Both the position numbers and the translations under genes were made by a program. A stretch of DNA of 64,000 nt from Phycisphaerae bacterium. GTDB taxonomy: Bacteria > Planctomycetota > Phycisphaerae > UBA1845 > Fen-1342. The notes beneath the pieces were generated by a model. The model worked only from the letters and a program-made list of their open reading frames with translations. It searched no databases and was not told the origin of the DNA. Shown here one piece after another: positions 1 to 64,000 of the stretch (position 1 is its first letter; every line of letters starts with the position of its first letter). The DNA lies in contig JAUIEC010000003.1 of assembly GCA_030428945.1 (NCBI GenBank), positions 434,001 to 498,000 on the forward strand, written 5' to 3'.

Positions 1-11
1 TGAGCTAAGTG

Positions 12-55
12 ACGCAGGGTCAGGAGTTTAGCTTCTTGGCCCTGCGTTTCTTTTT
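12..55 (+). terminator. Rho-independent terminator of an upstream gene
   Basis: Positions 12-21 pair with 38-47; the core is CGCAGGG (13-19) against CCCTGCG (40-46). The run TTTCTTTTT follows at 47-55. It reads rightward and should end a gene lying before the window. It sits directly upstream of the integrase, so an element boundary could be close by. Confidence 0.75.
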
Positions 56-126
56 GCGCTGGGGGTGCCCAAAAGGTGCCCAAGAATCGCAGGCCCAAAG
101 CGGTAGCCGCCCATTGGAGCCCTGTG

Positions 127-1230
127 ATGGCGACGATCTTCAAGAAGCCCGGGAAGACGACCTGGTGGATCACGTACTACCACGCCGGAAGCCGCGTACG
201 GCGGTCACTCAAGACGCGCGACGAGCGTATCGCCAAGAAGAAGCTCGTGTTGCTGGAGGCGCAACTGCTCCGGGGAGACACGGCCGAGCCGTCGCGCACG
301 CCAATTGCGCCGTTGCTCGTTAGCTTCTGCGAGTACTTGGGCACGGTTCGAAGCCGCAAGGCGTACAAGAATGACATCGGCTACCTGCGGGGGTTCTTTG
401 GGCCGCTGTGCCCGGCTCTTGTCCCGAAGCGCGTCACTCCCTCGCACACTTCCATTCGACCTGTTGCTGTCCGGACGCTTGAAGAGGTGACGCCTGCGCT
501 GATAGATGCCTTCATCACGCGGCGACTCACGCAGGACGGCATCGCCGCCAAGACGGCCAACCGTTTGCGCGAAGTGCTCCACGTCATGTTCACGTATGCG
601 ATTCGCCAAGAGGGCTTTCGGTCCGGCGATCCTCGATATCCGAATCCGGTTGCTGCTGTGCCTCGCCGACGCGAGCCTGCGCCGCAGATTCGGTTCTTGT
701 CGTCGGCCAGCATCCGCACCCAACTTGAACTGCTGAAAGATCGCCCTCTCTTTCGCGCGGCCGTGGCCACCCTCATCTACGCCGGACTTCGCCGTGACGA
801 AGTGCTCTGGTTGACACCGGCTGACGTTGATCTCGATGACCGGATGATTCGCGTTTGCCGCAAGACTGTTGCGGATCAGTCCTGGCAGCCAAAGACGTCT
901 CGCAATCGACGGATCCCGATTTCCAGCAGGCTGGCGGGGTACCTCTCGGAGTACGACTCCAAGCGGAATGGACTGTGGTTCTTTCCGACCAAGCGTGGAA
1001 CCCGGTGGGATCCTGACAACTTCTCTGGGCGGCTCCGGAAGCTCAATCGTGCCGCCGGCCTGGATTGGTCGTGCCTGCACTTCCGGCATACGTTCGGAAG
1101 TCACCTTGCGATGAAGGGTGAGTCGCTCTTCAAGATCAGCGAGCTGATGGGCAACAGCCCGGAGATCTGCCGGCGGCATTACGCGGCTCTGGTGCCGGAA
1201 CAGATGCGCGATTCGGTGGAGTTTGGATAG
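127..1230 (+). CDS. Tyrosine recombinase / phage-type integrase
   Basis: A 367-residue site-specific recombinase that would integrate, excise or resolve a mobile element. The N-terminal half holds a SAM-like DNA-binding domain; the C-terminal half is the catalytic domain. The first catalytic Arg lies in GLRRDEV (about R222), the box II Arg in HFRHTF (about R320), and the nucleophile in RRHYAAL (Y352). The residue three before R320 is Leu where the family normally has His. An in-frame ATG lies at 76, but the ATG at 127 is preferred: it has GGAG at 117-120 and begins with MATIFKK, a common start for planctomycete integrases. It is the leftmost gene, next to a terminator, as expected for an element edge. 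No attachment repeat could be identified within the window. Confidence 0.93.
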   Translation: MATIFKKPGKTTWWITYYHAGSRVRRSLKTRDERIAKKKLVLLEAQLLRGDTAEPSRTPIAPLLVSFCEYLGTVRSRKAYKNDIGYLRGFFGPLCPALVPKRVTPSHTSIRPVAVRTLEEVTPALIDAFITRRLTQDGIAAKTANRLREVLHVMFTYAIRQEGFRSGDPRYPNPVAAVPRRREPAPQIRFLSSASIRTQLELLKDRPLFRAAVATLIYAGLRRDEVLWLTPADVDLDDRMIRVCRKTVADQSWQPKTSRNRRIPISSRLAGYLSEYDSKRNGLWFFPTKRGTRWDPDNFSGRLRKLNRAAGLDWSCLHFRHTFGSHLAMKGESLFKISELMGNSPEICRRHYAALVPEQMRDSVEFG

Positions 1231-1430
1231 GCGACAGGGGTCCGTCGATCGCTGGAGTACGTTGTCTTGCTTCGGACATCCATGTGAGAGGACTGTCTAA
1301 CGGCCTGCGGTTCCGATCCGGAACGCGCTCGGCCAACCTCTGGCCGGTTGGCTAGTTGTGGTGCTCCTTCGGTGTTCTTGCGAGGGCGTGTCCACGGAGT
1401 TGACAGCTGCGACGGAAGTGCCAACTCCCT

Positions 1431-1898
1431 CTAATGGTTGTCGAAGGCGTTGTACGGCGTCTGGAGCGCAATCGCGACGTACATTTCGAAGAGTGCCTGG
1501 CGTTCCGGGTCGCATTCCTCGACGAAGCGAACATCCATCTGCCCGATCCTCTCTTTCGCTCTTACGAACTCGGCCAAGAACATTGGATCCTTCATCAATG
1601 CCTTACTTGACCCCTCAGGCTTGTACGACGGTTTCGTGCGACCTGTTGATTCCCTGGCCAGTCGGAACGCGAACGCTGATTTCGTCTGCGCGGAGGACGA
1701 TCCACCGTGATCTCGCATCCTCGCCCGGAGGCGGTTGGAGCGACCTGCGTAGAGATGCTCCATGCCCTCGGACATCAGGTAGACCCCTCGCGTTGGCATT
1801 GTCTTGGGTATTTCGCACACTTTGACCGGCACCATTGCAATCAGTTCCTGAAGCAAGCCCGGAAGTGCCTCGACGTGTGCGTTGAATCTCGCATCCAT
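1431..1898 (-). CDS. GIY-YIG nuclease-like protein
   Basis: A 155-residue protein with a GIY-YIG fold signature: GVYLM at residues 38-42, LYAG at 49-52, Arg residues in SNRLRAR (54-60), a candidate catalytic Glu in ALFEMY (E138) and Asn residues in TPYNAFDNH. Members of this superfamily are single-strand nicking or restriction nucleases acting on DNA. The ATG at 1898 was chosen because the upstream in-frame extension is low-complexity Ser/Arg/Pro, typical of non-coding frame. The start lies 10 bases after the stop of the ParB-like gene, so the two are probably one transcript. Substrate and role are unknown; a defence or DNA-processing job with its partner is inferred. Confidence 0.72.
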   Translation of the reverse strand: MDARFNAHVEALPGLLQELIAMVPVKVCEIPKTMPTRGVYLMSEGMEHLYAGRSNRLRARMRDHGGSSSAQTKSAFAFRLARESTGRTKPSYKPEGSSKALMKDPMFLAEFVRAKERIGQMDVRFVEECDPERQALFEMYVAIALQTPYNAFDNH

Positions 1899-1908
1899 AT
1901 TACGACAC

Positions 1909-2541
1909 CTACCCGGATGAATCGCTGGTCGACTCCGATTGTGCTGCCAGTCCGAGGTACGCTGGGAGAGTCTCATGATTGTTTTTCGCGGCCCTGATGA
2001 CACGGTGGAATCCGTCCAGTACTTGGAAATCACTCTTGCCGTCGCGGCTCTTGTTCTCGAAACAGATGATGGGCTCGGTGGTCTCGTCAGCGGGCGGCCG
2101 GCATTCGGGATCGGCGAGTTTGACGGCCGCCTTCGCGAGGTTGAATCCGGAATCGTCAAGTGCAGTCGCAGCATTCGGGTCAGCGTCCGGCATCCATAAC
2201 TTGTCGAGCGGCAGATCTTTCAGGATCCATCCGGCCACCTTTCCGGTGCGGTCATCGTCGGCGCTTCCGACCGTGAACGGGACTAAGGGGATCCGCGTCT
2301 TCCCATACTCGCCGAGACACCTAACGAAGTGCATGACCATTACTTGATCGAGCGAATCGGGGTCCTTGAGCGCTTTGCGGAACATCGAGATCGATACGGC
2401 ACCGGTGTGGTTGCCGAGGATCAGCCAGAGCGCCTCGTCGTCGCGATCGAAGAGAGTCAGCAGGTCGCGAAATCGCGGCCGCCGTACTTCCGCTCGCAAG
2501 AAGCTCTTGAGTACGTCGAGCAACTGCACGTCTGTGCTCAA
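1909..2541 (-). CDS. ParB/sulfiredoxin-fold-like protein of unknown function
   Basis: About 210 residues if translation begins at the TTG at 2541, which has AAGGGG upstream; the frame stays open to 2685, so the start is uncertain. Near the C-terminus, LDGFHRVIRAAK followed by LPAYLG resembles the signature of ParB-N/Srx-fold proteins (DGFHR-type loop). This fold serves as a CTPase, a nuclease or a DNA-binding module in phages and plasmids. The rest is acidic and contains no motif I recognise. It lies immediately upstream of, and probably co-transcribed with, the GIY-YIG gene. The fold assignment rests on one motif and is tentative. Confidence 0.5.
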   Translation of the reverse strand: MSTDVQLLDVLKSFLRAEVRRPRFRDLLTLFDRDDEALWLILGNHTGAVSISMFRKALKDPDSLDQVMVMHFVRCLGEYGKTRIPLVPFTVGSADDDRTGKVAGWILKDLPLDKLWMPDADPNAATALDDSGFNLAKAAVKLADPECRPPADETTEPIICFENKSRDGKSDFQVLDGFHRVIRAAKNNHETLPAYLGLAAQSESTSDSSG

Positions 2542-2754
2542 GCGAAAGCCCCTTCGACAATACCGTCGGTGGCAGATGAGAGCGGTCCAGCGAACCTCCT
2601 GTTCCCGTGGATTGTACGCCGGCACTCTTGTTCCAACCACGCGCCGGTGTGTTACCTTCGTGCGACGGTCAATCGGGTCACCCAAGAGAACCGATTGCTT
2701 TCGTCGATGCAGGTCACTGGCTCATCTGGTCGTACGAGAAGGAAGTGCTAAGAG

Positions 2755-3119
2755 CATCACCGGTTGCGCCGAATAAGTTGATGCGCATCTGGATGTATCC
2801 GGCACGCGACGATCGCAGATTACCTCTGTTCCGGGTCCTCGATCGAAAACGCCAGCTCGGCCGGACCATCCGCGGCGACGTGCTGCGGATGGTGAAGCGA
2901 CGAGCCCGGTACGCCGGCCAGCCAACCGAGATCTCCTGCCGCAGCTTCCGGGCAACGGGCATCACCGCCTACCTCGATGCAGGCGGCACCCTGGAGAACG
3001 CCCAGGCTATTTGCCTCCCACGAATCCCCCAGAACTCCCGGCTCTACGACCGGACGAGCGACGCCATCAGCCTGGACGAGATGGAGCGGACTCAGATCCA
3101 TACGCGACGGTTTCACTGA
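2755..3119 (+). pseudogene. Remnant of a second tyrosine recombinase (C-terminal part)
   Basis: The reading frame carries the end of an integrase: VKRRARYAG, CRSFRATGITAYLDAGGT, then LYDRTSDAISLDEMER. The N-terminal core-binding domain and first catalytic Arg are absent. The box II His is Arg (CRSFR in place of the usual CHSFR). Two compensating indels scramble the stretch between AQAI and LYDR. Reading +1 from about 3012 gives the expected ASHESPRT, and the frame returns after about 3036, consistent with an extra T near 3011 and an extra CC near 3037. It is not functional and points to an earlier integration event here. Confidence 0.75.
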
Positions 3120-3222
3120 AGTATCGCTTGTACGTCAGAAATATCAGCATTTATTTGGCCTGTCCGAGGCCGAGCGGCTATACTTGATGCAGTATGGCGG
3201 TGGAGTACGTCATATTCTTTAG

Positions 3223-3282
3223 TTCGCCCGGGCGACGGTCGCCCGGATGAAGCGTTGGTCCCGTGCGTGAACACGGGACCAA
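3223..3282. repeat. Two consecutive inverted repeats (hairpins) in a 381-base gap
   Basis: The gap 3120-3500 holds no convincing gene. It does hold two adjacent stem-loops. Positions 3223-3236 pair with 3238-3251 (12 of 14 positions), and 3255-3265 pair perfectly with 3272-3282 around a 6-base loop. Neither is followed by a T run on either strand. They lie between the integrase remnant and the restriction-modification region. They may be REP-like elements, factor-dependent terminators or recombination remnants; the sequence does not decide. Confidence 0.6.
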
Positions 3283-3500
3283 AGCCGCTCCGTCTTGGCA
3301 CGGATGCCACAGCAGAGGCAAACCTCCCCACCATTGTGGGTGGCCTAATGCGTCTGGTCAATCCGTTGCCGCCTGTGAAGAAGGAGTTGGGGCCCGACTA
3401 GCGGTCCAGCACACCCGCCCGAAGGACACATCGTCACCGCGTGGTGCGACCGCTCGGGCGCGGCAACGAACCGAAATCTCCATTCGGAGGAACTTTCGTC

Positions 3501-3806
3501 ATGAATCACACGATGGGGCCGCAGCAGGTCGCTGCGGAAATCGAAGCCCACATGGGCAAGTCGGACCACGCCTATCCGGCCTGGTACATCGGAATCGCGG
3601 CTGACCCGCGTCGCCGCCTGTTCATCGATCACGGCGTCGATGAGCGTGGCGGGACGTGGATTTACTGCAATGCGGGCACCGACATGGCGGCCCGGAGCGT
3701 GGAAAACCACTTCCTCAGCCAGGGGTGCAAAGGCGGTGCCGGAGGCGGTGACCGATCTACTACGTTCGTTTATGCGTATCTGATCACCAACGGCACTCGC
3801 GAGTAG
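3501..3806 (+). CDS. Small GIY-YIG-like protein preceding the type I RM genes
   Basis: A 101-residue protein starting at the ATG at 3501, with a strong GGAGG about 10 bases upstream. AWYIGIAADPRRRLF near residues 28-42 resembles the second half of a GIY-YIG motif, with Arg residues following. The C-terminal half contains HFLSQGCKGGAGGG. It stands alone, closed by a terminator at 3825-3849, so it is not in the same terminated unit as the downstream hsd genes. I cannot assign a function. A minimal GIY-YIG domain acting with the neighbouring restriction system is one possibility. Confidence 0.5.
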   Translation: MNHTMGPQQVAAEIEAHMGKSDHAYPAWYIGIAADPRRRLFIDHGVDERGGTWIYCNAGTDMAARSVENHFLSQGCKGGAGGGDRSTTFVYAYLITNGTRE

Positions 3807-3824
3807 GCGGGTGCAACGGCCTGT

Positions 3825-3857
3825 CGCCCGGCCCTGTTTGGGCCGGGTGGCATCCTT
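3825..3857 (+). terminator. Terminator after the small GIY-YIG-like gene
   Basis: A 10-bp stem (3825-3834 with 3840-3849, one G-T pair) closes a TGTTT loop and is followed by GCATCCTTTTC. It begins 18 bases past the stop at 3806 and separates that gene from the hsd operon. Confidence 0.75.
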
Positions 3858-3875
3858 TTCAAAGTGAGTCCACAC

Positions 3876-4472
3876 ATGCGAATTGGCGAGCTCGCCAACA
3901 TCCAATCGGGATACCAGTTCCGCGGGAAGGTGAAGCCAGACGCGGGCGGGAACGTCGCTCTCCTGCAGATCAAGGACATCGAAGGCCGACGCCGCATAAC
4001 GCCCGAGACCATCGACCGGATCGACTTTGAGAAGTCGCATGAGCAGTACCTTGTCTCGGTTGGCGACGTTCTCTTCCTCTCCCGCGGCCACAAGCAGTTC
4101 GCGCTCGCGATCGAGAGCGAACTCCATGACACCATCGCATCGGGTTACTTCTACATCCTGCGGCTCGGAACCGATGGGATCCTCCCTGGCTTCCTTGCCT
4201 GGTACATCAACCAGTCACCGTTCCAGGCGCAGCTTGCCCAGCTTTCGCAGGGCTCGCACATGCCATTCGTATCCAAGACCGAGTTTCAAGACCTGTCGGT
4301 GCCGATCCCGCCGTTGGGCTTGCAGGAAAAAATCGTCGCTCTGTCCCGCCTCTCGGAGCAGGAGCAGTTCATCCTCACCGAGCTCGCCACCAAGCGAGCC
4401 GCGCTGATCCAAGCACTCACCCTGGCCGCCGCCGCGGACGCGACACAGGCCCCGATGACCGGCAACCGCTGA
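3876..4472 (+). CDS. Type I restriction specificity-like protein, single half-subunit
   Basis: 198 residues from the ATG at 3876 (an in-frame GTG at 3864 is possible). It contains one target-recognition-domain pattern: RIGELANIQSGYQFRG at the start, VGDVLFLSRG in the middle and LSVPIPPLGLQEKIVAL before a helical tail. Complete HsdS proteins have two such units in about 400 residues; this has one. A half subunit can act as a homodimer recognising a palindrome, or it may compete with the full HsdS at 6002-7240. It is the first gene after a terminator and lies 16 bases before hsdM, so it is probably the promoter-proximal gene of the hsd operon. Confidence 0.82.
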   Translation: MRIGELANIQSGYQFRGKVKPDAGGNVALLQIKDIEGRRRITPETIDRIDFEKSHEQYLVSVGDVLFLSRGHKQFALAIESELHDTIASGYFYILRLGTDGILPGFLAWYINQSPFQAQLAQLSQGSHMPFVSKTEFQDLSVPIPPLGLQEKIVALSRLSEQEQFILTELATKRAALIQALTLAAAADATQAPMTGNR

Positions 4473-4488
4473 GCTACAGGAACACACC

Positions 4489-6009
4489 ATGACAACTACC
4501 GCCGAAATCACCCCGACCTCGCAGAAGGAGATCAACGACGCCGTCTGGCGTGCGTGCGACACCTTTCGCGGGACCATCGACGCCTCGCAGTACAAGGACT
4601 ACATCCTCGTAATGCTCTTTATCAAGTACCTGAGCGACCTCCAGAGGGACAAAGTTGCCGAGTACACGAAGAAGTACGACGGTGACACCGCTCGCGTAGA
4701 GCGGGCCCTTTCGCGTGAGCGCTTCGCCATGCCCAAGGAAGCCGATTTTTACTTCCTCTACTCGAAGCGCGACGCCAACAATGTTGGCGAGCTGATCAAT
4801 ATCGCGCTCGAGAACATCGAGGATGCCAACCGTGGGAAACTCGAAGGGGTCTTCCGGAATATCGACTTCAACAGCGAGCCCAACCTGGGTCAGACGAAAC
4901 AGCGGAACGCCCGGTTGAAGCACCTGCTTGAGGACTTCAACGATGAGCGCCTGGACATGCGCCCGTCACGCATCGGCCACCGTGATGTCTTCGGGGACGT
5001 CTACGAATACCTGATCGGACTCTTCGCCGCGGGCGCCGGCAAAAAGGGCGGCGAGTTCTACACGCCCCCCGAGGTGGCTACGCTCCTTGCAAAGTTGCTC
5101 GACCCACAGAAGGGTGAGACGATCTGTGACCCTGCCTGCGGCTCCGGTTCTCTGCTCATTCGCGTCGCCAAGCAGATCGGCTCGGAGAACTTTCAGCTCT
5201 ACGGCCAGGAGGTCAACGGGCAGACGTGGGCGCTTTGCCGGATGAACATGTTCCTGCACGGGATGGACTCAGCCCGCATCGAGTGGTGCAACACCCTGAC
5301 CGGCCCGAAGCTCATCGACCCAGACCGGCCCGACTCGCTGCTTAAGTTCGACATCGTTGTTGCCAATCCACCGTTCTCGCTCGACAAGTGGGGCCAGAAA
5401 GAGGCCGAAACCGACCGGTTCAACCGCTTTCACCGCGGCCTGCCGCCCAAGAGCAAGGGCGACTACGCTTTCATCCAGCACATGGTCGAGGCCGCCCACG
5501 AGGATGGTGGCGCCGTCGGTGTCATCGTGCCCCATGGCGTGCTCTTCCGGGGCGGCGCCGAGGGGAAGATCCGCAAGAAGCTGATCGACGAGAACCTCCT
5601 GGACGCCGTCATCGGCCTGCCCGTCAACCTCTTCTTCGGCACGGGTATCCCCGCCGCCATCCTTCTCTTCAAGAAGGGCCGCAATCACAACGACGTGGTC
5701 TTCATCGACGCCAGCCGCGACTTCGCCCAGAACAAACGGCAGAACGCCCTCCGCGCCAAAGACATCGACACGATTCTTGCCGCGTACCAGGCCCGACAGG
5801 AGATGGAGAAGTACTGCCACATTGGGTCGCCCGAAGAGATTGTCGAGAACGAGTACAACCTTAACATCCCGCGGTACGTCGACACCTTCGAGCCCGAGAA
5901 GGAGGTCGACATCAAAGCCGTCCAAGAAGACATCGAGCGACTCGAAGGCGCATTGGTCGAGGTGCGTCAGAAGATGGATGGGTACCTGAAGGAGCTTCGC
6001 GTTGTTTGA
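4489..6009 (+). CDS. hsdM: Type I restriction-modification DNA methyltransferase subunit M
   Basis: A 506-residue adenine-N6 methyltransferase. The N-terminal helical HsdM domain covers roughly residues 10-165. The S-adenosylmethionine site DPACGSGS is at 214-221, and the catalytic NPPF is at 293-296, as in the N6-adenine class. The C-terminal coiled region (from about 460) normally contacts HsdS. Length matches the family. It overlaps the downstream hsdS by 8 bases, indicating translational coupling. With HsdS it would methylate and protect host sites; with HsdR it forms the restriction complex. Confidence 0.96.
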   Translation: MTTTAEITPTSQKEINDAVWRACDTFRGTIDASQYKDYILVMLFIKYLSDLQRDKVAEYTKKYDGDTARVERALSRERFAMPKEADFYFLYSKRDANNVGELINIALENIEDANRGKLEGVFRNIDFNSEPNLGQTKQRNARLKHLLEDFNDERLDMRPSRIGHRDVFGDVYEYLIGLFAAGAGKKGGEFYTPPEVATLLAKLLDPQKGETICDPACGSGSLLIRVAKQIGSENFQLYGQEVNGQTWALCRMNMFLHGMDSARIEWCNTLTGPKLIDPDRPDSLLKFDIVVANPPFSLDKWGQKEAETDRFNRFHRGLPPKSKGDYAFIQHMVEAAHEDGGAVGVIVPHGVLFRGGAEGKIRKKLIDENLLDAVIGLPVNLFFGTGIPAAILLFKKGRNHNDVVFIDASRDFAQNKRQNALRAKDIDTILAAYQARQEMEKYCHIGSPEEIVENEYNLNIPRYVDTFEPEKEVDIKAVQEDIERLEGALVEVRQKMDGYLKELRVV

Positions 6010-7240
6010 AGCGTGGTCAACTCTTCAGCTTCAAGACGTGATGCGTTCGCCAATCTGCTACGGCGTCGTACAGGCGGGACCCCATATCGATGATGGTGTA
6101 CCTTGCGTTCGTGTCGTTGACCTCACCGATCCTCGGCTCAGAGTCGATCACATGGTACGTACGACACCAAGAATTCACGCGGAGTATCGGCGCACCCGAC
6201 TTGAGAGAGACGACATCCTGTTCGCACTCCGTGGAGACATTGGTTTTGTGCGTTTAGTTCCAAGCCATTTGGTTGGAGCAAACCTGACCCGCGGTGTCGC
6301 GAGATTGGCGGTCAGTCCAGAAAGGGCCTACCCCCATTTTGTCTTGCAGGCACTTCAAGGCTCGTCCGTCAGAAACGCTATCCGACGGCGCGTAAACGGA
6401 TCAGCATTGAAAGAGGTAACCATTGAGGCTCTTCGTCGGGTTCCCGTGGCGCTTCCACCAAAGGCCGAACAACGGGCGATCGCGGAAGTCTTGGGCTGCG
6501 CCGACAAGCAGATTGATCTCGCCCGACTCTTGGTGAAGTCTCGCCGCAAGCTGAAGCGTGGCCTCTTGCACCAGCTGCTTACTGGCGAGCGACGCTTCCC
6601 CGAGTTTCAGGACAGTCCGTGGATCGAGTCCTGCCTCGGTGACGTCGCAAAAAGAGTCACACGCACCAACTCCGGCGGTTCGTCGCACGCACTGACGATC
6701 TCAGGCCGGATCGGTTTCGTGGACCAGAGAAAGTACTTCTCCAAAATGATCGCGGGAGAGAGTATCGGTGATAGCTGGCTAATCAAGCGCGGCGAGTTCG
6801 CGTACAATCGGAGCCTCATGAAGGGCTACCCTTTCGGCGCGACCAAGAGGTTAGACGAGTGCGACGAAGGCGTCGTCTCCAAGCTCTACATCGTCTTCTC
6901 GATCTCCGAACCGGGCGCCCTGGACTCCAATTTCCTTGTGCACCTGTTCGAGGCTGGCGTCCTCAACCGACAGCTCTGCCGCATCAGCAACCTCGGGTCA
7001 CGAGCACATGGCCTGCTGAATGTCGTGACCAGCGACTTCTTTGGCATGAAGGTGCAGCTGCCTTCCCTGCCTGAGCAACAGCGTATCGCTGCGGCACTAG
7101 GTACTCTTGATGGGGAAATCCAACTTCTTGCCGATCTTCACGCTGCCATGAAGGAACAGAAGAAGGGGCTGATGCAGCAACTCCTCACCGGCAAGATCCG
7201 CGTGCCGGAGTCGTTGCTGAAGGAGGCGGCCCATGCCTAA
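6002..7240 (+). CDS. hsdS: Type I restriction-modification specificity subunit S
   Basis: 412 residues with the standard two-part layout. A first recognition domain ends in VALPPKAEQRAIAEVLG followed by a helical spacer with KRGLLHQLLTGERRFP. A second ends in LPSLPEQQRIAAALG followed by KKGLMQQLLTGKIRVP. The repeated spacer motif is diagnostic of HsdS. It sets the bipartite DNA target of the methylase and nuclease. Translation appears to start at a TTG (6002) overlapping the end of hsdM. It overlaps the SIR2-like gene by 8 bases. Codon choice in the first domain looks less G+C-rich than in hsdM, as often seen in exchanged specificity genes. Confidence 0.95.
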   Translation: MFEAWSTLQLQDVMRSPICYGVVQAGPHIDDGVPCVRVVDLTDPRLRVDHMVRTTPRIHAEYRRTRLERDDILFALRGDIGFVRLVPSHLVGANLTRGVARLAVSPERAYPHFVLQALQGSSVRNAIRRRVNGSALKEVTIEALRRVPVALPPKAEQRAIAEVLGCADKQIDLARLLVKSRRKLKRGLLHQLLTGERRFPEFQDSPWIESCLGDVAKRVTRTNSGGSSHALTISGRIGFVDQRKYFSKMIAGESIGDSWLIKRGEFAYNRSLMKGYPFGATKRLDECDEGVVSKLYIVFSISEPGALDSNFLVHLFEAGVLNRQLCRISNLGSRAHGLLNVVTSDFFGMKVQLPSLPEQQRIAAALGTLDGEIQLLADLHAAMKEQKKGLMQQLLTGKIRVPESLLKEAAHA

Positions 7241-8267
7241 GCCCAAGGTGGTCTCCTTCAAGACGGCGCTTGGCAAGCTCGCGGAAGGCAAGAAACCGCA
7301 CCTGCTGCTCGGGAACGGATTCAGCCGCGCGTGTCGCGACGACACCTTCTCCTACCAGGCGCTTTACGACCAGGCCGAGCTATCCGGCTTGTCGAAGGAC
7401 GCACGCAGAGCCTTCACGGCACTCGGCACGACGGACTTCGAGCAGGTCATGCGGATGCTGAAGCAGGCGGCGAAGCTCGCCAAGGAATACAAGCGACCCA
7501 AGCTGGCTGGCGTTCTCGACGCGCATGCGGACGAGATCCGGGAGGTCTTGGTCCGCACTATCGCGGACAACCACCCCGCTCGCCCTCACGATATCGCCCC
7601 ACAGCAATACAAGGCATGCCGCTCGTTCCTCGGACACTTCGCGGACGTTTACACATTGAACTACGACCTGCTCCTCTACTGGGCAGTGATGCAGGAAGAA
7701 CTCGGCGGAGACGTTGAGAAGGACGACGGATTCAGGCAGCCGGAGGATGGCCCAGAGGATTACGTTACCTGGGAGGTTCAGAACACGAACTCCCAGAGGA
7801 TTCACTATCTCCACGGGGCTCTGCAGATTTTCGACGCCGGCGCCGAGTTGCAGAAGTACACATGGTCGAACACTCAGATTGCTCTCATCGATCAGATTCG
7901 TGACGCGCTCAAGGCCGACAAGTACCCGTTGTTCGTCTCAGAAGGGACGGCGGAGTCGAAGCTCGAGCGGATCCAGCACAGCGGATACCTGAATCGCTCG
8001 TACCGCAGCTTCGCAAACCTCGGCGGAGCGCTCGTCATCTTCGGCATGTCGATGGCCGAGAATGACGAGCACATCCTCCGGTTGCTGGACCGAGGGAAGT
8101 TCAAACAGATCGCAATCGGGCTGCACGGCTCCGCCAGCTTGGCCGGGAACAAACGGATCGCGGCGCGTGCCGCGAGTTTTGGGACCAAGCGGAAGGGCTC
8201 AACGCCGACGATTGTGTACTTCGACGCGTCCTCGGCTGAAGTTTGGGGGCCTAACGATGACCGATGA
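7233..8267 (+). CDS. SIR2-like (DUF4917-type) protein inside the RM operon
   Basis: 344 residues. LLLGNGFSRA (residues 24-33) and TLNYDLLLYW (141-150) match the nucleotide-binding and NYD motifs of SIR2-like proteins. YLHGAL, FVSEGTAESK and LVIFGMSM then follow in the order typical of the DUF4917 family. SIR2-like proteins in defence loci can hydrolyse NAD+ and kill infected cells. DUF4917 members are less studied, so enzymatic activity here is inferred. It overlaps hsdS by 8 bases and hsdR by 11 bases, so it is embedded in and co-translated with the type I operon. That suggests it is a dedicated accessory to the restriction system. Confidence 0.8.
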   Translation: MPKPKVVSFKTALGKLAEGKKPHLLLGNGFSRACRDDTFSYQALYDQAELSGLSKDARRAFTALGTTDFEQVMRMLKQAAKLAKEYKRPKLAGVLDAHADEIREVLVRTIADNHPARPHDIAPQQYKACRSFLGHFADVYTLNYDLLLYWAVMQEELGGDVEKDDGFRQPEDGPEDYVTWEVQNTNSQRIHYLHGALQIFDAGAELQKYTWSNTQIALIDQIRDALKADKYPLFVSEGTAESKLERIQHSGYLNRSYRSFANLGGALVIFGMSMAENDEHILRLLDRGKFKQIAIGLHGSASLAGNKRIAARAASFGTKRKGSTPTIVYFDASSAEVWGPNDDR

Positions 8268-11200
8268 CTCGGCCGCCATCCCGCTCCTCAAGGAGGATCA
8301 CATCTCGCAGATTCCGGCGCTGCAGGTGCTCCAGAACCTCGGCTACAAGTACCTCACGCCAGACGAGGCGCTTGCCCGTCGTGGCGGCCGGACATCGGGC
8401 GTGCTCCTGGAAGGCATCCTGGCCGAGCAGCTCCGCCAGACCAATCGCATCCGCTTCAAGGGCATGACCCACGACTTCTCCGAGGGGAACATCCAGTCCG
8501 CAATCCAGGACCTGAAAAGCCAGCTCTTCGAAGGGCTCATCCGCACCAACGAGAAGGTTTATGACCTGCTCACTCTTGGGAAGAGCCTTCCCCAAGTCAT
8601 CGACGGGGACATGAAGAGCTTCCCGCTCCACTACATCGACTGGATCGACGAGCGGAACAACGTGTACCACGTCACGGAGGAGTTCTCGGTTGACCGTGCC
8701 GGCAGTTCCGACACTCGGCGTCCGGACCTGGTGCTCTTCGTCAACGGCATCCCCTTCGCGGTGATCGAGTGCAAGCGACACGTCGACCCGAGCGGCAAGG
8801 CGGAGAAGGACCCGCTCGACCAAGCGATCTCGCAGCAGATCCGAAACCAGAAGGAAGACGAGATTCCTCGTCTATTCGTTTACGCCCAGCTTCTGCTTGC
8901 CATCTCAAAGAACGATGCCAAATACGGAACGGTCGGCACACCGTCGAAGTTCTGGGCGTGGTGGCGCGAGGACCTCGACCAGGAGGCCGTCCGTCAGGTC
9001 GTCAACCGACCGCTGAGCGCCGAGCAGAAGAACAAGATGTTCAGCGGGCGATTCCGGTACGTCCGAACTCACTTCGATGAGTTGGAGGGTTCTGGCCGTG
9101 AACCGACCGCCCAGGATCAAACCCTCTTCGCCTTGTGCCGCCCGAAGCGGCTCCTCGAGCTATCGCTTCGCTACACGGTCTTCGACGCCGGCGAGCGGAA
9201 GGTGGCCCGCTATCAGCAGTACTTCACGGTTGGCACCATCCTCGATCGGATCACGCGACTTGACCAGGGCGGGCGGAGAACGGGCGGTGTCGTCTGGCAC
9301 ACCCAGGGGAGCGGCAAGTCCCTGACCATGGTGATGCTGGCCGAGGCGATCGCCATGGCAGAGCTCGACCGGTCCAAGATCGTGCTTGTCACTGACCGCG
9401 TCGACCTCGATGACCAGATCTACAAGACGTTCCAGCACTGCGGCGGTGAGCCCGTGCAGGCGACCACGGGCAAACACCTTCTCGAACTCCTCGAAGGCGA
9501 CAAGTCACGGATCATCACCACGGTCATCGACAAGTTCGAAGCCGCAGTAGCTGCGCGAGGCGTATGCAACACGAACCACAACATCTTCGTGCTCGTAGAC
9601 GAAAGCCATCGCACGCAATACGGCACCCTGCATACACACATGCGCAAGGCCCTGCCGAACGCGTGCTTCATCGGCTTCACCGGCACGCCGGTCATGAAGC
9701 GCGATCGCAACACAGTCGAGAAGTTCGGCGGGATGATCACGCCGACCTACACCATTCAAGATGCAGTGAGAGACCAGGCCGTTGTGCCACTGCTTTACGA
9801 AGGCCGGCAGGTTGACCAAACTGTCAACCAGAGCGCCATTGACGCGTGGTTCGCACGCATCACGACAAATCTGTCCGATGACCAGGCGACCGATTTGAAG
9901 AAGAAGTTCGCTGCCAAGGGACCCTTGAACAAGGCGCTGGAGCGTGTGCGGGTCATCGCGTGGGACATCGGTACCCACTTCGTCGACAACTGGAAGGGCA
10001 CGCCCTTCAAGGCCCAACTCGTGGCTCCAGACAAGGCGACGGCGCTGCGCTACAAGAAGTTCCTTGACGAGTTCGGCCAGGTGACGTCTGAGGTCCTGAT
10101 CTCCGGGCCCGACGACCGAGAAGGCGAGGGGGACATCCACGGCGAGAACAAGGAGGCGGTCGCTCGGTTCTGGAAGGCCATGATGGCCAAGTACGGCACA
10201 GAGAAGGAGTACAACAGACAGCTCATCAATGCGTTCAAGCACTCCGAGGAGCTGGAGATCATCATCGTCGTAAGCAAGCTCACTACCGGCTTTGATGCGC
10301 CCCGGAACACAGTGCTCTACCTGTGCCGATCGATGCAGGGGCACGAACTGCTGCAGACGATCGCACGCGTTAATCGCCTCTACGAGGGCAAGGAGTTCGG
10401 GTACATCATCGACTATTGCGGTGTCCTGAAGCGGCTCGACGAGGCCCTCGATCTCTACAGCAGCCTGGCGGAGTTCGAAGCTGCGGACATCGAAGGCGTC
10501 GTGACCGATGTGAGCGAGGAGGTGCGCAAGCTCCCTCAGCGTCACAGCGACCTGTGGGATGTCTTCAAGACAGTGCAGAACAAGCGAGACGAAGAGCAGT
10601 ACGAGCTCTTTCTCGCTGATGAGGCGGAGCGGGTCCGGTTTTATGAGCGTCTCCGCGATTACGGCAAGTCCCTGGCCGTTGCACTTTCCACGGTCGCCTT
10701 CGTTGAGCCCACGTCCGAGGAGCAGGTGGTCAAGTACAAGGCCGACCTGAAGTTTTTCCTGACGCTTCGGGCAGCGATCCGACGTCGGTACGCCGAGGTC
10801 GTTGACTTCAAGGAGTACGAGGGCAGGATCCAGAAACTGCTGGACGCGCACGTTGGTGCCGTGGACGCAGCCATACTCACACAATTGGTTAACATCTTCG
10901 ATGTCGACGCGTTCGCTTCGGAGGTCGACAAGCTTGAGTCACCTTCATCGAAGGCCGACACGATCGCTCATCGCACCCAGGCGACGATTCGAGCCCGGAT
11001 GGACGAGGATCCGGCGTTCTACAAGAAGTTCTCGACGATGCTGGAGGACGCCATTGCGCAGTTCAAGGCCGAGCGTATCTCCGACCTCGAGTACCTCAGA
11101 CGCGTTGAGGAAGTGCTGAAACACATTGTTCAACACAGCGGCGATGACACGCCCGAAGCAGTTCGAGACAGCGAGACACAACGCTCTTATTTTGGGCTCC

Positions 11201-11469
11201 TGCGCGACAAGATTGATGAACGTGGCATTGACGACTCTGTCGTTCGAAATCTCGCTACGGAGGCGGCCATCGGTATCGACCAGGTCCTTCGTCAACGCCG
11301 GATCGTGAACTGGAAGCAGAACCAGGACGTCCAGAACCGCATGAAGACCGAGATTGAGGACATCGTTCTCGATCTGGCCGCGGCCAGGGGAGTTGATCTT
11401 GGCTTTGACGATGTAGACGACCTGCTAGATCAGGTGTTCCGGGTCGCCTTCCGGAAGATGCCGGATTGA
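8257..11469 (+). CDS. hsdR: Type I restriction-modification endonuclease/translocase subunit R
   Basis: 1070 residues from the ATG at 8257; the frame is open further upstream inside the previous gene, but the MTDDSAAIPLL start matches the family. A PD-(D/E)xK nuclease domain is present, with D157 in RRPDLVLF and E171-x-K173 in VIECK. An SF2 helicase motor follows: Walker A TQGSGKS at 349-355, Walker B VDESH near 448 and FTGTP after it. Motif VI-like residues are in the QTIARVNRLYEGK stretch. The C-terminal helical domain docks on the HsdM/S core. It cuts unmodified DNA after ATP-driven translocation. Its TGA overlaps the next gene's ATG by one base. Confidence 0.96.
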   Translation: MTDDSAAIPLLKEDHISQIPALQVLQNLGYKYLTPDEALARRGGRTSGVLLEGILAEQLRQTNRIRFKGMTHDFSEGNIQSAIQDLKSQLFEGLIRTNEKVYDLLTLGKSLPQVIDGDMKSFPLHYIDWIDERNNVYHVTEEFSVDRAGSSDTRRPDLVLFVNGIPFAVIECKRHVDPSGKAEKDPLDQAISQQIRNQKEDEIPRLFVYAQLLLAISKNDAKYGTVGTPSKFWAWWREDLDQEAVRQVVNRPLSAEQKNKMFSGRFRYVRTHFDELEGSGREPTAQDQTLFALCRPKRLLELSLRYTVFDAGERKVARYQQYFTVGTILDRITRLDQGGRRTGGVVWHTQGSGKSLTMVMLAEAIAMAELDRSKIVLVTDRVDLDDQIYKTFQHCGGEPVQATTGKHLLELLEGDKSRIITTVIDKFEAAVAARGVCNTNHNIFVLVDESHRTQYGTLHTHMRKALPNACFIGFTGTPVMKRDRNTVEKFGGMITPTYTIQDAVRDQAVVPLLYEGRQVDQTVNQSAIDAWFARITTNLSDDQATDLKKKFAAKGPLNKALERVRVIAWDIGTHFVDNWKGTPFKAQLVAPDKATALRYKKFLDEFGQVTSEVLISGPDDREGEGDIHGENKEAVARFWKAMMAKYGTEKEYNRQLINAFKHSEELEIIIVVSKLTTGFDAPRNTVLYLCRSMQGHELLQTIARVNRLYEGKEFGYIIDYCGVLKRLDEALDLYSSLAEFEAADIEGVVTDVSEEVRKLPQRHSDLWDVFKTVQNKRDEEQYELFLADEAERVRFYERLRDYGKSLAVALSTVAFVEPTSEEQVVKYKADLKFFLTLRAAIRRRYAEVVDFKEYEGRIQKLLDAHVGAVDAAILTQLVNIFDVDAFASEVDKLESPSSKADTIAHRTQATIRARMDEDPAFYKKFSTMLEDAIAQFKAERISDLEYLRRVEEVLKHIVQHSGDDTPEAVRDSETQRSYFGLLRDKIDERGIDDSVVRNLATEAAIGIDQVLRQRRIVNWKQNQDVQNRMKTEIEDIVLDLAAARGVDLGFDDVDDLLDQVFRVAFRKMPD

Positions 11470-12188
11470 TGGGCAGCGACACCGCAATCACGAAGACCAC
11501 GCGCTTCGGTGGTCGGCCTCTTGAGTACTCGCTGAGGCGACAACGTCGAGCTGATCTCAAGATCACCGTTCATCCGGACTTGAGCATCGAGGTCTGCGCA
11601 CCAGAGCATCGATCCGATTCGGAGGTAGAGGACAAGGTCCTCGCCAAAGGCGCCTGGATTGTGCAGCAGCAGCTCCGATTCGAGACACTGCATCCATTGC
11701 CGAGCCCGAAGCAGTATGTATCCGGTGAGAGCTTCCGCTATCTCGGTCGGCAATATCGCCTTCGGGTCGTCTCTGGGGCGGAACCAAGGGTAGTGCTCAG
11801 ACGACCGTTCTTGGTGGTCGAGCACCGGCAGAGAGCTAACCGCTCGCTCATCGAGCGAATGGTCCAAACGTGGTACAGGGCTCGCGCCGAGGCCATGCTC
11901 CCTCGCTATGTCGATCGGGCGCAGGCGACGTATCCGTCACTTAGATCCCACGCAGGCCCTGTCCGGATGCGCCGCATGAGCAAGCGATGGGGGAGCTGCA
12001 CGCGTCGCGGTGTGATCACTCTGAACCCAGATCTCATGAGGGCCAGTCCCGCATGCATCGAGTACGTCATTGTCCACGAACTGTGCCATCTCCATGAGAT
12101 GAACCACGGGCGGGCATTTCACCGCTTGCTGTCTGAGCTGATGCCAGACTGGCAACAAAGGCGGGCACGACTTAATCGAAGCATGTGA
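11469..12188 (+). CDS. YgjP-type (DUF45) metallohydrolase linked to hsdR
   Basis: 239 residues from the ATG at 11469, which shares a base with the hsdR stop. The C-terminal HELCH motif (203-207), with a further His in HGRAFH, forms a gluzincin-type zinc site. RMSKRWGSC before it is the conserved YgjP/DUF45 block. The N-terminal half is a beta-rich domain containing RYLGRQYRL. Such proteins are frequent next to type I restriction genes, as here, but their substrate is unknown. A protease role controlling the restriction complex is inferred, not shown. It is the last gene of the operon; hairpins follow at 12247-12270 and 12291-12310. Confidence 0.9.
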   Translation: MGSDTAITKTTRFGGRPLEYSLRRQRRADLKITVHPDLSIEVCAPEHRSDSEVEDKVLAKGAWIVQQQLRFETLHPLPSPKQYVSGESFRYLGRQYRLRVVSGAEPRVVLRRPFLVVEHRQRANRSLIERMVQTWYRARAEAMLPRYVDRAQATYPSLRSHAGPVRMRRMSKRWGSCTRRGVITLNPDLMRASPACIEYVIVHELCHLHEMNHGRAFHRLLSELMPDWQQRRARLNRSM

Positions 12189-12246
12189 GAGTCGCGGTTC
12201 TATCCTCAAGCTCGAGTTGTGTTCCTGCGCGACGTTGTCGCGTCGA

Positions 12247-12278
12247 AATCCTGGCCGACACGGCAGGATTCCCATTTT
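12247..12278 (+). terminator. Probable terminator of the type I RM operon; rest of gap looks empty
   Basis: AATCCTG at 12247-12253 pairs with CAGGATT at 12264-12270, followed by CCCATTTT. A second hairpin, GAGGCTT (12291-12297) with AAGCCTC (12304-12310), lies just beyond without a T run. Together they plausibly end the hsd operon. The remaining gap to 12673 contains no open frame with family features and no recognisable RNA. Confidence 0.5.
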
Positions 12279-12673
12279 GGCACCGATGACGAGGCTTGAT
12301 CAGAAGCCTCAGTCGTCAGCGTTCTGGACAAGCTGCGCCACAGAATGAGCCAATGCGGCAAACCCGCCCGCCGACTTCGTAGCCGTGGCGATGCTTGAAC
12401 GGCCGCGACTTACGGCCGAATCGGTCTTCACGGCTGAACAGTTAGGTTGAGGGCGACCGGCTTGTAAAACAGAAGTCATGAGCGGATAGTCCAACCTTGA
12501 CATGCACGAGGCTGGGTCGCCCAAGTGCGATTCGGCGTCGTTTACGGATCTCTCACAACAAGCCTTCTCGTAGAGAACTACCCGGGACCTCGCTCGACCC
12601 CATGTGGGGCGAGTGTCCGGTGGTGCGTCTGTTTTTCGATTTCCTACCTACCAAATCCAACGGAGGACCGGTC

Positions 12674-13696
12674 ATGGCGAACCTGACCGATGCCAGTGTG
12701 CAGCTGTTTGAACGGAGTTCCGATGAGCGATTCGAGTCGATCGATGCGCTTCGAGAGCACTGCCAGCAGCTGAGAAATGAATCTCGAGAACGATGGATCG
12801 CTCCGGACGAGTTCCGGGCGGCGGTTCGTCCCCCCGCGCTTGTGCTCAGCCTGCAGGGCCAGCCGAACGGGCTGACCGATTGGAGCTTTGGCCAGACTTG
12901 TCGACTGGCCCGCGTCACAAAGGAGACGATCAATCGCCTGTCGGCCGATACTGCTGCGCAGGTGCTTGAAGAGACCTTGCCGCGCGGCGGCAAGCCGATT
13001 CAGGTCTTGACGCGTAACGAGACGGTTCGCGCTGTCCATGGGGCGAGCTACACGCGGCTTTACAACGTTGATCTGCTGCACATGCTCAAGGAGTTTGCGA
13101 CTGACTTCGAGCCGCCGCCTGTCGGCGTCAACGGCGCTACGGGCCTCTACTGCGGCGAGCAGGACTTGTTCGCGTTCTTGATCGACCCGACCGGCTGGGC
13201 CGAGATTGGCGGCGAGGCCTTCGCTCCTGGTTTTTTCCTTTGGAACTCCGAGGTCGGACGACGCTCTCTGGGCGTCAAGACGTTCTGGTTCCAGGCTGTC
13301 TGCCAGAACCACATCGTCTGGGATGCAACCGAGGTGGCCGAGTTCAGTCGCAAGCACACGGCGAATGTTCACGATGGTCTCACCGGCATTCGCGACTTGA
13401 TCGCAAACCTGGTGGAAACCCGAGATCGCCGCCGGGACGGCTTCGTCACTCTGATGAAGAAGGCCATGGAACAGCGACTGGGCGAGGTGCCCGATGAAGT
13501 GGTCGCCCTGCTCAGGACGCGAGGGTTTACCCGGTCGCTCGCGAACCAGGCGGTTGAGCTGGCTGTTTCAAACGGTCGACTGACGATCTTTTCGGTTGTT
13601 GATGCGCTCACGCGTCTGGCCGGGCGGCTGCCGAACGCCGGCGATCGCGTGGCGGTTGACGAGAGGGCTGCCAGCCTGCTGAGCCTCGCGGTCTAA
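12674..13696 (+). CDS. DUF932 family protein (plasmid/phage type)
   Basis: 340 residues from the ATG at 12674, with GGAGG at 12662-12666. The central part, with GLYCGEQDLFAFLID, GFFLWNSEVGRRSLG and FWFQAVCQNHIVWD, matches the DUF932 pattern found on plasmids, phages and conjugative elements, often near replication or CRISPR genes. Its biochemical role is unknown; I see no catalytic triad or nucleic-acid-binding motif. The conserved aromatic and acidic block is intact, and the roughly 340-residue length is normal for the family. It is a single-gene unit facing the replication initiator gene, with iteron-like repeats between them. Confidence 0.82.
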   Translation: MANLTDASVQLFERSSDERFESIDALREHCQQLRNESRERWIAPDEFRAAVRPPALVLSLQGQPNGLTDWSFGQTCRLARVTKETINRLSADTAAQVLEETLPRGGKPIQVLTRNETVRAVHGASYTRLYNVDLLHMLKEFATDFEPPPVGVNGATGLYCGEQDLFAFLIDPTGWAEIGGEAFAPGFFLWNSEVGRRSLGVKTFWFQAVCQNHIVWDATEVAEFSRKHTANVHDGLTGIRDLIANLVETRDRRRDGFVTLMKKAMEQRLGEVPDEVVALLRTRGFTRSLANQAVELAVSNGRLTIFSVVDALTRLAGRLPNAGDRVAVDERAASLLSLAV

Positions 13697-13818
13697 CGAC
13701 CCGTGGCTCCTTTTCCTGATGAGGTTCCGATGCACCACCGGACCTCACACCTCCACACGCGCCGTGCCGGTTGCTTCCCGAAAAAACTCTGTCCTTTAGT
13801 GGGCCCGTTTTGATCCCC

Positions 13819-13909
13819 ACACGTGTCGGTGCCATCGCGTTTCTGACGTCCGGAGGCGTGTCGCTGCCGTCACATTTCGGGGACAACACGTGTCGGTGCC
13901 GTCGCGTTT
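13819..13909. repeat. Iteron-like direct repeats (candidate origin or centromere)
   Basis: Two near-identical 24-base direct repeats begin at 13819 and 13886, differing at one base; each opens with the palindrome ACACGTGT. A third copy at 13854 matches the second at about 19 of 24 positions. Start-to-start spacing is 35 and 32 bases, about three helical turns, so they lie on one face of the helix. They sit between the DUF932 gene and the 3' end of the replication initiator gene. Iterons bound by the initiator are the first reading. A parS-like centromere is the alternative, because CACGTG is the core of chromosomal parS. The rest of 13697-14058 has no gene. Confidence 0.65.
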
Positions 13910-14058
13910 TACACCCGGTGACGTGTTGCCGGTGGAGCTAACGCCGCAGGATCCCAACGGAATTCGCCGATCTCGTATCCGCGCCGGTCTCGGCAAAGTA
14001 CTTGGTACAAAGAACTATGTACAAGCAAAGCGAAGAGGTGCCTTTGGAATTGGTGGGT

Positions 14059-15381
14059 TCAGCCGGACCGCAGGAGACTTCCGACCGAAGCCATAGGCAA
14101 ATCAGGTCCGGCGTTATCCGGCTTTGAGAATAGTTCGCCGCGCACCCGATCCAGAACCGCCTTGCTCTCTTGGTCCAAGTTGCGACTGCGCTGCTCGCTT
14201 CGGCGAAGTTCATGCCACCAGTCTGGAACGCCACGCCCTCCCTGGGCGGCCTGCTGTACGTTGTTCACGAGGTACGCCATCGGGCTCTGCTTGAAGAACT
14301 CAGGGCCGAAACGCTCCTGAGCCGCCTGGGTGATGTCGGCCCACTCCTGCAGCAGGTGACGACGGTACTTACGCATCAGGTGTCTGGTAGCCGGGGCCTC
14401 GAAGCCGAGCTGCGTCAGCAACTCGAACAGCGGCTGATCAATGTCTCGCAGCCGCCCAGATTCCCTGGCGATGCGACGGAAGTAGTTACCCTTCTTCATC
14501 GAGACGGTGTATCTCCCGACGCCGTCTTTCGAAATCGCTGCATCCGAAATGACCTCGTGCTTGGCCAGAGTCGATAGGCAGCGCTGGACTTTGGCTTTCA
14601 TGTCCCGCACCGCCAGCGTCGGCGACAGCCCGAGCAAGTTAACCGCGGTGTGTCCGAGATCAAGCTTGGGCATGCGTCGTCCATGCCCGATCGTCTTGCT
14701 CGCCAAGAGGAAGAGTCGTCGGCTGGCGGGATCGAGGTCGCGATACAAACGCAGATCAAAACGCAGCTGCCCGCCTGCCGCGGTCACCATTTCAATGAAA
14801 ACCGGGTCCCAGGCGATCCGCCAGGCGCGGTTGGATGCGGCACTCATCGGAAGGCTGTAGCTCAGGAATCCGAAACTGACGCGACGATGTTCCTGACGGA
14901 CCGGGTCATAGAACCCATCGCTCAGATATGTGACGGCTGAAAGTCGCCGAAGTGCCGCTGCAAAGCCTGCATACTGGCGACCTCCACGCTTGGTTCTGCT
15001 GTCGATCATGTCCAGCCGCCGCAGACACCAATGCGGCGTCGCCCGGAGCTCGCCAGCGTGCTCGCCTTGCGCCAAGGTGAGTGCGAGTAGTCCCCATAGG
15101 TAGACCTCGTCATGTGCGGACAATCCAAACGGGCAAACGACTCGTGACAACGAACGTTGCCGCCTGCCATCCTGGGCCGTGAATTCGAATGTGGCCCGAT
15201 GCACCAGGTTTTCCACGAGACTGCTGCGCGGGTCGAGCGGACACATCGCGTGCTCAACGAGTGTTAGTTGTCCGATTCCGTTGCGTATGGGCTTCCTGCG
15301 TGCCACTTCTTCTCCGATTGTCTTCCCTTCCATGCTGCTAGCATGCTTCGCGGGGTCCCCGAAAGGCCTCGTGATAGCCAC
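14059..15381 (-). CDS. repA: Plasmid replication initiator protein (RepA-like)
   Basis: 440 residues from the GTG at 15381; an ATG at 15333 (MEGKTIGEE) is an alternative start. The body resembles RPA/RepA-type initiators of large plasmids: LSAHDEVYLWGLLALTL, WCLRRLDMIDSRTKRGG, FGFLSYSLP, WDPVFIEMVTAAGGQLRFDL and FLLASKTIGHGRRMPKLDLG. Tandem winged-helix domains are expected for this group. It would bind origin iterons and load the host replication machinery. It is divergent from parA across 136 bases, the usual rep/par arrangement in plasmids. The specific family name is from memory of its pattern; a plasmid initiator role is well supported by context. Confidence 0.82.
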   Translation of the reverse strand: MAITRPFGDPAKHASSMEGKTIGEEVARRKPIRNGIGQLTLVEHAMCPLDPRSSLVENLVHRATFEFTAQDGRRQRSLSRVVCPFGLSAHDEVYLWGLLALTLAQGEHAGELRATPHWCLRRLDMIDSRTKRGGRQYAGFAAALRRLSAVTYLSDGFYDPVRQEHRRVSFGFLSYSLPMSAASNRAWRIAWDPVFIEMVTAAGGQLRFDLRLYRDLDPASRRLFLLASKTIGHGRRMPKLDLGHTAVNLLGLSPTLAVRDMKAKVQRCLSTLAKHEVISDAAISKDGVGRYTVSMKKGNYFRRIARESGRLRDIDQPLFELLTQLGFEAPATRHLMRKYRRHLLQEWADITQAAQERFGPEFFKQSPMAYLVNNVQQAAQGGRGVPDWWHELRRSEQRSRNLDQESKAVLDRVRGELFSKPDNAGPDLPMASVGSLLRSG

Positions 15382-15491
15382 AGCACCAGGGTGACCGATG
15401 CCCCCATCGTACTCACGCTTCGATTTCTGCTTGCCGACATGGAATAGCCGTGCAAGGGTTATCGAAATGAAATCGCCGGCTTAAGGCCGAA

Positions 15492-15504
15492 TTGCCAGTG
15501 GCAA
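15492..15504. promoter_or_regulatory. Palindrome upstream of parA (candidate operator or parS)
   Basis: TTGCCA-G-TGGCAA is a perfect 6+1+6 palindrome ending 13 bases before the parA start. It lies in the 136-base divergent rep/par promoter region. ParA-type proteins and their ParB partners commonly autoregulate from such sites. Confidence 0.5.
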
Positions 15505-15517
15505 CTTCGAGTGGACT

Positions 15518-16321
15518 ATGACAACCATCAGCTTCATCAACCAAAAAGGCGGCTGCGGAAAGAGTTCTGCCTGCGTCCACCTGGCAGGCGCGTTCGCAGC
15601 GCGCGGGCAGTCTGTGCTGTTGATTGACGCCGACCCCCAGGGATCGGTGACCCAGGCATTCATCGGCTCTGCCGAATTCGAACAGCTGCCCCGACGAAGC
15701 ACACTAGCGGCAATGTTCGACCCAGACATGTTCGTATCCGATCCGCTCTCCGTACTGCAGTTGACCAAGATCCCGGGGGTTGCGCTCGTGCCAGCCAACC
15801 AGGAACTGGCCCAGTTCAATGCGCCAACGCCCGAGGCGGCAGGGTTGGAACAGTTCGTGATCAGAGACATCGTGGACGCGGCGTCCGAGTACGACTTCAT
15901 TCTCATTGACTGCCCACCAAATCTCTATGCCTGCAGCTGGTCGGCGATGATCGCATCCGACTACGTGGTCATTCCGGTGCCGCCTGAGGACTTCGGTACC
16001 CAGGGGCTGCGGGCAGTACATCAGGCTGTTGAGCGAGCACAGATGCTCAACCCGGGGCTCCGACGGCTTGGGCACCTCATTGCGCGGCGCGACAACCGCC
16101 TGGTCATTCATCGCGCCTACGAGAGACGGCTGCGGGAGCTTTACCAAGCACTGGTTCTGGAAACGGTGATCCCTGAGGCGAATGCCTTCAAGGTGGCACT
16201 TGCGGCTCGACAGCCGGTTGAGTTTCACGCCCCGCGCTCGGACGCGGCCAGGAGTATGCGGCAGCTCGCCAACGAGATCTCCACCCATATCGAAGTTCGT
16301 CGGCGCAAACAGGTGGCCTAG
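15518..16321 (+). CDS. parA: ParA-type partition ATPase
   Basis: 267 residues. The deviant Walker A KGGCGKS occupies residues 10-16, with the signature Lys at position 10. LLIDADPQGS is the A' motif and DFILIDCPPNL the Walker B region. There is no N-terminal HTH extension, so this is the short, type Ib or chromosomal-like form. It would form ATP-dependent gradients on the nucleoid that position the replicon, working with ParB. The stop at 16319-16321 is two bases from the parB start, so the two form an operon. It lies divergent from the replication initiator gene. Confidence 0.95.
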   Translation: MTTISFINQKGGCGKSSACVHLAGAFAARGQSVLLIDADPQGSVTQAFIGSAEFEQLPRRSTLAAMFDPDMFVSDPLSVLQLTKIPGVALVPANQELAQFNAPTPEAAGLEQFVIRDIVDAASEYDFILIDCPPNLYACSWSAMIASDYVVIPVPPEDFGTQGLRAVHQAVERAQMLNPGLRRLGHLIARRDNRLVIHRAYERRLRELYQALVLETVIPEANAFKVALAARQPVEFHAPRSDAARSMRQLANEISTHIEVRRRKQVA

Positions 16322-16322
16322 C

Positions 16323-17228
16323 ATGGCAAGCACCCGCAATGCACTCGCCCGCCTGACCAGTAACCTGGACGAATCGATTGGACACCGGTCGAGCCCAGAG
16401 ACACCGAACCTGAGCCCGGTGCCAAATCCGAAGGATGTTGGGCGACGGCCGATTCGCAGCTTCGGAAGTCTCCAGGTGGATCAGATTGTTGCCGACCCGG
16501 ACCAGCCGCGCACGGAGTTCGACCACGATGCGATCGAGCGGCTGGCCGCCAGCATTCGCGAGACAGGACAGATCTCGCCGATTCACGTACGCTGGTCGGC
16601 GAAGCTTGAGAAATGGGTCATCATCTCAGGCGAACGCCGTTGGCGTGCCACCGTGCAAGCGGGGCTTCAGACGATCCAATGTCACTTCCACGACCAGCCA
16701 CTTTCGCCAACCCAGATCCTTGAACAGCAACTGATTGAGAATCTGCTGCGCGAAGACCTGAAGCCAATTGAACAAGCGCGGGCGTTCCGCGCATTGATGG
16801 ACTTAAACGAATGGACGGCACGCCAGGTGGCCGAGGCGCTGCACGTTCAGCCTTCGACGGTCAGCCGAGCTCTCGCTCTTTTGCGCCTGCCGAAAGAAGT
16901 ACGCGCCCAGGTGGACAGCGGGGCGCTCTCCGCTCGTTCTGCCTATGAGCTTTCCAAGCTCGAGGATCCCGAGGAGCACCACGAGCTTGCCCGGCAGATT
17001 CACCAGGACAAGCTAACGCACCAGGAGGCTGCGCAGGTCGTTCGCGAGCGTCGCCGAAAACCCGCCAAGCCGCGTCGTGGCGTCAAGCTGGCCTTCGTGA
17101 TTGAACCAGATTGGCGCGTGACCGTAACAGCACCGCGCCGGGCCTCCTATCGCGAGGTGAAGCAGGTCGTTGAACAGGTGCTTGAGGAGGTCGCGCAGCG
17201 CCTCAACAACAACGTTCAGTTGCTCTGA
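16323..17228 (+). CDS. parB: ParB-type partition protein
   Basis: 301 residues from the ATG at 16323, with AGGTGG upstream inside the end of parA. A flexible N-terminus (residues 1-50) leads to the ParB-N CTPase domain: IVADPDQPRTEF, SIRETGQISPIHVR, ISGERRWRAT and QQLIENLLREDLKPIEQA. The arginine-rich GERRWRA box is intact. A KorB-like HTH follows (ARQVAEALHVQPSTVSRALALL). The C-terminal region holds a basic linker and a putative dimerisation helix. It loads at parS and stimulates ParA. The parS site is not certain; see the repeats at 13819-13909 and the palindrome at 15492. Confidence 0.95.
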   Translation: MASTRNALARLTSNLDESIGHRSSPETPNLSPVPNPKDVGRRPIRSFGSLQVDQIVADPDQPRTEFDHDAIERLAASIRETGQISPIHVRWSAKLEKWVIISGERRWRATVQAGLQTIQCHFHDQPLSPTQILEQQLIENLLREDLKPIEQARAFRALMDLNEWTARQVAEALHVQPSTVSRALALLRLPKEVRAQVDSGALSARSAYELSKLEDPEEHHELARQIHQDKLTHQEAAQVVRERRRKPAKPRRGVKLAFVIEPDWRVTVTAPRRASYREVKQVVEQVLEEVAQRLNNNVQLL

Positions 17229-17268
17229 CGCTTGCTGTGGCAGGTCCCTTCGTGGCATTCTAAGAGCC

Positions 17269-17499
17269 ATGAACGCATACAAAGAATCACTTGATGCCAT
17301 GACCGAAAGCCAACGCTTGCACACTCTGACGCGTTGGAACCAGCGCATTCAACGGGAGATTCAGGTTCCGTTGGCAAAGCTGCGCAGCGATGCCGAGTTA
17401 CGCGGCGATGCGCAAGCCCGCTGCTTCCTGACCGCAATCGATGATGCACTGCACCAGTTCCGTCAGGTGCATTGCACTTGTCGCAGCAAGTCGGACTGA
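17269..17499 (+). CDS. Small hypothetical protein downstream of parB
   Basis: A 76-residue, mostly helical, charged protein (MNAYKESLDAMTESQRL, then WNQRIQREIQVPLAKLRSDA) ending in a Cys-containing tail, CTCRSKSD. It starts 41 bases after parB on the same strand, so it is probably read through from parAB. No known domain is recognised. Codon use is consistent with a real gene, but the evidence is mainly position and composition. Confidence 0.5.
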   Translation: MNAYKESLDAMTESQRLHTLTRWNQRIQREIQVPLAKLRSDAELRGDAQARCFLTAIDDALHQFRQVHCTCRSKSD

Positions 17500-17558
17500 G
17501 GACCTCAGGCTCCGGCATGCCGGCAAGGTGCGGCTGACTGCAGGATCGGTGCTGTTGC

Positions 17559-17644
17559 GCTGCCGCGCAAGCCATCGCCGCCCTCCCAACGGGCTGACGC
17601 CCTGGCCGTGGGCGAGGACCGACGGCGATGGCTTACACGGCAGC
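17559..17644. repeat. Long inverted repeat, 22-base arms, in the par region
   Basis: Positions 17559-17580 and 17623-17644 are complementary at 20 of 22 bases, with 12 perfectly paired bases at the inner end. The 42-base loop itself contains a GCCC/GGGC pair. The repeat dominates the 312-base gap 17500-17811, which has no convincing gene. No T run follows, so it is not a simple terminator. Possible roles are a structured RNA, a replication or transfer structure, or a protein-binding cruciform. Confidence 0.7.
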
Positions 17645-17811
17645 TTCTTCACGATTCGTTCGACCACGACCTCCCTGAGTGGTGATCCACGTCCTGCGAC
17701 CCATTGCGTTTTCTCGTCAGCATGGCAACCTCGGATGCAGAGGTTGATTCCGCACCTTTCGAACTGCCTCGGGCAGGAAACGGACGGTGCATCCACGCTG
17801 GGAGATGAGAC

Positions 17812-18042
17812 ATGTCAAAAGAGAGCAAGCCGCCGGTCAAGGAAATCAGACTCGGTCGCATCAAGGCCAACATCTGGGCGAACGAGACCGACCAGGGCAA
17901 ACGGTACAACACGCAGATCCGGCGCATCTACAAAGACGGAGACGACTGGAAGGAGACCGACAGTCTCGGCCGCGACGAACTGCTGCTGGCCGGCAAAGTG
18001 CTCGACCAGGCTCACTCCTGGATCCACGAACAGGGCGGGTAG
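17812..18042 (+). CDS. Conserved small hypothetical protein
   Basis: 76 residues with a clear ribosome-binding site (GGGAGATG, 9 bases before the ATG). The sequence EIRLGRIKANIWANETDQGK followed by YNTQIRRIYKDGDDWKET and DELLLAGKVLDQAHSWI reads as a compact beta-hairpin then helix. I recognise the pattern as a small protein that recurs on plasmids and integrative elements in planctomycetes and relatives, with no known function. A terminator (18070-18107) follows. Confidence 0.72.
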   Translation: MSKESKPPVKEIRLGRIKANIWANETDQGKRYNTQIRRIYKDGDDWKETDSLGRDELLLAGKVLDQAHSWIHEQGG

Positions 18043-18069
18043 ATCGTCGCGACGGTTAGACCGGGTTTA

Positions 18070-18107
18070 CGAGGTTGTCCCAACAAACAACCTCGATTCT
18101 GCTTTTC
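18070..18107 (+). terminator. Rho-independent terminator
   Basis: CGAGGTTGT (18070-18078) pairs perfectly with ACAACCTCG (18087-18095) around an 8-base loop, followed by ATTCTGCTTTT. It ends the transcript carrying the 76-residue protein and perhaps the par operon. Confidence 0.75.
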
Positions 18108-18246
18108 AGGCAATCGAGTGACGTGGTAAGCCAATGAGAGACCAACCTGCATCTGAAACCCAGGAGAAACAGCATGGACCCTCCAAGCTAGCTGCGCGGC
18201 CGGCCACAACGTGTTGGCGTGCCGCCGACTGCCGAGATCGCTCCAG

Positions 18247-18519
18247 ATGAGTGCGAACCGTCCAACCCGCAGAGTCCAGCAGCGCTTCGAGAAGAACGGT
18301 GTCTTTGTCGAAGTCCTGTGCAACCAGTGGCGGGAGAAGCGTTGGCTTACGGCCAGAGCGTTCCGTACGTATCTGGATCCGCGCGATCACGTGGCTCGAG
18401 AAGCGTACGACTTCAGTGCTCGCGAGTTGGATTGGTTGTTCGTGCTGATCGTGCAGGCCCAGGACTGGATGGTGCAGCACACGGAGAAACCCTTCGAGAA
18501 GTGGTGCACGCCCGAGTAG
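18247..18519 (+). CDS. Small hypothetical protein
   Basis: 90 residues starting at the ATG at 18247. It is basic at the N-terminus (MSANRPTRRVQQRFEK) and rich in aromatic residues (LCNQWREKRWLT, LDWLFVLIVQAQDWMV). It stops 4 bases before the next ATG, so the two are co-transcribed and probably coupled. No domain is recognised. Position between the partition genes and a membrane protein suggests a plasmid backbone accessory. Confidence 0.55.
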   Translation: MSANRPTRRVQQRFEKNGVFVEVLCNQWREKRWLTARAFRTYLDPRDHVAREAYDFSARELDWLFVLIVQAQDWMVQHTEKPFEKWCTPE

Positions 18520-18523
18520 GCTC

Positions 18524-19237
18524 ATGAACGGCGCAGCACCGCATCGACCGTTACAGCAGTTGTGCGCGCGAGATCAGGTCGAGATCCTGCTGGCAGAGTA
18601 CAACGCACTCTACGGACTCGTGACCTTCCGGATGACGTCGCTGGATCGTCGTGCACCGATCGCCGGAGCCACCCTGGCGGCATCGCTCGCCAGCATCACT
18701 GTTCTGCCGGCAGCGGCGCAGCCACTGTTGTTCGCAGGGTTGCCGATTGCACTCGTCTGGTTTCTTCGCACGACCGTTAACCACGCCAGGTCATTTGAAG
18801 ATGTACTGACCCGGCTGGCTGAGATCGAAACACGGCTCAATCGGGCAGCTGGTACAGAACTTGTCTCGTTTCAGACACGGCATCCGAGTCGCGGCCGGGC
18901 CGTCGGCGGTCGCACCGGAACGGAGACTGTGGTTGCAGTGTTCGTCACCTGCGTGACGTTGCTTGCGGCCACCACGTACCTCTATCACAGCCAGACGCCG
19001 CAGCCTGAATTCCCAGATGCGTACGACGCCTTTCCGCTGGCCGTCGGGTGCTTGTTGTTGCGTGAAATCCTGGTGCTGCGCAGCTACCGCTACCTGAAGG
19101 GCCTCCGGCTCACCTCTTCGTCGAGCGGTTCGGATCAAGGTAGAAGGTCCTTCGGACGGACGCCAAGGGCCGCGGCCAACCGGGCCACATTGACGACCCC
19201 GACATTTCGTTCACCTCGCTCGACGCCACCGACGTAG
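18524..19237 (+). CDS. Small integral membrane protein
   Basis: 237 residues. Hydrophobic stretches lie near residues 45-62 and 66-85 (LLFAGLPIALVWFL), 138-155 (VVAVFVTCVTLLAATTYLY) and 172-185. The topology would be two hairpins joined by a cytoplasmic helical stretch containing LTRLAEIETRLNR. The arrangement resembles membrane effectors and small plasmid membrane proteins, but no family was recognised. The last 34 codons run antiparallel over the 3' end of the XRE gene, and the terminal Ser/Arg/Pro-rich tail looks like antisense read-through, so the functional protein may effectively end near residue 200. Confidence 0.62.
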   Translation: MNGAAPHRPLQQLCARDQVEILLAEYNALYGLVTFRMTSLDRRAPIAGATLAASLASITVLPAAAQPLLFAGLPIALVWFLRTTVNHARSFEDVLTRLAEIETRLNRAAGTELVSFQTRHPSRGRAVGGRTGTETVVAVFVTCVTLLAATTYLYHSQTPQPEFPDAYDAFPLAVGCLLLREILVLRSYRYLKGLRLTSSSSGSDQGRRSFGRTPRAAANRATLTTPTFRSPRSTPPT

Positions 19238-19347
19238 TTGCGGTGCAATCCGGATCGCCCCGCTAACTCTTCCTGGGACCAGGATTTAGATTCGCGGAGC
19301 TGGCGAACGATGCGGCCGACTTCCCTCTTTACTTTGGCTGCGTTCAT
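19135..19347 (-). CDS. XRE-family transcriptional regulator
   Basis: A 70-residue single-domain HTH protein. QLRESKSWSQEELAGRSGLH and the recognition helix in RNYVGGVERGERN match the Cro/C1 pattern, with VARLAAALGVRPKDLL closing the domain. It has no effector domain. It is divergent from the cupin gene at 19416, with an inverted repeat between them (19358-19399) that is a natural operator. A combination of XRE and cupin is common in small-molecule-responsive regulators, where the two are usually fused; here they are separate and divergent. Confidence 0.93.
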   Translation of the reverse strand: MNAAKVKREVGRIVRQLRESKSWSQEELAGRSGLHRNYVGGVERGERNVGVVNVARLAAALGVRPKDLLP

Positions 19348-19357
19348 GCCTTGAAAT

Positions 19358-19399
19358 CACACTCATAAGCGGTATCCTGATCTACACACTATGAGTGTG
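19358..19399. promoter_or_regulatory. Inverted-repeat operator between XRE and cupin genes
   Basis: CACACTCATA (19358-19367) and TATGAGTGTG (19390-19399) are perfect 10-base inverted copies separated by 22 bases. They fill the divergent 68-base promoter region. The arm spacing fits a dimer or tetramer of the XRE protein bridging both promoters. Confidence 0.65.
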
Positions 19400-19415
19400 G
19401 TTTTGGAGTCAGGTT

Positions 19416-20102
19416 ATGCACGCTGACGTTGTGTCGCTCGGAGCGATCGGGCTTGGTCCGGACGATTGCTCGTCCGTCCAGGCGCTTGAGTCCATTCTGA
19501 ACGGGGCCGCGGATTGCCTGCGGAGACTGGCGCGTGCCAACCTGCCAAATCCGACGGCGGCGGTCGGCAGGATCCGGGGCACAGGTCCGGGCGTCTCTTT
19601 CGGTCGCATCGTCGATCGGATCGAATCGGAGTTTCCGTTTCAGATGGAGTCACCCTTCGAGGGGTGCGAAACCGTCGCAGGGGCTGTTCTGGCAGGCGAT
19701 GTTCTTGATGCGCAGCGCGACGATGCGTTGCTCAAGCTGGCCTTCGAGGCAGGTTCAGTTGAACTCCCGATGCACGTTCACGAGCACTCTGACCGGGTCG
19801 TCTTCGTCCTCGGAGGGCGCGGGTTCTTTCATGTCAGTCCCCAGCGGCTTCAGGACTTCGATGGGCAGCATATTCGTCACGCTCCTGTGCGAGAGAGGGA
19901 TGTGCTGGTCTTCACGCGTGGAACTGTGCATACCTTCAGTTCACCCACCGAGCGTCTGTTGCTGCTGTCGTACCACGGACCGTACATCTCGTTGGCCGAC
20001 CCCCAGCAGTACACGCTGCCAAGCCGGCGCGTGTGCCCAATGCAGGGCAGACTCCCGGTTGGCACCGTCTCGCTCGATCCAGCTTGGAACGTGCTGGTCT
20101 GA
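19416..20102 (+). CDS. Cupin-domain protein
   Basis: 228 residues from the ATG at 19416, with GGAG at 19405-19408. The conserved double-stranded beta-helix lies in the C-terminal half. MHVHEHSDRVVFVLGGRGFFHV supplies the metal-binding His cluster and Glu/Asp positions of cupin motif 1. RERDVLVFTRGTVHTFSS supplies motif 2. The N-terminal half is unlike other cupins I know. It may sense a small ligand or modify a metabolite, and the divergent XRE gene with shared operator suggests joint regulation. No substrate can be proposed from sequence. Confidence 0.82.
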   Translation: MHADVVSLGAIGLGPDDCSSVQALESILNGAADCLRRLARANLPNPTAAVGRIRGTGPGVSFGRIVDRIESEFPFQMESPFEGCETVAGAVLAGDVLDAQRDDALLKLAFEAGSVELPMHVHEHSDRVVFVLGGRGFFHVSPQRLQDFDGQHIRHAPVRERDVLVFTRGTVHTFSSPTERLLLLSYHGPYISLADPQQYTLPSRRVCPMQGRLPVGTVSLDPAWNVLV

Positions 20103-20132
20103 GGTGAGCCCGTCGCTGCGCCTGCAGCGCGG

Positions 20133-21092
20133 CTAGTACTCGACGCGATACGTTGGACTGTCTTCGGGCCGCGATTGCCGGCGATCGTACAAGCGCGTCG
20201 TGCTGATGTTGGCGTGTCCGAGCCAGGCCTGAACGTAGGCGATGTCGGCGGAGTGCTCGAGAGCGTTGGTTGCCGCAGTTGCACGCAGGGCATGCAGGCA
20301 CAGTCCGTCGAGCTTGATCCCAGCCTGCTGGCCGTAGCGTTTGAGCATTCGGGCAATTCCATCTCCCGTGATCGCGTTCTCTGTCGTTCTGGTTCGGTTG
20401 TTTCGCACCGGGCGAAACAGCGGCGCACCGGCGTCTTCGGGATCGCCGAGCGCTTCGAGATATTCCTGAATGGTCGAAAGCCCGGCCGGATGGATCGGCA
20501 CGTAGCGAGTCTTGGAACCTTTGCCCTTGACCGTGAAGTGCATGACGCCGCGCCGTTCACGCAAGCTGCTGCGCTTCAGGTCGGCGAGCTCGGAGCGTCG
20601 GAGCGCGTGGTACAGGTAGGTGGTCAGGATCGCCCGATCCCGTTTGCCTTTGATCGTGTCGCTCGCTGGTGCCGCGAGCAGAGCTCTTGCCTGGGCGTCC
20701 GAGAGTGCCGGGGTCTTGCCCTCGTTGTTGTCGGCTGCCGGCCGTTTGACGCCGGCGACGGGATTGTGCGTGACGGCATTCTCGTTGCACAGATGCTCAA
20801 ACAGGGACGAGGCGGCCGATAGTTTCCGGCGAATCGTATTTGCTGAGAGCGTGCGGCGCTCAAGCGTCGACCGCCAGGCCAACACGTGAGCCCGCGTCAC
20901 TTCACGGAACTCCGCCGGGTTCACAATCCCGAGAAAGTCAATCAACTCGCCGACATCGTTTCGATAGGCCCGCCGCGTGTTTGGATTGTCGATGTTGGCG
21001 AACCAGACACTGGTCAACGGAACGTCTGCGAGGGCTCGAAACTGACCGTCGGTCAGGGTGCGATGAATGGGGGCCGGAAGGTGTCGATCCAT
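20133..21092 (-). CDS. XerC/D-type tyrosine recombinase
   Basis: 319 residues. The N-terminal core-binding domain contains [18 protein letters not shown]. Catalytic residues are the Arg in [12 protein letters not shown], the Lys in [11 protein letters not shown], His and Arg in [10 protein letters not shown], His in LGHANIS and Tyr in TTRLYDRR. All expected residues are present, so it should be active. A typical plasmid role is dimer resolution or integration of a small element. An AT-rich inverted repeat with an 8-base centre sits 13 bases upstream of its start (21105-21128) and could be its crossover site. It is unrelated in detail to the integrase at 127-1230. Confidence 0.95.
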
Positions 21093-21104
21093 ACGGCACT
21101 GTAT

Positions 21105-21128
21105 TCTTGATAATATATTTTATCAAGA
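21105..21128. other. Candidate recombination core site (dif/att-like)
   Basis: TCTTGATA (21105-21112) and TATCAAGA (21121-21128) are perfect inverted arms around an 8-base AT-only centre. The size and layout match crossover sites of Xer-type enzymes, which have inverted arms and a 6-8 base centre. The recombinase gene starts 13 bases away on the minus strand. An operator or promoter for that gene is the alternative. Confidence 0.5.
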
Positions 21129-21213
21129 CACAATGGGGTCGAGAGTCAGTGCGAGCCGAGCATCTGTCGGTGCTCCGCATTGCACTCGGCGGCTCAGAGC
21201 ATTCCCCACCAAT

Positions 21214-22765
21214 CTACCCTGTTGATCCGTCGGCCAACGTACTTAAGGGAGAAGGCGCTGCAGAAAGCTTGGGCGCGGGAATCGAGAACCGGAAGTGCGA
21301 TCCATGACCGAGGCGCGATTCAACCCAGATGCGGCTGTCGTGCCGCTCGACAACTCTCTGGCAAACGGCCAGGCTGATCCCGTTACCGTCGTAGCTCGTT
21401 CGTTGATGCATTCGCCGAAATGGTTGGAAGATCTGCTCGGCGTGCTTGGAATCGAACCCGATCCCGTTGTCACGGACACCGAGCACCACCTGGTCGCCGA
21501 TCGCGGCGCATGTCAGGTGCACGACTGGCGTTTGATCGGGTCCAACAAACTTCAGAGCGTTTCCGATCAGGTTCTGGTAGACCTGCGTCAGCAGCGTCGC
21601 ATTGCCCGTCACTTCCGGTAACGGATCACGGTGAATTCGAGCTCCCGTGTCGTCAATGCGCTGCCGAAGCGCCGCCAGAGCCTGGTCAACACAATCGTCG
21701 AGGCAAACCCGGTTCGCTTCGAGAGCGGACTCGCCAGCCTTCGAATAATCGAGCGGGTCGCGCACCAGTGTTCGCATCCTCGTGGCCGCATCGACGATGT
21801 AATGCAGGTCCTTGGCCGCTGATTCCGGCAGCTCGGTTCCCAGGTCCCTCGGGAGCAGGCCGCAGAACGAGACCAACTGACGCAGTGGCTCTTGTAGATC
21901 GTGGCTTGCTACGGATGTGAACCTGTCAAGCTCTGCATTGGTGCGAGCCAGGTGAGCATTCGCCTTGGCAAGCTGATCGGCGCTCTCCTCCAGGTCGGCT
22001 GCTGTCTTCCGCAGCGCGCAGTTGGTGTCTTGCAGATCGCGGTTGAGCCGCCTGAGCTCCTCTTCGTCCGCAACGCGCTGGTGGACATCAATGTGCACAC
22101 CGATCATGCGCCGCCGACCGTCGTCGTCCCGGCCGTGTTTCCCCAGCGACAGAATCCAACGGTATGACCCATCGGAGTTTCGCAGACGAAAGGTTGATGA
22201 GTAGGCGGTATCGCCGCTCTCCAGGCAGGTGCGGATCTGGTCGATCACAGCCTCGCGATCACAAGGATGCAGTCGCGATTCCAGGTCTTCGTAACGCTCC
22301 CAAGGTGCGTGCGGTGGGTATCCCAACTGGGTCTTGAGCGTGGGAGAGTAATAGATGTGATCGCTGTCCTGGTTCCAGCTCCCAAAGGCCGATCGTGGCA
22401 CTTCGAAGAGCAAGGTCCAGGCGCTCGGCAATCTGCTTGATCGTGGCCTGTTCGCGCAAGACTCGCGCGGAGAGTACCGCTCCGGACCAGAGTGCGAAGA
22501 TCGCCAGGCCACGATTGGCAATGACCTTCCAGAGCTCACTTCCGGCCGGTGACAGGTAGAACCCTATTACCGTCAGCGCTGAGCATCCAATGGCCGTCGC
22601 CCATACGAAGCGCCTACCTCCCAGGGTGGACGCCAACCAGACGACACCCAGATACGGAACCCCTCCGGCCACGCCCAGTTCGAGCTGCACGTCAACGAAG
22701 AGGACGATGCCGGCGGCGGCACACGTCAGCAGTACCACGACCGTTGTGGACGGACTCGCGGCCAA
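21214..22765 (-). pseudogene. PAS-domain sensor histidine kinase, broken by a frameshift
   Basis: Two overlapping frames together form one kinase. The upstream frame (22765 to about 22376, TTG start) has three to four membrane segments then LDLALRSATIGLWEL. The downstream frame continues with NQDSDHIYYSPTLKTQLGYPP, completing a PAS domain, followed by a coiled coil, the H-box VASHDLQEPLRQLVSF, the N-box LIGNALKFVG and DNGIGFD. One extra G near 22375 accounts for the break. The final ATP-binding box reads GNGISLAV and later ERHDSRIW instead of the usual GTGIGLAI and ERHGG, so decay has spread beyond the frameshift. A sequencing error cannot explain the latter. Confidence 0.75.
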
Positions 22766-23347
22766 TTCCGCATTGGTCGTGCATTATCGGCTCCCGACCC
22801 CCGAGGTATCTATCGGCGCAACAGCCGCGAATACCTGAGGAGGGCTTTCTGGACTAAGTGGCTGACAATAGAGTGCCCAAGCGAACCCACCGGGCACCAA
22901 ACGGTGTTCTCAGCGATTGCAACCTGGAGGGGTAGCTGTGCGACGGCTCGGGGCCTGTTCGATTCCCGTTCGATCAGGTCACCGAGTCCTCCTCATTCCC
23001 GTGGCAAGGAATACACCGGTGCCCTCGGGTTGTTAGCCTCCAGCGTCAGCCTGGCCGATGGAGAAGTGGTCTGCCGGACGACCTACGAGACTGAATCATG
23101 CGACGGTGAGGTCGGGGCACGGGGAATGTCAGGAGGAAGGTGACCTTTGGACCGAGATTCGTCAGCGGTCGCCGCAGCCTCCGTTCTTCCACGATGATCA
23201 GCTACCTGAACAAGACAAGCTACGTGAAACGGCCATCTAAGACTGAATCCGGAAGATCGACGTGTTGCGGTGCATGCAGGTCGAGAACGGTGAACATTGC
23301 GGTCGATGGGCGCTGCTCCGGAGACGACTCAAGCTACGCGATACAGT
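22766..23347. other. Gap of about 580 bases without a recognised gene
   Basis: Small open frames here have no family features, ribosome-binding sites or biased codon use. No tRNA, terminator or long repeat was seen. It separates the broken sensor kinase from the TerB-like gene and may be eroded sequence. Confidence 0.5.
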
Positions 23348-24706
23348 TCAAGTACGTCCAAGCTGAGCAGGTATGGCCGCGTCGCTCACTTGCAATTCAA
23401 GTGAGTGCCAGGGGACGACGATCCGCCCATACTCACACACAGGCATCCGTGGATTGTCCTTGAATCGGGCGTCAGGGCCGCCGGATTTGTTGACGTACCG
23501 CCATGTGTGATCGATGATTTCGGCCCCACGCGGGATCTCTCCTTCTTCGACAAAAGAGACAGTCTCGTAAGCGAGATCGTCGTACGTGAAGCCATGAAAC
23601 TCTCGGCGGTGCATTGCTAGCAGCCCGATCGGCAAGAAGTAGAGCGAGGCTTTGAAGCCGGAGAGTCCTGCTACGTCTGCTGAGACCCGCAACTGCCGAG
23701 CGACGCCACTAAGGTGGCTCAGTTGCGAGCGCTCGACGGTTCTGGAGGCGCCCGCGCTGTATTTCCAGTTGGCATGTTGGGCTCGCGTGATTTCCCACCA
23801 AGTCGCACCGTTGAGCTTTCTAGCGAGCTCTGCCCATGTTACGCGCGTCGATGAGAAGACCGGTGCGGCACATTCGCCGTCGTGACAACCGTTGAGGCAC
23901 GCGGCAAGATCTTGAATGCTCGGGTCTCTGAGTTGGTGGACAATCGTCAGGCGTGTAGTGGCTCTAGTGATCCGTCGCTTGGCATCCACTCCAAGGCGCA
24001 GGCGATCGATTAAGGAGTGAATGCACTGCAGCTCCTGCTTATCCAGTACGGAATCGCCCGCAATACGATCGAGCAAGTCATCAACGAGCGCGTTTGCGCT
24101 CGGGGCCAAGCAGCCGAGCATTTGATCCTCGGTAAGGCCGAGAGCGCGACCGACGCCTATGATTCTGGACCAGCGCGCATCGGATATCCCGTCCGCGTCA
24201 ACGCTCTGGGCGATCATGTCGATGAACAGGCGGCCATCGTCCCTGAGGAACTGCGACGCGAATTGCGGCAACTGCATGCCGACACTCTGGGCGATTCGGT
24301 CTAGCCGCGCCTGTTCGTTTGGGTCAATCTGGCCATCTTCCAGCGTCTCCGCCAGCATACTCCGAAAGACCAGTTTGGCGGTGTAGAGGTCGATCTCGCG
24401 GGCGCGCTGTGGCGCTATGCCGACCATGGCAGCGATCTTGCCGAGCATCCGCTGTTCGCCAGCCGTAACTTCAGCGTCAGCCCAGGCTCGGCGCAAGAAC
24501 AACCGATAGGTGCGGTCTGCGACGAACTCGAGCAGCGTGGGATCGACCTGCAGCTCTGTGGCCACTTGGTCAAAGCGAAACGTCTCGGGTCGTGCGGCGA
24601 TTCGCTCAGCTACCCGGTTCGCATACCAGCGTACCCAGCGCTCAAGGTCAGGATCAGGTTTCGGCTCGAAACGGCTCTTTAGCCAAGCCCAGCTTGTCTT
24701 GAGCAT
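23348..24706 (-). CDS. TerB-like domain protein of unknown function
   Basis: 452 residues starting at the ATG at 24706, chosen because GGAGG lies 7-11 bases before it; an in-frame ATG 12 bases upstream contains that sequence. Two helical blocks resemble TerB/DjlA-type domains: AWADAEVTAGEQRMLGKIAAMVG with DGQIDPNEQARLDRIAQSVG, and FIDMIAQSVDADGISD with DSVLDKQELQCIHSLIDRLR. Acidic loops there could bind metal. The C-terminal third is a different domain with several Cys/His and aromatic residues. Function is unknown. It stands as a single gene, and a hairpin (24751-24779) lies upstream. Confidence 0.55.
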   Translation of the reverse strand: MLKTSWAWLKSRFEPKPDPDLERWVRWYANRVAERIAARPETFRFDQVATELQVDPTLLEFVADRTYRLFLRRAWADAEVTAGEQRMLGKIAAMVGIAPQRAREIDLYTAKLVFRSMLAETLEDGQIDPNEQARLDRIAQSVGMQLPQFASQFLRDDGRLFIDMIAQSVDADGISDARWSRIIGVGRALGLTEDQMLGCLAPSANALVDDLLDRIAGDSVLDKQELQCIHSLIDRLRLGVDAKRRITRATTRLTIVHQLRDPSIQDLAACLNGCHDGECAAPVFSSTRVTWAELARKLNGATWWEITRAQHANWKYSAGASRTVERSQLSHLSGVARQLRVSADVAGLSGFKASLYFLPIGLLAMHRREFHGFTYDDLAYETVSFVEEGEIPRGAEIIDHTWRYVNKSGGPDARFKDNPRMPVCEYGRIVVPWHSLELQVSDAAIPAQLGRT

Positions 24707-24750
24707 TGCAACCTCCATGAACCCAGACGTTTCGACGTTTGCCAAGTAGC

Positions 24751-24779
24751 TTCGGGGGCGAGCACCCATCACCCCCGAA
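24751..24779. terminator. Hairpin downstream of the secretion/two-component operon
   Basis: TTCGGGGG (24751-24758) pairs perfectly with CCCCCGAA (24772-24779), loop 13 bases. It lies beyond the end of the leftward operon at 24961 and before the TerB-like gene. No T run follows in the leftward direction, so an intrinsic terminator is uncertain; an operator for the TerB-like gene is possible. Confidence 0.4.
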
Positions 24780-24960
24780 CACCAGGATCGTACCAATCCG
24801 TGTCCGCGGCCGGCAAGGATGATGAGGCTCCGGCTCCGGCCGTATCGACCCGTCCGCGCCACAGTCGCTTGTTCCACGGTTGTACGAGTCGCCACGGGCG
24901 AATCGCCGACTGGGCAAGTGCGCGTCAGACAACCGGTGTACCATGGGCACGGGGTTGGCG

Positions 24961-25392
24961 TTACGCCGGCCCCTGGTTCCAGATCCCCCAATACAGCTTC
25001 AGATCCTGGATCATCTCCTGAAAAGCATCGGCATCGACCGGCTTGGTCAGGTAGCTGTTCGCGTGGTTGTGATAGGCCCGGTCCTTGTCGATGTCAGCCT
25101 GAGAGGTCGTCAGGATCACGACTGGGATGGCCCGCAAGTCTTCATCGGCCTTGAGCTGCCCAAGCAGTTCGTGCCCGTCCAGTTTGGGAAGATTGAGGTC
25201 CAGCAAGATCAAGTCAGGTCGCTGGCGACCCTGAAAAGGTGCTTCAGCGCGGACGTAAGCGAGTCCCTCGGTACCGTCCGTCACCCGCTGCAGCGTGTTT
25301 GCGACGCGGTTTTCGCTCAGCGCCATTTCGACCAGCGCTGCATGATCGTCATCATCTTCAACCAGCAGGAAGTGGATTGAGCTGGACACCAT
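24961..25392 (-). CDS. Single-domain response regulator (receiver only)
   Basis: 143 residues, a CheY-like receiver with no output domain. The acidic pocket is in LLVEDDDDHAAL, the phosphoacceptor Asp in LILLDLNLPKLDG, the Thr in VVILTTSQ and the Lys in SYLTKPVD. The inserted ADEDLRAIPVV block and long last helix are typical of Rcp1-like regulators that pair with hybrid or phytochrome-like kinases. Its start lies inside the 3' end of the kinase gene (35-base overlap), so it is coupled to that kinase. It is the last gene of the leftward operon. Confidence 0.92.
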   Translation of the reverse strand: MVSSSIHFLLVEDDDDHAALVEMALSENRVANTLQRVTDGTEGLAYVRAEAPFQGRQRPDLILLDLNLPKLDGHELLGQLKADEDLRAIPVVILTTSQADIDKDRAYHNHANSYLTKPVDADAFQEMIQDLKLYWGIWNQGPA

Positions 25393-26974
25393 TTGTACTC
25401 TCGCTTTCGAGGTCACTGGAGACAATAACTGAGTCAGGGAGTGTGATCCGGAACGTCGTCCCATTTCCTTCGGCGGAGGCAACGGTGATCGTTCCTTCGT
25501 GTAATTCGACAATGCGCTTGGCGATTGCAAGGCCGATGCCGGTGCCGGCCGTGTCCTTCTCCAGGCGCTGGAACAACTCAAAGACCCGGGAATGATGCTC
25601 GGCTGCGATCCCCTTGCCGTTGTCGCTAACGGAGAGTTGCAGATTGCCGTTCGCACGCCAGGCACGCACTTCGACGCGGGGATTCGGGTTGTCGCTTCCG
25701 TACTTGATTGCGTTCGTGAGCAGGTTCTCGAAGACCTGCTGCAGGCGACCGCGGTAGGCCGTGACTGTCGGCAGGTTGGACTGAACGACGATTTCCATCG
25801 TGCTGTTCGGAAAGCGTTGCCGACATGACTCGACGGCGGAAGTGACTAACTCTTCAAGTGGAACCGCCTCGAGTGGTGACCGGACACGGCCGACGCGGCC
25901 GAGTTCGAGCAGATCGTCGATCAGTTCAGACATGCGGCGGGCTGCCCGGGTGATACGGTCCATGTGTTTGAGGGCAGGGTCCGATTCCCCACGTTCAATG
26001 GCTCCGGTCACATGTGTCGAGAAACCGAGGATTGTCACGAGAGGTGACTTCAAGTCATGCGAGACGGTGTAGGCGAATTGCTCCATCTCCGCCGTGCGTC
26101 GGGTCAGCAGCTCGTTGGCTTTTTCGAGTTCTATGGCCGTGTCGGCTCGGCGCTGGACCTCGATCCGCAGTTCCTGGTATGTGCCGAGGTATTCGGATGC
26201 CAAGCCGACAAACAGGACGAGATACGCAACAATCTTCAATGCGTGGCCGATGTTGAAGTGATGGTCATAAGGTGCCGCCGCGCCCAGCGTCATATGCAGC
26301 TGTGCGGCGATCTGGGGTGCTGCACTGAGCCAAAGCGCGAGAGAGAACACGTCTTCTCGTTGCCGATGCAGCCAGGGAAACACGAGGACCCCACCGATCG
26401 CAAAGATCACCAGCGCTCCGGCGTCCCAGGGTCGGACGATCAAGTTTCCTGGGTAGGTGGTTTGCGGGAGCTCAAGGGCGGTTGCAATGTAATAGGCAAC
26501 GCAGCCCCCGGCGCATCCAAGGACCAAACCGACAGCGATGACGTAACCCAGTGGAACCTTCACGCGAGACCGCCATGCGATCAAGCACACGGCTCCTGCC
26601 AGCAACGCGGTGGCACTGAAGGTGCGGGCGGCCGCCCATGTGAACGGGGCCAGGTCGGCATGCGGAACCCCGAAGAGACCGTCGGATCCAAGTACGTGGG
26701 CTGCGTCCATGCACCCGGCCCAGAAGATGGCGAGTCCGATGACGGCGATGGCCGGGTCATGTCGGATGCGGTAGTGCAACAGCGCGAGGATCACGATAAA
26801 GCTCGATGTGCAAAACGCCGTCCATTCCAGGACACTGTGGATGTAACTGCCGCGCGGGTGGTTGCTTGCATCAAACACGCGATCCCATCCCAGCAAGCTG
26901 GTGGTTGCCGGTGCCATGCAGATCAGTAGCACGGAAACGACCAACCCGACTATGTTGGTGTTGCCGTGTTTCAC
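25358..26974 (-). CDS. Membrane sensor histidine kinase with MASE3-type domain
   Basis: 538 residues from a GTG at 26974 that overlaps the preceding receiver gene as GTGA. About eight hydrophobic segments in residues 5-270 carry conserved GCMDAAH and PWDAG patches typical of the MASE3 membrane sensor. A short coiled coil leads to the HisKA H-box YTVSHDLKSPLVTILGFS. The ATPase domain follows with LLTNAIKYGS, DNGKGIAAEH and GTGIGLAIAKRIVELH, all intact. It lies between two single-domain receivers, which suggests a phosphorelay or branched output. The signal sensed is unknown. Confidence 0.93.
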   Translation of the reverse strand: MKHGNTNIVGLVVSVLLICMAPATTSLLGWDRVFDASNHPRGSYIHSVLEWTAFCTSSFIVILALLHYRIRHDPAIAVIGLAIFWAGCMDAAHVLGSDGLFGVPHADLAPFTWAAARTFSATALLAGAVCLIAWRSRVKVPLGYVIAVGLVLGCAGGCVAYYIATALELPQTTYPGNLIVRPWDAGALVIFAIGGVLVFPWLHRQREDVFSLALWLSAAPQIAAQLHMTLGAAAPYDHHFNIGHALKIVAYLVLFVGLASEYLGTYQELRIEVQRRADTAIELEKANELLTRRTAEMEQFAYTVSHDLKSPLVTILGFSTHVTGAIERGESDPALKHMDRITRAARRMSELIDDLLELGRVGRVRSPLEAVPLEELVTSAVESCRQRFPNSTMEIVVQSNLPTVTAYRGRLQQVFENLLTNAIKYGSDNPNPRVEVRAWRANGNLQLSVSDNGKGIAAEHHSRVFELFQRLEKDTAGTGIGLAIAKRIVELHEGTITVASAEGNGTTFRITLPDSVIVSSDLESESTNGVQLNPLPAG

Positions 26975-27402
26975 GAAGGTGTCTCGATTCCCGGGGTCTG
27001 GTTCTTGATGGCGAACCAGAAGTGTTCGACCATCTGAATGACGGTGTCGAGCTGCTGGGCCGTGATGGGCTTTTCGACGTAACACGTGCGTGGCGGCCGG
27101 CAGTCGCGCCATTGTTCATCCAGGTACTGCGAGGCGCTGAGAACGACGATCGGCGTGTCCTGCATTCGCGGGTCGGACTTGATCCTGGTCAGCAGCTCGC
27201 GCCCTGAGAGCCGGGGCAGATGCAGATCGAGCAGCAGCAGGTCAAAGAGGCTGGTCTGCAGCAATTCCAGGGCCTCTTCGCCACTGGTTACTCGCTCAAG
27301 CTCCGTCGGATGGCGGCAATCTGCAACGGCCGCCTCGGCGAGGTCGGCATGGTCCTCATCATCTTCGATGAGCAGGATTCGAAGCGGACGGTGACTGATC
27401 AT
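26971..27402 (-). CDS. Single-domain response regulator (receiver only)
   Basis: 143 residues. The receiver motifs are intact: LLIEDDEDHADLA (acidic pocket), LLLLDLHLPRLSG (phosphoacceptor Asp), VVLSASQ (Ser/Thr switch position) and CYVEKPIT (Lys). There is no DNA-binding domain. It overlaps the upstream pseudopilus-assembly gene by 4 bases and the downstream kinase by 4 bases. This ties a two-component module to the secretion operon at the level of translation. Roughly half of its residues match the partner receiver at 24961-25392, suggesting duplication. Confidence 0.92.
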   Translation of the reverse strand: MISHRPLRILLIEDDEDHADLAEAAVADCRHPTELERVTSGEEALELLQTSLFDLLLLDLHLPRLSGRELLTRIKSDPRMQDTPIVVLSASQYLDEQWRDCRPPRTCYVEKPITAQQLDTVIQMVEHFWFAIKNQTPGIETPS

Positions 27403-27950
27403 GGCTGTGCTCCTGGCGGCTGGTGCGCGATGTGCCGGTCTTCACGCACGAAGAAATGCGAGATGCCGATGTCTGCGTTGTAGCGCGCCTCGCTGGTCGG
27501 CCGCAGCGCGATCGTGCTGATTTCAAAACCGGGATTGTCTTCGGTGACCCGAAACAGGAAGCCCGTTAACTTCTCAAGAGGGACGTCTTCAAGGGACAGC
27601 CGCTGGGTCACTTCAAGCAAGCTGCTCTTGTTCAGGCGGCGAGGAGCCTGGGGTACGGAACTGGCCAGTGTATTGTGCGGGATGCTGGCTGCGGTCATGG
27701 CAGCCTGGATCCGGGCCATGACATCGGCCTGCGGCATGTCGAACTCGCTGGCAACGTGAGGCTTGGTCTGCAGCCGCTCAATGGCAAGCATGTCGCGGGC
27801 AAGCTGGGTGGTGGCCGTGGCTTGGATGGAGACCGCCGCTTGTAGTTGTTGATTGGAACTCCACAGCACGCCGACCAGGAAGCCGACTGTGACCAGTGCG
27901 GCCAATGCGATTCGGGTTTTCCGGAGTGGCGACTGGCTGGTTGTGCTCAT
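27399..27950 (-). CDS. gspM: Type II secretion platform protein M-like
   Basis: 183 residues. One N-terminal membrane helix (KTRIALAALVTVGFLVGVLW) is followed by a coiled-coil stretch and a periplasmic ferredoxin-like domain (VPLEKLTGFLFRVTEDNPGFEISTIAL) typical of GspM/PilO proteins. It would couple the cytoplasmic ATPase to the pseudopilus with GspL and GspF. The assignment is by position and topology more than identity. It overlaps both neighbours by 4 bases. Confidence 0.68.
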   Translation of the reverse strand: MSTTSQSPLRKTRIALAALVTVGFLVGVLWSSNQQLQAAVSIQATATTQLARDMLAIERLQTKPHVASEFDMPQADVMARIQAAMTAASIPHNTLASSVPQAPRRLNKSSLLEVTQRLSLEDVPLEKLTGFLFRVTEDNPGFEISTIALRPTSEARYNADIGISHFFVREDRHIAHQPPGAQP

Positions 27951-29200
27951 GGCGCTCCCCGCTGCGGCGTGGCATGAAGGGAGAACTGGACGCCGCCGGC
28001 TTTCGCCCGGTCCGTTCGTGGGCCGGGACAGGAGAGTCCATCAAGGGCATCAATGCTCTGGGCAATTCGCTCTGCGGCACCGTGATCTCTGACCAGGCCG
28101 CGGATCAAAACCGAGGTGCTGTCCAATCTGAGTTCCTGAACATTGACTTCGAGGCGTTTCGGGATTGATGCGATCACGTCACGCAGAGTACGAAGCAGGT
28201 CCGGCCTGGCGTCTGAGTTGGAGTCGGACATCGTCAGTGCTTCGAGGCGTTTGCGTTCGGAAGCAACCCGCCGTGTGATCCCGGCCGGAGGCGACTGATT
28301 CGGGAAGACCTCGGTATAGCGGGCGCGCTGCCAGTCGGTGAGAACCTGAAGCCGGCTACGCAGGTGCGTCCGTTGGACCAGCAACGCTGGGACCAGCGCA
28401 AGCAGCAGCAGACAGATTGCGATCAGCAGGTTCCGGAGCTGTTCATGCCGCCGCTGGGCGGCGGATGCCGACACCAGAGGGCCGCGGCACAGGTTGACTG
28501 GCAGGGGTGCTTCCGGTTGGTTCTGGTCACTTGTTACGTGCAGTGCTTCAGCGATTTCAGTCAGTTCCGGTGCCTCGAGCACACCCCCGATGGTCGTGGC
28601 TCCTGGATCGGAGAGATCACCATTGAGATGACGCCTGAGCTGCGCCGGCTGTGGTGGCAGCCCGTTACAGGATAGCCGAGCCACGCGGATGGATTTGAGC
28701 TGCTGCCCGTGCCGGATGGCCTGAACGAAATGATCTCGATCACACCAGATCAGATCCGAGCTGCCGGCCGGGAGTGCAAGTGAGATGGACTGTACGTCGC
28801 AGCCGCGATCCGCCAGTTGCTCAAGGAAGGGTTTGAATGCTGCGTGCTCGATGCCGAACGCGAGGTAGTCGGTCTTTCCGATTGGCAGGAAGTCGCAGGT
28901 CAATTGTTCGATGTCAACCGGGAGATACTCTTCGAATGCAAAACGGAGCGTCTCGTGCGATGGCCGCCGCTGCGGCATCGTCAGATGGTGCACATAACAC
29001 CAGCGGGCCGGGACCAGAAGCGTCGCGTTCGATGGGCCACCCAATGCGTCACCGATCGCTTCAGCAAGTGTTTCGGTTGGCTGGCTGGGGGCGCTGTCAG
29101 TCTTCAGGTTAACACGCTCGACCTGATCACCTCGGGTGATTTCGAGCATGCGGTCGTAGACTCGGATGGTGACTTCACGGGCCATCGCTGAGTCGCTCAT
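27947..29200 (-). CDS. gspL: Type II secretion platform protein L-like
   Basis: 417 residues. The N-terminal half is an actin-like GspL/PilM cytoplasmic domain, with LLVPARWCYVHHLTMP, LRFAFEEYLPVDIEQL and LAFGIEHAAF. One membrane helix (LRNLLIAICLLLLALVPALLV, around residues 258-278) leads to a periplasmic ferredoxin-like domain. It recruits the ATPase GspE to the inner membrane. Sequence similarity to proteobacterial GspL is low, but layout and location fit. It overlaps the C-like gene by 26 bases and the M-like gene by 4 bases. Confidence 0.75.
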   Translation of the reverse strand: MSDSAMAREVTIRVYDRMLEITRGDQVERVNLKTDSAPSQPTETLAEAIGDALGGPSNATLLVPARWCYVHHLTMPQRRPSHETLRFAFEEYLPVDIEQLTCDFLPIGKTDYLAFGIEHAAFKPFLEQLADRGCDVQSISLALPAGSSDLIWCDRDHFVQAIRHGQQLKSIRVARLSCNGLPPQPAQLRRHLNGDLSDPGATTIGGVLEAPELTEIAEALHVTSDQNQPEAPLPVNLCRGPLVSASAAQRRHEQLRNLLIAICLLLLALVPALLVQRTHLRSRLQVLTDWQRARYTEVFPNQSPPAGITRRVASERKRLEALTMSDSNSDARPDLLRTLRDVIASIPKRLEVNVQELRLDSTSVLIRGLVRDHGAAERIAQSIDALDGLSCPGPRTDRAKAGGVQFSLHATPQRGAP

Positions 29201-29639
29201 GCCATGGAACGTGGACTTCGACCTCGCGGTCGCCGGCCCGGATCACGGCTCGTCCACGTTCAACCAGGATGACTGTGTAATCGCCGATTGACTCTCCGAT
29301 TGACTTGATCTGAACGCTTCCCCGCTCCTCAAAGATCCCGAACGCTCGCTCGGCCTCGATTACAGTCCCGATCAGTCGCACCGACGGCGGCGGCGGTGGC
29401 TTGCGTTTCGGCTTGGGTTCCTGCGGAGGATCGACAACCGGTTGATGCAGATCACGTTGCCAGATGACGGCCAAATCAGACAGTGCCAGCGCGGCCGCAA
29501 CCGTAGTCTCCGACTGAGGCTCGCTGACGCTCTTGGCCGGCGGCCGCCATGGCGTCAGCGGGCGGCAGAGCGCAAACGCCTGCCAGGCGACCCAGCCGCC
29601 GACCATCGCAAGGATCAGGAATCGCAGTCCCGGACTCAT
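29175..29639 (-). CDS. gspC: Type II secretion protein C-like
   Basis: 154 residues. A signal-anchor helix (LRFLILAMVGGWVAWQAF) and a proline-rich linker (PPQEPKPKRKPPPPP) precede a small beta domain (VRLIGTVIEAERAFGIFEE, then IKSIGESIGDYTVILVERGRAVI). This matches the HR domain of GspC/PilP, which connects the inner-membrane platform to the secretin. There is no PDZ domain, unlike many proteobacterial GspC proteins. Position after the pseudopilin genes and before gspL supports the call. Confidence 0.72.
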   Translation of the reverse strand: MSPGLRFLILAMVGGWVAWQAFALCRPLTPWRPPAKSVSEPQSETTVAAALALSDLAVIWQRDLHQPVVDPPQEPKPKRKPPPPPSVRLIGTVIEAERAFGIFEERGSVQIKSIGESIGDYTVILVERGRAVIRAGDREVEVHVPWHERLSDGP

Positions 29640-30466
29640 GGCCGCACCTGCCAGCGGGCCAGCACAGTTGCGGGTTCGTCGTTGGTGCAGAGCAGGTAAG
29701 TCCAGTTGCTGCGGTTGCCAACTGCCGTTTCGATCAGCATGCTGTACCGGGTGGTCTCGTGCGTGAGCAGCGCGCTGATTCGCTTGGCTGCTTGCTCACT
29801 CAGGTCGAGCTGGTCGTGCAGCTCAGCGATGGTGTCAGCGCGGCTGCGGAAGTTGATCACCTGCTGGGCAAGGCCGGGTTCGGCGTCATCCAAAGCGGCT
29901 ATGAGTGCCGGCAGGCTTGCTCTCTTGAAGTTGATACGTCCGGGGAGTGGCGTTACAAGCCGCGCGATGGCATTCTCGGCGAAGTAGACGGCCTGGTCCG
30001 TCGGTCGATCGAGGCAGTCTTCAAGACAGCCGGAATGCAGGCACCGTTTCAACGCGGTTGCGTCGGTGCTCCGCGCTCGGATCTCATGGCCAAGGGTTGC
30101 CAGCAGGCGATTGAGCGGTTCCGCCGCGCGCCTGTCCGGTCGATGCAGCGCGGCTAGCGGCAGTTTCGCGGAGTCGTCCTGGATAAGGACTTTGACGCGG
30201 GCCTTGCCGACCTCCAGCCGCACCTCGGCGGCGTTCATACGGTCCAGCCGGGACAGCAGGTCACGGTCCTTAGTAAGCAGGCTGGGCAGTACCATGACGA
30301 CCGAATCGACGACAAGCTCGTGCCGGAGGAGTTCCGCCTCACAGCTCGCCTCGATCGCGCTGGTCCCGGAGCGCATGGCCAGCGGCGCGACGAGCGTAAT
30401 CGAGAGAGCCAGCGTGGCCAGCACCAATGCAAGCATCGCTGCGCGTCTCTTTGACTGCCTAGCCAT
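29636..30466 (-). CDS. gspK: Type II secretion minor pseudopilin K-like
   Basis: 276 residues. The N-terminus has a basic leader (MARQSKRRA) and a hydrophobic helix (AMLALVLATLALSITLV) lacking the usual fifth-position Glu, as is typical of GspK. A large alpha domain follows, including VKVLIQDDSAKLPLAALH near residue 92, which matches the conserved 'D-E-x-x-K-l-n' region. Helix-hairpin-helix-like segments lie in the later half (INFKRASLPALIAALDD). It caps the pseudopilus tip with the I and J proteins. Confidence 0.78.
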   Translation of the reverse strand: MARQSKRRAAMLALVLATLALSITLVAPLAMRSGTSAIEASCEAELLRHELVVDSVVMVLPSLLTKDRDLLSRLDRMNAAEVRLEVGKARVKVLIQDDSAKLPLAALHRPDRRAAEPLNRLLATLGHEIRARSTDATALKRCLHSGCLEDCLDRPTDQAVYFAENAIARLVTPLPGRINFKRASLPALIAALDDAEPGLAQQVINFRSRADTIAELHDQLDLSEQAAKRISALLTHETTRYSMLIETAVGNRSNWTYLLCTNDEPATVLARWQVRP

Positions 30467-31013
30467 CGTGCCGACCCCATTTGATCGGTGAGATCGGCAC
30501 GGTCACGGCATGCGTCTGATCCGTATCGGTGACGATCACCCGGATCGCCCGAACGGCACGCGGAACCTGCGTCGGCCAGGTCGCACGCCAGGCCTGCCCG
30601 TCGTGCACGAGAGCCTCGAATCGACTCACTTCGTTGCCGGCTATGAACCGCGCGACGCGGGGTTCCTCTTCTGCGCTTTCTCGCTCCAGGCGAACGAGGG
30701 TGGCGTCCTCCACCGCGTAGGTGACCGAGATCCGCTCTCGGACTGCTTGCCGGTCTGAGCTCAGCTTCAACAGGCCGCCGATGGTCAATCGACCGTCTCT
30801 GATTTCGACGCCGACCGGTGCTGCCAGGTTGTTCAGGTCGTATCGCAGGATCTCTTCAACGACGCGGCTGTTCCTTGTGCTGGCGATTCGGTCGGAGAGG
30901 ATGCTGTGCGTGCGATGCGCGGAAACTGCGAGCGACTGCACCGTCATCACCAACAGCAGGCCGAGGGCCAGCGCCACAATCACTTCGATCAGCGTCGTTG
31001 CTCGAACTCTCAT
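30459..31013 (-). CDS. gspJ: Type II secretion minor pseudopilin J-like
   Basis: 184 residues. The type IV pilin-like leader MRVRA precedes TTLIEVIVALALGLLLVM, with Glu at +5. The globular part contains RNSRVVEEILRYDLNNLAAP, close to the conserved region of GspJ. The prepilin peptidase needed for processing is not in this window. It overlaps gspK by 8 bases and gspI by 4 bases. Confidence 0.8.
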   Translation of the reverse strand: MRVRATTLIEVIVALALGLLLVMTVQSLAVSAHRTHSILSDRIASTRNSRVVEEILRYDLNNLAAPVGVEIRDGRLTIGGLLKLSSDRQAVRERISVTYAVEDATLVRLERESAEEEPRVARFIAGNEVSRFEALVHDGQAWRATWPTQVPRAVRAIRVIVTDTDQTHAVTVPISPIKWGRHDG

Positions 31014-31381
31014 GAGCGCGTGTCCGGAAGGAGCCAGGCGACCTGGTAGATTTCGATCGGATCCCGCTCAGGCGCGTTGTGAAACACGCGAACGGTGATC
31101 TCAGTGGCCAGGACGCCGAACGCCACGCGGGTCGGCTGGACCTCGCGTTGCCAGGACATCGTCTCCGTGAACTTGCCGGTGGCGGGGATCGTGACCGCAA
31201 CGCCGTTGTCGCTCCATTGCCAGAGCAGATCTCGTGTTTGGGCAACGGCGAAGTCGAGTTGCTCCGCCAGGCGGTATTGCTGGGTCGCCTGCATTTGGAT
31301 TCGGACGATCGCGACGCCGAGGCTGGCCAGCAGCGCCAGCGCGACAATCACCTCCAGCAACAACATGCCTGAGCGCCTCAT
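31010..31381 (-). CDS. gspI: Type II secretion minor pseudopilin I-like
   Basis: 123 residues from the ATG at 31381, which overlaps the end of gspH as ATGA and has GGGGG upstream. MRRSG precedes MLLLEVIVALALLASLGVAI, a prepilin-type helix with Glu at +5. The short globular domain (LWQWSDNGVAV, VAFGVLATEITVRVFH) is beta-rich, as in GspI. It would nucleate the pseudopilus tip with J and K. Confidence 0.8.
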   Translation of the reverse strand: MRRSGMLLLEVIVALALLASLGVAIVRIQMQATQQYRLAEQLDFAVAQTRDLLWQWSDNGVAVTIPATGKFTETMSWQREVQPTRVAFGVLATEITVRVFHNAPERDPIEIYQVAWLLPDTRS

Positions 31382-31860
31382 CGGCATCCCCCGTCTACGG
31401 CGGCCCAATCCACGGCAGAGATTGTCGTGTCGAGGTATGCGGCCGAGCACTGTTGACTGGAAAACGCCAGTGTCAGCACGCGCTGACCGGCGGCCAGCTC
31501 AACTGCCCAGGAACGGCCAAGCGGAACAGGGTTGATCCGGATGGGTTGGGCTTCTGCCCCATTCCGGTCCACGACCGAGCGGATTGTGACGCGGCCCACG
31601 CTGCGCCAATCCGTTGTCCTGTCTGCGTTCTGGACCCGTAGGCGGCTCAGGTCTCGGTCGAACTCCAGCCAGGCGGGCAGGCCGCTTGTGCGTGCAAGGA
31701 ATCGCCCACGGTCCATCTGGTCCTCAATAACGCTAACCGCTGCCAACAGTCGTGACTTGGTGCTCAATCCGCGCATCCCGAGCGTAACAGTCGTCGCGGC
31801 CAGACCGATCAGGGCAGCGGCAACCAGGACCTCAAGCAGCGTGAACGCGGAGCGGTTCAT
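31378..31860 (-). CDS. gspH: Type II secretion minor pseudopilin H-like
   Basis: 160 residues. MNRSA precedes FTLLEVLVAAALIGLAATTV, a prepilin helix with Glu at +5. The globular domain has two Cys residues near the C-terminus (QQCSAAYL and DGGCR) that could form a disulfide. Length and location between gspG and gspI match GspH. It overlaps both neighbours by 4 bases. Confidence 0.8.
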   Translation of the reverse strand: MNRSAFTLLEVLVAAALIGLAATTVTLGMRGLSTKSRLLAAVSVIEDQMDRGRFLARTSGLPAWLEFDRDLSRLRVQNADRTTDWRSVGRVTIRSVVDRNGAEAQPIRINPVPLGRSWAVELAAGQRVLTLAFSSQQCSAAYLDTTISAVDWAAVDGGCR

Positions 31861-32273
31861 TTCAGCTCCCAGCTGACCAGGTCAGCCGCGCCTCCCGTCC
31901 CCCCTTCAAGTCCGTCAGCGCCATAGCAAATCAGGTCGTAGGTACCGTTCAGGCCGGGATAGACGTACTCATAAGGCTTGTTCCACGGATCTTTCAGATC
32001 CCCGCCGCGCAGCAGACCATCCGGGTGGGCATCGGTGCGCTCGGTCAGCACTGCGAGACCCTCTTCGTTGCTCGGGTAGCGGTCCTGCTCAAGGAAAAAG
32101 AGCTCCAAGGCTGACATGATCTGGCTCAGTTCCTGCTTTGCCGCATTCTGCTTTCCGGAAACGAGGTAGTCGCGTACGGCGACGGTGGCCGTGGTGGCCA
32201 GAACCCCCAGAATCACCACAACCACCATGATCTCGACCAGTGTCATGCCTCTGCGCGTTGTCAGGTTGTTCAC
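31857..32273 (-). CDS. gspG: Type II secretion major pseudopilin G
   Basis: 138 residues. The leader ends RRG and the helix starts MTLVEIMVVVVILGVLATTA, with Glu at +5. The characteristic block follows: ALELFFLEQDRYPSNEEGLAVL, then LKDPWNKPYEYVYPG and YDLICYGADGLEGG. The calcium-site region is present, though the C-terminus is slightly shorter than in Proteobacteria. It is the main subunit of the pseudopilus that pushes substrates through the secretin. Confidence 0.95.
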   Translation of the reverse strand: MNNLTTRRGMTLVEIMVVVVILGVLATTATVAVRDYLVSGKQNAAKQELSQIMSALELFFLEQDRYPSNEEGLAVLTERTDAHPDGLLRGGDLKDPWNKPYEYVYPGLNGTYDLICYGADGLEGGTGGAADLVSWELK

Positions 32274-33478
32274 GTGACCATCCTCGTGGTTTCCAGGATC
32301 GGCAGGACTGTGGCGAAGACGACGAACCCGATCACGATCGCCAGCAGGAGGATCAGGGCCGGCTCAAGCACGGCAATGAAGCGGCTCAGAGCGATCTCCA
32401 CTTCCTTTTCGTAGCTTCGGCGCACCTGTTCGAGCATTTTGGGGAGTTCGCCACTCTCCTGACCAACCGCCAGCAGTTGCACGACCAGGGGCGGCATCAG
32501 GCGGCTTCCGCGAAGTGAGCCGGCAATGTCCGAGCCGGCCTCGATTGCGGCTTCGATCTTGCGAAGTTCATCGGCATAGAGTTTGTGGGGCAGGCCCTCG
32601 CGGATCAGTCGGACCGCGTCATTGAACCTCACATCGGTCCGCAGCATCGTCGCGAGCATCAGGCCTATGCGAGAGATCCAGGACTTGCGGACCAACTCAC
32701 CAAACACCGGAATGCCTAGCTGGAGGCGCTCGAAGAGCCTCTGCCCTCGATCTGTCCGAGCCGCAAACAAGACCCCGATGACAGTGGCGGCAACTCCGAC
32801 GCCGAGCAGGAGACCGTGTTGGAGGAGCAGGTTGCTGATCCACTGCAGAATACGGGTCGGCGTGGGAAGCGGCCGGTCGGCCGAGACCAGCACCTCGACC
32901 AGTTGCGGCACAACGAACGTCATCAGAAAAATCACCACCGCGATGCCGACGACCGAGAGAATCGCTGGATAGATGAAGGCGGTCTTCAGCTTCGAAGAGA
33001 CCGCCTGTCGCCGCGACTGAAAGTCAGCCAATTCGGCAAGCGAGGTTGCCAGTGTCCCGGAGTGTTCGCCCACGCGAATGATCGCAATCGTCAGATCATC
33101 AACCCAGGTTCGGTGCCGTGCGACAGCGTCCGCGAAACTTTGACCGCTCTGGACGCTCTCGTGGAGCTGTCGCACCAGCACCTGGATCCCGCCGACCTGT
33201 TGTCGGAGGCAGACCTCAAGAGCGTTCGCCAGGGGAACGCCCGCATCGAGCAAGACCGCCAGGTTGCGCCAGAGCTCTGCCAACTGCTCGGCAGAGCCAC
33301 TGCGGCGGAACAGCTTTGCGAAGGGCACACTTTCGCCAGCCTTCGCTTCGCTGAGATTCGTGATCGTCAAGCCCCGGTCCCGCAAAGACTGGCGTGCCAT
33401 CGCCGGCGTGTCGGCAGAAATCGTGCCGCTTGAGGCTTGTTGCCGGGGATCCAGGGCCTGATAGTTGAAGACGCCCAT
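32270..33478 (-). CDS. gspF: Type II secretion inner-membrane platform protein F
   Basis: 402 residues from the ATG at 33478, which overlaps the gspE stop (TAATG). FNYQALDPRQQASSGTIS is the standard N-terminus. Two repeated T2SSF domains each contain the LAELWRNLAVLLDAGVPLANAL / RIGLMLATMLRTDVRFNDAV pattern, with three membrane helices (near residues 170, 225 and 375). VGEHSGTL and VGQESGEL are the conserved turns. It forms the core of the platform rotated or moved by GspE. Confidence 0.95.
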   Translation of the reverse strand: MGVFNYQALDPRQQASSGTISADTPAMARQSLRDRGLTITNLSEAKAGESVPFAKLFRRSGSAEQLAELWRNLAVLLDAGVPLANALEVCLRQQVGGIQVLVRQLHESVQSGQSFADAVARHRTWVDDLTIAIIRVGEHSGTLATSLAELADFQSRRQAVSSKLKTAFIYPAILSVVGIAVVIFLMTFVVPQLVEVLVSADRPLPTPTRILQWISNLLLQHGLLLGVGVAATVIGVLFAARTDRGQRLFERLQLGIPVFGELVRKSWISRIGLMLATMLRTDVRFNDAVRLIREGLPHKLYADELRKIEAAIEAGSDIAGSLRGSRLMPPLVVQLLAVGQESGELPKMLEQVRRSYEKEVEIALSRFIAVLEPALILLLAIVIGFVVFATVLPILETTRMVT

Positions 33479-35022
33479 TACGAGGCCGTCCATTCACTGG
33501 CCAGGTAGTCAAGTTGCGTGACACGCAGCACTTCAGCCGGCGTCGTCAAGCCAGCCTTGATCTGTCGGATGCCATCCTGTCGAAGCGTTCGCATGCCGTG
33601 CTGCAGGGCCAACTCCCGGATCTGGCTGGCCTGGGCCCGCTGGTGGATCAACTGCCGCACCGGTTGACTGACCTCAATCAGTTCGGTGATGCAGATGCGG
33701 TCGAAATAGCCGGTCTGTCCACACGCCTCGCAGCCCGCACCGCGCTGGTAGGCGAGAAGATCGCGGGCCCGGATCCGGAGATCACGCAGTTCACTCGGAC
33801 TCGGAGCAGCTTCGCTGCTGCACTTGCGGCAGACCTTGCGGACCAACCGCTGCGCCCCGACCGCCAGGAGGGAGTCCGCGACCAAGTAAGGTTCGATACC
33901 GAGATCGAGCAGGCGGGCCACGGCGCCGGGCGCGTCGTTCGTGTGCAGCGTGCTTAGTACGAGATGACCAGTCAGCGAACTCTGGATAGCCAAGCGGGCG
34001 GTTTCAACATCCCGGATCTCGCCGACCATGATGACATCCGGATCTTGCCGTAGCAGGCTCCGCAGGCCTTTCGCGAACGTCATGCCCTTGCGTGCGCTGA
34101 CTTGCGTCTGGCTGATGCCTGGCAGGTGATACTCGATCGGATCTTCAAGCGTCACCACGTTGAGTCGCTGGTAATCGATCTGTTGCAGGGCCGAATAGAG
34201 GGTGGTGCTCTTGCCGCTACCAGTCGGGCCAGTAATCAGGATCATGCCGTGTGAACGTTGAATCAACTCGGCCAGCTTCTCGCGGACATCCTCGGCAATG
34301 CCCAGCTCGGGTAACTCGTACAGTCGGGCGCTCTTGTCCAGTAGACGCAACACGGCTCGCTCACCGTGGGCTGTCGGGATTGTCGAGATACGAAGATCGA
34401 CGATTCGTTCGCCGATTCGGACCGTCGTGCGCCCGTCCTGGGGGAGCCGCTTCTCGGCAATGTCCATCCCGCCCATGACCTTGATCCGCGAGACGATCTC
34501 TTCGAGCATGAAACCACCCGTCTCGAGGTAGTCGAACAGAACGCCATCAATCCTGAGCCGGATCACGACGCCGTCTTCTTTGGCCTGAACGTGCAGGTCC
34601 GACGCCCGCCGTTTGACGGCATCAAAAAGCATCAGGTTGACCAGTTTGATGACGGGTGCACGCGTGGCGTCGTCGAGCAGGTCGCCGTCGGCTTCGAGAT
34701 TCTCGACGTCAACTGCCTCGGGGCCAGCGATCGTCGAGGCCACCTCTTCGATGTCCGTCTGTCGTTGCTGATAGGCCTGGTTAATGGCGGCCTGGATCTC
34801 CTGGTCACTTGCGACCCTGAGCTGCACTTCGCAGGCAAGCGTCAGGCCCAGATTGTCGACTGTGGCCTGTACGGCAGCATCGCTTGCGAACACCTCGATG
34901 ATGTCGGCTTGATCCGTATCGAGCCCAATCAGCGCATGCCGACGGGCGAAGTGAATCGGGATTCGCTCGACGAAGCGTCGCGAGATGCGGTGCAGTTCCA
35001 GGCTGGTGGGTGTGGCGACCAT
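33478..35022 (-). CDS. gspE: Type II secretion ATPase E
   Basis: 514 residues. An N1/N2 region (residues 1-120) is followed by the AAA-like motor. RASDLHVQAKEDGVVIRLRI opens the domain, Walker A GPTGSGKS is at 265-272, and the Asp box lies in VVTLEDPIEYHL. Walker B VGEIRDVETARLAIQ and the His box TLHTNDAPGA follow. The zinc-binding tetracysteine motif is present (VCRKC and GCEACGQTGY). All catalytic motifs are intact. It powers pseudopilus assembly from the cytoplasmic face. Confidence 0.96.
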   Translation of the reverse strand: MVATPTSLELHRISRRFVERIPIHFARRHALIGLDTDQADIIEVFASDAAVQATVDNLGLTLACEVQLRVASDQEIQAAINQAYQQRQTDIEEVASTIAGPEAVDVENLEADGDLLDDATRAPVIKLVNLMLFDAVKRRASDLHVQAKEDGVVIRLRIDGVLFDYLETGGFMLEEIVSRIKVMGGMDIAEKRLPQDGRTTVRIGERIVDLRISTIPTAHGERAVLRLLDKSARLYELPELGIAEDVREKLAELIQRSHGMILITGPTGSGKSTTLYSALQQIDYQRLNVVTLEDPIEYHLPGISQTQVSARKGMTFAKGLRSLLRQDPDVIMVGEIRDVETARLAIQSSLTGHLVLSTLHTNDAPGAVARLLDLGIEPYLVADSLLAVGAQRLVRKVCRKCSSEAAPSPSELRDLRIRARDLLAYQRGAGCEACGQTGYFDRICITELIEVSQPVRQLIHQRAQASQIRELALQHGMRTLRQDGIRQIKAGLTTPAEVLRVTQLDYLASEWTAS

Positions 35023-35028
35023 GATCAG

Positions 35029-37134
35029 CTACTTCATGAACTGGATACGATCAGGTGGAAACCCGTCATCCACGTTCGCCGCTTCGAGATCCTCCTTACT
35101 GATGTACTTGAGATCTTCGAACATCTCGTCGCGCATAACCGTCGGGCGAATGAAGGCATAGAGCCGGACCTTGCTCTTGCTCTTCGAGCGCGTCCCGGCC
35201 AGGAATTCCAGGATCGGAACGTCGCCCAGCCCGGGTATCTCGCTCTCGCTCTCCCCCAGGGTCTCGGTCAGAAGCCCGCCGACCACGACCGTGTAGGAAT
35301 CCGGGACCCGAACGGTACTTGAGATGGTGTCTGAACTGCGCGGCGGCGGCACCGAGCCATCGCCGGCGCCGGTGAAGGAACTGACGGTGATGTCATACTC
35401 GATCTCGACATGATCGCCTTCGGCGATGTGCGGCGTGATCGTCAACTGGGTGCCGGCCTTGGCAAAGCCCGCGAACGAAGTCGTTGCCACCGTGTCGGAG
35501 GCATTAACGCTCGTGAACGGTGATTCGGCAACGCTCTCCAGGCGGCCCGTCGCATTGTCATCTACCAGCAGGCGGGGTGCTGAATACACCTGCGTCTTGC
35601 CGTGCGTCTGCAGTGCCTGCACGATCAGCGGCACCTCGTCCGGTGCGAGCAGAACACCGGTTCCGCCCGGCAGGACATTCAGCATCCGCTGGCCGGTCGC
35701 AGGCGTGATCCCCGACAGCCCGAACGAAGAGAACAGCAGGTAGTCCCACGGATCGCCAAGATCGAGCCCCTGCAGCTCGACACCGAGGTTCAGGCTCTCG
35801 TCGGCACTGATTGAGACCAGCGTAACTTCGACGAGCACCTGTGGCCGCCGCTGGTCCAGCCGTCGGATCAGCTCACTGACTTGGCGATGCACTTCCGGGG
35901 TCGCGACGAGAATGATCGAGTTGGTGTGCTCGTCCAATGACATCGAGAAACCTTCGCCCTGAACAGCGGTCAAGGCCTGGATTGGCTGAACCGCTTGATC
36001 CTGTCCCCGCGACGAGAGTTCCGGGCGAGCAACGGGATCCTCACGTGGCGCTGGCGGGCTGTCCTGAATGTTCGGTTCGCCCAGCAGGCCAGCCAGCGAC
36101 GCAAAAACGTCGTCCGCCCGCCGGTTCATCAGTTGATAGAAGCGCATTGGACTGGCTGCCGCCGCGGGTGCGACATCAAATCGAACCATCAACTGACCGA
36201 TGGCCCGGTGCTGATCTGTCGTAGCAGTGACGATCAGAGCGTTGGTCTCATCGTCGCTGACGATTCGCATCGGCAGTCCGCCGACGAATTCTTCCGCGAG
36301 TCTTCGCACGCGGGAGGTGGACACGAACTCGGCGTGATAAACCTGGGTCGATCGCTCCACCTTGAGATCGAACTCTTCACAAAGGGCCCTGGCCCTGTTG
36401 GCATACGCAGCGCCTCCGATTGCAAGCAAGTCGCCCGAAGCCGGATCCACCTGCAGACTGACCGGCAGAGATGCACTGCCGGTAGGTCCCAGTCGCAGTT
36501 GCTCGACCATCACCCGCGTCACCAGTTCGGCAAGCTCGGCCGGGTCCGCGTTCCTGACCGGGATGCGTGTCACACTCGGAATGCTCTGCGGGCCATCGAT
36601 CAGAGCGGCCATCTCCAGAATCCGCCGTACGTTCTGGGCGAAGTCCGTGATCACGAGAAGATTCCCCTCCGGAATGACCAGGATGCTGCCGCCTGGCTCG
36701 GTCAGAAGAGGCTCGATTGTGGACTGGAGGCGGGTAAGCTCCACGTGCCGGCATGGAAGCACGTAGGAGATCACCTGCGCTCCAGGGACTTCGCTATCCA
36801 ATTCACGCAGTGCTGTTCCGGGGTCGGCGATCTGAAGGGCGATGATCCGATGCCAACCCGCTTGTTCGGCCGGAACAAGCGCGAAGCCGTGCGTTTTCAG
36901 GACGCTTCGCAGCAGTCCAGGCAGCGATTCCATCGGAATCGGATGGGCGAAGGTCAAACTGACCTTCTTGCTGAGCACGGATCGATCGTAGATCAGATTC
37001 AACTCGAGGCTGGTCGCGACATAGTCAACGAACGTGCTCAGTTCGATCTCAGGAGGCAAGTCGATCCGTACCGTCTCGGGAGCCGACGGTGCCTGTAGAA
37101 GCGCAACCAGAGCGACGATGACGGCTGGACGCAT
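35029..37134 (-). CDS. gspD: Type II secretion outer-membrane secretin D
   Basis: 701 residues from the ATG at 37134; the frame is open upstream, but this start begins a signal-peptide-like segment (MRPAVIVALVALLQAPSA). N0 and several N1-type periplasmic domains follow (LVIPEGNLLVITDFAQNVRR; NALIVTATTDQHRAIGQLM; NSIILVATPEVHRQVSELI). The secretin barrel domain covers about residues 470-680, with VLVEVTLVSIS, the GTQLTITPHI stretch and GGLLTETLGESESEIPGLG. It forms the gated outer-membrane channel. No pilotin gene was recognised. Confidence 0.95.
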   Translation of the reverse strand: MRPAVIVALVALLQAPSAPETVRIDLPPEIELSTFVDYVATSLELNLIYDRSVLSKKVSLTFAHPIPMESLPGLLRSVLKTHGFALVPAEQAGWHRIIALQIADPGTALRELDSEVPGAQVISYVLPCRHVELTRLQSTIEPLLTEPGGSILVIPEGNLLVITDFAQNVRRILEMAALIDGPQSIPSVTRIPVRNADPAELAELVTRVMVEQLRLGPTGSASLPVSLQVDPASGDLLAIGGAAYANRARALCEEFDLKVERSTQVYHAEFVSTSRVRRLAEEFVGGLPMRIVSDDETNALIVTATTDQHRAIGQLMVRFDVAPAAAASPMRFYQLMNRRADDVFASLAGLLGEPNIQDSPPAPREDPVARPELSSRGQDQAVQPIQALTAVQGEGFSMSLDEHTNSIILVATPEVHRQVSELIRRLDQRRPQVLVEVTLVSISADESLNLGVELQGLDLGDPWDYLLFSSFGLSGITPATGQRMLNVLPGGTGVLLAPDEVPLIVQALQTHGKTQVYSAPRLLVDDNATGRLESVAESPFTSVNASDTVATTSFAGFAKAGTQLTITPHIAEGDHVEIEYDITVSSFTGAGDGSVPPPRSSDTISSTVRVPDSYTVVVGGLLTETLGESESEIPGLGDVPILEFLAGTRSKSKSKVRLYAFIRPTVMRDEMFEDLKYISKEDLEAANVDDGFPPDRIQFMK

Positions 37135-37135
37135 T

Positions 37136-38182
37136 TCATTTGCCCCGGGCCGTTTGATCGCCCCGCGGTTCCACGACCGCGCCTCGGATCGGAATGACCG
37201 CCTTGACTTCAACATCACCCTCAAGGATCTGGACTTGCATGCGGCCTTCGATTCGGCCGAGGACTCGGCCGGCAGCAGAAAACCGAATCGACGTCTCCCC
37301 TGGAGATCGGCGCACTTCGAGCAGGCTCAAGTCGTCGTTGCCTCGAAGTGACACACGACCGATTCGCGAGGTTGTACCGTGGATGATGCTGAAGCCTTGT
37401 CGCTCGACAGTTCCGAACGACACCTGCCCAAAGTCGATCAACTGGTCTTCTGATACCGTATCAGCAGTTGCCGTTGCAAAGATCGGCAGGCGGATCCGCG
37501 GCACCTCAACCGATGTGGTCGTAACCCAGACCGTTGGTCGAAATGCGCCGGACTCAACCGCCTGCTGAAGAAGCACCTGCACGCGTCCCGGCTCACCTGC
37601 CGCGACGCGACTGGACGTTACGGTACATTCCAGACGTGGATCATCGGGTTCCGCTGCGAGAATCTCGAAGCCGGCATCTTCGATGGTGTGCACGCCGACA
37701 TTGGCGACTACCGGCGTGTGACCGTCGCCCCTGAAGATACCCAGCGAGGCAAAGTCCGGTTCGCAGAACACCTCCGGAACCACACGATACCGAACTGGCA
37801 CGCTGACCCGGATCCCTGGCTCCGTGGTCAGCCAGACGGAACGTCGGACTTCGTCGATGTAGTCGCAGGTTTCAAGCCGAATGTGCCAGATCCCTGATGC
37901 GCCCGGCTCCACCTGCAACTCGGGGACCTGACCGCTGAGGCAGACGCAGTCCGAACCCGTACCACAAACGCGAACCGCCTCCGAACTGGTGTTGCTGAAG
38001 CGGATTGTACGTTCAAGCTCAGCAAAAGGCCGCACCTGCCCGAAGTCGATCGCAGCCGTGGTTGGCACCAGTTTTGAGTCCGCGACCCCCACGGGAGCGA
38101 GCAGGCCCAGGAAAAATCCGAGTACTGCGGCCTTCGCGGCGGGTTGCAGACCCCGTCTCGTTTCGCTATTCATAGATTTCAA
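37136..38182 (-). CDS. DUF1573 exported protein in the secretion operon
   Basis: 348 residues (the ATG at 38173 is an alternative). A signal peptide covers roughly residues 4-36, ending in GVADS. ATTAAIDFGQVRPFAELERTIRFSNTS is an Ig-like DUF1573 domain, repeated around SEDQLIDFGQVSFGTVERQGFS. Two Cys pairs (VCGTGSDCVCL) lie in the first. DUF1573 proteins are abundant in Planctomycetes and Bacteroidetes and are thought to be envelope Ig-like modules. It ends one base before the gspD start, so it is co-transcribed; a role in secretion or substrate binding is inferred from position only. Confidence 0.82.
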   Translation of the reverse strand: MKSMNSETRRGLQPAAKAAVLGFFLGLLAPVGVADSKLVPTTAAIDFGQVRPFAELERTIRFSNTSSEAVRVCGTGSDCVCLSGQVPELQVEPGASGIWHIRLETCDYIDEVRRSVWLTTEPGIRVSVPVRYRVVPEVFCEPDFASLGIFRGDGHTPVVANVGVHTIEDAGFEILAAEPDDPRLECTVTSSRVAAGEPGRVQVLLQQAVESGAFRPTVWVTTTSVEVPRIRLPIFATATADTVSEDQLIDFGQVSFGTVERQGFSIIHGTTSRIGRVSLRGNDDLSLLEVRRSPGETSIRFSAAGRVLGRIEGRMQVQILEGDVEVKAVIPIRGAVVEPRGDQTARGK

Positions 38183-38266
38183 GCCTGTGTGGTCGCAAGA
38201 CCACGCGTGCTGATTTCAGCCGTCGGTCGCACTAACCCTGCGGCCGGCGGTGTTTTTTTGAGCGAC

Positions 38267-39055
38267 TTACTCGCTCACCTCGCCGTCATCAACTGGCAAC
38301 ACGCGTTGCTCCGAAGCGACCACGCGTGCCGAAGCAGCCGTGCTGGTCTCGTTGATTGCAGTCAACTTAAGTTGGTTGCTCGATCCGATCGCGCTGGCCA
38401 CCGCGGCTTCGAAACTGCTTCGCTCGGCGGCCGCCACGTCGTCCGGAAGTTCGACTGCCATCCGGGCCCGGTACACACGCCGAGCCGTTGCCACGGCTTC
38501 GCGCTGCTCCTGGGTCAGATCGAGCGCTCGGAAGGGCAGTGGCAGCCCTGGCTGATCGGCGATGTTGGCATAAGTGTCCCGGACCGCAGGTGTCCAACTC
38601 GCGAGCACCAACTGCCTCAGTTGATCGATCAGATCGTCGTACTCAGACTCACGCTGAGCAAGCGTTGCCCTCGCCGACTGCAGCTCAGCGACTTCGCCAC
38701 GGCCCTGTCGCAGCTCAGATTGGATGTGACGCACGATTCCGATCTGGTCGGCGACCGCTCGATGCGCTGATCGCCAGCTCTCCGAATTCGTTCCGTGCCA
38801 GGTCCGTACGGCGTTGAGCACAAGGTCGAGCTCGGGTTCCGACAGGTCGAGGCAGCACAGGGCTGCCCCATCCATGCTCAAGTCACGTCGGATCTGATCA
38901 ATCTCCGCAGCATCCTGCTCGCTGAGTTCAAGATAGGCGATCAACATCGCCGCTTCAGCAGGCCGCGAGAGTCCGTACCACGTGAGCACACCTCCGCAGG
39001 TCAGCAGAACACCGAACAGAGTCACTGCGCGTACATGCGCTCGCAGTCGTGCCAT
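38267..39055 (-). CDS. Membrane-anchored helical protein, first gene of the secretion operon
   Basis: 262 residues from the ATG at 39055, with AAGGAG before it. One membrane helix (VTLFGVLLTCGGVLTWYGL, residues 10-28) is followed by an extracytoplasmic, almost all-helical domain with ELSEQDAAEIDQIRRDLS and a DLTQEQREAVATARRVY segment. The latter resembles LTxxQ-type periplasmic sensor proteins. A single CC pair lies in AALCCLDLSE. The gene is not recognised with certainty. It precedes the DUF1573 gene by 84 bases, and its upstream region holds the likely operon promoter. Confidence 0.62.
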   Translation of the reverse strand: MARLRAHVRAVTLFGVLLTCGGVLTWYGLSRPAEAAMLIAYLELSEQDAAEIDQIRRDLSMDGAALCCLDLSEPELDLVLNAVRTWHGTNSESWRSAHRAVADQIGIVRHIQSELRQGRGEVAELQSARATLAQRESEYDDLIDQLRQLVLASWTPAVRDTYANIADQPGLPLPFRALDLTQEQREAVATARRVYRARMAVELPDDVAAAERSSFEAAVASAIGSSNQLKLTAINETSTAASARVVASEQRVLPVDDGEVSE

Positions 39056-39395
39056 GGCTTGCTCCTTGGTTGTTACGTACGTTCCGCCCACTTGATAGTT
39101 GCACGAAAAAACTGCGAAGCAACCGCGACTCAGAAAATCAAAGGGGACAGATCACATTTCTTGCGACGTTTGGCGAACGATAAGCGCTCGACATTGGCCA
39201 GATTTGCGCGCTCCGTTGTCCGTGTGAACAACGTCGAACGAAAAATTTGTAATTGCAAGCCGGTTTTTTGAGTGCAGACTAGCCAGTGAAATCAGCGCGA
39301 ACGGGCGAACCCTTTCGCACGACAATCTAGCATCGTGGTGCAGCTTGCTGCATGACATGCCTACGTAACCGCTCCGAACGGGCGTCGGAGTTACC
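39056..39395. promoter_or_regulatory. Divergent control region with palindrome and REP-like fragment
   Basis: This 340-base gap separates the leftward secretion operon from the rightward lipoprotein/Rhs operon, so both promoters should lie here. A perfect palindrome TGCAGC-TT-GCTGCA at 39339-39352 lies 43 bases before the lipoprotein start and may be an operator. At 39138-39163, AATCAAAGGGGACAGATCAC resembles the conserved sequence often left by REP-associated or IS200-like transposase elements. No complete element is present. No clear -35/-10 pair was identified. Confidence 0.45.
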
Positions 39396-39962
39396 GTGCG
39401 CATTGCCTGCGTATTCCTGATGTTGTTCGTGGTCGGCTGCGCTAGCCGCGACCTGGAATCCATCGATCCACATCGACAACGGATGCGGGCCGAACGACTT
39501 CATAACGATGCGCTCGATCGAGTTGAAGCGGGTGAAGCGCAGGCAGCCGAACAAGCGCTCCGGGCCGCGATTGATGCCGATCCGTTCCACGGCCTTGCGC
39601 ACGCGAATCTCGGTGCACTGCTGCTCCAGAAGCGCGAACTCTACGAGGCGGCCTGGCACCTGCGCTACGCCGCGAAGTTAATGCCGCGGGCGAGCCAACC
39701 GCGAGCCAACCTCGGCCTGCTATACGCAACCGCTGGTCAGGCGGACAAAGCCGAAGCGCAGTTGCGTGAAGCACTTGAGTTGAACCCGACCGACTTGGAT
39801 GTGGTTGGGCATCTCGTTCGTATTCACATCCGGTACGACCGGATTACCCCTGAAACAGAAGGTTGGTTGCAGCGGCTCGCCGTCGAGGATCCCGATCCTG
39901 GCTGGCGGGCATGGGCTGCTCGTCAACGCACTCGAATTGCATCCCAAGGAGCGATTCCATGA
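39396..39962 (+). CDS. TPR-repeat lipoprotein
   Basis: 188 residues from a GTG at 39396, with CGGAG upstream. The signal peptide MRIACVFLMLFVVGC ends in a lipobox, so Cys15 would carry the lipid anchor. Three tetratricopeptide repeats follow: NDALDRVEAGEAQAAEQALR, ANLGALLLQKRELYEAAWHL and ANLGLLYATAGQADKAEAQLREALELNP. TPR lipoproteins act as assembly or pilotin-like factors in the envelope. It overlaps the Rhs gene by 4 bases (ATGA), so it may assist export or display of that protein. The last 40 residues are less regular. Confidence 0.88.
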   Translation: MRIACVFLMLFVVGCASRDLESIDPHRQRMRAERLHNDALDRVEAGEAQAAEQALRAAIDADPFHGLAHANLGALLLQKRELYEAAWHLRYAAKLMPRASQPRANLGLLYATAGQADKAEAQLREALELNPTDLDVVGHLVRIHIRYDRITPETEGWLQRLAVEDPDPGWRAWAARQRTRIASQGAIP

Positions 39963-42900
39963 TGGCTACGCGGACACAGATCTCGTATGCGCTCGTTTTT
40001 GCCACTGCCCTGCAGGGGCTCCCCGCCATGGCTGCCGACATTGCGGCAGATGCAGCCGCTCCAACCGGCATCGGGGCCGCGCTGCTGCCACCTGGCGCTG
40101 TCGAGGCCGACGGATCTGTCTTCCTGACGCATCGGGATCTGACCATTCCGAGTATCGGCTCGCCCGCTGTCACGTGGTCTGCAGCCCGTCGGTACTCGCA
40201 GTTGAGCAGCATCGGCGACACGGTTCAGGGCCAGGAGTGGCTGCACGGCTACATGGACACGCTTACGCTGGCGACTCCGGGCAGCGCGTCAACGAGCGAC
40301 GTCACGTGGTCCGGTGCAAGCGATGACGAGGTGTTCTTCTCGAACACCGCCAGCTACACTTATGCCAAGTCCGACGATTCGCAGCGTTTGACGCTGGCGC
40401 ACGAGCACACCGGTGATCCGGCGGATACGTTCCGGATTTCGTCGTCCAACGGCCATTACATGGTCTTCTACGACCACGAGCACTCGACGACGGCCTATCG
40501 TCTGAGGCTCTTCCGCATTGAGGATGAGTCGGGGAATCGACTGGAGATCACACTCGACAGCTCGACCGGACGAGTCGACTACATCACCGATCCCTCCGGG
40601 CACTACTTCCGCTATAGCTACGTCTCGGGCGGCGACAATGATGGCAAGCTCGACTACATCAGGGTCTTCAAGAGTTCAGGCACGGCTGACGCCGATCTGA
40701 TTGCTCGCATCGATTACACGTACAAGGCCAGCGCCGATGGGAACGACTCCGGCGTCGGAACGACCGGCGACCTGATCCAGGTCGACGTGAAGACCCACAA
40801 AACCGATGAAACCGGTACGACCTTCGCGATCCAGCGGACCGTCTACTACCGCTACTACAAAGATGCAGACAGCGACGGCAACGATCATCAGCTCAAGATG
40901 GTCCTGGAACGCGAGCACGCCAATCGAGCCGAGGATGCCCTCGGTAACGTCCTGACCGAGACTGACGCGAACGTCGACGACTACGCGACCTACCTGTTCG
41001 AGTATGACGGCAATGACCGGGTCTCGGAGATGATTGCCGCATCCGCCTCTGCGGGCGGCTGCGGAGGCTGCGGTGGTGGCAGCGAAGGGACCTTCACGTA
41101 TACGTACAGCACGCAGTCGAGCAGCAGTCGCAACGACTGGGTTATTCGGGCCAAGATCGACCACAACGGCACGACCCGCTACGTGCTGCTGAACGACTGG
41201 GACGAAGTGCACAAGGCAGTGCTGTTGACCGATGACTCGGATCACTCCGACCCGATTTGGGCGGTTGAGTATGTCCGCGATTCGACGTCCGGGCAGATTA
41301 CCAGCGTTTACACGCCGTCAGCGATCAGCGATTTCAACTCATCGACCAACGCTTTGACCTACGTTAACGACGGACTGGTTCGCGACTTTACCTGGGATTC
41401 GTCTGGTTCGGCTCTTGAGAGCGTCCGCGTTCGGAAATACTCCCAGGCTACCTCGGCCGCGCTGTACGTGCAGCGCTACAGCTACGAGGATGCCCCGACT
41501 GGCGTTGCGACGTTGGCCCCGCGACGCGTAATGGCGAAATCGCACAGCTACCCGACTGGAACGACTGACCCGAACGACACGTCTCGGACGGTCACGACCT
41601 ACGACTACGCGTATCACACGGACTCGGGCGATCTGGACAGCGATGCCAACACATCGGAAGAGACAACCCGGATCCTGGTCCGTGAGACGACACATCCGAT
41701 TGTCTCGACCGGCCAGAACGGTTCCGGCGTGGCCGCAACGGAGTATGAGTACTTCGACACTGAAGGGCGTGTTCGCTGGCAGAAGGATGCCGAGGGCGTC
41801 GTCTCGTACCGCAGCTACGTCGATCTGACCGGGCAATCCGCATACAGCGTCACGGATGTCTATACCGGGGCCACCGAGGGCGACATCAGCCCGAGCGGGA
41901 TAACGAGCCCCGAGCAGGCCTCAAGTGTCGATTTGTGGGCTGATTGGAGCGGGGCTGCGCCAAAGGACGCGGCGGCGTCTCCAGCGTACGACTTCCAGAC
42001 AACCGGGTCTGCAAGCAGTTACCTCCAACTCGCGACCAAGCGAGAGTTTGACCTGCAGGGACGCTTGCGCAAGTCGACAGATCGTGCCGACCGGGTCAGT
42101 TACCGCGCGTATCTCGATGGCGAAACGAGGACCTATTCGCCTTGGGATGCGACGACCGACAAGCCACTTGTCCCAGCGCAGCGGCAATTGGTCGATCATG
42201 GTGGTCGCCCGATTGAGACGATTGCCGTCGATCCGACTTCGGTCACGTTCTCGGATCCTCCCACCGGGGCAGAGACCTTGACGAATCAGGCCTACTGGGT
42301 TTCCTGGAGCAAAACTGATTACGATTCCTCGCTTCGCCGGTCGACCTTAAAGGACTACCACGACATCCCGAGCAGCGGCGACGGAAGCGACGGGACAAAC
42401 TACTACACAACGACGTACACGTATGCGAGCGATTCAACTGCTCGGACGGAATCGAGCACGGTTGAAGATCCCGAGGACGGTTACCGCAGAACGACCTTCA
42501 ATCCAATCGGCAAGCCGCTCGAAGTCGAAATGACCGCAACGGAGTCCAGCGGCAGCCCGACGAGCTGGAAGACGGTCACTGAATACTTCTACGATCAGGC
42601 AACCCCGGGAACCGGCGTGTCGAAGGGTGGCCTTGGCAACGTCACGCAGGTCAAGAGCTACTACGCGGACGCCGGCTCCAACAGCACATCGATGACGTAC
42701 GACTGGCGCGGCCGCCAGATCTTCGACGGCCCTCCAGCCGGCCCGAAATCGCTTCGCAAATACGACAACCTGGATCGCGTCGTTGCCGTTGGCACCTTCG
42801 AGAACTCCGAGAGCCTGAGCGTCAGCGACGATCCCGAGACAAAAACAAGCGGACGCCTGGCCCTGTCAGAGACGGGCCACAACGACCGGGGCCAGCAGTA

Positions 42901-45900
42901 CGAGACCGTTCGCTGGGAGATCACAGCATCCACTGGTGCCAAGGGAGCTGACTTGGTCACCAGTTACTACTACGACCGCGTTGGTCGCTCGGTGGCCGTC
43001 GTCGCACCGGGAGCCGGTGCCAGCATCACGCGATACGACGCTGCGGGCCGGAGCGATCGTCAGTACAAGGGCCTGAGCCTTGGTAGCACGATCTACGCTG
43101 CGGGTGGGAAGTTCGCCTACGGCAGCGACAACGAGGTGATTGAGTGGACGGACATGGAGCTGAACGATGATGGTCAGCCCGAGCAAGTCCGCAGGTACGA
43201 ACTGGAGTCGGCTTCGAACACGACGCTCGATCCAGCCTCCGCCACGACGAATGCTCTGGTCACCTTTGTCAATCACTGGTACGACGACGTTGGCCGTCGC
43301 AAGCAGACCAGTAATTACGGTTCGAATTCAAACAACGGCCTCGACGGTCCGATGAACTCCGACTTCCCGTTCCAGCAGGAACCGAGCTACATCGCCGGCT
43401 CACCGCCGGCCGCTTCCGACACAGTTCTGACGACAAAGTGGGCCTACGGAAGCGACGGCCGGCTCGAGACTGTCACGAATGAAGACGGGATCGAGACCGA
43501 CTACGAATACGACGATCTCGGCCGGCAAACGGCGACGATTGAAGATGTCGGCGGGATCGAGCGCCGTACCGAGACCCAGTACAACGGCAACTCCGACACA
43601 ACCCAGCTGATCGCCAAGGAAGTCGGCGAGTACGACAGCGGCAATCCCGGTGACGACGACCAGGTGACGGAGTACGTGTATGGGCACGCAGTCGGATCGC
43701 GCTGGGTGACCGAGATCCGTTACCCTGGCTCCGACGGCCAGCCGTCCACGGCTTCGGCCGACAAGGTCGTCTTCGCCTATCACCATGATGGCACGGTTAA
43801 CACGAAGACGGATCAGAACCAGACGACAATCACTTATGAGTACGACACGCTGCGACGCAAGACGCACGAACTTGTCACGACGCTCGGCACCGATGTTGAT
43901 GGCGACGTTCGCCAGATTGCCTGGGTGTTCGATGACTCCGGACGAACCCAGAAGATCACCAGCCGCGACAGTGCCACCAAGGACGGCGGAAACGTGGTCA
44001 ATGAACTGGCGTACACCTACGACGGTCTGGGCCAGCTCACCAAGGAAGAGCAGGAGCATGATGGTGCCGTCGACGGCAGCACGCTCTCGGTGCAGTACGC
44101 CTACGACGTCAGCGCCTCAAGCAGTGACAACCACAGCCGGCTGGACTACATCACCTACCCGAACGGCCGGACGATCTACTCGCGCTATACCCATTCCGAC
44201 GCCGCTAGCACCAAGCAGGATGAGGTCGCTGACGCGTTCAGTCGGGTTGCGCAACTCTCCGAATCCTCAACGACCGATATCTACGCTGAATACACCTTCA
44301 CCGGCCTGTCTCGCCTGGTCCGCCGGGCCAGCGAATCCGGTTCCGGCTGGCGTGGCAATGACACGATCTTGAACTACGATTCCGGCACGACGGATGAGTA
44401 CGACGGGTTCGATTTCAGCGGCCGAACTGTGGATCAACTGGTGGAAGACGACGCGGGAACCACCACCCACGAGCAGATCCGGTACGAAGCCGAACGGGAC
44501 GGCAGCCCCAAATTCGCCGACCGCCGGATCAGAATTATGGCTGGTCGCAGCAACATCTACGCGTATGATGACCTGCGTAGAATGACGTCAGTGAAGACTG
44601 GGCTGCTCGAAACCGATCAGTCAGGCATCCAGGCCGACCTCGGTACCCCGAGCGAAGTGACGTACACGATGGACGTTCTCGGCAACATCACGTCTCTCGA
44701 CCGCAAGAACTCGGGCGTCAGCGCGACCGAGACCCGTGTCTACAATGCCACGAACGAACTGACCAGCCGGACCGTCAACGGTGAGGCTCCGCGCTATTGG
44801 GTTGAAGACACCTATTCAGACGACGACAAAGAAGGCTACGCGATCGCTGACCTTGACGGCGATGGGATCACCACCAGCGGTGACGATGGCACCTGGTCGG
44901 CCACTTCCGGTTCGATGAAGTGCAGCGCCACCATCTCCGAAACCGGTGCCCCGGACGGCGGCACAGGCTCAATCCTGCTCGTCAGGCTGGCCGAGTATCA
45001 GGACATCAAGATCTCGGCCGAAGCCACGCTCACGACTGGCTGTGACAATGTCGGCTTGGTCTTCGGCTACGAAGATGAAGACAATTTCTTCGCCAAGATC
45101 TATTCCCTGACGCAGCAGAAATGGCTGCTCTATGAAAAGAGTGCGGGCACCTGGAATCTCCGCGACAGTGCCAGCAAGACAATCACGTCCGGCACCTCGT
45201 TCATCATGAGGGCAACCGTGCATGCCGGCAGTGCTGACGGCTACAGCGCCACGGTCCCTGCCGGGCGAGTTGGCCTCTGGTCATCCGACAGCTCGAACAA
45301 CGAAGTCGACTGGTTCCGGATCCACGACACCAGCGGCAACTACGTTGCTGCCGCCGGCTGGCACAGCCAGCAAGGTGATGCCGAGATCGATTCCGGTCAG
45401 TTCAAGATCAACCAGTCCGGCGACGACTCCGCTGCGAACCAGGCAGCGATCTATATGCCGTTCCGCGGCGAGAAGTACACCGCCGAATTCGACTTCGTCT
45501 GGCAGGCCGACACGAACAACAAAGTCAGCCCGGGTTGCGTGATCCACCTTCAGGATTTCAGCAACTACATGGCCGTTTACCTTAAGAAGGCCAACGGGGC
45601 CTGCATGCTCGACAAGGTCGTCGATGGATACCAAACCAACGTCGTTTCCGGGTCGAGCGTGTCGCTGACCAACGGTCAGACGTACACGATGCAAATCGCG
45701 ATCACCGATGCACCGGTCTATCCCGAACTGCAGGTGCTAAGCGTCAAAGTCGATACCGACCAGGACAGTTCGTTTGCGGACGAAACGAATCTCGTCAGCA
45801 GCTATGCTGGCGGAGTCGACGACACCTGGCCGGCCGGATACTTCGGGTTTTTCCGCGAAGCTGGGCTGAGTGCGACGCAGGCATTCGACAATCTCGATAT

Positions 45901-47125
45901 CTGGATCGACTCGGACGACGATGGCAACCAGGACGATCAGGCCGTCAGCTTGGATTTTGCTTCCAACGCTGTGAGCTTGAGCTACGATGGAAACGGCAAT
46001 CTGACTGATGATGGTATGTATGGTTACTCGTTCACCGCATGGGGGCGCAGTAGCGAAGTCTCATTATCCGGAAACCAGTCTATCGGTGCAAATGCGTGGT
46101 TCGGTAATGGAGGTAGGTCCCAGGAATCGAGCCACGCCCGCGGCCAAGAGGTCCAGAGCAATGACGGTGGGAACCGTGCGTTGACGTACTACTTGAGTGC
46201 AGGTCGTCATGTAGAAGTTAGGAACAGTGACCTTTCGCAAGTGTGCGGGCAGTTCTTGCTTGGTGGAGGTCGAGTGATCTGGCAAGAAACCAACGGTGAC
46301 CCTACTATCTCAATAGATACAGACCCTGACAATACTGCTTCTGGGGAATCTGGCGAAACCCCACCCGACGCTCGTGTTTTTGTCCTAGCTACGGGCAGCG
46401 AGGCATTATTGACTAATGGCACCGATGACAGTGACCGATTGACAAGTGACGGACGTCTCGTCAGCATCAACGGCTCCTCGCGCGCGTCCTGGGCATTTGC
46501 CCAGAATGTGTTGCAGGTGGATCACCCCGTCCAGCCAATAGAGCCTCCGCTTGTTCAGGGAATGGCGCACCAGCCAGAGAATCCGACGCCATGGGTGGGC
46601 TGCCCGTTCACCCCGAAACCTGCCCCGCAAACACATACTCAGCCACTTAATTTCGTTCGGGGATTCTATCGTTGTCGGGTGTATGTTACTTTCGTCCCTC
46701 AGCGGGAGACGGGTCCCACAGCTCGATGCCCCGCACCGACACCGAATGTTGAAGGCTGGTGGCAGCACAACGCGAACCTGTTTCCCGTCGATATGGGGGT
46801 CGTCTTGGTGCACAACGGATCGCCCCCATACGCTGCCGGCCAAGGTTTGTTTGGCCAGTGGGGTTACTCTCCGACGAGGAAACAGAACCTGACGCACCTC
46901 ATTGATTGCCCTTGCTGTGGTGCCACTGAATCAGGCGTAGAACAGCGGTGCGCGTGCGTGGAAGACCGGATCAACTGGGAGGTGACCGTTACGGGAACCT
47001 GTATATATAGGTCCCCGATCGCAAGCCCGCAAGCACACACGATTATTAATCGAAGCGCGCTGTTGGAGACAACCAATTACCGTGATTGGCGAAAAGCCTG
47101 TAATGACTGTGTCTGTGTTCATTGA
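39959..47125 (+). CDS. Giant secreted Rhs-repeat protein with a divergent C-terminal tip
   Basis: About 2388 residues; the ATG at 39959 has AAGGAG 8 bases upstream. A Sec signal peptide ends near AMA-AD (residue 25). Many YD repeats run through residues 150-1600, for example LRKYDNLDRV, ITRYDAAGRSDRQY and YEYDDLGRQ. GGCGGCGGGS near residue 365 is typical of planctomycete Rhs proteins. Residues about 1615-1990 contain two LamG/laminin-like blocks (VGLVFGYEDEDNFFAKIY; AEFDFVWQADTNNKVSPG). The usual Rhs core end (DPETGLYxYRxRYYDP) is absent. After YYLSAGRHVEVRN the tip (about 320 residues) is Cys-rich (DCPCCGATES; CVEDRINW; ACNDCVCVH) and its codon choice looks less G+C-rich. A toxin tip is inferred, not shown. 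Confidence 0.9.
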   Translation: MMATRTQISYALVFATALQGLPAMAADIAADAAAPTGIGAALLPPGAVEADGSVFLTHRDLTIPSIGSPAVTWSAARRYSQLSSIGDTVQGQEWLHGYMDTLTLATPGSASTSDVTWSGASDDEVFFSNTASYTYAKSDDSQRLTLAHEHTGDPADTFRISSSNGHYMVFYDHEHSTTAYRLRLFRIEDESGNRLEITLDSSTGRVDYITDPSGHYFRYSYVSGGDNDGKLDYIRVFKSSGTADADLIARIDYTYKASADGNDSGVGTTGDLIQVDVKTHKTDETGTTFAIQRTVYYRYYKDADSDGNDHQLKMVLEREHANRAEDALGNVLTETDANVDDYATYLFEYDGNDRVSEMIAASASAGGCGGCGGGSEGTFTYTYSTQSSSSRNDWVIRAKIDHNGTTRYVLLNDWDEVHKAVLLTDDSDHSDPIWAVEYVRDSTSGQITSVYTPSAISDFNSSTNALTYVNDGLVRDFTWDSSGSALESVRVRKYSQATSAALYVQRYSYEDAPTGVATLAPRRVMAKSHSYPTGTTDPNDTSRTVTTYDYAYHTDSGDLDSDANTSEETTRILVRETTHPIVSTGQNGSGVAATEYEYFDTEGRVRWQKDAEGVVSYRSYVDLTGQSAYSVTDVYTGATEGDISPSGITSPEQASSVDLWADWSGAAPKDAAASPAYDFQTTGSASSYLQLATKREFDLQGRLRKSTDRADRVSYRAYLDGETRTYSPWDATTDKPLVPAQRQLVDHGGRPIETIAVDPTSVTFSDPPTGAETLTNQAYWVSWSKTDYDSSLRRSTLKDYHDIPSSGDGSDGTNYYTTTYTYASDSTARTESSTVEDPEDGYRRTTFNPIGKPLEVEMTATESSGSPTSWKTVTEYFYDQATPGTGVSKGGLGNVTQVKSYYADAGSNSTSMTYDWRGRQIFDGPPAGPKSLRKYDNLDRVVAVGTFENSESLSVSDDPETKTSGRLALSETGHNDRGQQYETVRWEITASTGAKGADLVTSYYYDRVGRSVAVVAPGAGASITRYDAAGRSDRQYKGLSLGSTIYAAGGKFAYGSDNEVIEWTDMELNDDGQPEQVRRYELESASNTTLDPASATTNALVTFVNHWYDDVGRRKQTSNYGSNSNNGLDGPMNSDFPFQQEPSYIAGSPPAASDTVLTTKWAYGSDGRLETVTNEDGIETDYEYDDLGRQTATIEDVGGIERRTETQYNGNSDTTQLIAKEVGEYDSGNPGDDDQVTEYVYGHAVGSRWVTEIRYPGSDGQPSTASADKVVFAYHHDGTVNTKTDQNQTTITYEYDTLRRKTHELVTTLGTDVDGDVRQIAWVFDDSGRTQKITSRDSATKDGGNVVNELAYTYDGLGQLTKEEQEHDGAVDGSTLSVQYAYDVSASSSDNHSRLDYITYPNGRTIYSRYTHSDAASTKQDEVADAFSRVAQLSESSTTDIYAEYTFTGLSRLVRRASESGSGWRGNDTILNYDSGTTDEYDGFDFSGRTVDQLVEDDAGTTTHEQIRYEAERDGSPKFADRRIRIMAGRSNIYAYDDLRRMTSVKTGLLETDQSGIQADLGTPSEVTYTMDVLGNITSLDRKNSGVSATETRVYNATNELTSRTVNGEAPRYWVEDTYSDDDKEGYAIADLDGDGITTSGDDGTWSATSGSMKCSATISETGAPDGGTGSILLVRLAEYQDIKISAEATLTTGCDNVGLVFGYEDEDNFFAKIYSLTQQKWLLYEKSAGTWNLRDSASKTITSGTSFIMRATVHAGSADGYSATVPAGRVGLWSSDSSNNEVDWFRIHDTSGNYVAAAGWHSQQGDAEIDSGQFKINQSGDDSAANQAAIYMPFRGEKYTAEFDFVWQADTNNKVSPGCVIHLQDFSNYMAVYLKKANGACMLDKVVDGYQTNVVSGSSVSLTNGQTYTMQIAITDAPVYPELQVLSVKVDTDQDSSFADETNLVSSYAGGVDDTWPAGYFGFFREAGLSATQAFDNLDIWIDSDDDGNQDDQAVSLDFASNAVSLSYDGNGNLTDDGMYGYSFTAWGRSSEVSLSGNQSIGANAWFGNGGRSQESSHARGQEVQSNDGGNRALTYYLSAGRHVEVRNSDLSQVCGQFLLGGGRVIWQETNGDPTISIDTDPDNTASGESGETPPDARVFVLATGSEALLTNGTDDSDRLTSDGRLVSINGSSRASWAFAQNVLQVDHPVQPIEPPLVQGMAHQPENPTPWVGCPFTPKPAPQTHTQPLNFVRGFYRCRVYVTFVPQRETGPTARCPAPTPNVEGWWQHNANLFPVDMGVVLVHNGSPPYAAGQGLFGQWGYSPTRKQNLTHLIDCPCCGATESGVEQRCACVEDRINWEVTVTGTCIYRSPIASPQAHTIINRSALLETTNYRDWRKACNDCVCVH

Positions 47126-48144
47126 TTAGCAAATCGGCACAATACGTGATCGCCTTGATCCTCGGCGCAGCAATCGCGATAGCGTCTTACCCCGCACAGG
47201 CTTCATTGCATGCGGCCTGTGCGGCTTTTTGTGCGGGCGCAGTAATCAGACATACGTCATTTCTTGGTGCTGCTGGCCACCTTGCTTTGGCGTGCCTGCC
47301 CTTCGCGGTGTTGTACCTTGCAGCTGGAAAGGCTGGCGCAGCAATGTCGAACATGGCTGTCTTCTTTGTGTCAGCAGGCACTGGCGCTATGGTGTTGGGG
47401 GCGTTGCTCGCGAGGCCAGATCGGGCTTCGAAGCGGCACCTAGACACACTTTCGTGTTGGCATTGTGGCTACTCACTAGTAGGTTGCTTATCAAGGCGGT
47501 GTCCAGAGTGCGGGGGCAAGCTCACCCAGCTGGAACGCATCAGTGCTGCTCTGGGGCCTACGGAGGTCTTGGGTCGGAAGCCGGTCCGCGGACGTTTTAG
47601 CGGGCGAGCCTCAGCGATTGCGGTTCTGATTGCAGTCTTTCTTTGGGCTCTCGCCGGCTGCATGCGCGGGTCCTGGGCTACGTCAAAGAGGGAGACAGAC
47701 GAGCTGATGGCGAAAATCGCTTTGGCCACAAAGATGATCTCCAGTCACGCAGCATATCACGACGCGGCTCGTGCCTTTGAAGCGACCATCCATCCTGTAG
47801 ACGCGACGCGCCGGGCGATGCACGAACTTGACCGGGCCTGGGCGCAATCGCTGGTCCAAGTCCCACTCACACCTGATGACGATACATGCGCTGTAAGGCC
47901 TTTCTTATTGAAAGGGCTATCGGCTATGCCTAGCGACCTCGCAGAGGCAGAGAAATGCCTGATTGCTGCTCGTGACAATGCGGCCGATGATCCGCGGCTG
48001 ACGATGTGGATTCAAAAAGCGTTGGAATACCTACCAGCCGCACGCCACGCGGTGAATGAAGACTATAGACTTCGCGCGAATGGCATCGTGCGGGGTGTCT
48101 TTCTTGAGCTGATTTCGCGATGCGACGAACACGACGACAGGTGA
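47122..48144 (+). CDS. Zinc-ribbon membrane protein overlapping the Rhs gene (candidate immunity)
   Basis: 340 residues starting at a TTG (47122) that overlaps the Rhs stop by 4 bases. Two or three membrane helices (residues 8-100) are followed by a zinc ribbon, CWHCGYSLVGCLSRRCPECG, characteristic of planctomycete membrane proteins. A further membrane helix follows (AIAVLIAVFLWALAGCM), then a helical domain of about 140 residues. Stop-start overlap with a polymorphic Rhs tip is what immunity genes usually show, and immunity to pore or envelope toxins is often membrane-bound. No immunity family is recognised, so that role is inferred. A structural partner of the Rhs protein is the alternative. 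Confidence 0.68.
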   Translation: MISKSAQYVIALILGAAIAIASYPAQASLHAACAAFCAGAVIRHTSFLGAAGHLALACLPFAVLYLAAGKAGAAMSNMAVFFVSAGTGAMVLGALLARPDRASKRHLDTLSCWHCGYSLVGCLSRRCPECGGKLTQLERISAALGPTEVLGRKPVRGRFSGRASAIAVLIAVFLWALAGCMRGSWATSKRETDELMAKIALATKMISSHAAYHDAARAFEATIHPVDATRRAMHELDRAWAQSLVQVPLTPDDDTCAVRPFLLKGLSAMPSDLAEAEKCLIAARDNAADDPRLTMWIQKALEYLPAARHAVNEDYRLRANGIVRGVFLELISRCDEHDDR

Positions 48145-48468
48145 TGGCGCGTGCTTCCGTAGATTTGCGCTTGCTTCGTGAGCGTCAGCTCGGACTGCAC
48201 TGGAAACTGTGTTCCCGTGTGGCGCAAGACACAGCCGAATGCAACGCCCGCACGCGCCCGGGCTTGCGGGGTTCGCGATCCATCGGCAGTGCTCGGGATT
48301 GATTCCGGCGGGCCCGCGCGCCGGACCAGTCAGCGGGCACCCAAGCCCAGCCACCGATGGGCGGGTGAAACCCAGCCATCTTGAGGAGAGCACGATTCGT
48401 CGTCATAGCCGTGGCAGCCAGTGTCTGGCGGCTGCGGATGGCGAAGGTTCACTCGATACTGACGTTAC
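48145..48468. other. 324-base gap without a recognised gene
   Basis: No open frame with family features. Leucine-rich repeats that usually precede Roco GTPases cannot be read in any frame here, so the upstream part of the following gene seems to be missing, not merely frameshifted. No tRNA or terminator was seen. Confidence 0.45.
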
Positions 48469-49785
48469 ATGTACGCGGCTGGTCGCGGCGGCGGACCGCA
48501 CGCGAGTCTTAAGGCTCTTTCGGTCTTGGAGCTATCAGCGAATCCCCTACCATCGGGCTGGATCGATCTCTCAAAAACGGCCAGGCTGGATGACTTTCGT
48601 CGCATGGTCTCCCAGGTGCAGGGATCATCGGAACACTTCGAGGCCAAAGTGATCCTGGTGGGGCGTGGCCGAGTCGGAAAGACATGTTTGCTTGACGCCT
48701 CGCGAGGACGAGTGCCACGGCAAAACCAATCGTCGACCGAGGGAATCGACATTGAGAGAATTCCAATTGTCGGCACCCATCAAGGACGGCCAGTTACGCT
48801 CAACTTCTGGGATTTCGGTGGCCAAAGTAAGTATGAAATCACGCATCAGTTCTTCTTTACACCAGACACAGTGTATCTCGTGCTCTGGGAACCTCGTACA
48901 GGTCCTGAAGCTGTGGAGGCGTGGCTGGAACTCATCCATCAGCGCGTCGGGCCTTCCGCTCGCGTAATACTCGTCAAGTCCCACGCTGTCTCAGATGATC
49001 GCTCAATTGATCTTCCCCGGCAGGACCTCTTGGAGCGATATGGTTCGATGATCAGCGGCTTCTTTGAAGTCGACACATTCGTCGAAGACTCCCGAGGCAA
49101 CCGCCACGGAGTGAACGCGCTGCTTGCACGGATTGCGGAGTTGGCGTGTTCGTGGCCCCACTCGATGCCGCCTGACTGGATCGATGCTCGCACGGCCATC
49201 CGTGAGCTGGCAGATTCTTGGATTACCATAGACGAGTTCCGGCGAATCACTCGATCACGTGGTTTAGACGACGGCGACTCGGCGACCCTCTTGCGACTAA
49301 TGAACATCCACGGACATGTCGTGTCGTACGACTGGACACCATCCGATTTGGAAGGCACTCGGGCAATACTCGACGAGATCGTGGTCCTCCGCCCCGAAGA
49401 CTTAGCTAAGGCAATTGGTTTTGTGCTTACCGACCCAGCGGTGAACCAAAACAGGGGTGTCCTAGAGCACACAGAACTAGCAAGAATCTGGGCCGCGAGG
49501 CAAGATCCGCCAGTCTTCCCACGAGAGATTCACGTTGATCTCGTCCGATTGATGGAGCGATACGACGTTTGCCACCGCCTCCGAGACCATCACGGCCGAT
49601 TTGTCCCTCGGAGCCTCGTACCGCAGTTGCTCGGAGCCGTGCAAGAACCAGCTAATCTGCCTTGGTCTCCAGGCCAACAGAGCGACGGCATCGCAACGGA
49701 AGTGAATGTAGTCGTCTCGCCGCAAAGCGAACTTCGCGGGCTGTTTACCCTTGGCAATAGCTCGGCTCCATCCCTATTGGCGTGA
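48469..49785 (+). CDS. Roco-family GTPase, N-terminal fragment (Roc domain and start of COR)
   Basis: 438 residues in this frame. ALSVLELSANPLP near residue 15 looks like the last leucine-rich repeat. The Roc GTPase follows: P-loop LVGRGRVGKTCL near 62, switch II FWDFGGQSKYEITHQFFF and the VKSH element at the NKxD position. The COR domain begins around residue 230 (ITIDEFRRITRSRG; LMNIHGHVVSYDWT; LDEIVVLRPEDLAKAI). The frame ends in LFTLGNSSAPSLLA. The expected continuation, LAIARLHPYWRDEHWHW, is in the overlapping downstream frame, so the gene is probably broken by a one-base shift near 49750. Codon use is more A+T-rich than in neighbouring operons. Confidence 0.82.
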   Translation: MYAAGRGGGPHASLKALSVLELSANPLPSGWIDLSKTARLDDFRRMVSQVQGSSEHFEAKVILVGRGRVGKTCLLDASRGRVPRQNQSSTEGIDIERIPIVGTHQGRPVTLNFWDFGGQSKYEITHQFFFTPDTVYLVLWEPRTGPEAVEAWLELIHQRVGPSARVILVKSHAVSDDRSIDLPRQDLLERYGSMISGFFEVDTFVEDSRGNRHGVNALLARIAELACSWPHSMPPDWIDARTAIRELADSWITIDEFRRITRSRGLDDGDSATLLRLMNIHGHVVSYDWTPSDLEGTRAILDEIVVLRPEDLAKAIGFVLTDPAVNQNRGVLEHTELARIWAARQDPPVFPREIHVDLVRLMERYDVCHRLRDHHGRFVPRSLVPQLLGAVQEPANLPWSPGQQSDGIATEVNVVVSPQSELRGLFTLGNSSAPSLLA

Positions 49786-50812
49786 CGAACATTGGCATTG
49801 GCGACATGGCTCGATCCTCAAGTACGGAGAGCACGGTGATGCTTTTGTTTCCCTGAGTGGCAAAGATCTACACCTCACAGTAAGGGCAGAGTATCCTCCT
49901 TACTTCCTGCATATACTAATCGACAAGGTACGCACTCTAATCACAGATGTTTGGCGTAACGTTGAAGAAGGTGCAGAAGACGGATTCCGAATATGTGCAC
50001 CGTGCGACGCTGCTCCGGCGTGCCCGGGGCGGTTTGAACTGGATTGGCTTACCGACATGTTGCGCGAAGGACTAGCAATGGTACTGTGCCCCGAGAAGCA
50101 GTGCCGGAAGCCCCTTGAGATTGCGAGACTTCTTCATGGATACACGCCCAGACCGGGCGTGACGGCTGATGGAGCGCTCAGTTCGTTCCGCACCATCCTC
50201 GCGCACGAGTTCTACCGGCACCGACAGTTCCAGTTACTAGAGTCTCACGAGACCCCGCCCCGGTGCACACTCATCCCACAAAGAGCGTCAGTAACGGAGC
50301 ATACGTATAGGCTCACGTTGTGGTGCGATTACCCAGGGCGACCACACCCATGCAGCCCGATCTGGAGCGATGGCCCCGGCGACTTCGAAATCGTCTGCCC
50401 AAAGGACGTGCTGGAGGCCGCACGGAGAACGATTAGTTGGACCTTGGGTCTCCTGGGTCCAATCGCCGCAGCGGGGACCCTGGCCGTGGAGATGTGGTCG
50501 AAGGATGGAGCTAGTATCGAGGAAGCATTGACATGGCTTTCATCGTGCGTGAAGACATCAGATACCGACCCAGAGCGACATAGCGACGCCCCGCTTCCCA
50601 TTGGCTTGCAACGTATTGCCGCGGAAGGAGACGAAGCTCGAAGATTCCGAGAGTTTCTGCGAGAGCACGTGAAGGGCAAAGGCTGGGGTAACCTGCGACG
50701 TTTCTCGCCTCGGCCAGAAGAGGTGCTCTGGCTCTGCCCCGAACACTATGCCGAACTGCAGCAGACACCGCCACCTATGCCATCAGGCTACCTGGAGGGC
50801 GGCTGTTCCTGA
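49751..50812 (+). CDS. Roco-family GTPase, C-terminal fragment (COR continuation and extension)
   Basis: 353 residues from a possible TTG at 49751. AIARLHPYWRDEHWHWRHGSILKY is the usual second half of a COR domain, which reads '...GLFxRLIxRLHxxWxxGxxL' in intact proteins. Here the first half lies in the upstream frame. FRICAPCDA and CPEKQCRKPLEI are Cys-containing linker elements, and VPC-like ends of COR are visible. The last 200 residues (ARRTISWTLGLLGPIAAAG onward) resemble no family I know. It could be an independent coupled protein, but homology across the junction favours one split gene. No classical slippery heptamer is seen at the junction. Confidence 0.7.
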   Translation: MAIARLHPYWRDEHWHWRHGSILKYGEHGDAFVSLSGKDLHLTVRAEYPPYFLHILIDKVRTLITDVWRNVEEGAEDGFRICAPCDAAPACPGRFELDWLTDMLREGLAMVLCPEKQCRKPLEIARLLHGYTPRPGVTADGALSSFRTILAHEFYRHRQFQLLESHETPPRCTLIPQRASVTEHTYRLTLWCDYPGRPHPCSPIWSDGPGDFEIVCPKDVLEAARRTISWTLGLLGPIAAAGTLAVEMWSKDGASIEEALTWLSSCVKTSDTDPERHSDAPLPIGLQRIAAEGDEARRFREFLREHVKGKGWGNLRRFSPRPEEVLWLCPEHYAELQQTPPPMPSGYLEGGCS

Positions 50813-50895
50813 ACCCGTGAGGAGATTAGTGCCGCCGAAAGCGTCCTCGGGTGGTGGGCTATTCTCAAATCTTGTGTACGGCCGTTTCAGGCAAT

Positions 50896-51564
50896 TCATG
50901 ATCCTTGGCTGGCAGCTGTGCCGGGCGAGGACGCTGGCAAGGTCTGGAACGGTCGCGCGATCCGGCGGTTGCGTCGTACGGCCGTGACAGGCACCTCGGA
51001 GAAGCCGAGTCCCCGCCGCACGATGTTTGCAGATCTCAGGATGCTTGCGAGTTGCCGCCTGACGCCGGCGTAGGGTTCGTAGCGCAGCCCGCGAATCCAC
51101 TCGAACAATTCGCGCGGATCTGCGTTATTGGCGAGGCGATGAGCGTGAACTCTCAGTCGCTGATACTCTGACCTGTCGATTAGCGCAACGGCATGGCCTT
51201 TTCCCGTCTGATCGCGTTTGAAACTGACGGAGTAGCCCGCGAATCGTATGGGCCTACGCCTCACGTCATTGATCATCCTGGATTCGCGGTCAAAGAACAC
51301 GTGCCTGCCATGCGTCGCGATCAACACGAAGAATCGGTCGAATCGCAGATACTGAACATTGGCGAGTCCGAGCTGTCTGCGACGGTACCGGGTCCACCGA
51401 GAGACATCGATCGCGTATAGGTCGATGAGCTTCCGATCGACCTCCTCCGGATCCTTGCGGCCCGGAACTCGGCCTGTCACGTAAAACCAGTAACCGTGCT
51501 GTACATACGCAACGGTCAGCTGCTGAATGAACCCCGCGATCGAAGTCGCTTCGCACCGGTACAT
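50896..51564 (-). CDS. Planctomycete-type conserved hypothetical protein
   Basis: 222 residues; the ATG at 51564 is supported by AGGAGGAG directly upstream. The pattern MYRCEATSIAGFIQQLTVAY, GYWFYVTGRVP, DRKLIDLYAIDVSRWTR, NVQYLRFDRFFVLIATHG and IRFAGYSVSF recurs in a family I associate with planctomycetes, where many paralogues sit near mobile-element genes. The function is unknown. The basic, aromatic composition and the RRRQLG segment suggest nucleic-acid contact, but no catalytic motif is apparent. The C-terminal tail (VRRNRRIARPFQT) is variable. It is the second gene of a leftward pair with 51648-51950. Confidence 0.78.
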   Translation of the reverse strand: MYRCEATSIAGFIQQLTVAYVQHGYWFYVTGRVPGRKDPEEVDRKLIDLYAIDVSRWTRYRRRQLGLANVQYLRFDRFFVLIATHGRHVFFDRESRMINDVRRRPIRFAGYSVSFKRDQTGKGHAVALIDRSEYQRLRVHAHRLANNADPRELFEWIRGLRYEPYAGVRRQLASILRSANIVRRGLGFSEVPVTAVRRNRRIARPFQTLPASSPGTAASQGS

Positions 51565-51647
51565 ACTCCTCCTGCTGGGAAGACGGGGTTGTTCTTCGGC
51601 ACAACCCCAAAGCCGTTCGTAGTGAGAACCTCCTGCGAAGCCCAGTG

Positions 51648-51950
51648 TCAGTAGTCCTCGGGCAGCAATACAGTCGTTGCTGACCGGTCCGCCTCTGTGA
51701 TCACCCAGAAACGCGTGTCGCCGTCGCGATACGCCGAAAACAGCCGACCGGTATGAACCAGAGCCCATTCGTTGGCCGCCCAGTCGTGGGCGTCCAATTC
51801 GCCCCAGTCGCCGGTCGCGTGCCTTACGATTGCGCGCAGCACGCACTGCTCGCTGAGGTGTTCGGCGGCATTCCTGGTGATCACAAGGCGGCCCAGCGAG
51901 AACCGACGCGGTCCTCGCGAGCCGCCCTGCACATTTGCATTCGCGTTCAC
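51648..51950 (-). CDS. Planctomycete-type small conserved protein
   Basis: 100 residues from a GTG at 51950, with AAAGGAG upstream. The pattern LGRLVITRNAAEHL, RHATGDWGELDAHDWAANEWAL and FSAYRDGDTRFWVITEADRSATTVLLPEDY is a small family I recall on planctomycete plasmids and integrative elements, often next to recombination or defence genes. The C-terminal WVITEADRS block is the conserved core. The function is unknown. Likely transcribed with the following gene, 83 bases on. It supports both the lineage and the mobile nature of the region. Confidence 0.8.
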   Translation of the reverse strand: MNANANVQGGSRGPRRFSLGRLVITRNAAEHLSEQCVLRAIVRHATGDWGELDAHDWAANEWALVHTGRLFSAYRDGDTRFWVITEADRSATTVLLPEDY

Positions 51951-53159
51951 ATAACCATCTCCTTTCGTTTGCCGGATGCCGTCGCCGCGGCTACGCCGCT
52001 GGTTTCCCAGCATTGACGTTGCGCCAGGTACATAGCCGTTGCGCACATCCGGGCGCCTTGCGCTGCCACAAGAACACCGCCTTCCGGCAGATGCTCTCGT
52101 GACGACGTAGGTGTCTTCCAACAATCGAGCGTAGCTGGAACCCGCCGGGCTCCAGCCACGCCGACACGCCAAGACAGAACGTGATCTGTCCGTCAGTCCT
52201 TTCGTCCTCGCACGTGCCGGCACCACCCGCTGCACACGAGACGGTCGAGCCACTGCCTTGCAGTTCGACCGCTGCACCCGTAAGTCGCGGATGCAGTCCT
52301 ACTCAGACCCCGCTCCCAGACTGCGGCATTTGAAGCACCTGGCTGACACGCCAGGCACCGGGTCATCACGCCCGGCCACCGCAGACCTTCCCCGGTTAGC
52401 ATTCATCGTCGTTCATTCGGTCACGTCGCTGGACCATCGTCGTATGTTCGGGCCGCCAGGCCCGCCATAGTTTCCGCCTGAAGCCACAGGCGATTTCGAG
52501 CAGCAGAAACCAGAAGCTCCGCTCTACCCATCAACGCTGGTCGTTCTAACGCGGTTCGGCACCGTCTCCGAATGAACTCACCGGCAAGCCCTTGCGGGCA
52601 TCTCACAGTTGAGCTTTTCACCGTGGACGCGTTTTTCGTCCATCGTCGAGCGTTGTCATCCGCCCGATCGTCTGTGTCACCACAGACGAGCTCCCTGCGC
52701 CGGCACGCGTTGAAGGATCCGCAGTTGCGGACCGCATCCCCGCGTGGGGGATTACACCAGCCAAGCTGGCCTCACCCACTTCAATGAACGCGGCTCACGT
52801 AACGAAGTTGCGTGAGTGTTTCCCGGTCGCCCGAATTCGCCGTCTCAAGGAGCCATGGGATCGAATCTGCCGATTGACACAATGAAGTGCTTTACTGACA
52901 GAAGCCTCCCTCGCACCGGACAAGCGCGTCTCCACGCATCCGGCGCTACGAACCACGAGTTCGACGGAGATGAACCCGCCCGCTTCTCTCGATTGGTAGT
53001 CGAGATCCCGCGTACTCGCGTCACGTTCCCGGCGTCAGTTCATACGTCTTGAACACGCCAATCGAGATCACGGGTAGCGTACGGTGTGGTTGGAAACAAG
53101 CTCGTTCATGGGCGGATTGCACATGGCGCGTGGTGATCGACGTCGCCATCTACGCACGA
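51951..53159. other. 1.2-kb stretch without a convincing gene
   Basis: All open frames are short, Ser/Arg/Pro-rich and lack ribosome-binding sites, the profile of non-coding frames in G+C-rich DNA. No protein remnant, tRNA, CRISPR array or tandem repeat could be recognised. It separates the planctomycete-type gene pair from the toxin-antitoxin genes. An untranslated RNA or a decayed gene cannot be excluded by eye. Confidence 0.5.
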
Positions 53160-53477
53160 TCACTCTTCCGCGCCATTGCTTACGCGATCAGCACCCGACA
53201 TGTGACGTACGTGCAGGATGCGGACGGTGTCCGTGCGAATCGTGAAGATGATGCGATGGGACTTGAAGATCAGTTGGCGTAGCTCCTGTTGCGGGAACCG
53301 ATCGTTCTCTCGTGCGAGCGGGCATCGTTCTGGCATGGAGGTGAGTGATGCCACGGCGTTGGACAGCGCAATGTACCATTCGGCTGCCGTCTCTGGTTTT
53401 CCCTGCGATGCAATGTACTCGGCCGCGTCAAGAGCATCCTGGCGAGCCTTTGGATGAAAGACAACCCGATACGTCAA
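53160..53477 (-). CDS. RelE/ParE-family toxin
   Basis: 105 residues. VVFHPKARQDALDAAEYIAS, AAEWYIALSNAVASLTSMPERC, and FKSHRIIFTIRTDTVRILHVRH are the three standard blocks of RelE/ParE toxins. Members either cleave mRNA at the ribosome or poison gyrase; the sequence does not tell which. The ATG overlaps the antitoxin stop by 4 bases, the standard antitoxin-toxin coupling. It would stabilise the element in its host. Confidence 0.93.
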   Translation of the reverse strand: MTYRVVFHPKARQDALDAAEYIASQGKPETAAEWYIALSNAVASLTSMPERCPLARENDRFPQQELRQLIFKSHRIIFTIRTDTVRILHVRHMSGADRVSNGAEE

Positions 53478-53764
53478 CGCTTGCGCCGGAGCAGGTTCCG
53501 GACTTCTTCAAGCACCGCTTCGCTCGGGATGTCGGCATTCGTGGGACGGTTCGGATTCAGGCGGTCCCTGAGTGTGTGGTCGGTATCCCATTCATCGATC
53601 AGCATTAAGAGACGCTGGTACGCCGCAGCGTCCTGAACGACCACCTTGGCTCGACCGTTGACGGTCAAAACCTCGGGCTTGCCCGTCCGCTGCAGCCGGC
53701 TCACGTGCGTCTTGTGCTCTCTCAAGAAGCGCGACAGAGGATGTATGTCCAGGAGGTCGATCAT
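53474..53764 (-). CDS. Phd/YefM-family antitoxin
   Basis: 96 residues from the ATG at 53764; the frame is open further but the preceding part is unlike coding sequence. IHPLSRFLREHKTHVSRLQ, then GKPEVLTVNGRAKVVVQDAAAYQRLL, is the Phd DNA-binding fold. The C-terminal part (DIPSEAVLEEVRNLLRRKR) would wrap the toxin. A perfect inverted repeat 19 bases upstream is its likely operator. Confidence 0.93.
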   Translation of the reverse strand: MIDLLDIHPLSRFLREHKTHVSRLQRTGKPEVLTVNGRAKVVVQDAAAYQRLLMLIDEWDTDHTLRDRLNPNRPTNADIPSEAVLEEVRNLLRRKR

Positions 53765-53782
53765 TGGGTTCCGTGGTTTGAA

Positions 53783-53797
53783 AATTGTCTGACAATT
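53783..53797 (-). promoter_or_regulatory. Operator of the toxin-antitoxin operon
   Basis: AATTGTC-T-GACAATT is a perfect 7+1+7 palindrome located 19 bases before the antitoxin start on the minus strand. It is the typical size and place for autorepression by a Phd/YefM protein. Confidence 0.65.
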
Positions 53798-54060
53798 CCA
53801 TGCTATCACATCAGACCGTGGGCGCGCAAGCTCCGGCGCGGTGGCGCGCGTCGTTCGGGCAGCCGAACGCAGCGAGTTGTTGCAGCCGCAGAGTGAGCGT
53901 GGGAGAACATAGCCAAGCTGGCTGAGTCCAGCGTTCAAGGCGGTCCTCGCCACACGCTCTTTCTCCGTGAACAACTGCGTAGACACGTCCGTTCCTTGCT
54001 GTCGGGCCGAGTTTCGGCGTGACGGCAGGGTGCGAGTGAAGACTTCTTGAGGAGGTTCTG

Positions 54061-55434
54061 ATGAACGTCTACGAGTATGAGAGAATGATGGCGGGGCTCA
54101 ATCACGCCCAGCGAACGGCGGTCGAGAGCAATAGCGGTCCGCTTCTGGTACTCGCTGGTGCAGGGACCGGAAAGACGCGGGTGATCATGATGCGGATTGC
54201 GCACTTGATCGAACAAGGCGTGCCGCCTGGAGCCATCCTCGCCCTGACGTTCACACGACGTGCCGCTCAGGAGATGCTGGGACGGATGGGGACCATGCTG
54301 GGTGATTGTTCGCACGGAGTGACGATCTGTACGTTTCACTCGTTTGGACTACGACTGATCAAGGAGTGGTCGCAGAGATCTGGCTTCACACGGCCTCCAA
54401 GGCTGCTTCGTGAGGGCGAGCAACAACTGATCGTGCACGGGATTCTTCGGCGACTCGACAGTCCCTTGAGCCTTGATCGGTGTTGCACAAAGATTGCGTG
54501 GTTCAAGAACGCGGGCGTCGGTCCCGACGAGATGCGCCGGATCGCGGTGACGCGGTTCGACCGTCTGCTAGCCGAAGTATACGCGAGGTATCAGGCCACA
54601 CTTGCTGGCAGCCACGCAATGGACATGGACGACATGGTCCTACGGCCGGTTGAGATCCTCCGGTCGAACGAGACGCTGCGGTACGACTGCCAAGATCGGT
54701 GGCGGTTCATCCTGGTCGACGAATACCAAGACACGAACGGCGGCCAGCACCATCTCGTTCGATGTCTTGAGGGTCGGGAGCAGAACGTTTGCGTGGTGGG
54801 AGATGACGATCAGTCCATCTATGGGTTCCGGGGAGCAGATGTGAAGCGGGTGCTCGGGTTCCCACGGGAGTTCGCAGGAGCGCAGGTGGTCACGCTTGAG
54901 ACCAACTACCGCTCTTATAGTCCCATCATTCGTCTGGGAAACGAGGTCATTGCGAAGGCGAAACGCCGGTTTGGCAAACGGCTGATGGCCGCTCGCGGAA
55001 TCGGCCCGGATGTCGTGTGCCGAGAGTTCGAGGAGGCCACCCAGGAATTGAGATATCTGGCGCAGTGTGTTCACCGGCTACCGTGCCCAAGGAACCACAT
55101 TGCAATCCTGGTGCGAGTGAACGAGTACAGAGCCCTTGTTCGGCATGCACTCCGGCAATCGTGTGTTTCGTGCTCTGGGCGGGACGGCGTGGCGGTGCTG
55201 ACGCTTCACCAATCGAAGGGCCTGGAGTTTCCGGTGGTGTTTCTTCCGTGCATGGAAGAGGGATTGCTTCCCCATTTCAATTCGCTGGGTGACGCGAAGG
55301 CCATCGAGGAAGAACGTCGGCTATTGTACGTTGGGATTACCCGGGCCCAGGACCGATTGTGGGTCACATTCAGCAGGGAGCGAGATGGCTACGCTCGCAA
55401 GCCGAGCCGGTTTCTTGAAGCCGTTCATCGCTGA
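54061..55434 (+). CDS. Compact UvrD/Rep-family superfamily 1 helicase
   Basis: 457 residues from an ATG with GAGGAGG upstream. NHAQRTAV (Q-motif), Walker A AGAGTGKT at 32-39, LTFTRRAAQEM, TFHSFG, Walker B DEYQDT at 220-225, GDDDQSIYGFRGA, LETNYRS, LTLHQSKGLEFPVVF and LLYVGITRAQDRL are all intact. PcrA/UvrD proteins have about 700 residues; this one is short mainly between motifs IV and V, where the 2B domain should lie. Loss of that autoinhibitory domain suggests it is regulated by a partner. It is followed by a kinase gene and stands at the head of the 54-59 kb island. GajB of Gabija is also a short UvrD-like helicase, but no GajA is present. Confidence 0.93.
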   Translation: MNVYEYERMMAGLNHAQRTAVESNSGPLLVLAGAGTGKTRVIMMRIAHLIEQGVPPGAILALTFTRRAAQEMLGRMGTMLGDCSHGVTICTFHSFGLRLIKEWSQRSGFTRPPRLLREGEQQLIVHGILRRLDSPLSLDRCCTKIAWFKNAGVGPDEMRRIAVTRFDRLLAEVYARYQATLAGSHAMDMDDMVLRPVEILRSNETLRYDCQDRWRFILVDEYQDTNGGQHHLVRCLEGREQNVCVVGDDDQSIYGFRGADVKRVLGFPREFAGAQVVTLETNYRSYSPIIRLGNEVIAKAKRRFGKRLMAARGIGPDVVCREFEEATQELRYLAQCVHRLPCPRNHIAILVRVNEYRALVRHALRQSCVSCSGRDGVAVLTLHQSKGLEFPVVFLPCMEEGLLPHFNSLGDAKAIEEERRLLYVGITRAQDRLWVTFSRERDGYARKPSRFLEAVHR

Positions 55435-55644
55435 CGTTTCCGCGTTGAGGAGGGATAGGCCCCGCGGCAAGGTTCGTGCGTCTTCACACGCGTCTTGCCC
55501 GGCTTCTGGTTGGCTGGGGACCGGATTCTGTTTCCTGTTTGCGCATTCCACGTTATCAAAGACATCCACAGACTGCAGATACGGTGTGGCGCACGGTGGT
55601 GTCCGACAAGCGGATCCGGAACAGCAAAGGGGGATGACCCTCAG

Positions 55645-56589
55645 ATGCCAGATCGGAAAGTGATTCAGGTTCGAGGCCGTAGGTACCGCGTGCTTGAGAA
55701 GTTGAGCGGCAGGTCGAGCGAATGCTATCGGGCGGTCGACGAAAGGGCCGGCCGAAGAGGGGAGCACCGCGCGATTCACATCTATCGCCGAAACCAGCGC
55801 GCGGTCGAATATGTGAAGGTGCTCAGGCGAGCGGGCTCGAACAACTCCAACCTGCCGGGCATCCTCGAAAGCTCGTGGGACGCAGAGGAGATTGTGCTGG
55901 TCCTGCCGTGGATCAAGGGCCCCACACTTGAGCAGCAACTGGCTCGGGCCAGGCGTGACCCGCGCGGTCTCAGCAGCTCCCAGGCGATTAGGCTCTTTCG
56001 TGGGCTTGCCCACGGACTGTGTCATTTCAACACACACCGCAATCTGATACATGGCGATCTGCACCCGGGCAACGTCGTGGTGATCCAACCATCGCGGTTG
56101 GTCATGATCGACTACGGAAGCAGTTGGTTTGCCGAGCGTACGACACGACGCGAGGCGCGAGATGGCGGGACCGAGCGGTACGCTGCGCCTGAGCTCTTGC
56201 AGGCGGAGACGCAGGTTGATTTCAGGGCGGATCAGTTTTCTGCGACGGTGATGTGGTACGAGATGCTGACAACGAGAATCCCATACGAAGGCATCGGCGG
56301 CCGTGCAGGGCTACAAGAATACCGAGAGTGGCGCGAGAGCTATGTCGCTCCGAGTCGCTTGCAGCAGGGCCGCGAACGTATTCCAGCCAGCGTCTGGAAG
56401 CAGGTTGATCAGGCGGTGCGAACTGGCCTGCAGCTTGATCCAGATCGCCGTTACCCAAGCCGGAGCAAGTGGCTCAAGGCGCTGGAAGACATCAAGTTTG
56501 AGGTGGAACGAACCCAACGGCTTTCGCCGGCTGTGACGATGGTGCTTCGGGCCGGAAGCTGGATTGGTTCGAAGCTGGGGCGTCAGTAA
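55645..56589 (+). CDS. Ser/Thr protein kinase-like protein, atypical N-lobe
   Basis: 314 residues from the ATG at 55645, with GGGGG 13-17 bases upstream. The C-lobe is kinase-like and intact: LIHGDLHPGN (136-143, catalytic D138, N143), IDYG in place of DFG (D156), YAAPEL (180-184) and DQFSATVMWYEMLT. The N-lobe is unusual: the VAIK position reads RAIHIY, giving His45 where the ATP-anchoring Lys should be, and the glycine loop (LSGRSSECY) is poor. It may bind ATP differently or need a partner. It runs convergently with the Cas4-like gene (7-base overlap) and follows the helicase by 210 bases. Confidence 0.85.
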   Translation: MPDRKVIQVRGRRYRVLEKLSGRSSECYRAVDERAGRRGEHRAIHIYRRNQRAVEYVKVLRRAGSNNSNLPGILESSWDAEEIVLVLPWIKGPTLEQQLARARRDPRGLSSSQAIRLFRGLAHGLCHFNTHRNLIHGDLHPGNVVVIQPSRLVMIDYGSSWFAERTTRREARDGGTERYAAPELLQAETQVDFRADQFSATVMWYEMLTTRIPYEGIGGRAGLQEYREWRESYVAPSRLQQGRERIPASVWKQVDQAVRTGLQLDPDRRYPSRSKWLKALEDIKFEVERTQRLSPAVTMVLRAGSWIGSKLGRQ

Positions 56590-57824
56590 TCTGAGTCATC
56601 ATCGTCGTCATACCAGTCGTCGTCCTCTGGGTCGCCGAACAGTTCTTTCTCGAAGGCTCGGTCGTGAGGGGGGCACCAAAGGAAACGGTCTCCACACAGA
56701 CTGTGGTACGTGCGCTTGTCGCCGCCGCAGCTGCCGTACAGCTGCACTTCTGCGCCTCGCAATTGGTGCAGGGAGGAACTGTCGCGGAATACCCGTGGGT
56801 AACCGTGGGGACATTTGCCGCATCGGCCTGTCGTTCTCGGCGGGGCCGGCTCTCGTCCCAGTTGGAGGTGCGCCTTGATGGTGGACCGCGCCCGGAAGAG
56901 TCCGTCCTTAAGAGCCTGATCGGTCTTCCGGCCAATGGGGACCGCGAACCCCTCGAACGTGTGGCCGAACAGGATGATCCCGTACGGGCACTCGCCGGCC
57001 TCGCTTGTCTGCAACAGTTGGCAATAGGCAGCAATCCTGGCGAAGTGCTGAGGGTACAAACGCCTGCCGTTGGGGCCGTCGCACTTGCCCTTGCGAAAGA
57101 CCGGGATCCGCAGCGATCCGTGTCGGATTACGCGCCAGGGCCTGCCGGACAGCCGCAGCTCGGAGTCCTGGAGCAGGTCCTTGTCATGATAGGAAATCGA
57201 ATCGAAACCGGCTTTGAGCAAAGACCACCAATTGACCTCGACGGGGCGGTCACGGACGTCCGGAATGACGGGCTCAGCGGATTCCGCTGCGAGCCGACAT
57301 CGATTGAGTTCCGCGACGCGATCGATGGCGCGCAGCGTTGGGTCGAACACCCAAGGCAGGAGTCTGGCGAACACAAACACCAGCAGCGGCGGGGTTGCAA
57401 TCATGCACCCGAAGAACATCAACATTGGGGCAAAGAGACTCAATCTCGTGGCCGCATCAACTGCTTGGCCGAACATAAGCCAGAGTTCTTCTCGACTCAA
57501 AAAACTCCATCCAAGGGCAGTCGCCAAAAGTGCCGGTCGCCAGGCGGCTTTCCACCAACTCTGGAACTCGGCGTTCAACGCGCGGTTGATCGCATCCATG
57601 TTGTAACGGGGGACGTAATCCAGAGGCGTTGGACGAGCGGGTTGTTCTTCGCCGCTGTCATCGGTTTGTTGTTCGTAGAGGATGAGCCCGGCTCTCGGGC
57701 AGAACATGAACTCCGTCATTACGTGAACGCCAACCCAGGGGATGCCATCGTCAGGCAGCGTTTGCTGACGCTCTGGAGGGCGTCCTCCGACTAAGCGAAG
57801 TTGGGGTTGTTGTCCCGTATCCAT
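56583..57824 (-). CDS. Membrane-anchored Cas4/PD-(D/E)xK-like protein with altered active site
   Basis: 413 residues from the ATG at 57824. Residues 36-45, MTEFMFCPRA, match the N-terminal Cas4/DUF83 signature, including its iron-sulfur Cys. A hydrophobic hairpin then interrupts the fold (about 95-157, with LMFFGCMIATPPLLVFVFARLL). The nuclease core resumes: SGRPWRVIRHGSLRIPVFRKGK (224-247), then AAYCQLLQTSEAGECPYGIILFG. In active enzymes the first block reads GRPD and the second PVExK; here Asp is Trp and the acidic residue is Phe, so hydrolysis is unlikely. Only two of the three C-terminal Cys residues are evident (CGKC, 335-338). The tail is strongly acidic (Asp-rich, 399-412). Confidence 0.65.
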   Translation of the reverse strand: MDTGQQPQLRLVGGRPPERQQTLPDDGIPWVGVHVMTEFMFCPRAGLILYEQQTDDSGEEQPARPTPLDYVPRYNMDAINRALNAEFQSWWKAAWRPALLATALGWSFLSREELWLMFGQAVDAATRLSLFAPMLMFFGCMIATPPLLVFVFARLLPWVFDPTLRAIDRVAELNRCRLAAESAEPVIPDVRDRPVEVNWWSLLKAGFDSISYHDKDLLQDSELRLSGRPWRVIRHGSLRIPVFRKGKCDGPNGRRLYPQHFARIAAYCQLLQTSEAGECPYGIILFGHTFEGFAVPIGRKTDQALKDGLFRARSTIKAHLQLGREPAPPRTTGRCGKCPHGYPRVFRDSSSLHQLRGAEVQLYGSCGGDKRTYHSLCGDRFLWCPPHDRAFEKELFGDPEDDDWYDDDDDSDY

Positions 57825-57910
57825 GGTGGAATATGGTAGCCGCCTAGCCGCGGAAGAAGGCAGGGGTTCAGTCACAAAACCGAGGAGTGAATCGCCCCGC
57901 GATTGACACC

Positions 57911-58960
57911 CTATGCGGTCAAGGCCTCCACCAGCGCCTGGCCGGTGGGGGGACGCTTCTTCGCAAGTCCGAGGCACTTCGACGCGAGGGTTTTTGTGCC
58001 CTTGTTGAGCTTTGAAGCACCGATCATCGTTCTGGCGTCGTCCGGTCCTTGCGGGCGTTTACCTCCAACCGCGTGAGCTAGCATCATTGCCCAACTGTAC
58101 ACATCGCAGCTCGGATCGGGGTCGCCGGTTTCGACCTCTGGGGCTCGATAGACATCCTGACCCAGTTCGTCCAGGTCCGTGACCGTGGGTCGCCCTTGGG
58201 TAAGTCGGGCGAGTTCAAAGTCGGTCAGGACAGCGCGTGGGCCGATCAACACAGATGCGGGTCGCAAACCGCGCAGGATCACTTCATTCGCGTGCAACGC
58301 CTCCAATGCGTGAGCGATATCAAGGAAGAAACTGGCGATCGAGTCGATTGGCTGCGGCGAGCGAATCCACTCGTCCAAAGCTCGGTGGTCATCCAGGAAC
58401 TCATCGGCGACCCACCAGAATCCCTGTCTGCGGTCGTCAGCGAACGCACCCAAGTTCCTTGTGATATTTGGATGCCCGTTCAACCGATCGCAAACCTCCT
58501 TGTGTCGCTGAATGTACTTCTCGAGGTGGCTCCGTTCCTGATCTGCGAGTCGGCTGCTTAAGTCGTATTGCTTCATGCGCGCCACCGGGAATTCGGCGTG
58601 TTCTCGAGTCCCCCTGAAGACACGCCATTGAACACCATTAGCCGCTTCCATCATCTTTGTTGGGTCTAGGAGCGTCCAGCCGCCGATGCGAGTCGGCCAC
58701 GGCGGATTGCCCGACGGTTGCTCTTCTTCCAGCATGGCAATGGGCACTTCGAGCGCGTTCGCAACGAGGCGGGCGGTCTTTAGCGAGGCGCGTTCTCCAC
58801 CCAACCATCCAGTGATTGCACGATGACTCACTCTCGCCGCCTCCGCCAACTCTTCGGGCGTCATGTGTGCGTTCTTTAGACACCGCCGGAGTCCGTCCAT
58901 TCGCACACTGCTTTGGTGACGCTCGACCCCAGACTTGCCATTGTTTTGCCGTTGACTCAC
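57911..58960 (-). CDS. HTH-containing protein pseudokinase
   Basis: 349 residues from a GTG at 58960 with GGGAG upstream. Residues 21-78 form an XRE-type HTH (LRRCLKNAHMTPEELAEAARVSHRAITGWL). A kinase fold follows: VARMK with Lys130, a helix-C Glu (about 143-147), and LRGLRPAS where active kinases have HRDLKPxN, so the catalytic Asp is Gly231 and the metal-binding Asn is Ser236. TDFE replaces DFG (D247), YRAPE is intact (271-275) and CDVYSWAMML is normal. It likely binds ATP and DNA but does not phosphorylate. It is divergent from the sigma factor gene with 66 bases between starts, so it may regulate it. Confidence 0.85.
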   Translation of the reverse strand: MSQRQNNGKSGVERHQSSVRMDGLRRCLKNAHMTPEELAEAARVSHRAITGWLGGERASLKTARLVANALEVPIAMLEEEQPSGNPPWPTRIGGWTLLDPTKMMEAANGVQWRVFRGTREHAEFPVARMKQYDLSSRLADQERSHLEKYIQRHKEVCDRLNGHPNITRNLGAFADDRRQGFWWVADEFLDDHRALDEWIRSPQPIDSIASFFLDIAHALEALHANEVILRGLRPASVLIGPRAVLTDFELARLTQGRPTVTDLDELGQDVYRAPEVETGDPDPSCDVYSWAMMLAHAVGGKRPQGPDDARTMIGASKLNKGTKTLASKCLGLAKKRPPTGQALVEALTA

Positions 58961-59026
58961 GTCGATCTCCCATGCTGCCACCCCGAGGATGGGGACATCA
59001 AGTGGACAGGTCAAGGGAGACCAATC

Positions 59027-59584
59027 GTGAGCAAGAAAAGAGGTAAGAAACTGGCCAGAAATGCCTCGCCGTCCAAGCCGCCCGGGGGACCCGCACATTC
59101 GCTCGCCCCATGTTCCAGGGCGGTTGAACCGCTGGTCCGCCGAATCGTGCGCATGCGTCTCAGGGGAAACCGAGCGAAGAGCGATTTCGCGGACGATGTT
59201 GTTCAGGAAACGCTTATTCGTTTGTGGCGCTGGCCCCCGAGAGTTGAGACCCCGCAAGAGCTTGAACGCTGGGTTCACAGGGTGGCCAGAAGCGCTATCA
59301 GCGATGTCAGCAAGTCGGCAAGATCCAATGCGGGTTGGATAGATGACTACGAGCCAAGCGAGGACCGGCGTCGCCAGCGATTGGACCCCCGAATCAACGC
59401 CATGAAGGAGAGTCTTGAAGAGCTTCCTATGCGCAGCCAGCGGATCCTCGAACTACACCACATGCACAGTCGCAGCTGTGCCGAGGTTGCAGCCGAACTT
59501 CGTATCACCGTCTCCGCGGTCTGGGCGGATGGAAGTCGGTCTCGAGGCAAACTCCGTGTCATGATTGAGGAACGCATGCGATGA
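59027..59584 (+). CDS. ECF-type RNA polymerase sigma factor
   Basis: 185 residues from a GTG at 59027 with AGGGAG upstream. A basic N-terminal stretch (KKRGKKLARN) precedes region 2, in which SDFADDVVQETLIRLWRW is the conserved 2.2-2.3 block. Region 4 contains LEELPMRSQRILELHHMHSRS and the HTH CAEVAAELRITVSAVWADGS. Region 3 is missing, as in ECF types. It is translationally coupled to the traF-like gene (ATGA), so its targets may include transfer genes. The divergent HTH-pseudokinase is a likely partner or regulator. Confidence 0.9.
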   Translation: MSKKRGKKLARNASPSKPPGGPAHSLAPCSRAVEPLVRRIVRMRLRGNRAKSDFADDVVQETLIRLWRWPPRVETPQELERWVHRVARSAISDVSKSARSNAGWIDDYEPSEDRRRQRLDPRINAMKESLEELPMRSQRILELHHMHSRSCAEVAAELRITVSAVWADGSRSRGKLRVMIEERMR

Positions 59585-60096
59585 TCCGTTCTCGAACCGT
59601 ACGCACTTTGTGGGCATTTGGGGGCTGTATTGCGCTGCTTACGATCTGGCCGCGGTCGACCCAGCGCCCGTTCGTCGTGCTGAACAGATCGCAGAGTTTA
59701 TCGTGCGGGCTGTACATCCGAACAAGCGACCCGCCGGTAAGAGGAAGCTTGATCGAGTTTCGCAATCCAACGCCAAACCGGCCGTGGATCGACGCTCACA
59801 TGTTTGTGCATGCGAACGGCGCGTACTTTCTCAAGCCGATCGAGGCCGGGCCGGGGGACCATGTCGACTCGCTCGGTTCGTGGCTCTTCGTTGATGGTGA
59901 GAAGCGGGCACCGATGACGGCCCTGGATACCACGGGGCGATGTCTCCCCGTTTGGCGCGCCCGTCGCCACCTCGCCGCCGACGAGTTTTTTGTGCTCTCG
60001 ACGCGCGTCCCGAACAGCCTGGACAGCCGCCACTTCGGTCCGATCAAGCGGGCTGAGATCGAGTGCGTGCGCCGCCCGCTTTGGGTCTGGGAATGA
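59581..60096 (+). CDS. traF: TraF-type conjugative S26 signal peptidase
   Basis: 171 residues. One N-terminal membrane helix (LWAFGGCIALLTIW) anchors it. NRSQSLSCGLY (35-45) carries the catalytic Ser39 of the family, and AYFLKPIEAGPGD (81-93) the catalytic Lys85. The box FFVLSTRVPNSLDSRHFGPI is the conserved GD-SxDSRxxG end. TraF of plasmid RP4 matures the pilin or activates transfer proteins. It is coupled to the sigma factor gene and lies in front of the relaxase, as in many conjugative plasmids and integrative elements. Confidence 0.9.
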   Translation: MIRSRTVRTLWAFGGCIALLTIWPRSTQRPFVVLNRSQSLSCGLYIRTSDPPVRGSLIEFRNPTPNRPWIDAHMFVHANGAYFLKPIEAGPGDHVDSLGSWLFVDGEKRAPMTALDTTGRCLPVWRARRHLAADEFFVLSTRVPNSLDSRHFGPIKRAEIECVRRPLWVWE

Positions 60097-60386
60097 ACAC
60101 CAACGAAGACCGTGAGGCGATGCTCGGGAGCGTCGTCGGCGACGCGGCCTGTGGATTTGTGGATGAGTCCCGCCAGGCGGGACCGGCTCTGCGGACGTGT
60201 GCACAACCCGTGGACAAGCATTCGCTTGCCCACAGGTTGAACACACTGCTCCACCTCTCATCAACAAGCCCCACAGGCTCTGTTGCTGTTGGGGTTGTGT
60301 GGAAGAGGAACAGGGAAGCGGCGGCACCTATGCGGCCGACGGCATCGTGCTGCGGACCGCATCGCCGTTCGCCCTGCAATGAATGA
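60093..60386 (+). CDS. Possible small protein overlapping traF
   Basis: 97 residues starting at an ATG that overlaps the traF stop (ATGA). NEDREAMLGSVVGDAACGFVDES at the start is the only stretch resembling coding sequence; later residues include a KRNREAAAPMRPTASCC tail without structure. Coupling to traF is the main argument. The same DNA contains a perfect palindrome and TGTGGA-rich sequence that could be the transfer origin, so the open frame may be incidental. Confidence 0.3.
   Translation: MNTNEDREAMLGSVVGDAACGFVDESRQAGPALRTCAQPVDKHSLAHRLNTLLHLSSTSPTGSVAVGVVWKRNREAAAPMRPTASCCGPHRRSPCNE
60167..60183. other. Perfect palindrome in a possible transfer-origin region
   Basis: GTCCCGCC-A-GGCGGGAC is an 8+1+8 palindrome in the 476-base gap (60097-60572) between traF and the relaxase gene. 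Transfer origins commonly lie next to the relaxase gene and include such an inverted repeat near the nick. A second, imperfect stem (arms near 60275 and 60290) follows at 60265-60300. No nick consensus could be pinned down by eye. Confidence 0.4.
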
Positions 60387-60572
60387 CCGGTCAACAAGAA
60401 ACAAACGGCGAACCAGCACCAACGCACTCAGGAATCGGAAGGCAAGATAAAAGCACAGCCTCTGTGCTGGTCCAACTGTGGCGCAGGCAGTGGTTTGTAG
60501 AGCCTCTCTGAAGCCGGTCAGCCTCTCTTTCGCGCATAACCCGACGTAGAAGACGAACTTGGAGAGCATCTC

Positions 60573-62579
60573 GTGTCTACAACGCCTGATCCAGATCGTG
60601 AACCACGGCGGATCGCCCGGCTCGGCCGTGACGGCGGTGGGCAGCGTTTGCCACGAGGAATGCCGCGCGCCGTGCGGAGGACGGGCGCTGGAACGGCTAC
60701 GTTTGGTCACCGCGCCCATGGGCAGCGCGTCGTCGTGAAGGTGCACGTTGCACGCCACAGATCGGCTACGGCCGGACGCGATTCGCTGAGGCGGCATGCG
60801 AGTTACCTCGCGCGGGACGGGACCGCCCTGGGTGAGGGCAGGCCCGCTTCGTACGACGCCAAGCGTGAGGGAATCGATCCTCTACTGGAGACTCAAGAAT
60901 GGTCGACGGATCGGCACCATTTCCGGGTGATCCTGTCGCCCGAAAACGGCGGGGAGATTGACGATTTGCGGGCCTATTCGCGCCAGGTCATGAAGCGCAT
61001 GGAGCGCGACCTCGAGACCCGGCTGACGTGGGTTGCCGTCAATCACTTCAACACCGACAACCCGCATGTGCATGTCCTCATTCGGGGCCGGAATGACCGC
61101 GACAGAGACCTCGTCATTGCGCGCGATTACATTTCGCACGGAATCCGGTCTCGGGCGTCTGAGGTTGCCACCGAGATGTTGGGTGAGCGCACCGTCAGTC
61201 AGGCTCGCACCGCGCTGGACCGACAGGTGCAGGCGGAGCGTTGGACCAACCTGGATCGCATCATTCAGCGGCTGGCTCAGCAACGAGGCAGCGCGACGCA
61301 TTTCAGCATGGAGAACGCCCGGCCGAGTCAACACGGACCACTTCAGAAAGCCCATCTCGCCGGGCGGATGGAGCTGCTTACGTCTCTCGGTCTGGCTCAG
61401 GAAACGACGTCCGGGGACCCGAGATTCTTGAAGAGTCCACGTAGCTGGATCATCGCAACAGATGTCGAACAGCGTCTGCGACAGCTCGGCGATCGCAACG
61501 ACATCATCAAACAAATGCACGCTCAGCTTGGTCGGTCTGAAGCGCTTGTAATTGCTCGCCGCATGGAGTCGCTGCAAGCGCCCTCACTCGAGGCCACTGA
61601 ACCGAAGTCTCTCCGCGGCGTCGTGGTGGCGAAGGGGGCAGTGGATGAACTCACGGATGCCCGATTCCTCGTTGTGCGCGATCATGCAGGTGATCGTTAC
61701 ACGCGGGTCTGGGCGAGTACTGCCTACGATGCGATTCAGGTGGGTGGTGTCGTCGAGCTCGGGCGTCGAGATCGACAGCGCTGGCGGGCGATCGAGGAGA
61801 TTCAGCGGGTAGCAGCTGCAGACATCAGTGGGCATTACGTCGTCAGCCATCATCGCGAGCTGTTGCGCACTTCTGGCAAGCTAACCGTTGAGGGCGTTGA
61901 GCGTCGGCTGCGCGGGTTCCACAATCGCCTAAAGTCTCTTGCCAGGCAGCGGAACTCGGGGGTCGTGCAGGACGGTATCGGTTTCAGGATCGAGCACGAG
62001 AAACTGCAAGAGCATGCTTGCAGGATCGGACGTTGGCCGGATCTGCACGTGGTCGCGGCCCATTCAATCGAGAACCAGACGAACGCGCGTGCCTACACGT
62101 GGCTCGACCGCCAACTCGTGCGAGCCAGTATCAAGCATCTCCCGGCAACAGACCTGACGAACAACGGTCGGGTGCGAGAGGCACTTGATCGCCGGGCAGT
62201 CTGGCTGGTTGAACAAGGACTGGCGCGTCGGATGCCAGAGGGCGAGTGGCCTCCGGTTCGGTTGCAACCCGGTGCGGCGGGACATCTGCGGGCGACGGAA
62301 CTGTCTCGTGTCTTGGCGGAGTGTAAGGAATCAAGGAGCCGGTCCGTCCATTTACTGAGGACCGGCCAGTCGATCACGGGCGTGTACCGTCGGCATGCGT
62401 ACCTGCACGCAGGCGGGTTCGCTGTGATCGATGGACCGACCGCAACGGTCGTTGTTCCCGTGACAAGGGAACCCTGGCCAGACACAGGAGCGGTCGTCAC
62501 CGCACACCGAGTCCGCGATCGATACGTGCGATTCGAACTTTCCGGCCGATCCATCGGCAAGGGAGGACTAACAAAGTGA
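60573..62579 (+). CDS. VirD2-type conjugative relaxase with DUF3363-like region
   Basis: 668 residues from a GTG with GGAG upstream. RRHASYLARDGT and FRVILSPENGGEIDDLRAY open the relaxase domain; the three-His metal site is VNHFNTDNPHVHVLIRG (His158, His165, His167). A candidate nucleophile Tyr lies in RHASYLARD. DYISHGIRSRASE is also conserved in VirD2/TraI relatives. The long C-terminal half (TARFLVVRDHAG, VAAHSIENQTNARAYTWLDR) matches the DUF3363 region found on ICE and plasmid relaxases. It nicks the transfer origin and pilots the strand. It overlaps the coupling protein gene by 4 bases. Confidence 0.93.
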   Translation: MSTTPDPDREPRRIARLGRDGGGQRLPRGMPRAVRRTGAGTATFGHRAHGQRVVVKVHVARHRSATAGRDSLRRHASYLARDGTALGEGRPASYDAKREGIDPLLETQEWSTDRHHFRVILSPENGGEIDDLRAYSRQVMKRMERDLETRLTWVAVNHFNTDNPHVHVLIRGRNDRDRDLVIARDYISHGIRSRASEVATEMLGERTVSQARTALDRQVQAERWTNLDRIIQRLAQQRGSATHFSMENARPSQHGPLQKAHLAGRMELLTSLGLAQETTSGDPRFLKSPRSWIIATDVEQRLRQLGDRNDIIKQMHAQLGRSEALVIARRMESLQAPSLEATEPKSLRGVVVAKGAVDELTDARFLVVRDHAGDRYTRVWASTAYDAIQVGGVVELGRRDRQRWRAIEEIQRVAAADISGHYVVSHHRELLRTSGKLTVEGVERRLRGFHNRLKSLARQRNSGVVQDGIGFRIEHEKLQEHACRIGRWPDLHVVAAHSIENQTNARAYTWLDRQLVRASIKHLPATDLTNNGRVREALDRRAVWLVEQGLARRMPEGEWPPVRLQPGAAGHLRATELSRVLAECKESRSRSVHLLRTGQSITGVYRRHAYLHAGGFAVIDGPTATVVVPVTREPWPDTGAVVTAHRVRDRYVRFELSGRSIGKGGLTK

Positions 62580-64000
62580 AACGGACGAGCGCGCTGGCGA
62601 TCGGTTTTGCGTCCCTGTTGGGCGGCTTTTTTGCAGCGACCCAGGTGACCGCAGCCTGCTTCGGGCACACGCACAGTCTCGGTTGGCGGGTGTCCGTCGG
62701 CGGCGTCCAGATTTACCCACCGTGGGCCTACCTGAACTGGGTTGCCCGCTGGGGCGCGACGTACCCCGATGCCTTTCGCGTCGGTACCGCCCTGGCCGCC
62801 GGCGGGCTGTTGGTCGGTATCCTGCCGGTCGCGCTCGTGAGGTCGACTCCGGTAGCTGCTCCGGTTGGCGAACGCGAATGGGCCACGCTAGCGGACATGA
62901 AACGGGCGGGACTCCTGACCGGCCGCGGCGTTGTCGTTGGACGATTCCGGGGCAGATTGCTGACGTTCGATGGGCCGGAGCACCAGCTGGTGGCAGGCGC
63001 GACCCGCTCCGGCAAGGGGGTTGGCCATGTGGTACCGACGCTGCTCAGTTGGCCCGCCAGCGCCTTGGTGTTCGACCCCAAGATCGAGCTGTGGAAGATC
63101 ACGTCTGGCTTTCGATCGACGTTCTCGCATTGTCTCCACTTCAAGCCGACCTCGCTCGAGAGTGTGCGCTACAACCCGCTCTTGGAGGTCCGCAGGGGCT
63201 GTCAGGAAATCCCGGATTGCCAGAACATCTCCGAGATGCTCGTGAATCCTGATGGCTCGAAGCAGCAGTTGGATGTGTGGGATCAGCATGCAGCCCAACT
63301 ATTGACAGCGTTGCAGCTGCACGTGCTCTACACCGAGCCGGACGATCGCAAGCACCTCGGGGTCGTCCGAGAGCTACTTCTTGACGCAGAGGCGACACTA
63401 CGAAACATGGCCCAGACGCCGCACCGGCTCAACGCAGAATCAGGCCTCCCGGAGCCTCATCCAGAGGTCGCTCGGGTTGCGCTCGAGCTGATCAAGCAAG
63501 CGCCGAAGTTTGCGGCCGGCGTTCGGGCGACAGCCCAAGGCTACCTCTCTCTTTTTGCCGACGAGATCGTCTGCCGAAACGTGTCGGTTTCGGATTTCGC
63601 GGCCTCAGATCTCGTCTGCGCCGAGCGCCCGATGACGCTCTATCTCTGCCCAGTGCCAGCGGACGCCGCCCGACTTCGGCCGCTGATGCGGCTCGTCACC
63701 AATCAGATTCTGCGAGCGATGCTGGGGGATATCAGCACCGATAATCGCGGACGACCGAAACGACACCGGTTGCTCGCACTGATCGATGAGCTCCCCGCTC
63801 TCGGCCGCCTCGAATTCTTGACAACGAGCCTACGCCAGATGAGTGGATTTGGAGTCAAGGCACAGCTCGTCGTCCAGTCGTTGAGCGACCTAGCTGAGGT
63901 CTACGGGCCGTACAACACCATCTTGGATAACTGCCACGTGATCGCCGCGTTCGCATGCGCAGATCCGCTGACACAACAGCGCCTCAGCCAAATGACCGGT
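62576..64000 (+). CDS. traG: Type IV coupling protein (TraG/VirD4), truncated by the window end
   Basis: 475 codons are visible from a GTG at 62576, with GGGAGG upstream; the gene continues beyond the window. Two membrane helices lie at about residues 6-28 and 68-88. Walker A GATRSGKG is at 141-148, followed by HVVPTLLSWPASALVFDPKIELW. Walker B-like LIDELPALGRL and the later QLVVQSLSDLAEVYG are standard for TraG. It is the hexameric ATPase that links the relaxase-DNA complex to a type IV secretion channel. Further transfer genes are expected to the right. Confidence 0.95.
   Translation, partial: MKRTSALAIGFASLLGGFFAATQVTAACFGHTHSLGWRVSVGGVQIYPPWAYLNWVARWGATYPDAFRVGTALAAGGLLVGILPVALVRSTPVAAPVGEREWATLADMKRAGLLTGRGVVVGRFRGRLLTFDGPEHQLVAGATRSGKGVGHVVPTLLSWPASALVFDPKIELWKITSGFRSTFSHCLHFKPTSLESVRYNPLLEVRRGCQEIPDCQNISEMLVNPDGSKQQLDVWDQHAAQLLTALQLHVLYTEPDDRKHLGVVRELLLDAEATLRNMAQTPHRLNAESGLPEPHPEVARVALELIKQAPKFAAGVRATAQGYLSLFADEIVCRNVSVSDFAASDLVCAERPMTLYLCPVPADAARLRPLMRLVTNQILRAMLGDISTDNRGRPKRHRLLALIDELPALGRLEFLTTSLRQMSGFGVKAQLVVQSLSDLAEVYGPYNTILDNCHVIAAFACADPLTQQRLSQMTG

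Follow-up and report, generated by a model that had tools for sequence, protein, structure and literature searches.

We asked whether an Rhs gene that ends in a cysteine-rich tip, is overlapped at its stop codon by a membrane protein gene and adjoins type II secretion system (T2SS) genes could be part of a toxin/immunity unit with its own export machinery. The locus lies in a 64,000-nt stretch of DNA from a Phycisphaerae bacterium, which is called the window here. The following genes were assigned (window coordinates, strand, basis):

25358–27112, minus: sensor histidine kinase, far end of the T2SS run (NCBIfam histidine kinase matches, best E 1.2e-45, below the equivalog cutoff)
27399–32273, minus: GspL-like gene (27947–29200), pseudopilin-like G, H, I, J and K, and two small unnamed genes (NCBIfam, Pfam, position)
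32270–33493, minus: GspF (PF00482, E 3.6e-51; TIGR02120, E 5.5e-93, below its cutoff)
33478–35022, minus: GspE ATPase (PF00437, E 1.7e-128)
35029–37224, minus: GspD secretin (PF00263, PF03958, PF21305)
37136–38182, minus: DUF1573 protein (PF07610, E 2.9e-9)
39396–39962, plus: TPR lipoprotein like PilW (TIGR02521, E 1.6e-16, 60.6 bits against a cutoff of 154; junction sequence)
39959–47125, plus: Rhs/YD-repeat protein gene, 2388 aa (ORF call, Pfam, family profile against solved Rhs proteins)
47122–48144, plus: candidate immunity protein gene, 340 aa, TTG start (membrane segments, zinc ribbon, membrane segment, helical C-terminal domain)

The window thus holds a run of T2SS genes, in which GspD, GspE and GspF were recognised by Pfam and the pseudopilins mostly by position and by eye. 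The GspL-like gene scored 63.3 bits with TIGR01709 (cutoff 65), GspJ had a weak PF11612 match, and the names of the remaining pseudopilin-like genes rest on position and on leader sequences judged by eye. An earlier reading of the locus, made from the sequence only, had placed the Rhs gene downstream of this operon. The two are indeed adjacent, but the T2SS genes lie on the minus strand and diverge from Rhs, with the PilW-like gene in between. The stop codon of the PilW-like gene overlaps the Rhs ATG by 4 nt (ATGA), and the lipoprotein is a possible secretin pilotin.

The Rhs protein itself gave one Pfam match, to RHS_repeat (PF05593), at 23.3 bits barely above the cutoff of 22; the same family was matched by 6 of 8 Rhs relatives. 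The whole-protein scan returned nothing else, so that no PAAR domain was found, NCBIfam gave no family, and phmmer with the single window sequence found no solved structure. A profile built from the 8 relatives matched the solved Rhs structures 8cp6 and 7q97; against the structures of Tse5 and RhsA its whole-sequence E values were 5e-10 and 4e-8, with no single stretch passing alone. Judged by eye, the N-terminus looks like a signal peptide. In viral contigs we found no relatives of the family (46 pattern matches, none related). The core-terminating cleavage motif of Rhs proteins (RDP...DPxGL) was absent, as the sequence-only reading had stated, from the window protein and also from its paralog when a strict regular expression was used. 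The same expression matched 17 of 25 related Rhs C-termini (a hand-picked set, seven of them from the relative G011 and two being the copies of the window genome), although one of these matches (G084a) is a mis-hit in the tip, with the motif visible by eye further up, and three of the eight misses (G083, G011d and G020b) carry close variants by eye.

Where the constant part of the protein ends became visible from a second copy of the locus in the same genome. Three features follow from this comparison:

24960–46015, no strand given: block running from the T2SS operon into the Rhs body, with a second copy in this genome on contig C17 (blastn)
45970–46378, plus: breakpoint (about 45970–45990) and diverged core end, residues about 2005–2140 (amino acid identity to the paralog 0.94 falling to 0.46; DNA alignment)
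46379–47122, plus: orphan Cys-rich tip, residues 2141–2388 (composition; homology searches)

The two copies of this 21-kb block, which comprises the T2SS genes, the PilW-like lipoprotein and the Rhs body, are 85.7% identical over 21,077 columns (blastn). The Rhs bodies share 94.4% of their amino acids and the parts beyond them 46% and then 22%; along the alignment, identity stays at 0.94 as far as residue 2010, is 0.46 for residues 2010–2140 and drops to 0.22 after them. Because identity falls in steps, we take residues 2010–2140 as a diverged core end and place the start of the orphan tip at about residue 2141. Differences between the bodies at the three codon positions are 0.043, 0.023 and 0.308, and both bodies are under strong purifying selection. 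The genes that follow the two Rhs copies are unrelated, a 156-aa exported-looking protein in the paralog and the 340-aa zinc-ribbon protein in the window. Thus a constant body is joined to an exchanged C-terminus and an exchanged next gene, and the expectation that tip and partner should vary together while the repeat region is conserved holds between the two copies; the diversity of tips and following genes among relatives agrees with it as well. The divergence that had been placed after about residue 2048 is real and sharp, but paralog identity moves the swap point to about residue 2005–2010. It could be objected that the second copy came from another strain or species by faulty assembly or binning, as the genome is assembled in 33 contigs. 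We consider this extremely improbable: both copies sit inside contigs of about 0.5 Mb, reported contamination is 0.77%, and even then the swap of tip and partner on a conserved body would still hold, between two close genomes.

We then examined the tip. Cysteine makes up 6.0% of its last 200 aa and 0.4% of the body, as expected from the sequence-only reading, and GC3 drops from 0.66–0.81 before position 45959 to 0.51–0.61 after it (300-nt bins). The lower G+C had been taken as a trait of this tip; the drop is genuine but not peculiar to it, for GC3 was lower than in the body in both the tip and the next gene at all 25 related ends, the body values being rough for 9 of them (ORFs of 468–801 codons with a 'body' of only 18–351 codons), while among 202 control ORFs, called by codon bias and some perhaps spurious, the next ORF was lower than the preceding gene in 110. 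In a search of 392 genomes of the phylum, the window tip recovered itself and, at no better than E 9e-4 to 1e-2, seven other sequences, four of them containing stops; no convincing relative of either copy's tip was found in the genomes searched. The window tip had no match in plasmids, no Pfam family and no match to a known toxin family, and 100 relatives yielded neither the tip nor the partner of the paralog. Nowhere among the 392 genomes did we see one tip kept in several species beside different partners, which would argue against a paired unit. The single-sequence AlphaFold model of the tip had a mean pLDDT of 38, and therefore no fold search was made with it. As a separate matter, a frameshifted core end was rejected as the origin of the odd tip, as by eye the other frames over 46103–47400 contained no conserved Rhs end.

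The loss of the core-end motif, the lower GC3 and the lack of tip homologs could also mean that the end of the Rhs gene is decaying, so that core end and tip are degenerate sequence with no function. This is very unlikely, since the frame stays open for about 378 codons beyond the break and reaches the next gene at a 4-nt overlap, and since low GC3 is shared by related ends that keep the motif.

The gene after Rhs had been described as overlapping its stop codon and encoding a zinc-ribbon membrane protein, and both points stand: its TTG at 47122 overlaps the TGA stop by 4 nt, and the product has 4 hydrophobic segments and a CxxC...CxxC ribbon. NCBIfam gave no family for it, PADLOC none for six proteins, and neither tip nor partner matched a known toxin or immunity family in searches that included PADLOC, NCBIfam and Pfam. 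Its single-sequence structure model had a mean pLDDT of 57, with block means of 81–96 over residues 251–340 only, and Foldseek against PDB returned no match below E 0.3, the model being usable only in the C-terminal helices. The ribbon pattern occurs 23–69 times per genome in 8 genomes and homologs of the partner's ribbon region are present in 91 of 101 genomes; the module is common in the group and therefore cannot carry specificity.

Is such a gene found after Rhs ends more often than elsewhere? We compared the 25 ends with the 202 controls, taking as next gene the longest ORF whose start fell between −60 and +350 nt relative to the stop, so that start codons are uncertain. Ends cut by a contig end or by the fetched stretch (L038, L107, L117, L119 and the last L036 and L037 fragments) and one with an early-truncated tip (L041) were excluded; L112, L114, L128, L148, L152, L153, L157 and others also lie outside the set, which includes at least one Rhs of a different kind (IP29b17, no T2SS nearby, 0% Cys). 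Cysteine exceeded 3% of the last 200 aa in 21 of 25 Rhs ends and 25 of 202 controls. A hydrophobic segment was present in the next gene in 20 of 25 versus 76 of 202 (P 7e-5), the five without one being G044, G011b, G011c, G084a and new56, and a strict zinc ribbon in 7 of 25, several from the single genome G011, versus 3 of 202 (P 8e-6). The next gene of G084a has a lipobox, and some others have signal-like starts by eye. Given how widespread the ribbon is, the tip might be an exported effector while the zinc-ribbon gene has no immunity role and belongs to a large family of planctomycete membrane proteins often encoded nearby. We think this quite unlikely in view of the enrichment over controls and the overlap with the Rhs stop. 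The survey yielded no pair of homologous tips whose partners also resemble each other outside the ribbon, which would prove cognate pairing.

Among the 25 tips, known families were limited to one Ntox44 and one DUF6973, and an HExxH motif was present in 8, which suggests enzymes. These motifs bear on another explanation, in which the T2SS exports Rhs as an adhesin or recognition protein of the cell surface. Its variable Cys-rich end would then attach to changing ligands or help to escape phages or grazers, and the membrane gene would be an anchor or sensor rather than an immunity protein. Some relatives do match concanavalin-like and dockerin families (1 of 8 members each), and known toxin domains are missing from almost all tips. 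We nevertheless regard an adhesin as doubtful: besides the enzyme-like motifs, each exchange of its tip would not require a new neighbour gene.

For the toxin/immunity reading, the linkage to secretion genes is the remaining element. An Rhs gene adjoins this GspD subtype in 8 of the 15 genomes carrying that secretin, and in 5 genomes the secretin had enough flanking DNA and no adjoining Rhs. Counted from the other side, of the 24 Rhs loci in named genomes, 10 have T2SS genes nearby (five on the same contigs as in the GspD–Rhs count) and 12, several on short contigs, show neither T2SS genes nor a PilW-like gene. The T2SS–Rhs linkage is thus conserved in many relatives. It is not described among the literature matches listed, which is weak evidence of absence as these cover few subscription papers or preprints. 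In the relative G011, five Rhs C-terminal fragments follow one another, and the four complete ones differ in tips and next genes, as orphan C-terminal cassettes would. In the genome of the window itself, a search with the Rhs body gave the two full copies only, and no such cassettes.

The recurrent T2SS linkage, the abrupt swap of tip and partner, the orphan cassettes in a relative and the composition shared by tip and partner lead us to favour, as moderately probable, a polymorphic Rhs toxin/immunity unit that has its own, genetically linked T2SS. From these observations we infer toxicity, immunity, the export route and a periplasmic site of action as parts of the following model. The Rhs protein would be exported by Sec and then passed outward via the linked T2SS, whose GspD would probably have the PilW-like lipoprotein as its pilotin. 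The Cys-rich tip would fold in the periplasm, probably stabilised by disulfides, and act there as a variable effector, and the next gene would encode an inner-membrane protein that shields the producer and its kin. The specificity of the partner would reside not in the widespread zinc ribbon but elsewhere, with the helical C-terminal domain as the likeliest place, and new tips may arrive with their partners through recombination near residue 2005. More tentatively, at slightly less than an even chance, Planctomycetota may hold a system dedicated to antagonism. In it, a T2SS with its pilotin would be coupled genetically to a single giant Rhs carrier, orphan cassettes would supply exchangeable tips that are rich in disulfides and act in the periplasm, and many of the immunity proteins would be built alike, from a membrane anchor, a cytosolic zinc ribbon and a variable extracytoplasmic domain.

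Constant bodies with a swappable C-terminus and immunity gene, and orphan C-terminal units beside the main gene, are familiar from enterobacterial orphan Rhs and CDI cassettes. The present loci share these traits (the orphan units being those of G011) and differ in the export route and in next genes that are mostly membrane or exported-looking proteins. T6SS Rhs effectors such as Tse5 and RhsA have the YD-repeat body in common with the window protein, whereas in the latter no PAAR domain was found, the core-end cleavage motif is absent, and the linkage is to T2SS genes. In the part of their survey that concerns us, Zhang et al. (2012, PMC3482391) describe RHS polymorphic toxins with a long RHS stalk, a variable C-terminal domain and a neighbouring immunity gene, list their export as T2SS/Sec and name planctomycetes among the carriers. 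For T2SS, no signature neighbour genes appear in their table, and the authors describe only other systems as dedicated. Stalk, variable C-terminus and neighbouring candidate immunity gene recur here; the difference from what that table records is that Rhs adjoins a PilW-like gene and a T2SS operon that looks complete.

If this reading is correct, a T2SS would be added to T5SS, T6SS and T7SS, the systems that serve as dedicated carriers of polymorphic toxins and are genetically linked to them, and this in a phylum where weapons used between bacteria have received little study. The planctomycete T2SS subtype would gain a concrete substrate, part of a large uncharacterised family of zinc-ribbon membrane proteins would gain a candidate role, and many orphan Cys-rich tips, some of them zincin-like, would become available for testing.

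In the Rhs protein of the window (source assembly of 33 contigs, 5.5 Mb), Pfam recognizes one RHS repeat, barely above the cutoff, and a profile built from eight relatives (alignment A1) gave whole-sequence matches to Tse5 and 7q97, two Rhs proteins of solved structure. Its gene, its partner (the next gene) and the upstream type II secretion (T2SS) genes are arranged as follows.

GspD, GspE, GspF, pseudopilin-like genes, a GspL-like gene and a histidine kinase: minus strand, directed away from Rhs
TPR lipoprotein, closest to PilW (TIGR02521, E 1.6e-16, under the equivalog cutoff): between the T2SS genes and Rhs, same direction as Rhs
39959-47125, plus strand: Rhs gene, 2388 aa
47122 (TTG start, within the Rhs stop), plus strand: partner gene

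The stop codon of the PilW-like gene and the Rhs ATG overlap as ATGA, with AAGGAG seven bases upstream of the ATG; in seven relatives the distance from this stop to the first possible Rhs start ranges from -3 to +356 nt. Elsewhere in the window, a run of type I restriction-modification-like genes was recognized by eye (4489-11469, plus strand), and a Roc-COR GTPase (48469-50812, plus strand) is apparently split into two overlapping ORFs in different frames, possibly through a frameshift or as a genuine split:

48469-49785, plus strand: Roc and COR-A
49751-50812, plus strand: COR-B

The Rhs body was matched in 24 of 101 genomes and GspD strongly (E < 1e-70) in 15. Rhs adjoins this GspD in 8 of the 15 (G000, twice; G004, G007, G017, G020, G044, G071 and G083); in G084 and G069 the contig end is too near GspD to judge the neighbour, and the flanking stretch examined around GspD held no Rhs in G065, G073, G081, G091 and G093. 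Scanning named species genomes yielded 24 Rhs loci, one from Armatimonadetes, one from a MAG labelled 'bacterium' and the others from planctomycetes. T2SS genes lie close to ten of them (one with GspE only; five of these lie on contigs that the 101-genome count had included), a PilW-like gene alone, near a contig edge, was seen at two, and 12 have neither. These counts with and without T2SS neighbours show an association that is widespread without being obligate. Across loci, lower identity of GspD to its window counterpart goes roughly with lower identity of Rhs. At five loci (L120, L121, L122, L124 and L125), this T2SS subtype and the PilW-like gene are present, but the adjacent genes are of various other kinds, with no Rhs among them. 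Many relatives also contain a second, distant secretin match (e.g. G046:C1, G072:C1) within open frames of 4,000-5,000 codons, so frames of this length may lie antisense or belong to very large genes.

The same genome holds a second copy of the block on contig C17, which matches window positions 24960-46015 with 85.7% identity over 21,077 columns and stops matching inside the Rhs gene. The two Rhs bodies share 94.4% amino acid identity (2010 codons), and their differences at codon positions 1, 2 and 3 (0.043, 0.023 and 0.308) show that the body is under strong purifying selection. Beyond the body, identity falls to 46% (128 codons) and then 22% (230 codons), with DNA-level similarity fading near a GNLTDDG stretch. 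The paralog Rhs is followed, after a 20-nt gap, by a 156-aa exported-looking gene, and the zinc-ribbon gene is absent there. Thus, the expectation of the sequence-only reading, that tip and partner change together while the repeat region is conserved, was borne out between two copies of one genome. Neither the paralog tip (200 aa) nor its partner had a match in any of 100 relatives. A search of 392 genomes of the phylum with the window tip recovered, apart from the tip itself, seven weak matches (E 9e-4 to 1e-2), four of them interrupted by stops, and the non-self matches listed for the window partner reached at most 36 bits, lying around the ribbon in those inspected. Both secretin frames appear open, a TAG in the paralog being upstream of the likely start. 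A 223-bp stretch (56053-56275) has a 96% identical inverted counterpart near the second copy on C17. Left of the block in the window are a ParA-like gene (15518-16321) and a XerD-like recombinase gene (20133-21092), and the right flank of the paralog (L035, L043) carries, by eye, transposase-, ParB- and TraD/TraG-like genes; the two copies may reside on mobile islands.

Tips and partners were compared for 25 Rhs ends chosen by hand. Cysteine averaged 5.9% in the last 200 aa versus 0.64% in the bodies (tip higher in 24/25) and exceeded 3% in 21/25 ends versus 25/202 control ORFs. Mean GC3 fell from 0.82 for the bodies to 0.55 for the tips, and the next genes averaged 0.56; all 25 tips and all 25 next genes lay below their bodies, compared with 110/202 controls in which the next ORF lay below the preceding gene. 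Few tips matched Pfam (one Ntox44, one DUF6973, one AMOP, one weak HTH_23); HExxH occurs in eight, the window tip not among them. In all-against-all BLAST of the tips, similarity was mostly confined to the shared core end. The tips of one pair, G011g and PLA19, may belong to a common family; both partners bear ribbons but match each other nowhere except near the ribbon and the second membrane segment.

Hydrophobic segments were found in 20/25 next genes versus 76/202 controls (P 7e-5), and strict CxxC...CxxC ribbons in 7/25 versus 3/202 (P 8e-6), several ribbon-bearing genes belonging to one genome; three further next genes (G011e, G011f, G020b) have related ribbons by eye. The partner of the Planctomycetota end PNC22 repeats the order of the window partner: membrane segment, ribbon, membrane segment, C-terminal domain. 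Because ribbon patterns are frequent genome-wide (23-69 per genome in eight genomes), the zinc ribbon looks like a shared module. Contig C45 of G011 contains five successive Rhs C-terminal fragments, arranged as orphan cassettes, the fifth truncated where the contig stops. Each of the four complete fragments has a different tip, and the genes that follow encode, respectively, a lipoprotein-like protein, a WD40-like-repeat protein (by eye; WD40 matched 1/25 partners), a protein of 395 aa and a membrane protein with a zinc ribbon. Contigs end inside Rhs genes in several other assemblies, e.g. G007, G017 and G020.

T2SS linkage, joint exchange of tip and next gene, selection on the body and composition are direct observations. 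We propose that Rhs would be exported via Sec and the T2SS. The T2SS takes its substrates from the periplasm; the Cys-rich tip would fold there, and immunity would for this reason be located in the envelope, with partner specificity probably in the helical C-terminal domain. The window Rhs lacks the core-end motif (RDP...DPxGL), so the usual cleavage is not expected and the tip may remain attached to the body. Our guess is that the tip is an extracytoplasmic enzyme or binding domain. Zhang et al. 2012 (PMC3482391) regard T2SS/Sec as the route by which polymorphic toxins are most often exported, give no signature neighbour genes for it and reserve 'dedicated' for the other systems. Among the titles and abstract openings listed in a literature search, none describes a pairing of T2SS operons and Rhs in Planctomycetota. 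We regard the locus as a new form within the polymorphic Rhs toxin systems, with a putative toxin.

Follow-up and report, generated by a model that had tools for sequence, protein, structure and literature searches.

The Cas4 family (TIGR00372/PF01930) comprises CRISPR-associated as well as solo proteins, and a 2017 survey treated every one of them as an active enzyme (PMC5704561). An inactivated derivative is TP1 of Thermoproteus tenax virus 1, a capsid protein encoded on a mobile element, that is split and has lost the three C-terminal cysteines (PMC4625639). Conjugation, in turn, is repressed on some elements by divergent XRE proteins, i.e., RcoLS20 of plasmid pLS20 and ImmR of ICEBs1 (PMC3814332). 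The locus described here lies in a 64,000-nucleotide stretch of planctomycete DNA, analysed as a whole and termed the window. It is a cassette of three genes, which encode an XRE-HTH pseudokinase (kinase A), a Cas4-like protein (cas4L) and an atypical kinase (kinase B) that is convergent with cas4L.

With the Cas4 family cas4L has in common the FCxR motif, the order of core strands and helices, the G-x-P...PV registers, the four putative Fe-S cysteines and the tyrosine of QxxxY. It differs in the absence of the active-site Asp, Glu and Gln, in a membrane insert that follows the first Cys motif and in the long spacing of the C-terminal CxxC...C (338 to 377), and no cas genes were noticed nearby. 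The closest intact relatives that were tested come from the same phylum (L035-L038, alignment A6). These Cas4-like proteins of about 167 aa, several per genome in some cases, are apparently membrane-anchored and retain an intact active site (GRPD and PEEWK). As in cas4L, a hydrophobic segment precedes the core; unlike cas4L, they have a single N-terminal membrane helix and lack the FCPR motif. TP1 resembles cas4L in that it derives from Cas4, is inactivated and belongs to a mobile element, whereas cas4L is full-length, keeps all the cysteines, has a membrane insert and is accompanied by kinases; no virion genes were noticed in the cassette flanks that were read.

Kinase A is like RcoLS20 and ImmR in that a gene for an HTH regulator is divergent from a transfer operon. 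In contrast to them, it combines the HTH with a dead kinase domain in one protein and stands in line with a membrane pseudo-Cas4, and no Rap or protease partner was seen at the cassette. The defence kinases PD-T4-6, Mads mad6, MkoA, PglW and Stk2 are similar in the kinase domain, with no common architecture or partner genes found. No description of the cassette was found in open-licence papers, and the list of its parts matches no known system; on the explanation favoured below it would be a form of element-encoded, XRE-type control of transfer, which is of a known kind. The cassette marks conjugative elements of planctomycetes that have been little described, and it suggests that pseudo-enzymes control their transfer.

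Homology of cas4L to Cas4

The cas4L gene occupies positions 56583..57824 of the minus strand (ATG at 57824, stop at 56583) and encodes 413 aa. The single protein gave no relative in searches of GTDB contigs, plasmids, phages, Pfam and PDB, so profiles were required to find the family, and PDB matches obtained with profiles were dismissed as noise from the membrane segments. Similarity to Cas4 is distant, since the window protein alone matches TIGR00372 (the NCBIfam Cas4 model) with E of 0.19 and scores 11.5 bits, where the curated cut-off is 65; with the PADLOC Cas4 model it reaches 0.0013. When the family is considered, TIGR00372 finds 13 of the 29 members at E of 1 or better (best 1.7e-7), and the best match of a member to the PADLOC Cas4 models is 2.2e-9 (Cas4d). 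Profile-profile comparison (hhalign) of the 29-member alignment, termed A3, gave 8e-6 with a set of true Cas4 proteins (19, all of the same class) and E=2.5e-13 (probability 98%, 115 columns) with the four intact membrane-anchored proteins described above. A tree built from the core places the dead cas4L family on a single branch with support 0.96. On these sequence comparisons the homology of cas4L to Cas4 is regarded as firm. The original prediction, made from the letters of the window, had recognised a Cas4 signature and core; the signature, TEFMFCPRAG, is indeed present at residues 37-46 (57687..57716, minus strand), and the family-level values of 1.7e-7 and, versus the intact relatives, 2.5e-13 bear out the rest of that assignment.

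Structure models were weak. AlphaFold with four sequences reached a pLDDT of 45 for the full protein and 48 for the core fragment, values at which the models by themselves do not decide the fold. Foldseek with the core model (pLDDT 48) gave no match under 1e-3; most of the top matches were PD-(D/E)xK folds, and they include Cas4 (7mi4, 7mi5 and 8d3l) and ACE1 (9iac), none of them significant.

Loss of Active-Site Residues and Retention of the Cysteines

The profile-profile register sets W230, F243, K245 and R263 of the window protein against the catalytic Asp, Glu and Lys and the Gln of QxxxY, respectively. Two of these replacements had been proposed beforehand, GRPD having become GRPW and the acid of PVExK having become Phe, and both are seen: G227-R228-P229-W230 at 57135..57146 and P241-V242-F243-R244-K245 at 57090..57104 (both minus strand; profile alignment and 29-member alignment). 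The profile check of these substitutions found them conserved across all 29 homologues. At the Asp position A3 has 25 Trp, 2 Phe, 1 Tyr and 1 Arg, with Asp in 0/29; at the Glu position there is Phe, Ile, Val, Trp, His or Leu, with Glu again in 0/29. The Gln, replaced by Arg in the RIAAY of the window (residues 263-267; 57024..57038, minus strand; same alignments), gives way to Arg or Lys in 28 members and to Phe in one (Gln 0/29). Only the catalytic Lys, K245 in the window, persists in part of the family (9/29). Judged by its residues, cas4L is thus a putative pseudo-nuclease of the Cas4 type that has lost the active-site Asp, Glu and Gln family-wide.

Eight residues are invariant in all members, namely C42, W199, G227, P229, P241, C335, C338 and C377. 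Among them are the four putative Fe-S cysteines, conserved throughout the family: C42, the first, within the N-terminal motif, and C335, C338 and C377 within residues 335-378 (56691..56822, minus strand). The supposed absence of one C-terminal cysteine in the original prediction is therefore not upheld, and a missing third cysteine is ruled out by the 29-member alignment. Other charged residues are conserved as well, i.e., H374 in 27/29 and D379 and R380 in most members. As a whole full-length branch keeps the Fe-S cysteines without the active site, the Cas4 cluster and fold have evidently been kept for a non-cutting purpose, and the branch offers a natural test of the role of the Cas4 Fe-S module without catalysis.

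A hydrophobic hairpin that splits the fold had also been suspected, and the stretch concerned, residues about 92-172 (57309..57551, minus strand), is predicted from hydropathy to be a membrane hairpin. It occupies one position throughout the family, after the N-terminal Cys motif and ahead of the conserved WW. By hydropathy the first segment is strong in nearly all members, and both segments are over the thresholds in 19/29; in the window's protein the second is under the threshold. The AlphaFold model of the full-length protein has helices at 76-182, with low confidence. If the number of membrane passes is even, C42 would lie on the same face of the membrane as C335/C338/C377, as one Fe-S cluster requires.

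Distribution of the Family and Selection

Whole-genome searches with the window protein turned up relatives at 41% (same order) and 38% (elsewhere in the phylum), and together with two more members they make up the search profile. In all, the family is present in about 26 of the genomes that were searched. Among 398 genomes from another class of the same phylum, 23 carry full-length cas4L (matches below about 1e-20), compared with 2 of 298 sampled genomes of the window's own class and 1 of 292 genomes of the phylum of the cyanobacterial carrier. The profile found no cas4L in viral contigs, and PLSDB gave no match for two other family members used as queries.

In three close copies (L047, L048 and L049) dN/dS is 0.18-0.25 (cas4L), 0.11-0.13 (kinase A) and 0.16-0.29 (kinase B). 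These ratios show that the family is under purifying selection and is not decaying. Homologues with intact acidic residues, which could have marked the window's copy as merely decayed, are not found in the family: it forms the one branch described above, and cas4L dN/dS stays at 0.18-0.25.

The Three-Gene Cassette

Kinase A (57911..58900, minus strand) lies upstream of cas4L on the same strand and consists of an XRE-type HTH, matched by HTH_3 at the N-terminus with 4.7e-7, and a pseudokinase domain in which the HRD Asp is lost and DFE stands for DFG. An alternative upstream in-frame GTG would give a longer ORF, 57911-59278; the ATG at 58900 matches homologues better. The HRD Asp is gone in 28/29 family members and DFG is replaced by DFE or similar in all, for which reason kinase A is very probably inactive as a kinase. 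Of the 29 loci where it was called, 28 have it in this upstream, same-strand position, frequently with a start overlap. At one locus (L048:4200-7752) two genes split kinase A from cas4L; the close relatives L047 and L049 have the pair side by side.

Kinase B (55495..56589, plus strand) is convergent with cas4L, the ends of the two ORFs overlapping. Its HGDLHPGN and IDYG are kept, as HGDxxPxN and IDFG are in the family, and the beta3 Lys is not evident in either. By its motifs the protein is an atypical protein kinase, which may or may not be active. It adjoins cas4L convergently in 23/31 loci; some of the remaining loci are contig ends, and kinase B is missing from a few (L044, L055, L060 and L063). 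Three of these four are the cassette copies of a single genome (G604: L044, L060 and L063), none with a called kinase B and with a more distant coupling protein nearby. In the window a short UvrD-like helicase gene (54061-55434) stands immediately before kinase B. It was rejected as a partner of the cassette, as UvrD does not form a recurrent cluster among the other loci.

Transfer Genes and Plasmid-Like Elements

On the other side of kinase A, a 126-bp intergenic region (58901..59026), a candidate operator, separates it from divergent transfer-side genes, all on the plus strand. The first encodes an ECF-type sigma factor (59027..59584, with the GTG at 59027 as its putative start) and is followed by that of an S26 signal-peptidase-like protein of the TraF type (59581..60096). 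Further on come a relaxase of the RlxS/DUF3363 type (60573..62579) and an IncP-type TraG, i.e., a TraG/VirD4-type coupling protein (62576..64000), that extends beyond the window. Across the family kinase A and the gene upstream of it are transcribed divergently in 23/29, and in 13 loci, by cluster label, the coupling protein lies within the divergent run. No operator palindrome was common to the divergent intergenic regions or significant above shuffles.

The recurrent neighbours of the cassette are TraG/TraD-like coupling proteins, Replication-relaxation-like and MarR-like proteins, ParA, ParB and replication-initiator-like proteins. Ten cassette genomes have 12 copies of the planctomycete coupling protein between them, 11 of which are at the cassette; none occurs in 5 genomes that lack the cassette. 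The window's set (RlxS relaxase, IncP-type TraG, TraF-like peptidase) differs from the planctomycete one, and a MOBF relaxase and an F-type TraD accompany the cassette at the cyanobacterial locus (L008). Transfer genes from three different machineries are thus found next to the cassette, which is seen as portable between them.

The window also shares a backbone with cassette-bearing planctomycete elements. A replication-initiator-like protein (cluster c8; 14059..15480, minus strand), whose role is read from its ParAB context, matches theirs with E=5e-146, ParA and ParB (15518..17228, plus strand) belong to the same common backbone, and the matches of the Rep-ParA-ParB set are below 1e-119. The cassette carriers are plasmid-like conjugative elements, mainly of Planctomycetota. 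This setting and the two-kinase cassette, like the family-wide loss of the QxxxY Gln and the retention of Lys in 9/29, go beyond the original prediction. A protein of unknown function (50899-51846 in the window) is common to L006, L052 and L053 (cluster c11) and is a further sign of a common element backbone; the L006 record is titled Alphaproteobacteria, and since the genome collection puts its contig in the window's order, the title is probably wrong. Two more recurrent unknown element proteins (clusters c5 and c10), encoded at L041:3713-6537 and in its counterparts, have no Pfam, NCBIfam or PADLOC match.

Possible Role of the Cassette and Alternative Explanations

We tentatively favour, at rather less than even confidence, the reading that cas4L is the middle part of a membrane-bound switch that controls transfer and is built largely of pseudo-enzymes. 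Kinase A is proposed as its DNA-binding part because its XRE gene is divergent from a transfer operon, as those of RcoLS20 and ImmR are. The HTH-pseudokinase would bind the common intergenic region and repress the divergent transfer operon. The Cas4 domain would face the cytoplasm, given an even number of passes, its four cysteines holding one cluster, and cas4L would either tether the regulator or sense, via DNA (entering or leaving strands) or via redox state. Kinase B would then pass or reset a signal at the HTH-pseudokinase, so releasing transfer. Counted against such a switch are the several kinase A genes that are not divergent from their upstream neighbour, the loci without kinase B, the negative palindrome scan, the missing beta3 Lys motif of kinase B and the low pLDDT of the models. 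A bolder form, which we consider speculative and on balance unlikely, is a pathway in which DNA that crosses the inner membrane is sensed by the membrane-bound Fe-S pseudo-Cas4; its signal would reach, by way of the atypical kinase, the HTH-pseudokinase, which switches the transfer genes. If true, mobile elements would possess signalling of a new class, with DNA sensing wired to kinases and two of the three parts dead enzymes.

The main rival is exclusion or defence, an unlikely reading that still deserves serious weight. The pseudo-Cas4 would detect phage or competing-plasmid DNA at the inner membrane and the kinases would arrest growth or block entry, the element carrying the cassette to protect the host or its own monopoly. 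Mobile elements frequently bear defence genes, and a Cas4-like nuclease limits the transfer or maintenance of RSF1010 in Synechococcus (PMC10653904). Similar general kinase types occur in known systems, the best PADLOC matches being PD-T4-6, mad6 and MkoA, and the T4CP-like protein weakly matches mad8. However, these kinase matches are of the generic kinase-domain kind, and no PADLOC system has this combination; PADLOC 2.0 found no complete known defence system in the cassette, only Cas4-fold and generic kinase matches. Moreover, cargo would not need such tight linkage to the coupling protein and divergence from transfer genes, and with catalytic residues gone in two of the three proteins kinase B is left as the only obvious effector.

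The co-occurrence with the coupling protein would suit a structural part of the transfer apparatus: a membrane-anchored pseudo-Cas4 that keeps the relaxosome, or the strand coming in, at the coupling protein, with the kinase-like proteins as assembly scaffolds or regulators. Cas4-fold proteins bind DNA, and TP1 of TTV1 is an inactive Cas4 turned DNA-binding (PMC4625639). We nevertheless hold this role to be quite improbable, as a dedicated structural part would not readily tolerate relaxase and coupling-protein sets of three unrelated kinds, and the cassette has its own promoter side and HTH protein.

It is also conceivable that the Cas4 domain is still an enzyme, the loss being merely apparent and residues having been recruited from elsewhere in the fold. 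Catalytic residues have moved in some PD-(D/E)xK enzymes, and H374, D379 and R380 would be at hand. Yet Asp, Glu and Gln are jointly gone in 29/29, and the Trp or hydrophobic replacements are expected to block metal binding, which makes continued catalysis very unlikely. Finally, functionless decay of the gene in this genome, to which its scarcity in the window's class (2/298) might point, has next to no probability: against it stand the open frame, the identical substitutions family-wide, the intact cassette order and dN/dS of about 0.2 in relatives, and for the family decay is refuted by conservation.

Other Features of the Window

Three further gene groups were seen outside the cassette. 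A ParE-type toxin (2.5e-13), with an antitoxin-like ORF upstream, is encoded at 53160-53986. Type II secretion/pseudopilus genes, recognised by eye, lie at 27399-37224, between the Rep-Par and the transfer genes. A type I restriction-modification operon (HsdM, HsdS and HsdR), also recognised by eye, spans 4489-11469 and has an unrelated gene, 7233-8267, inside it.
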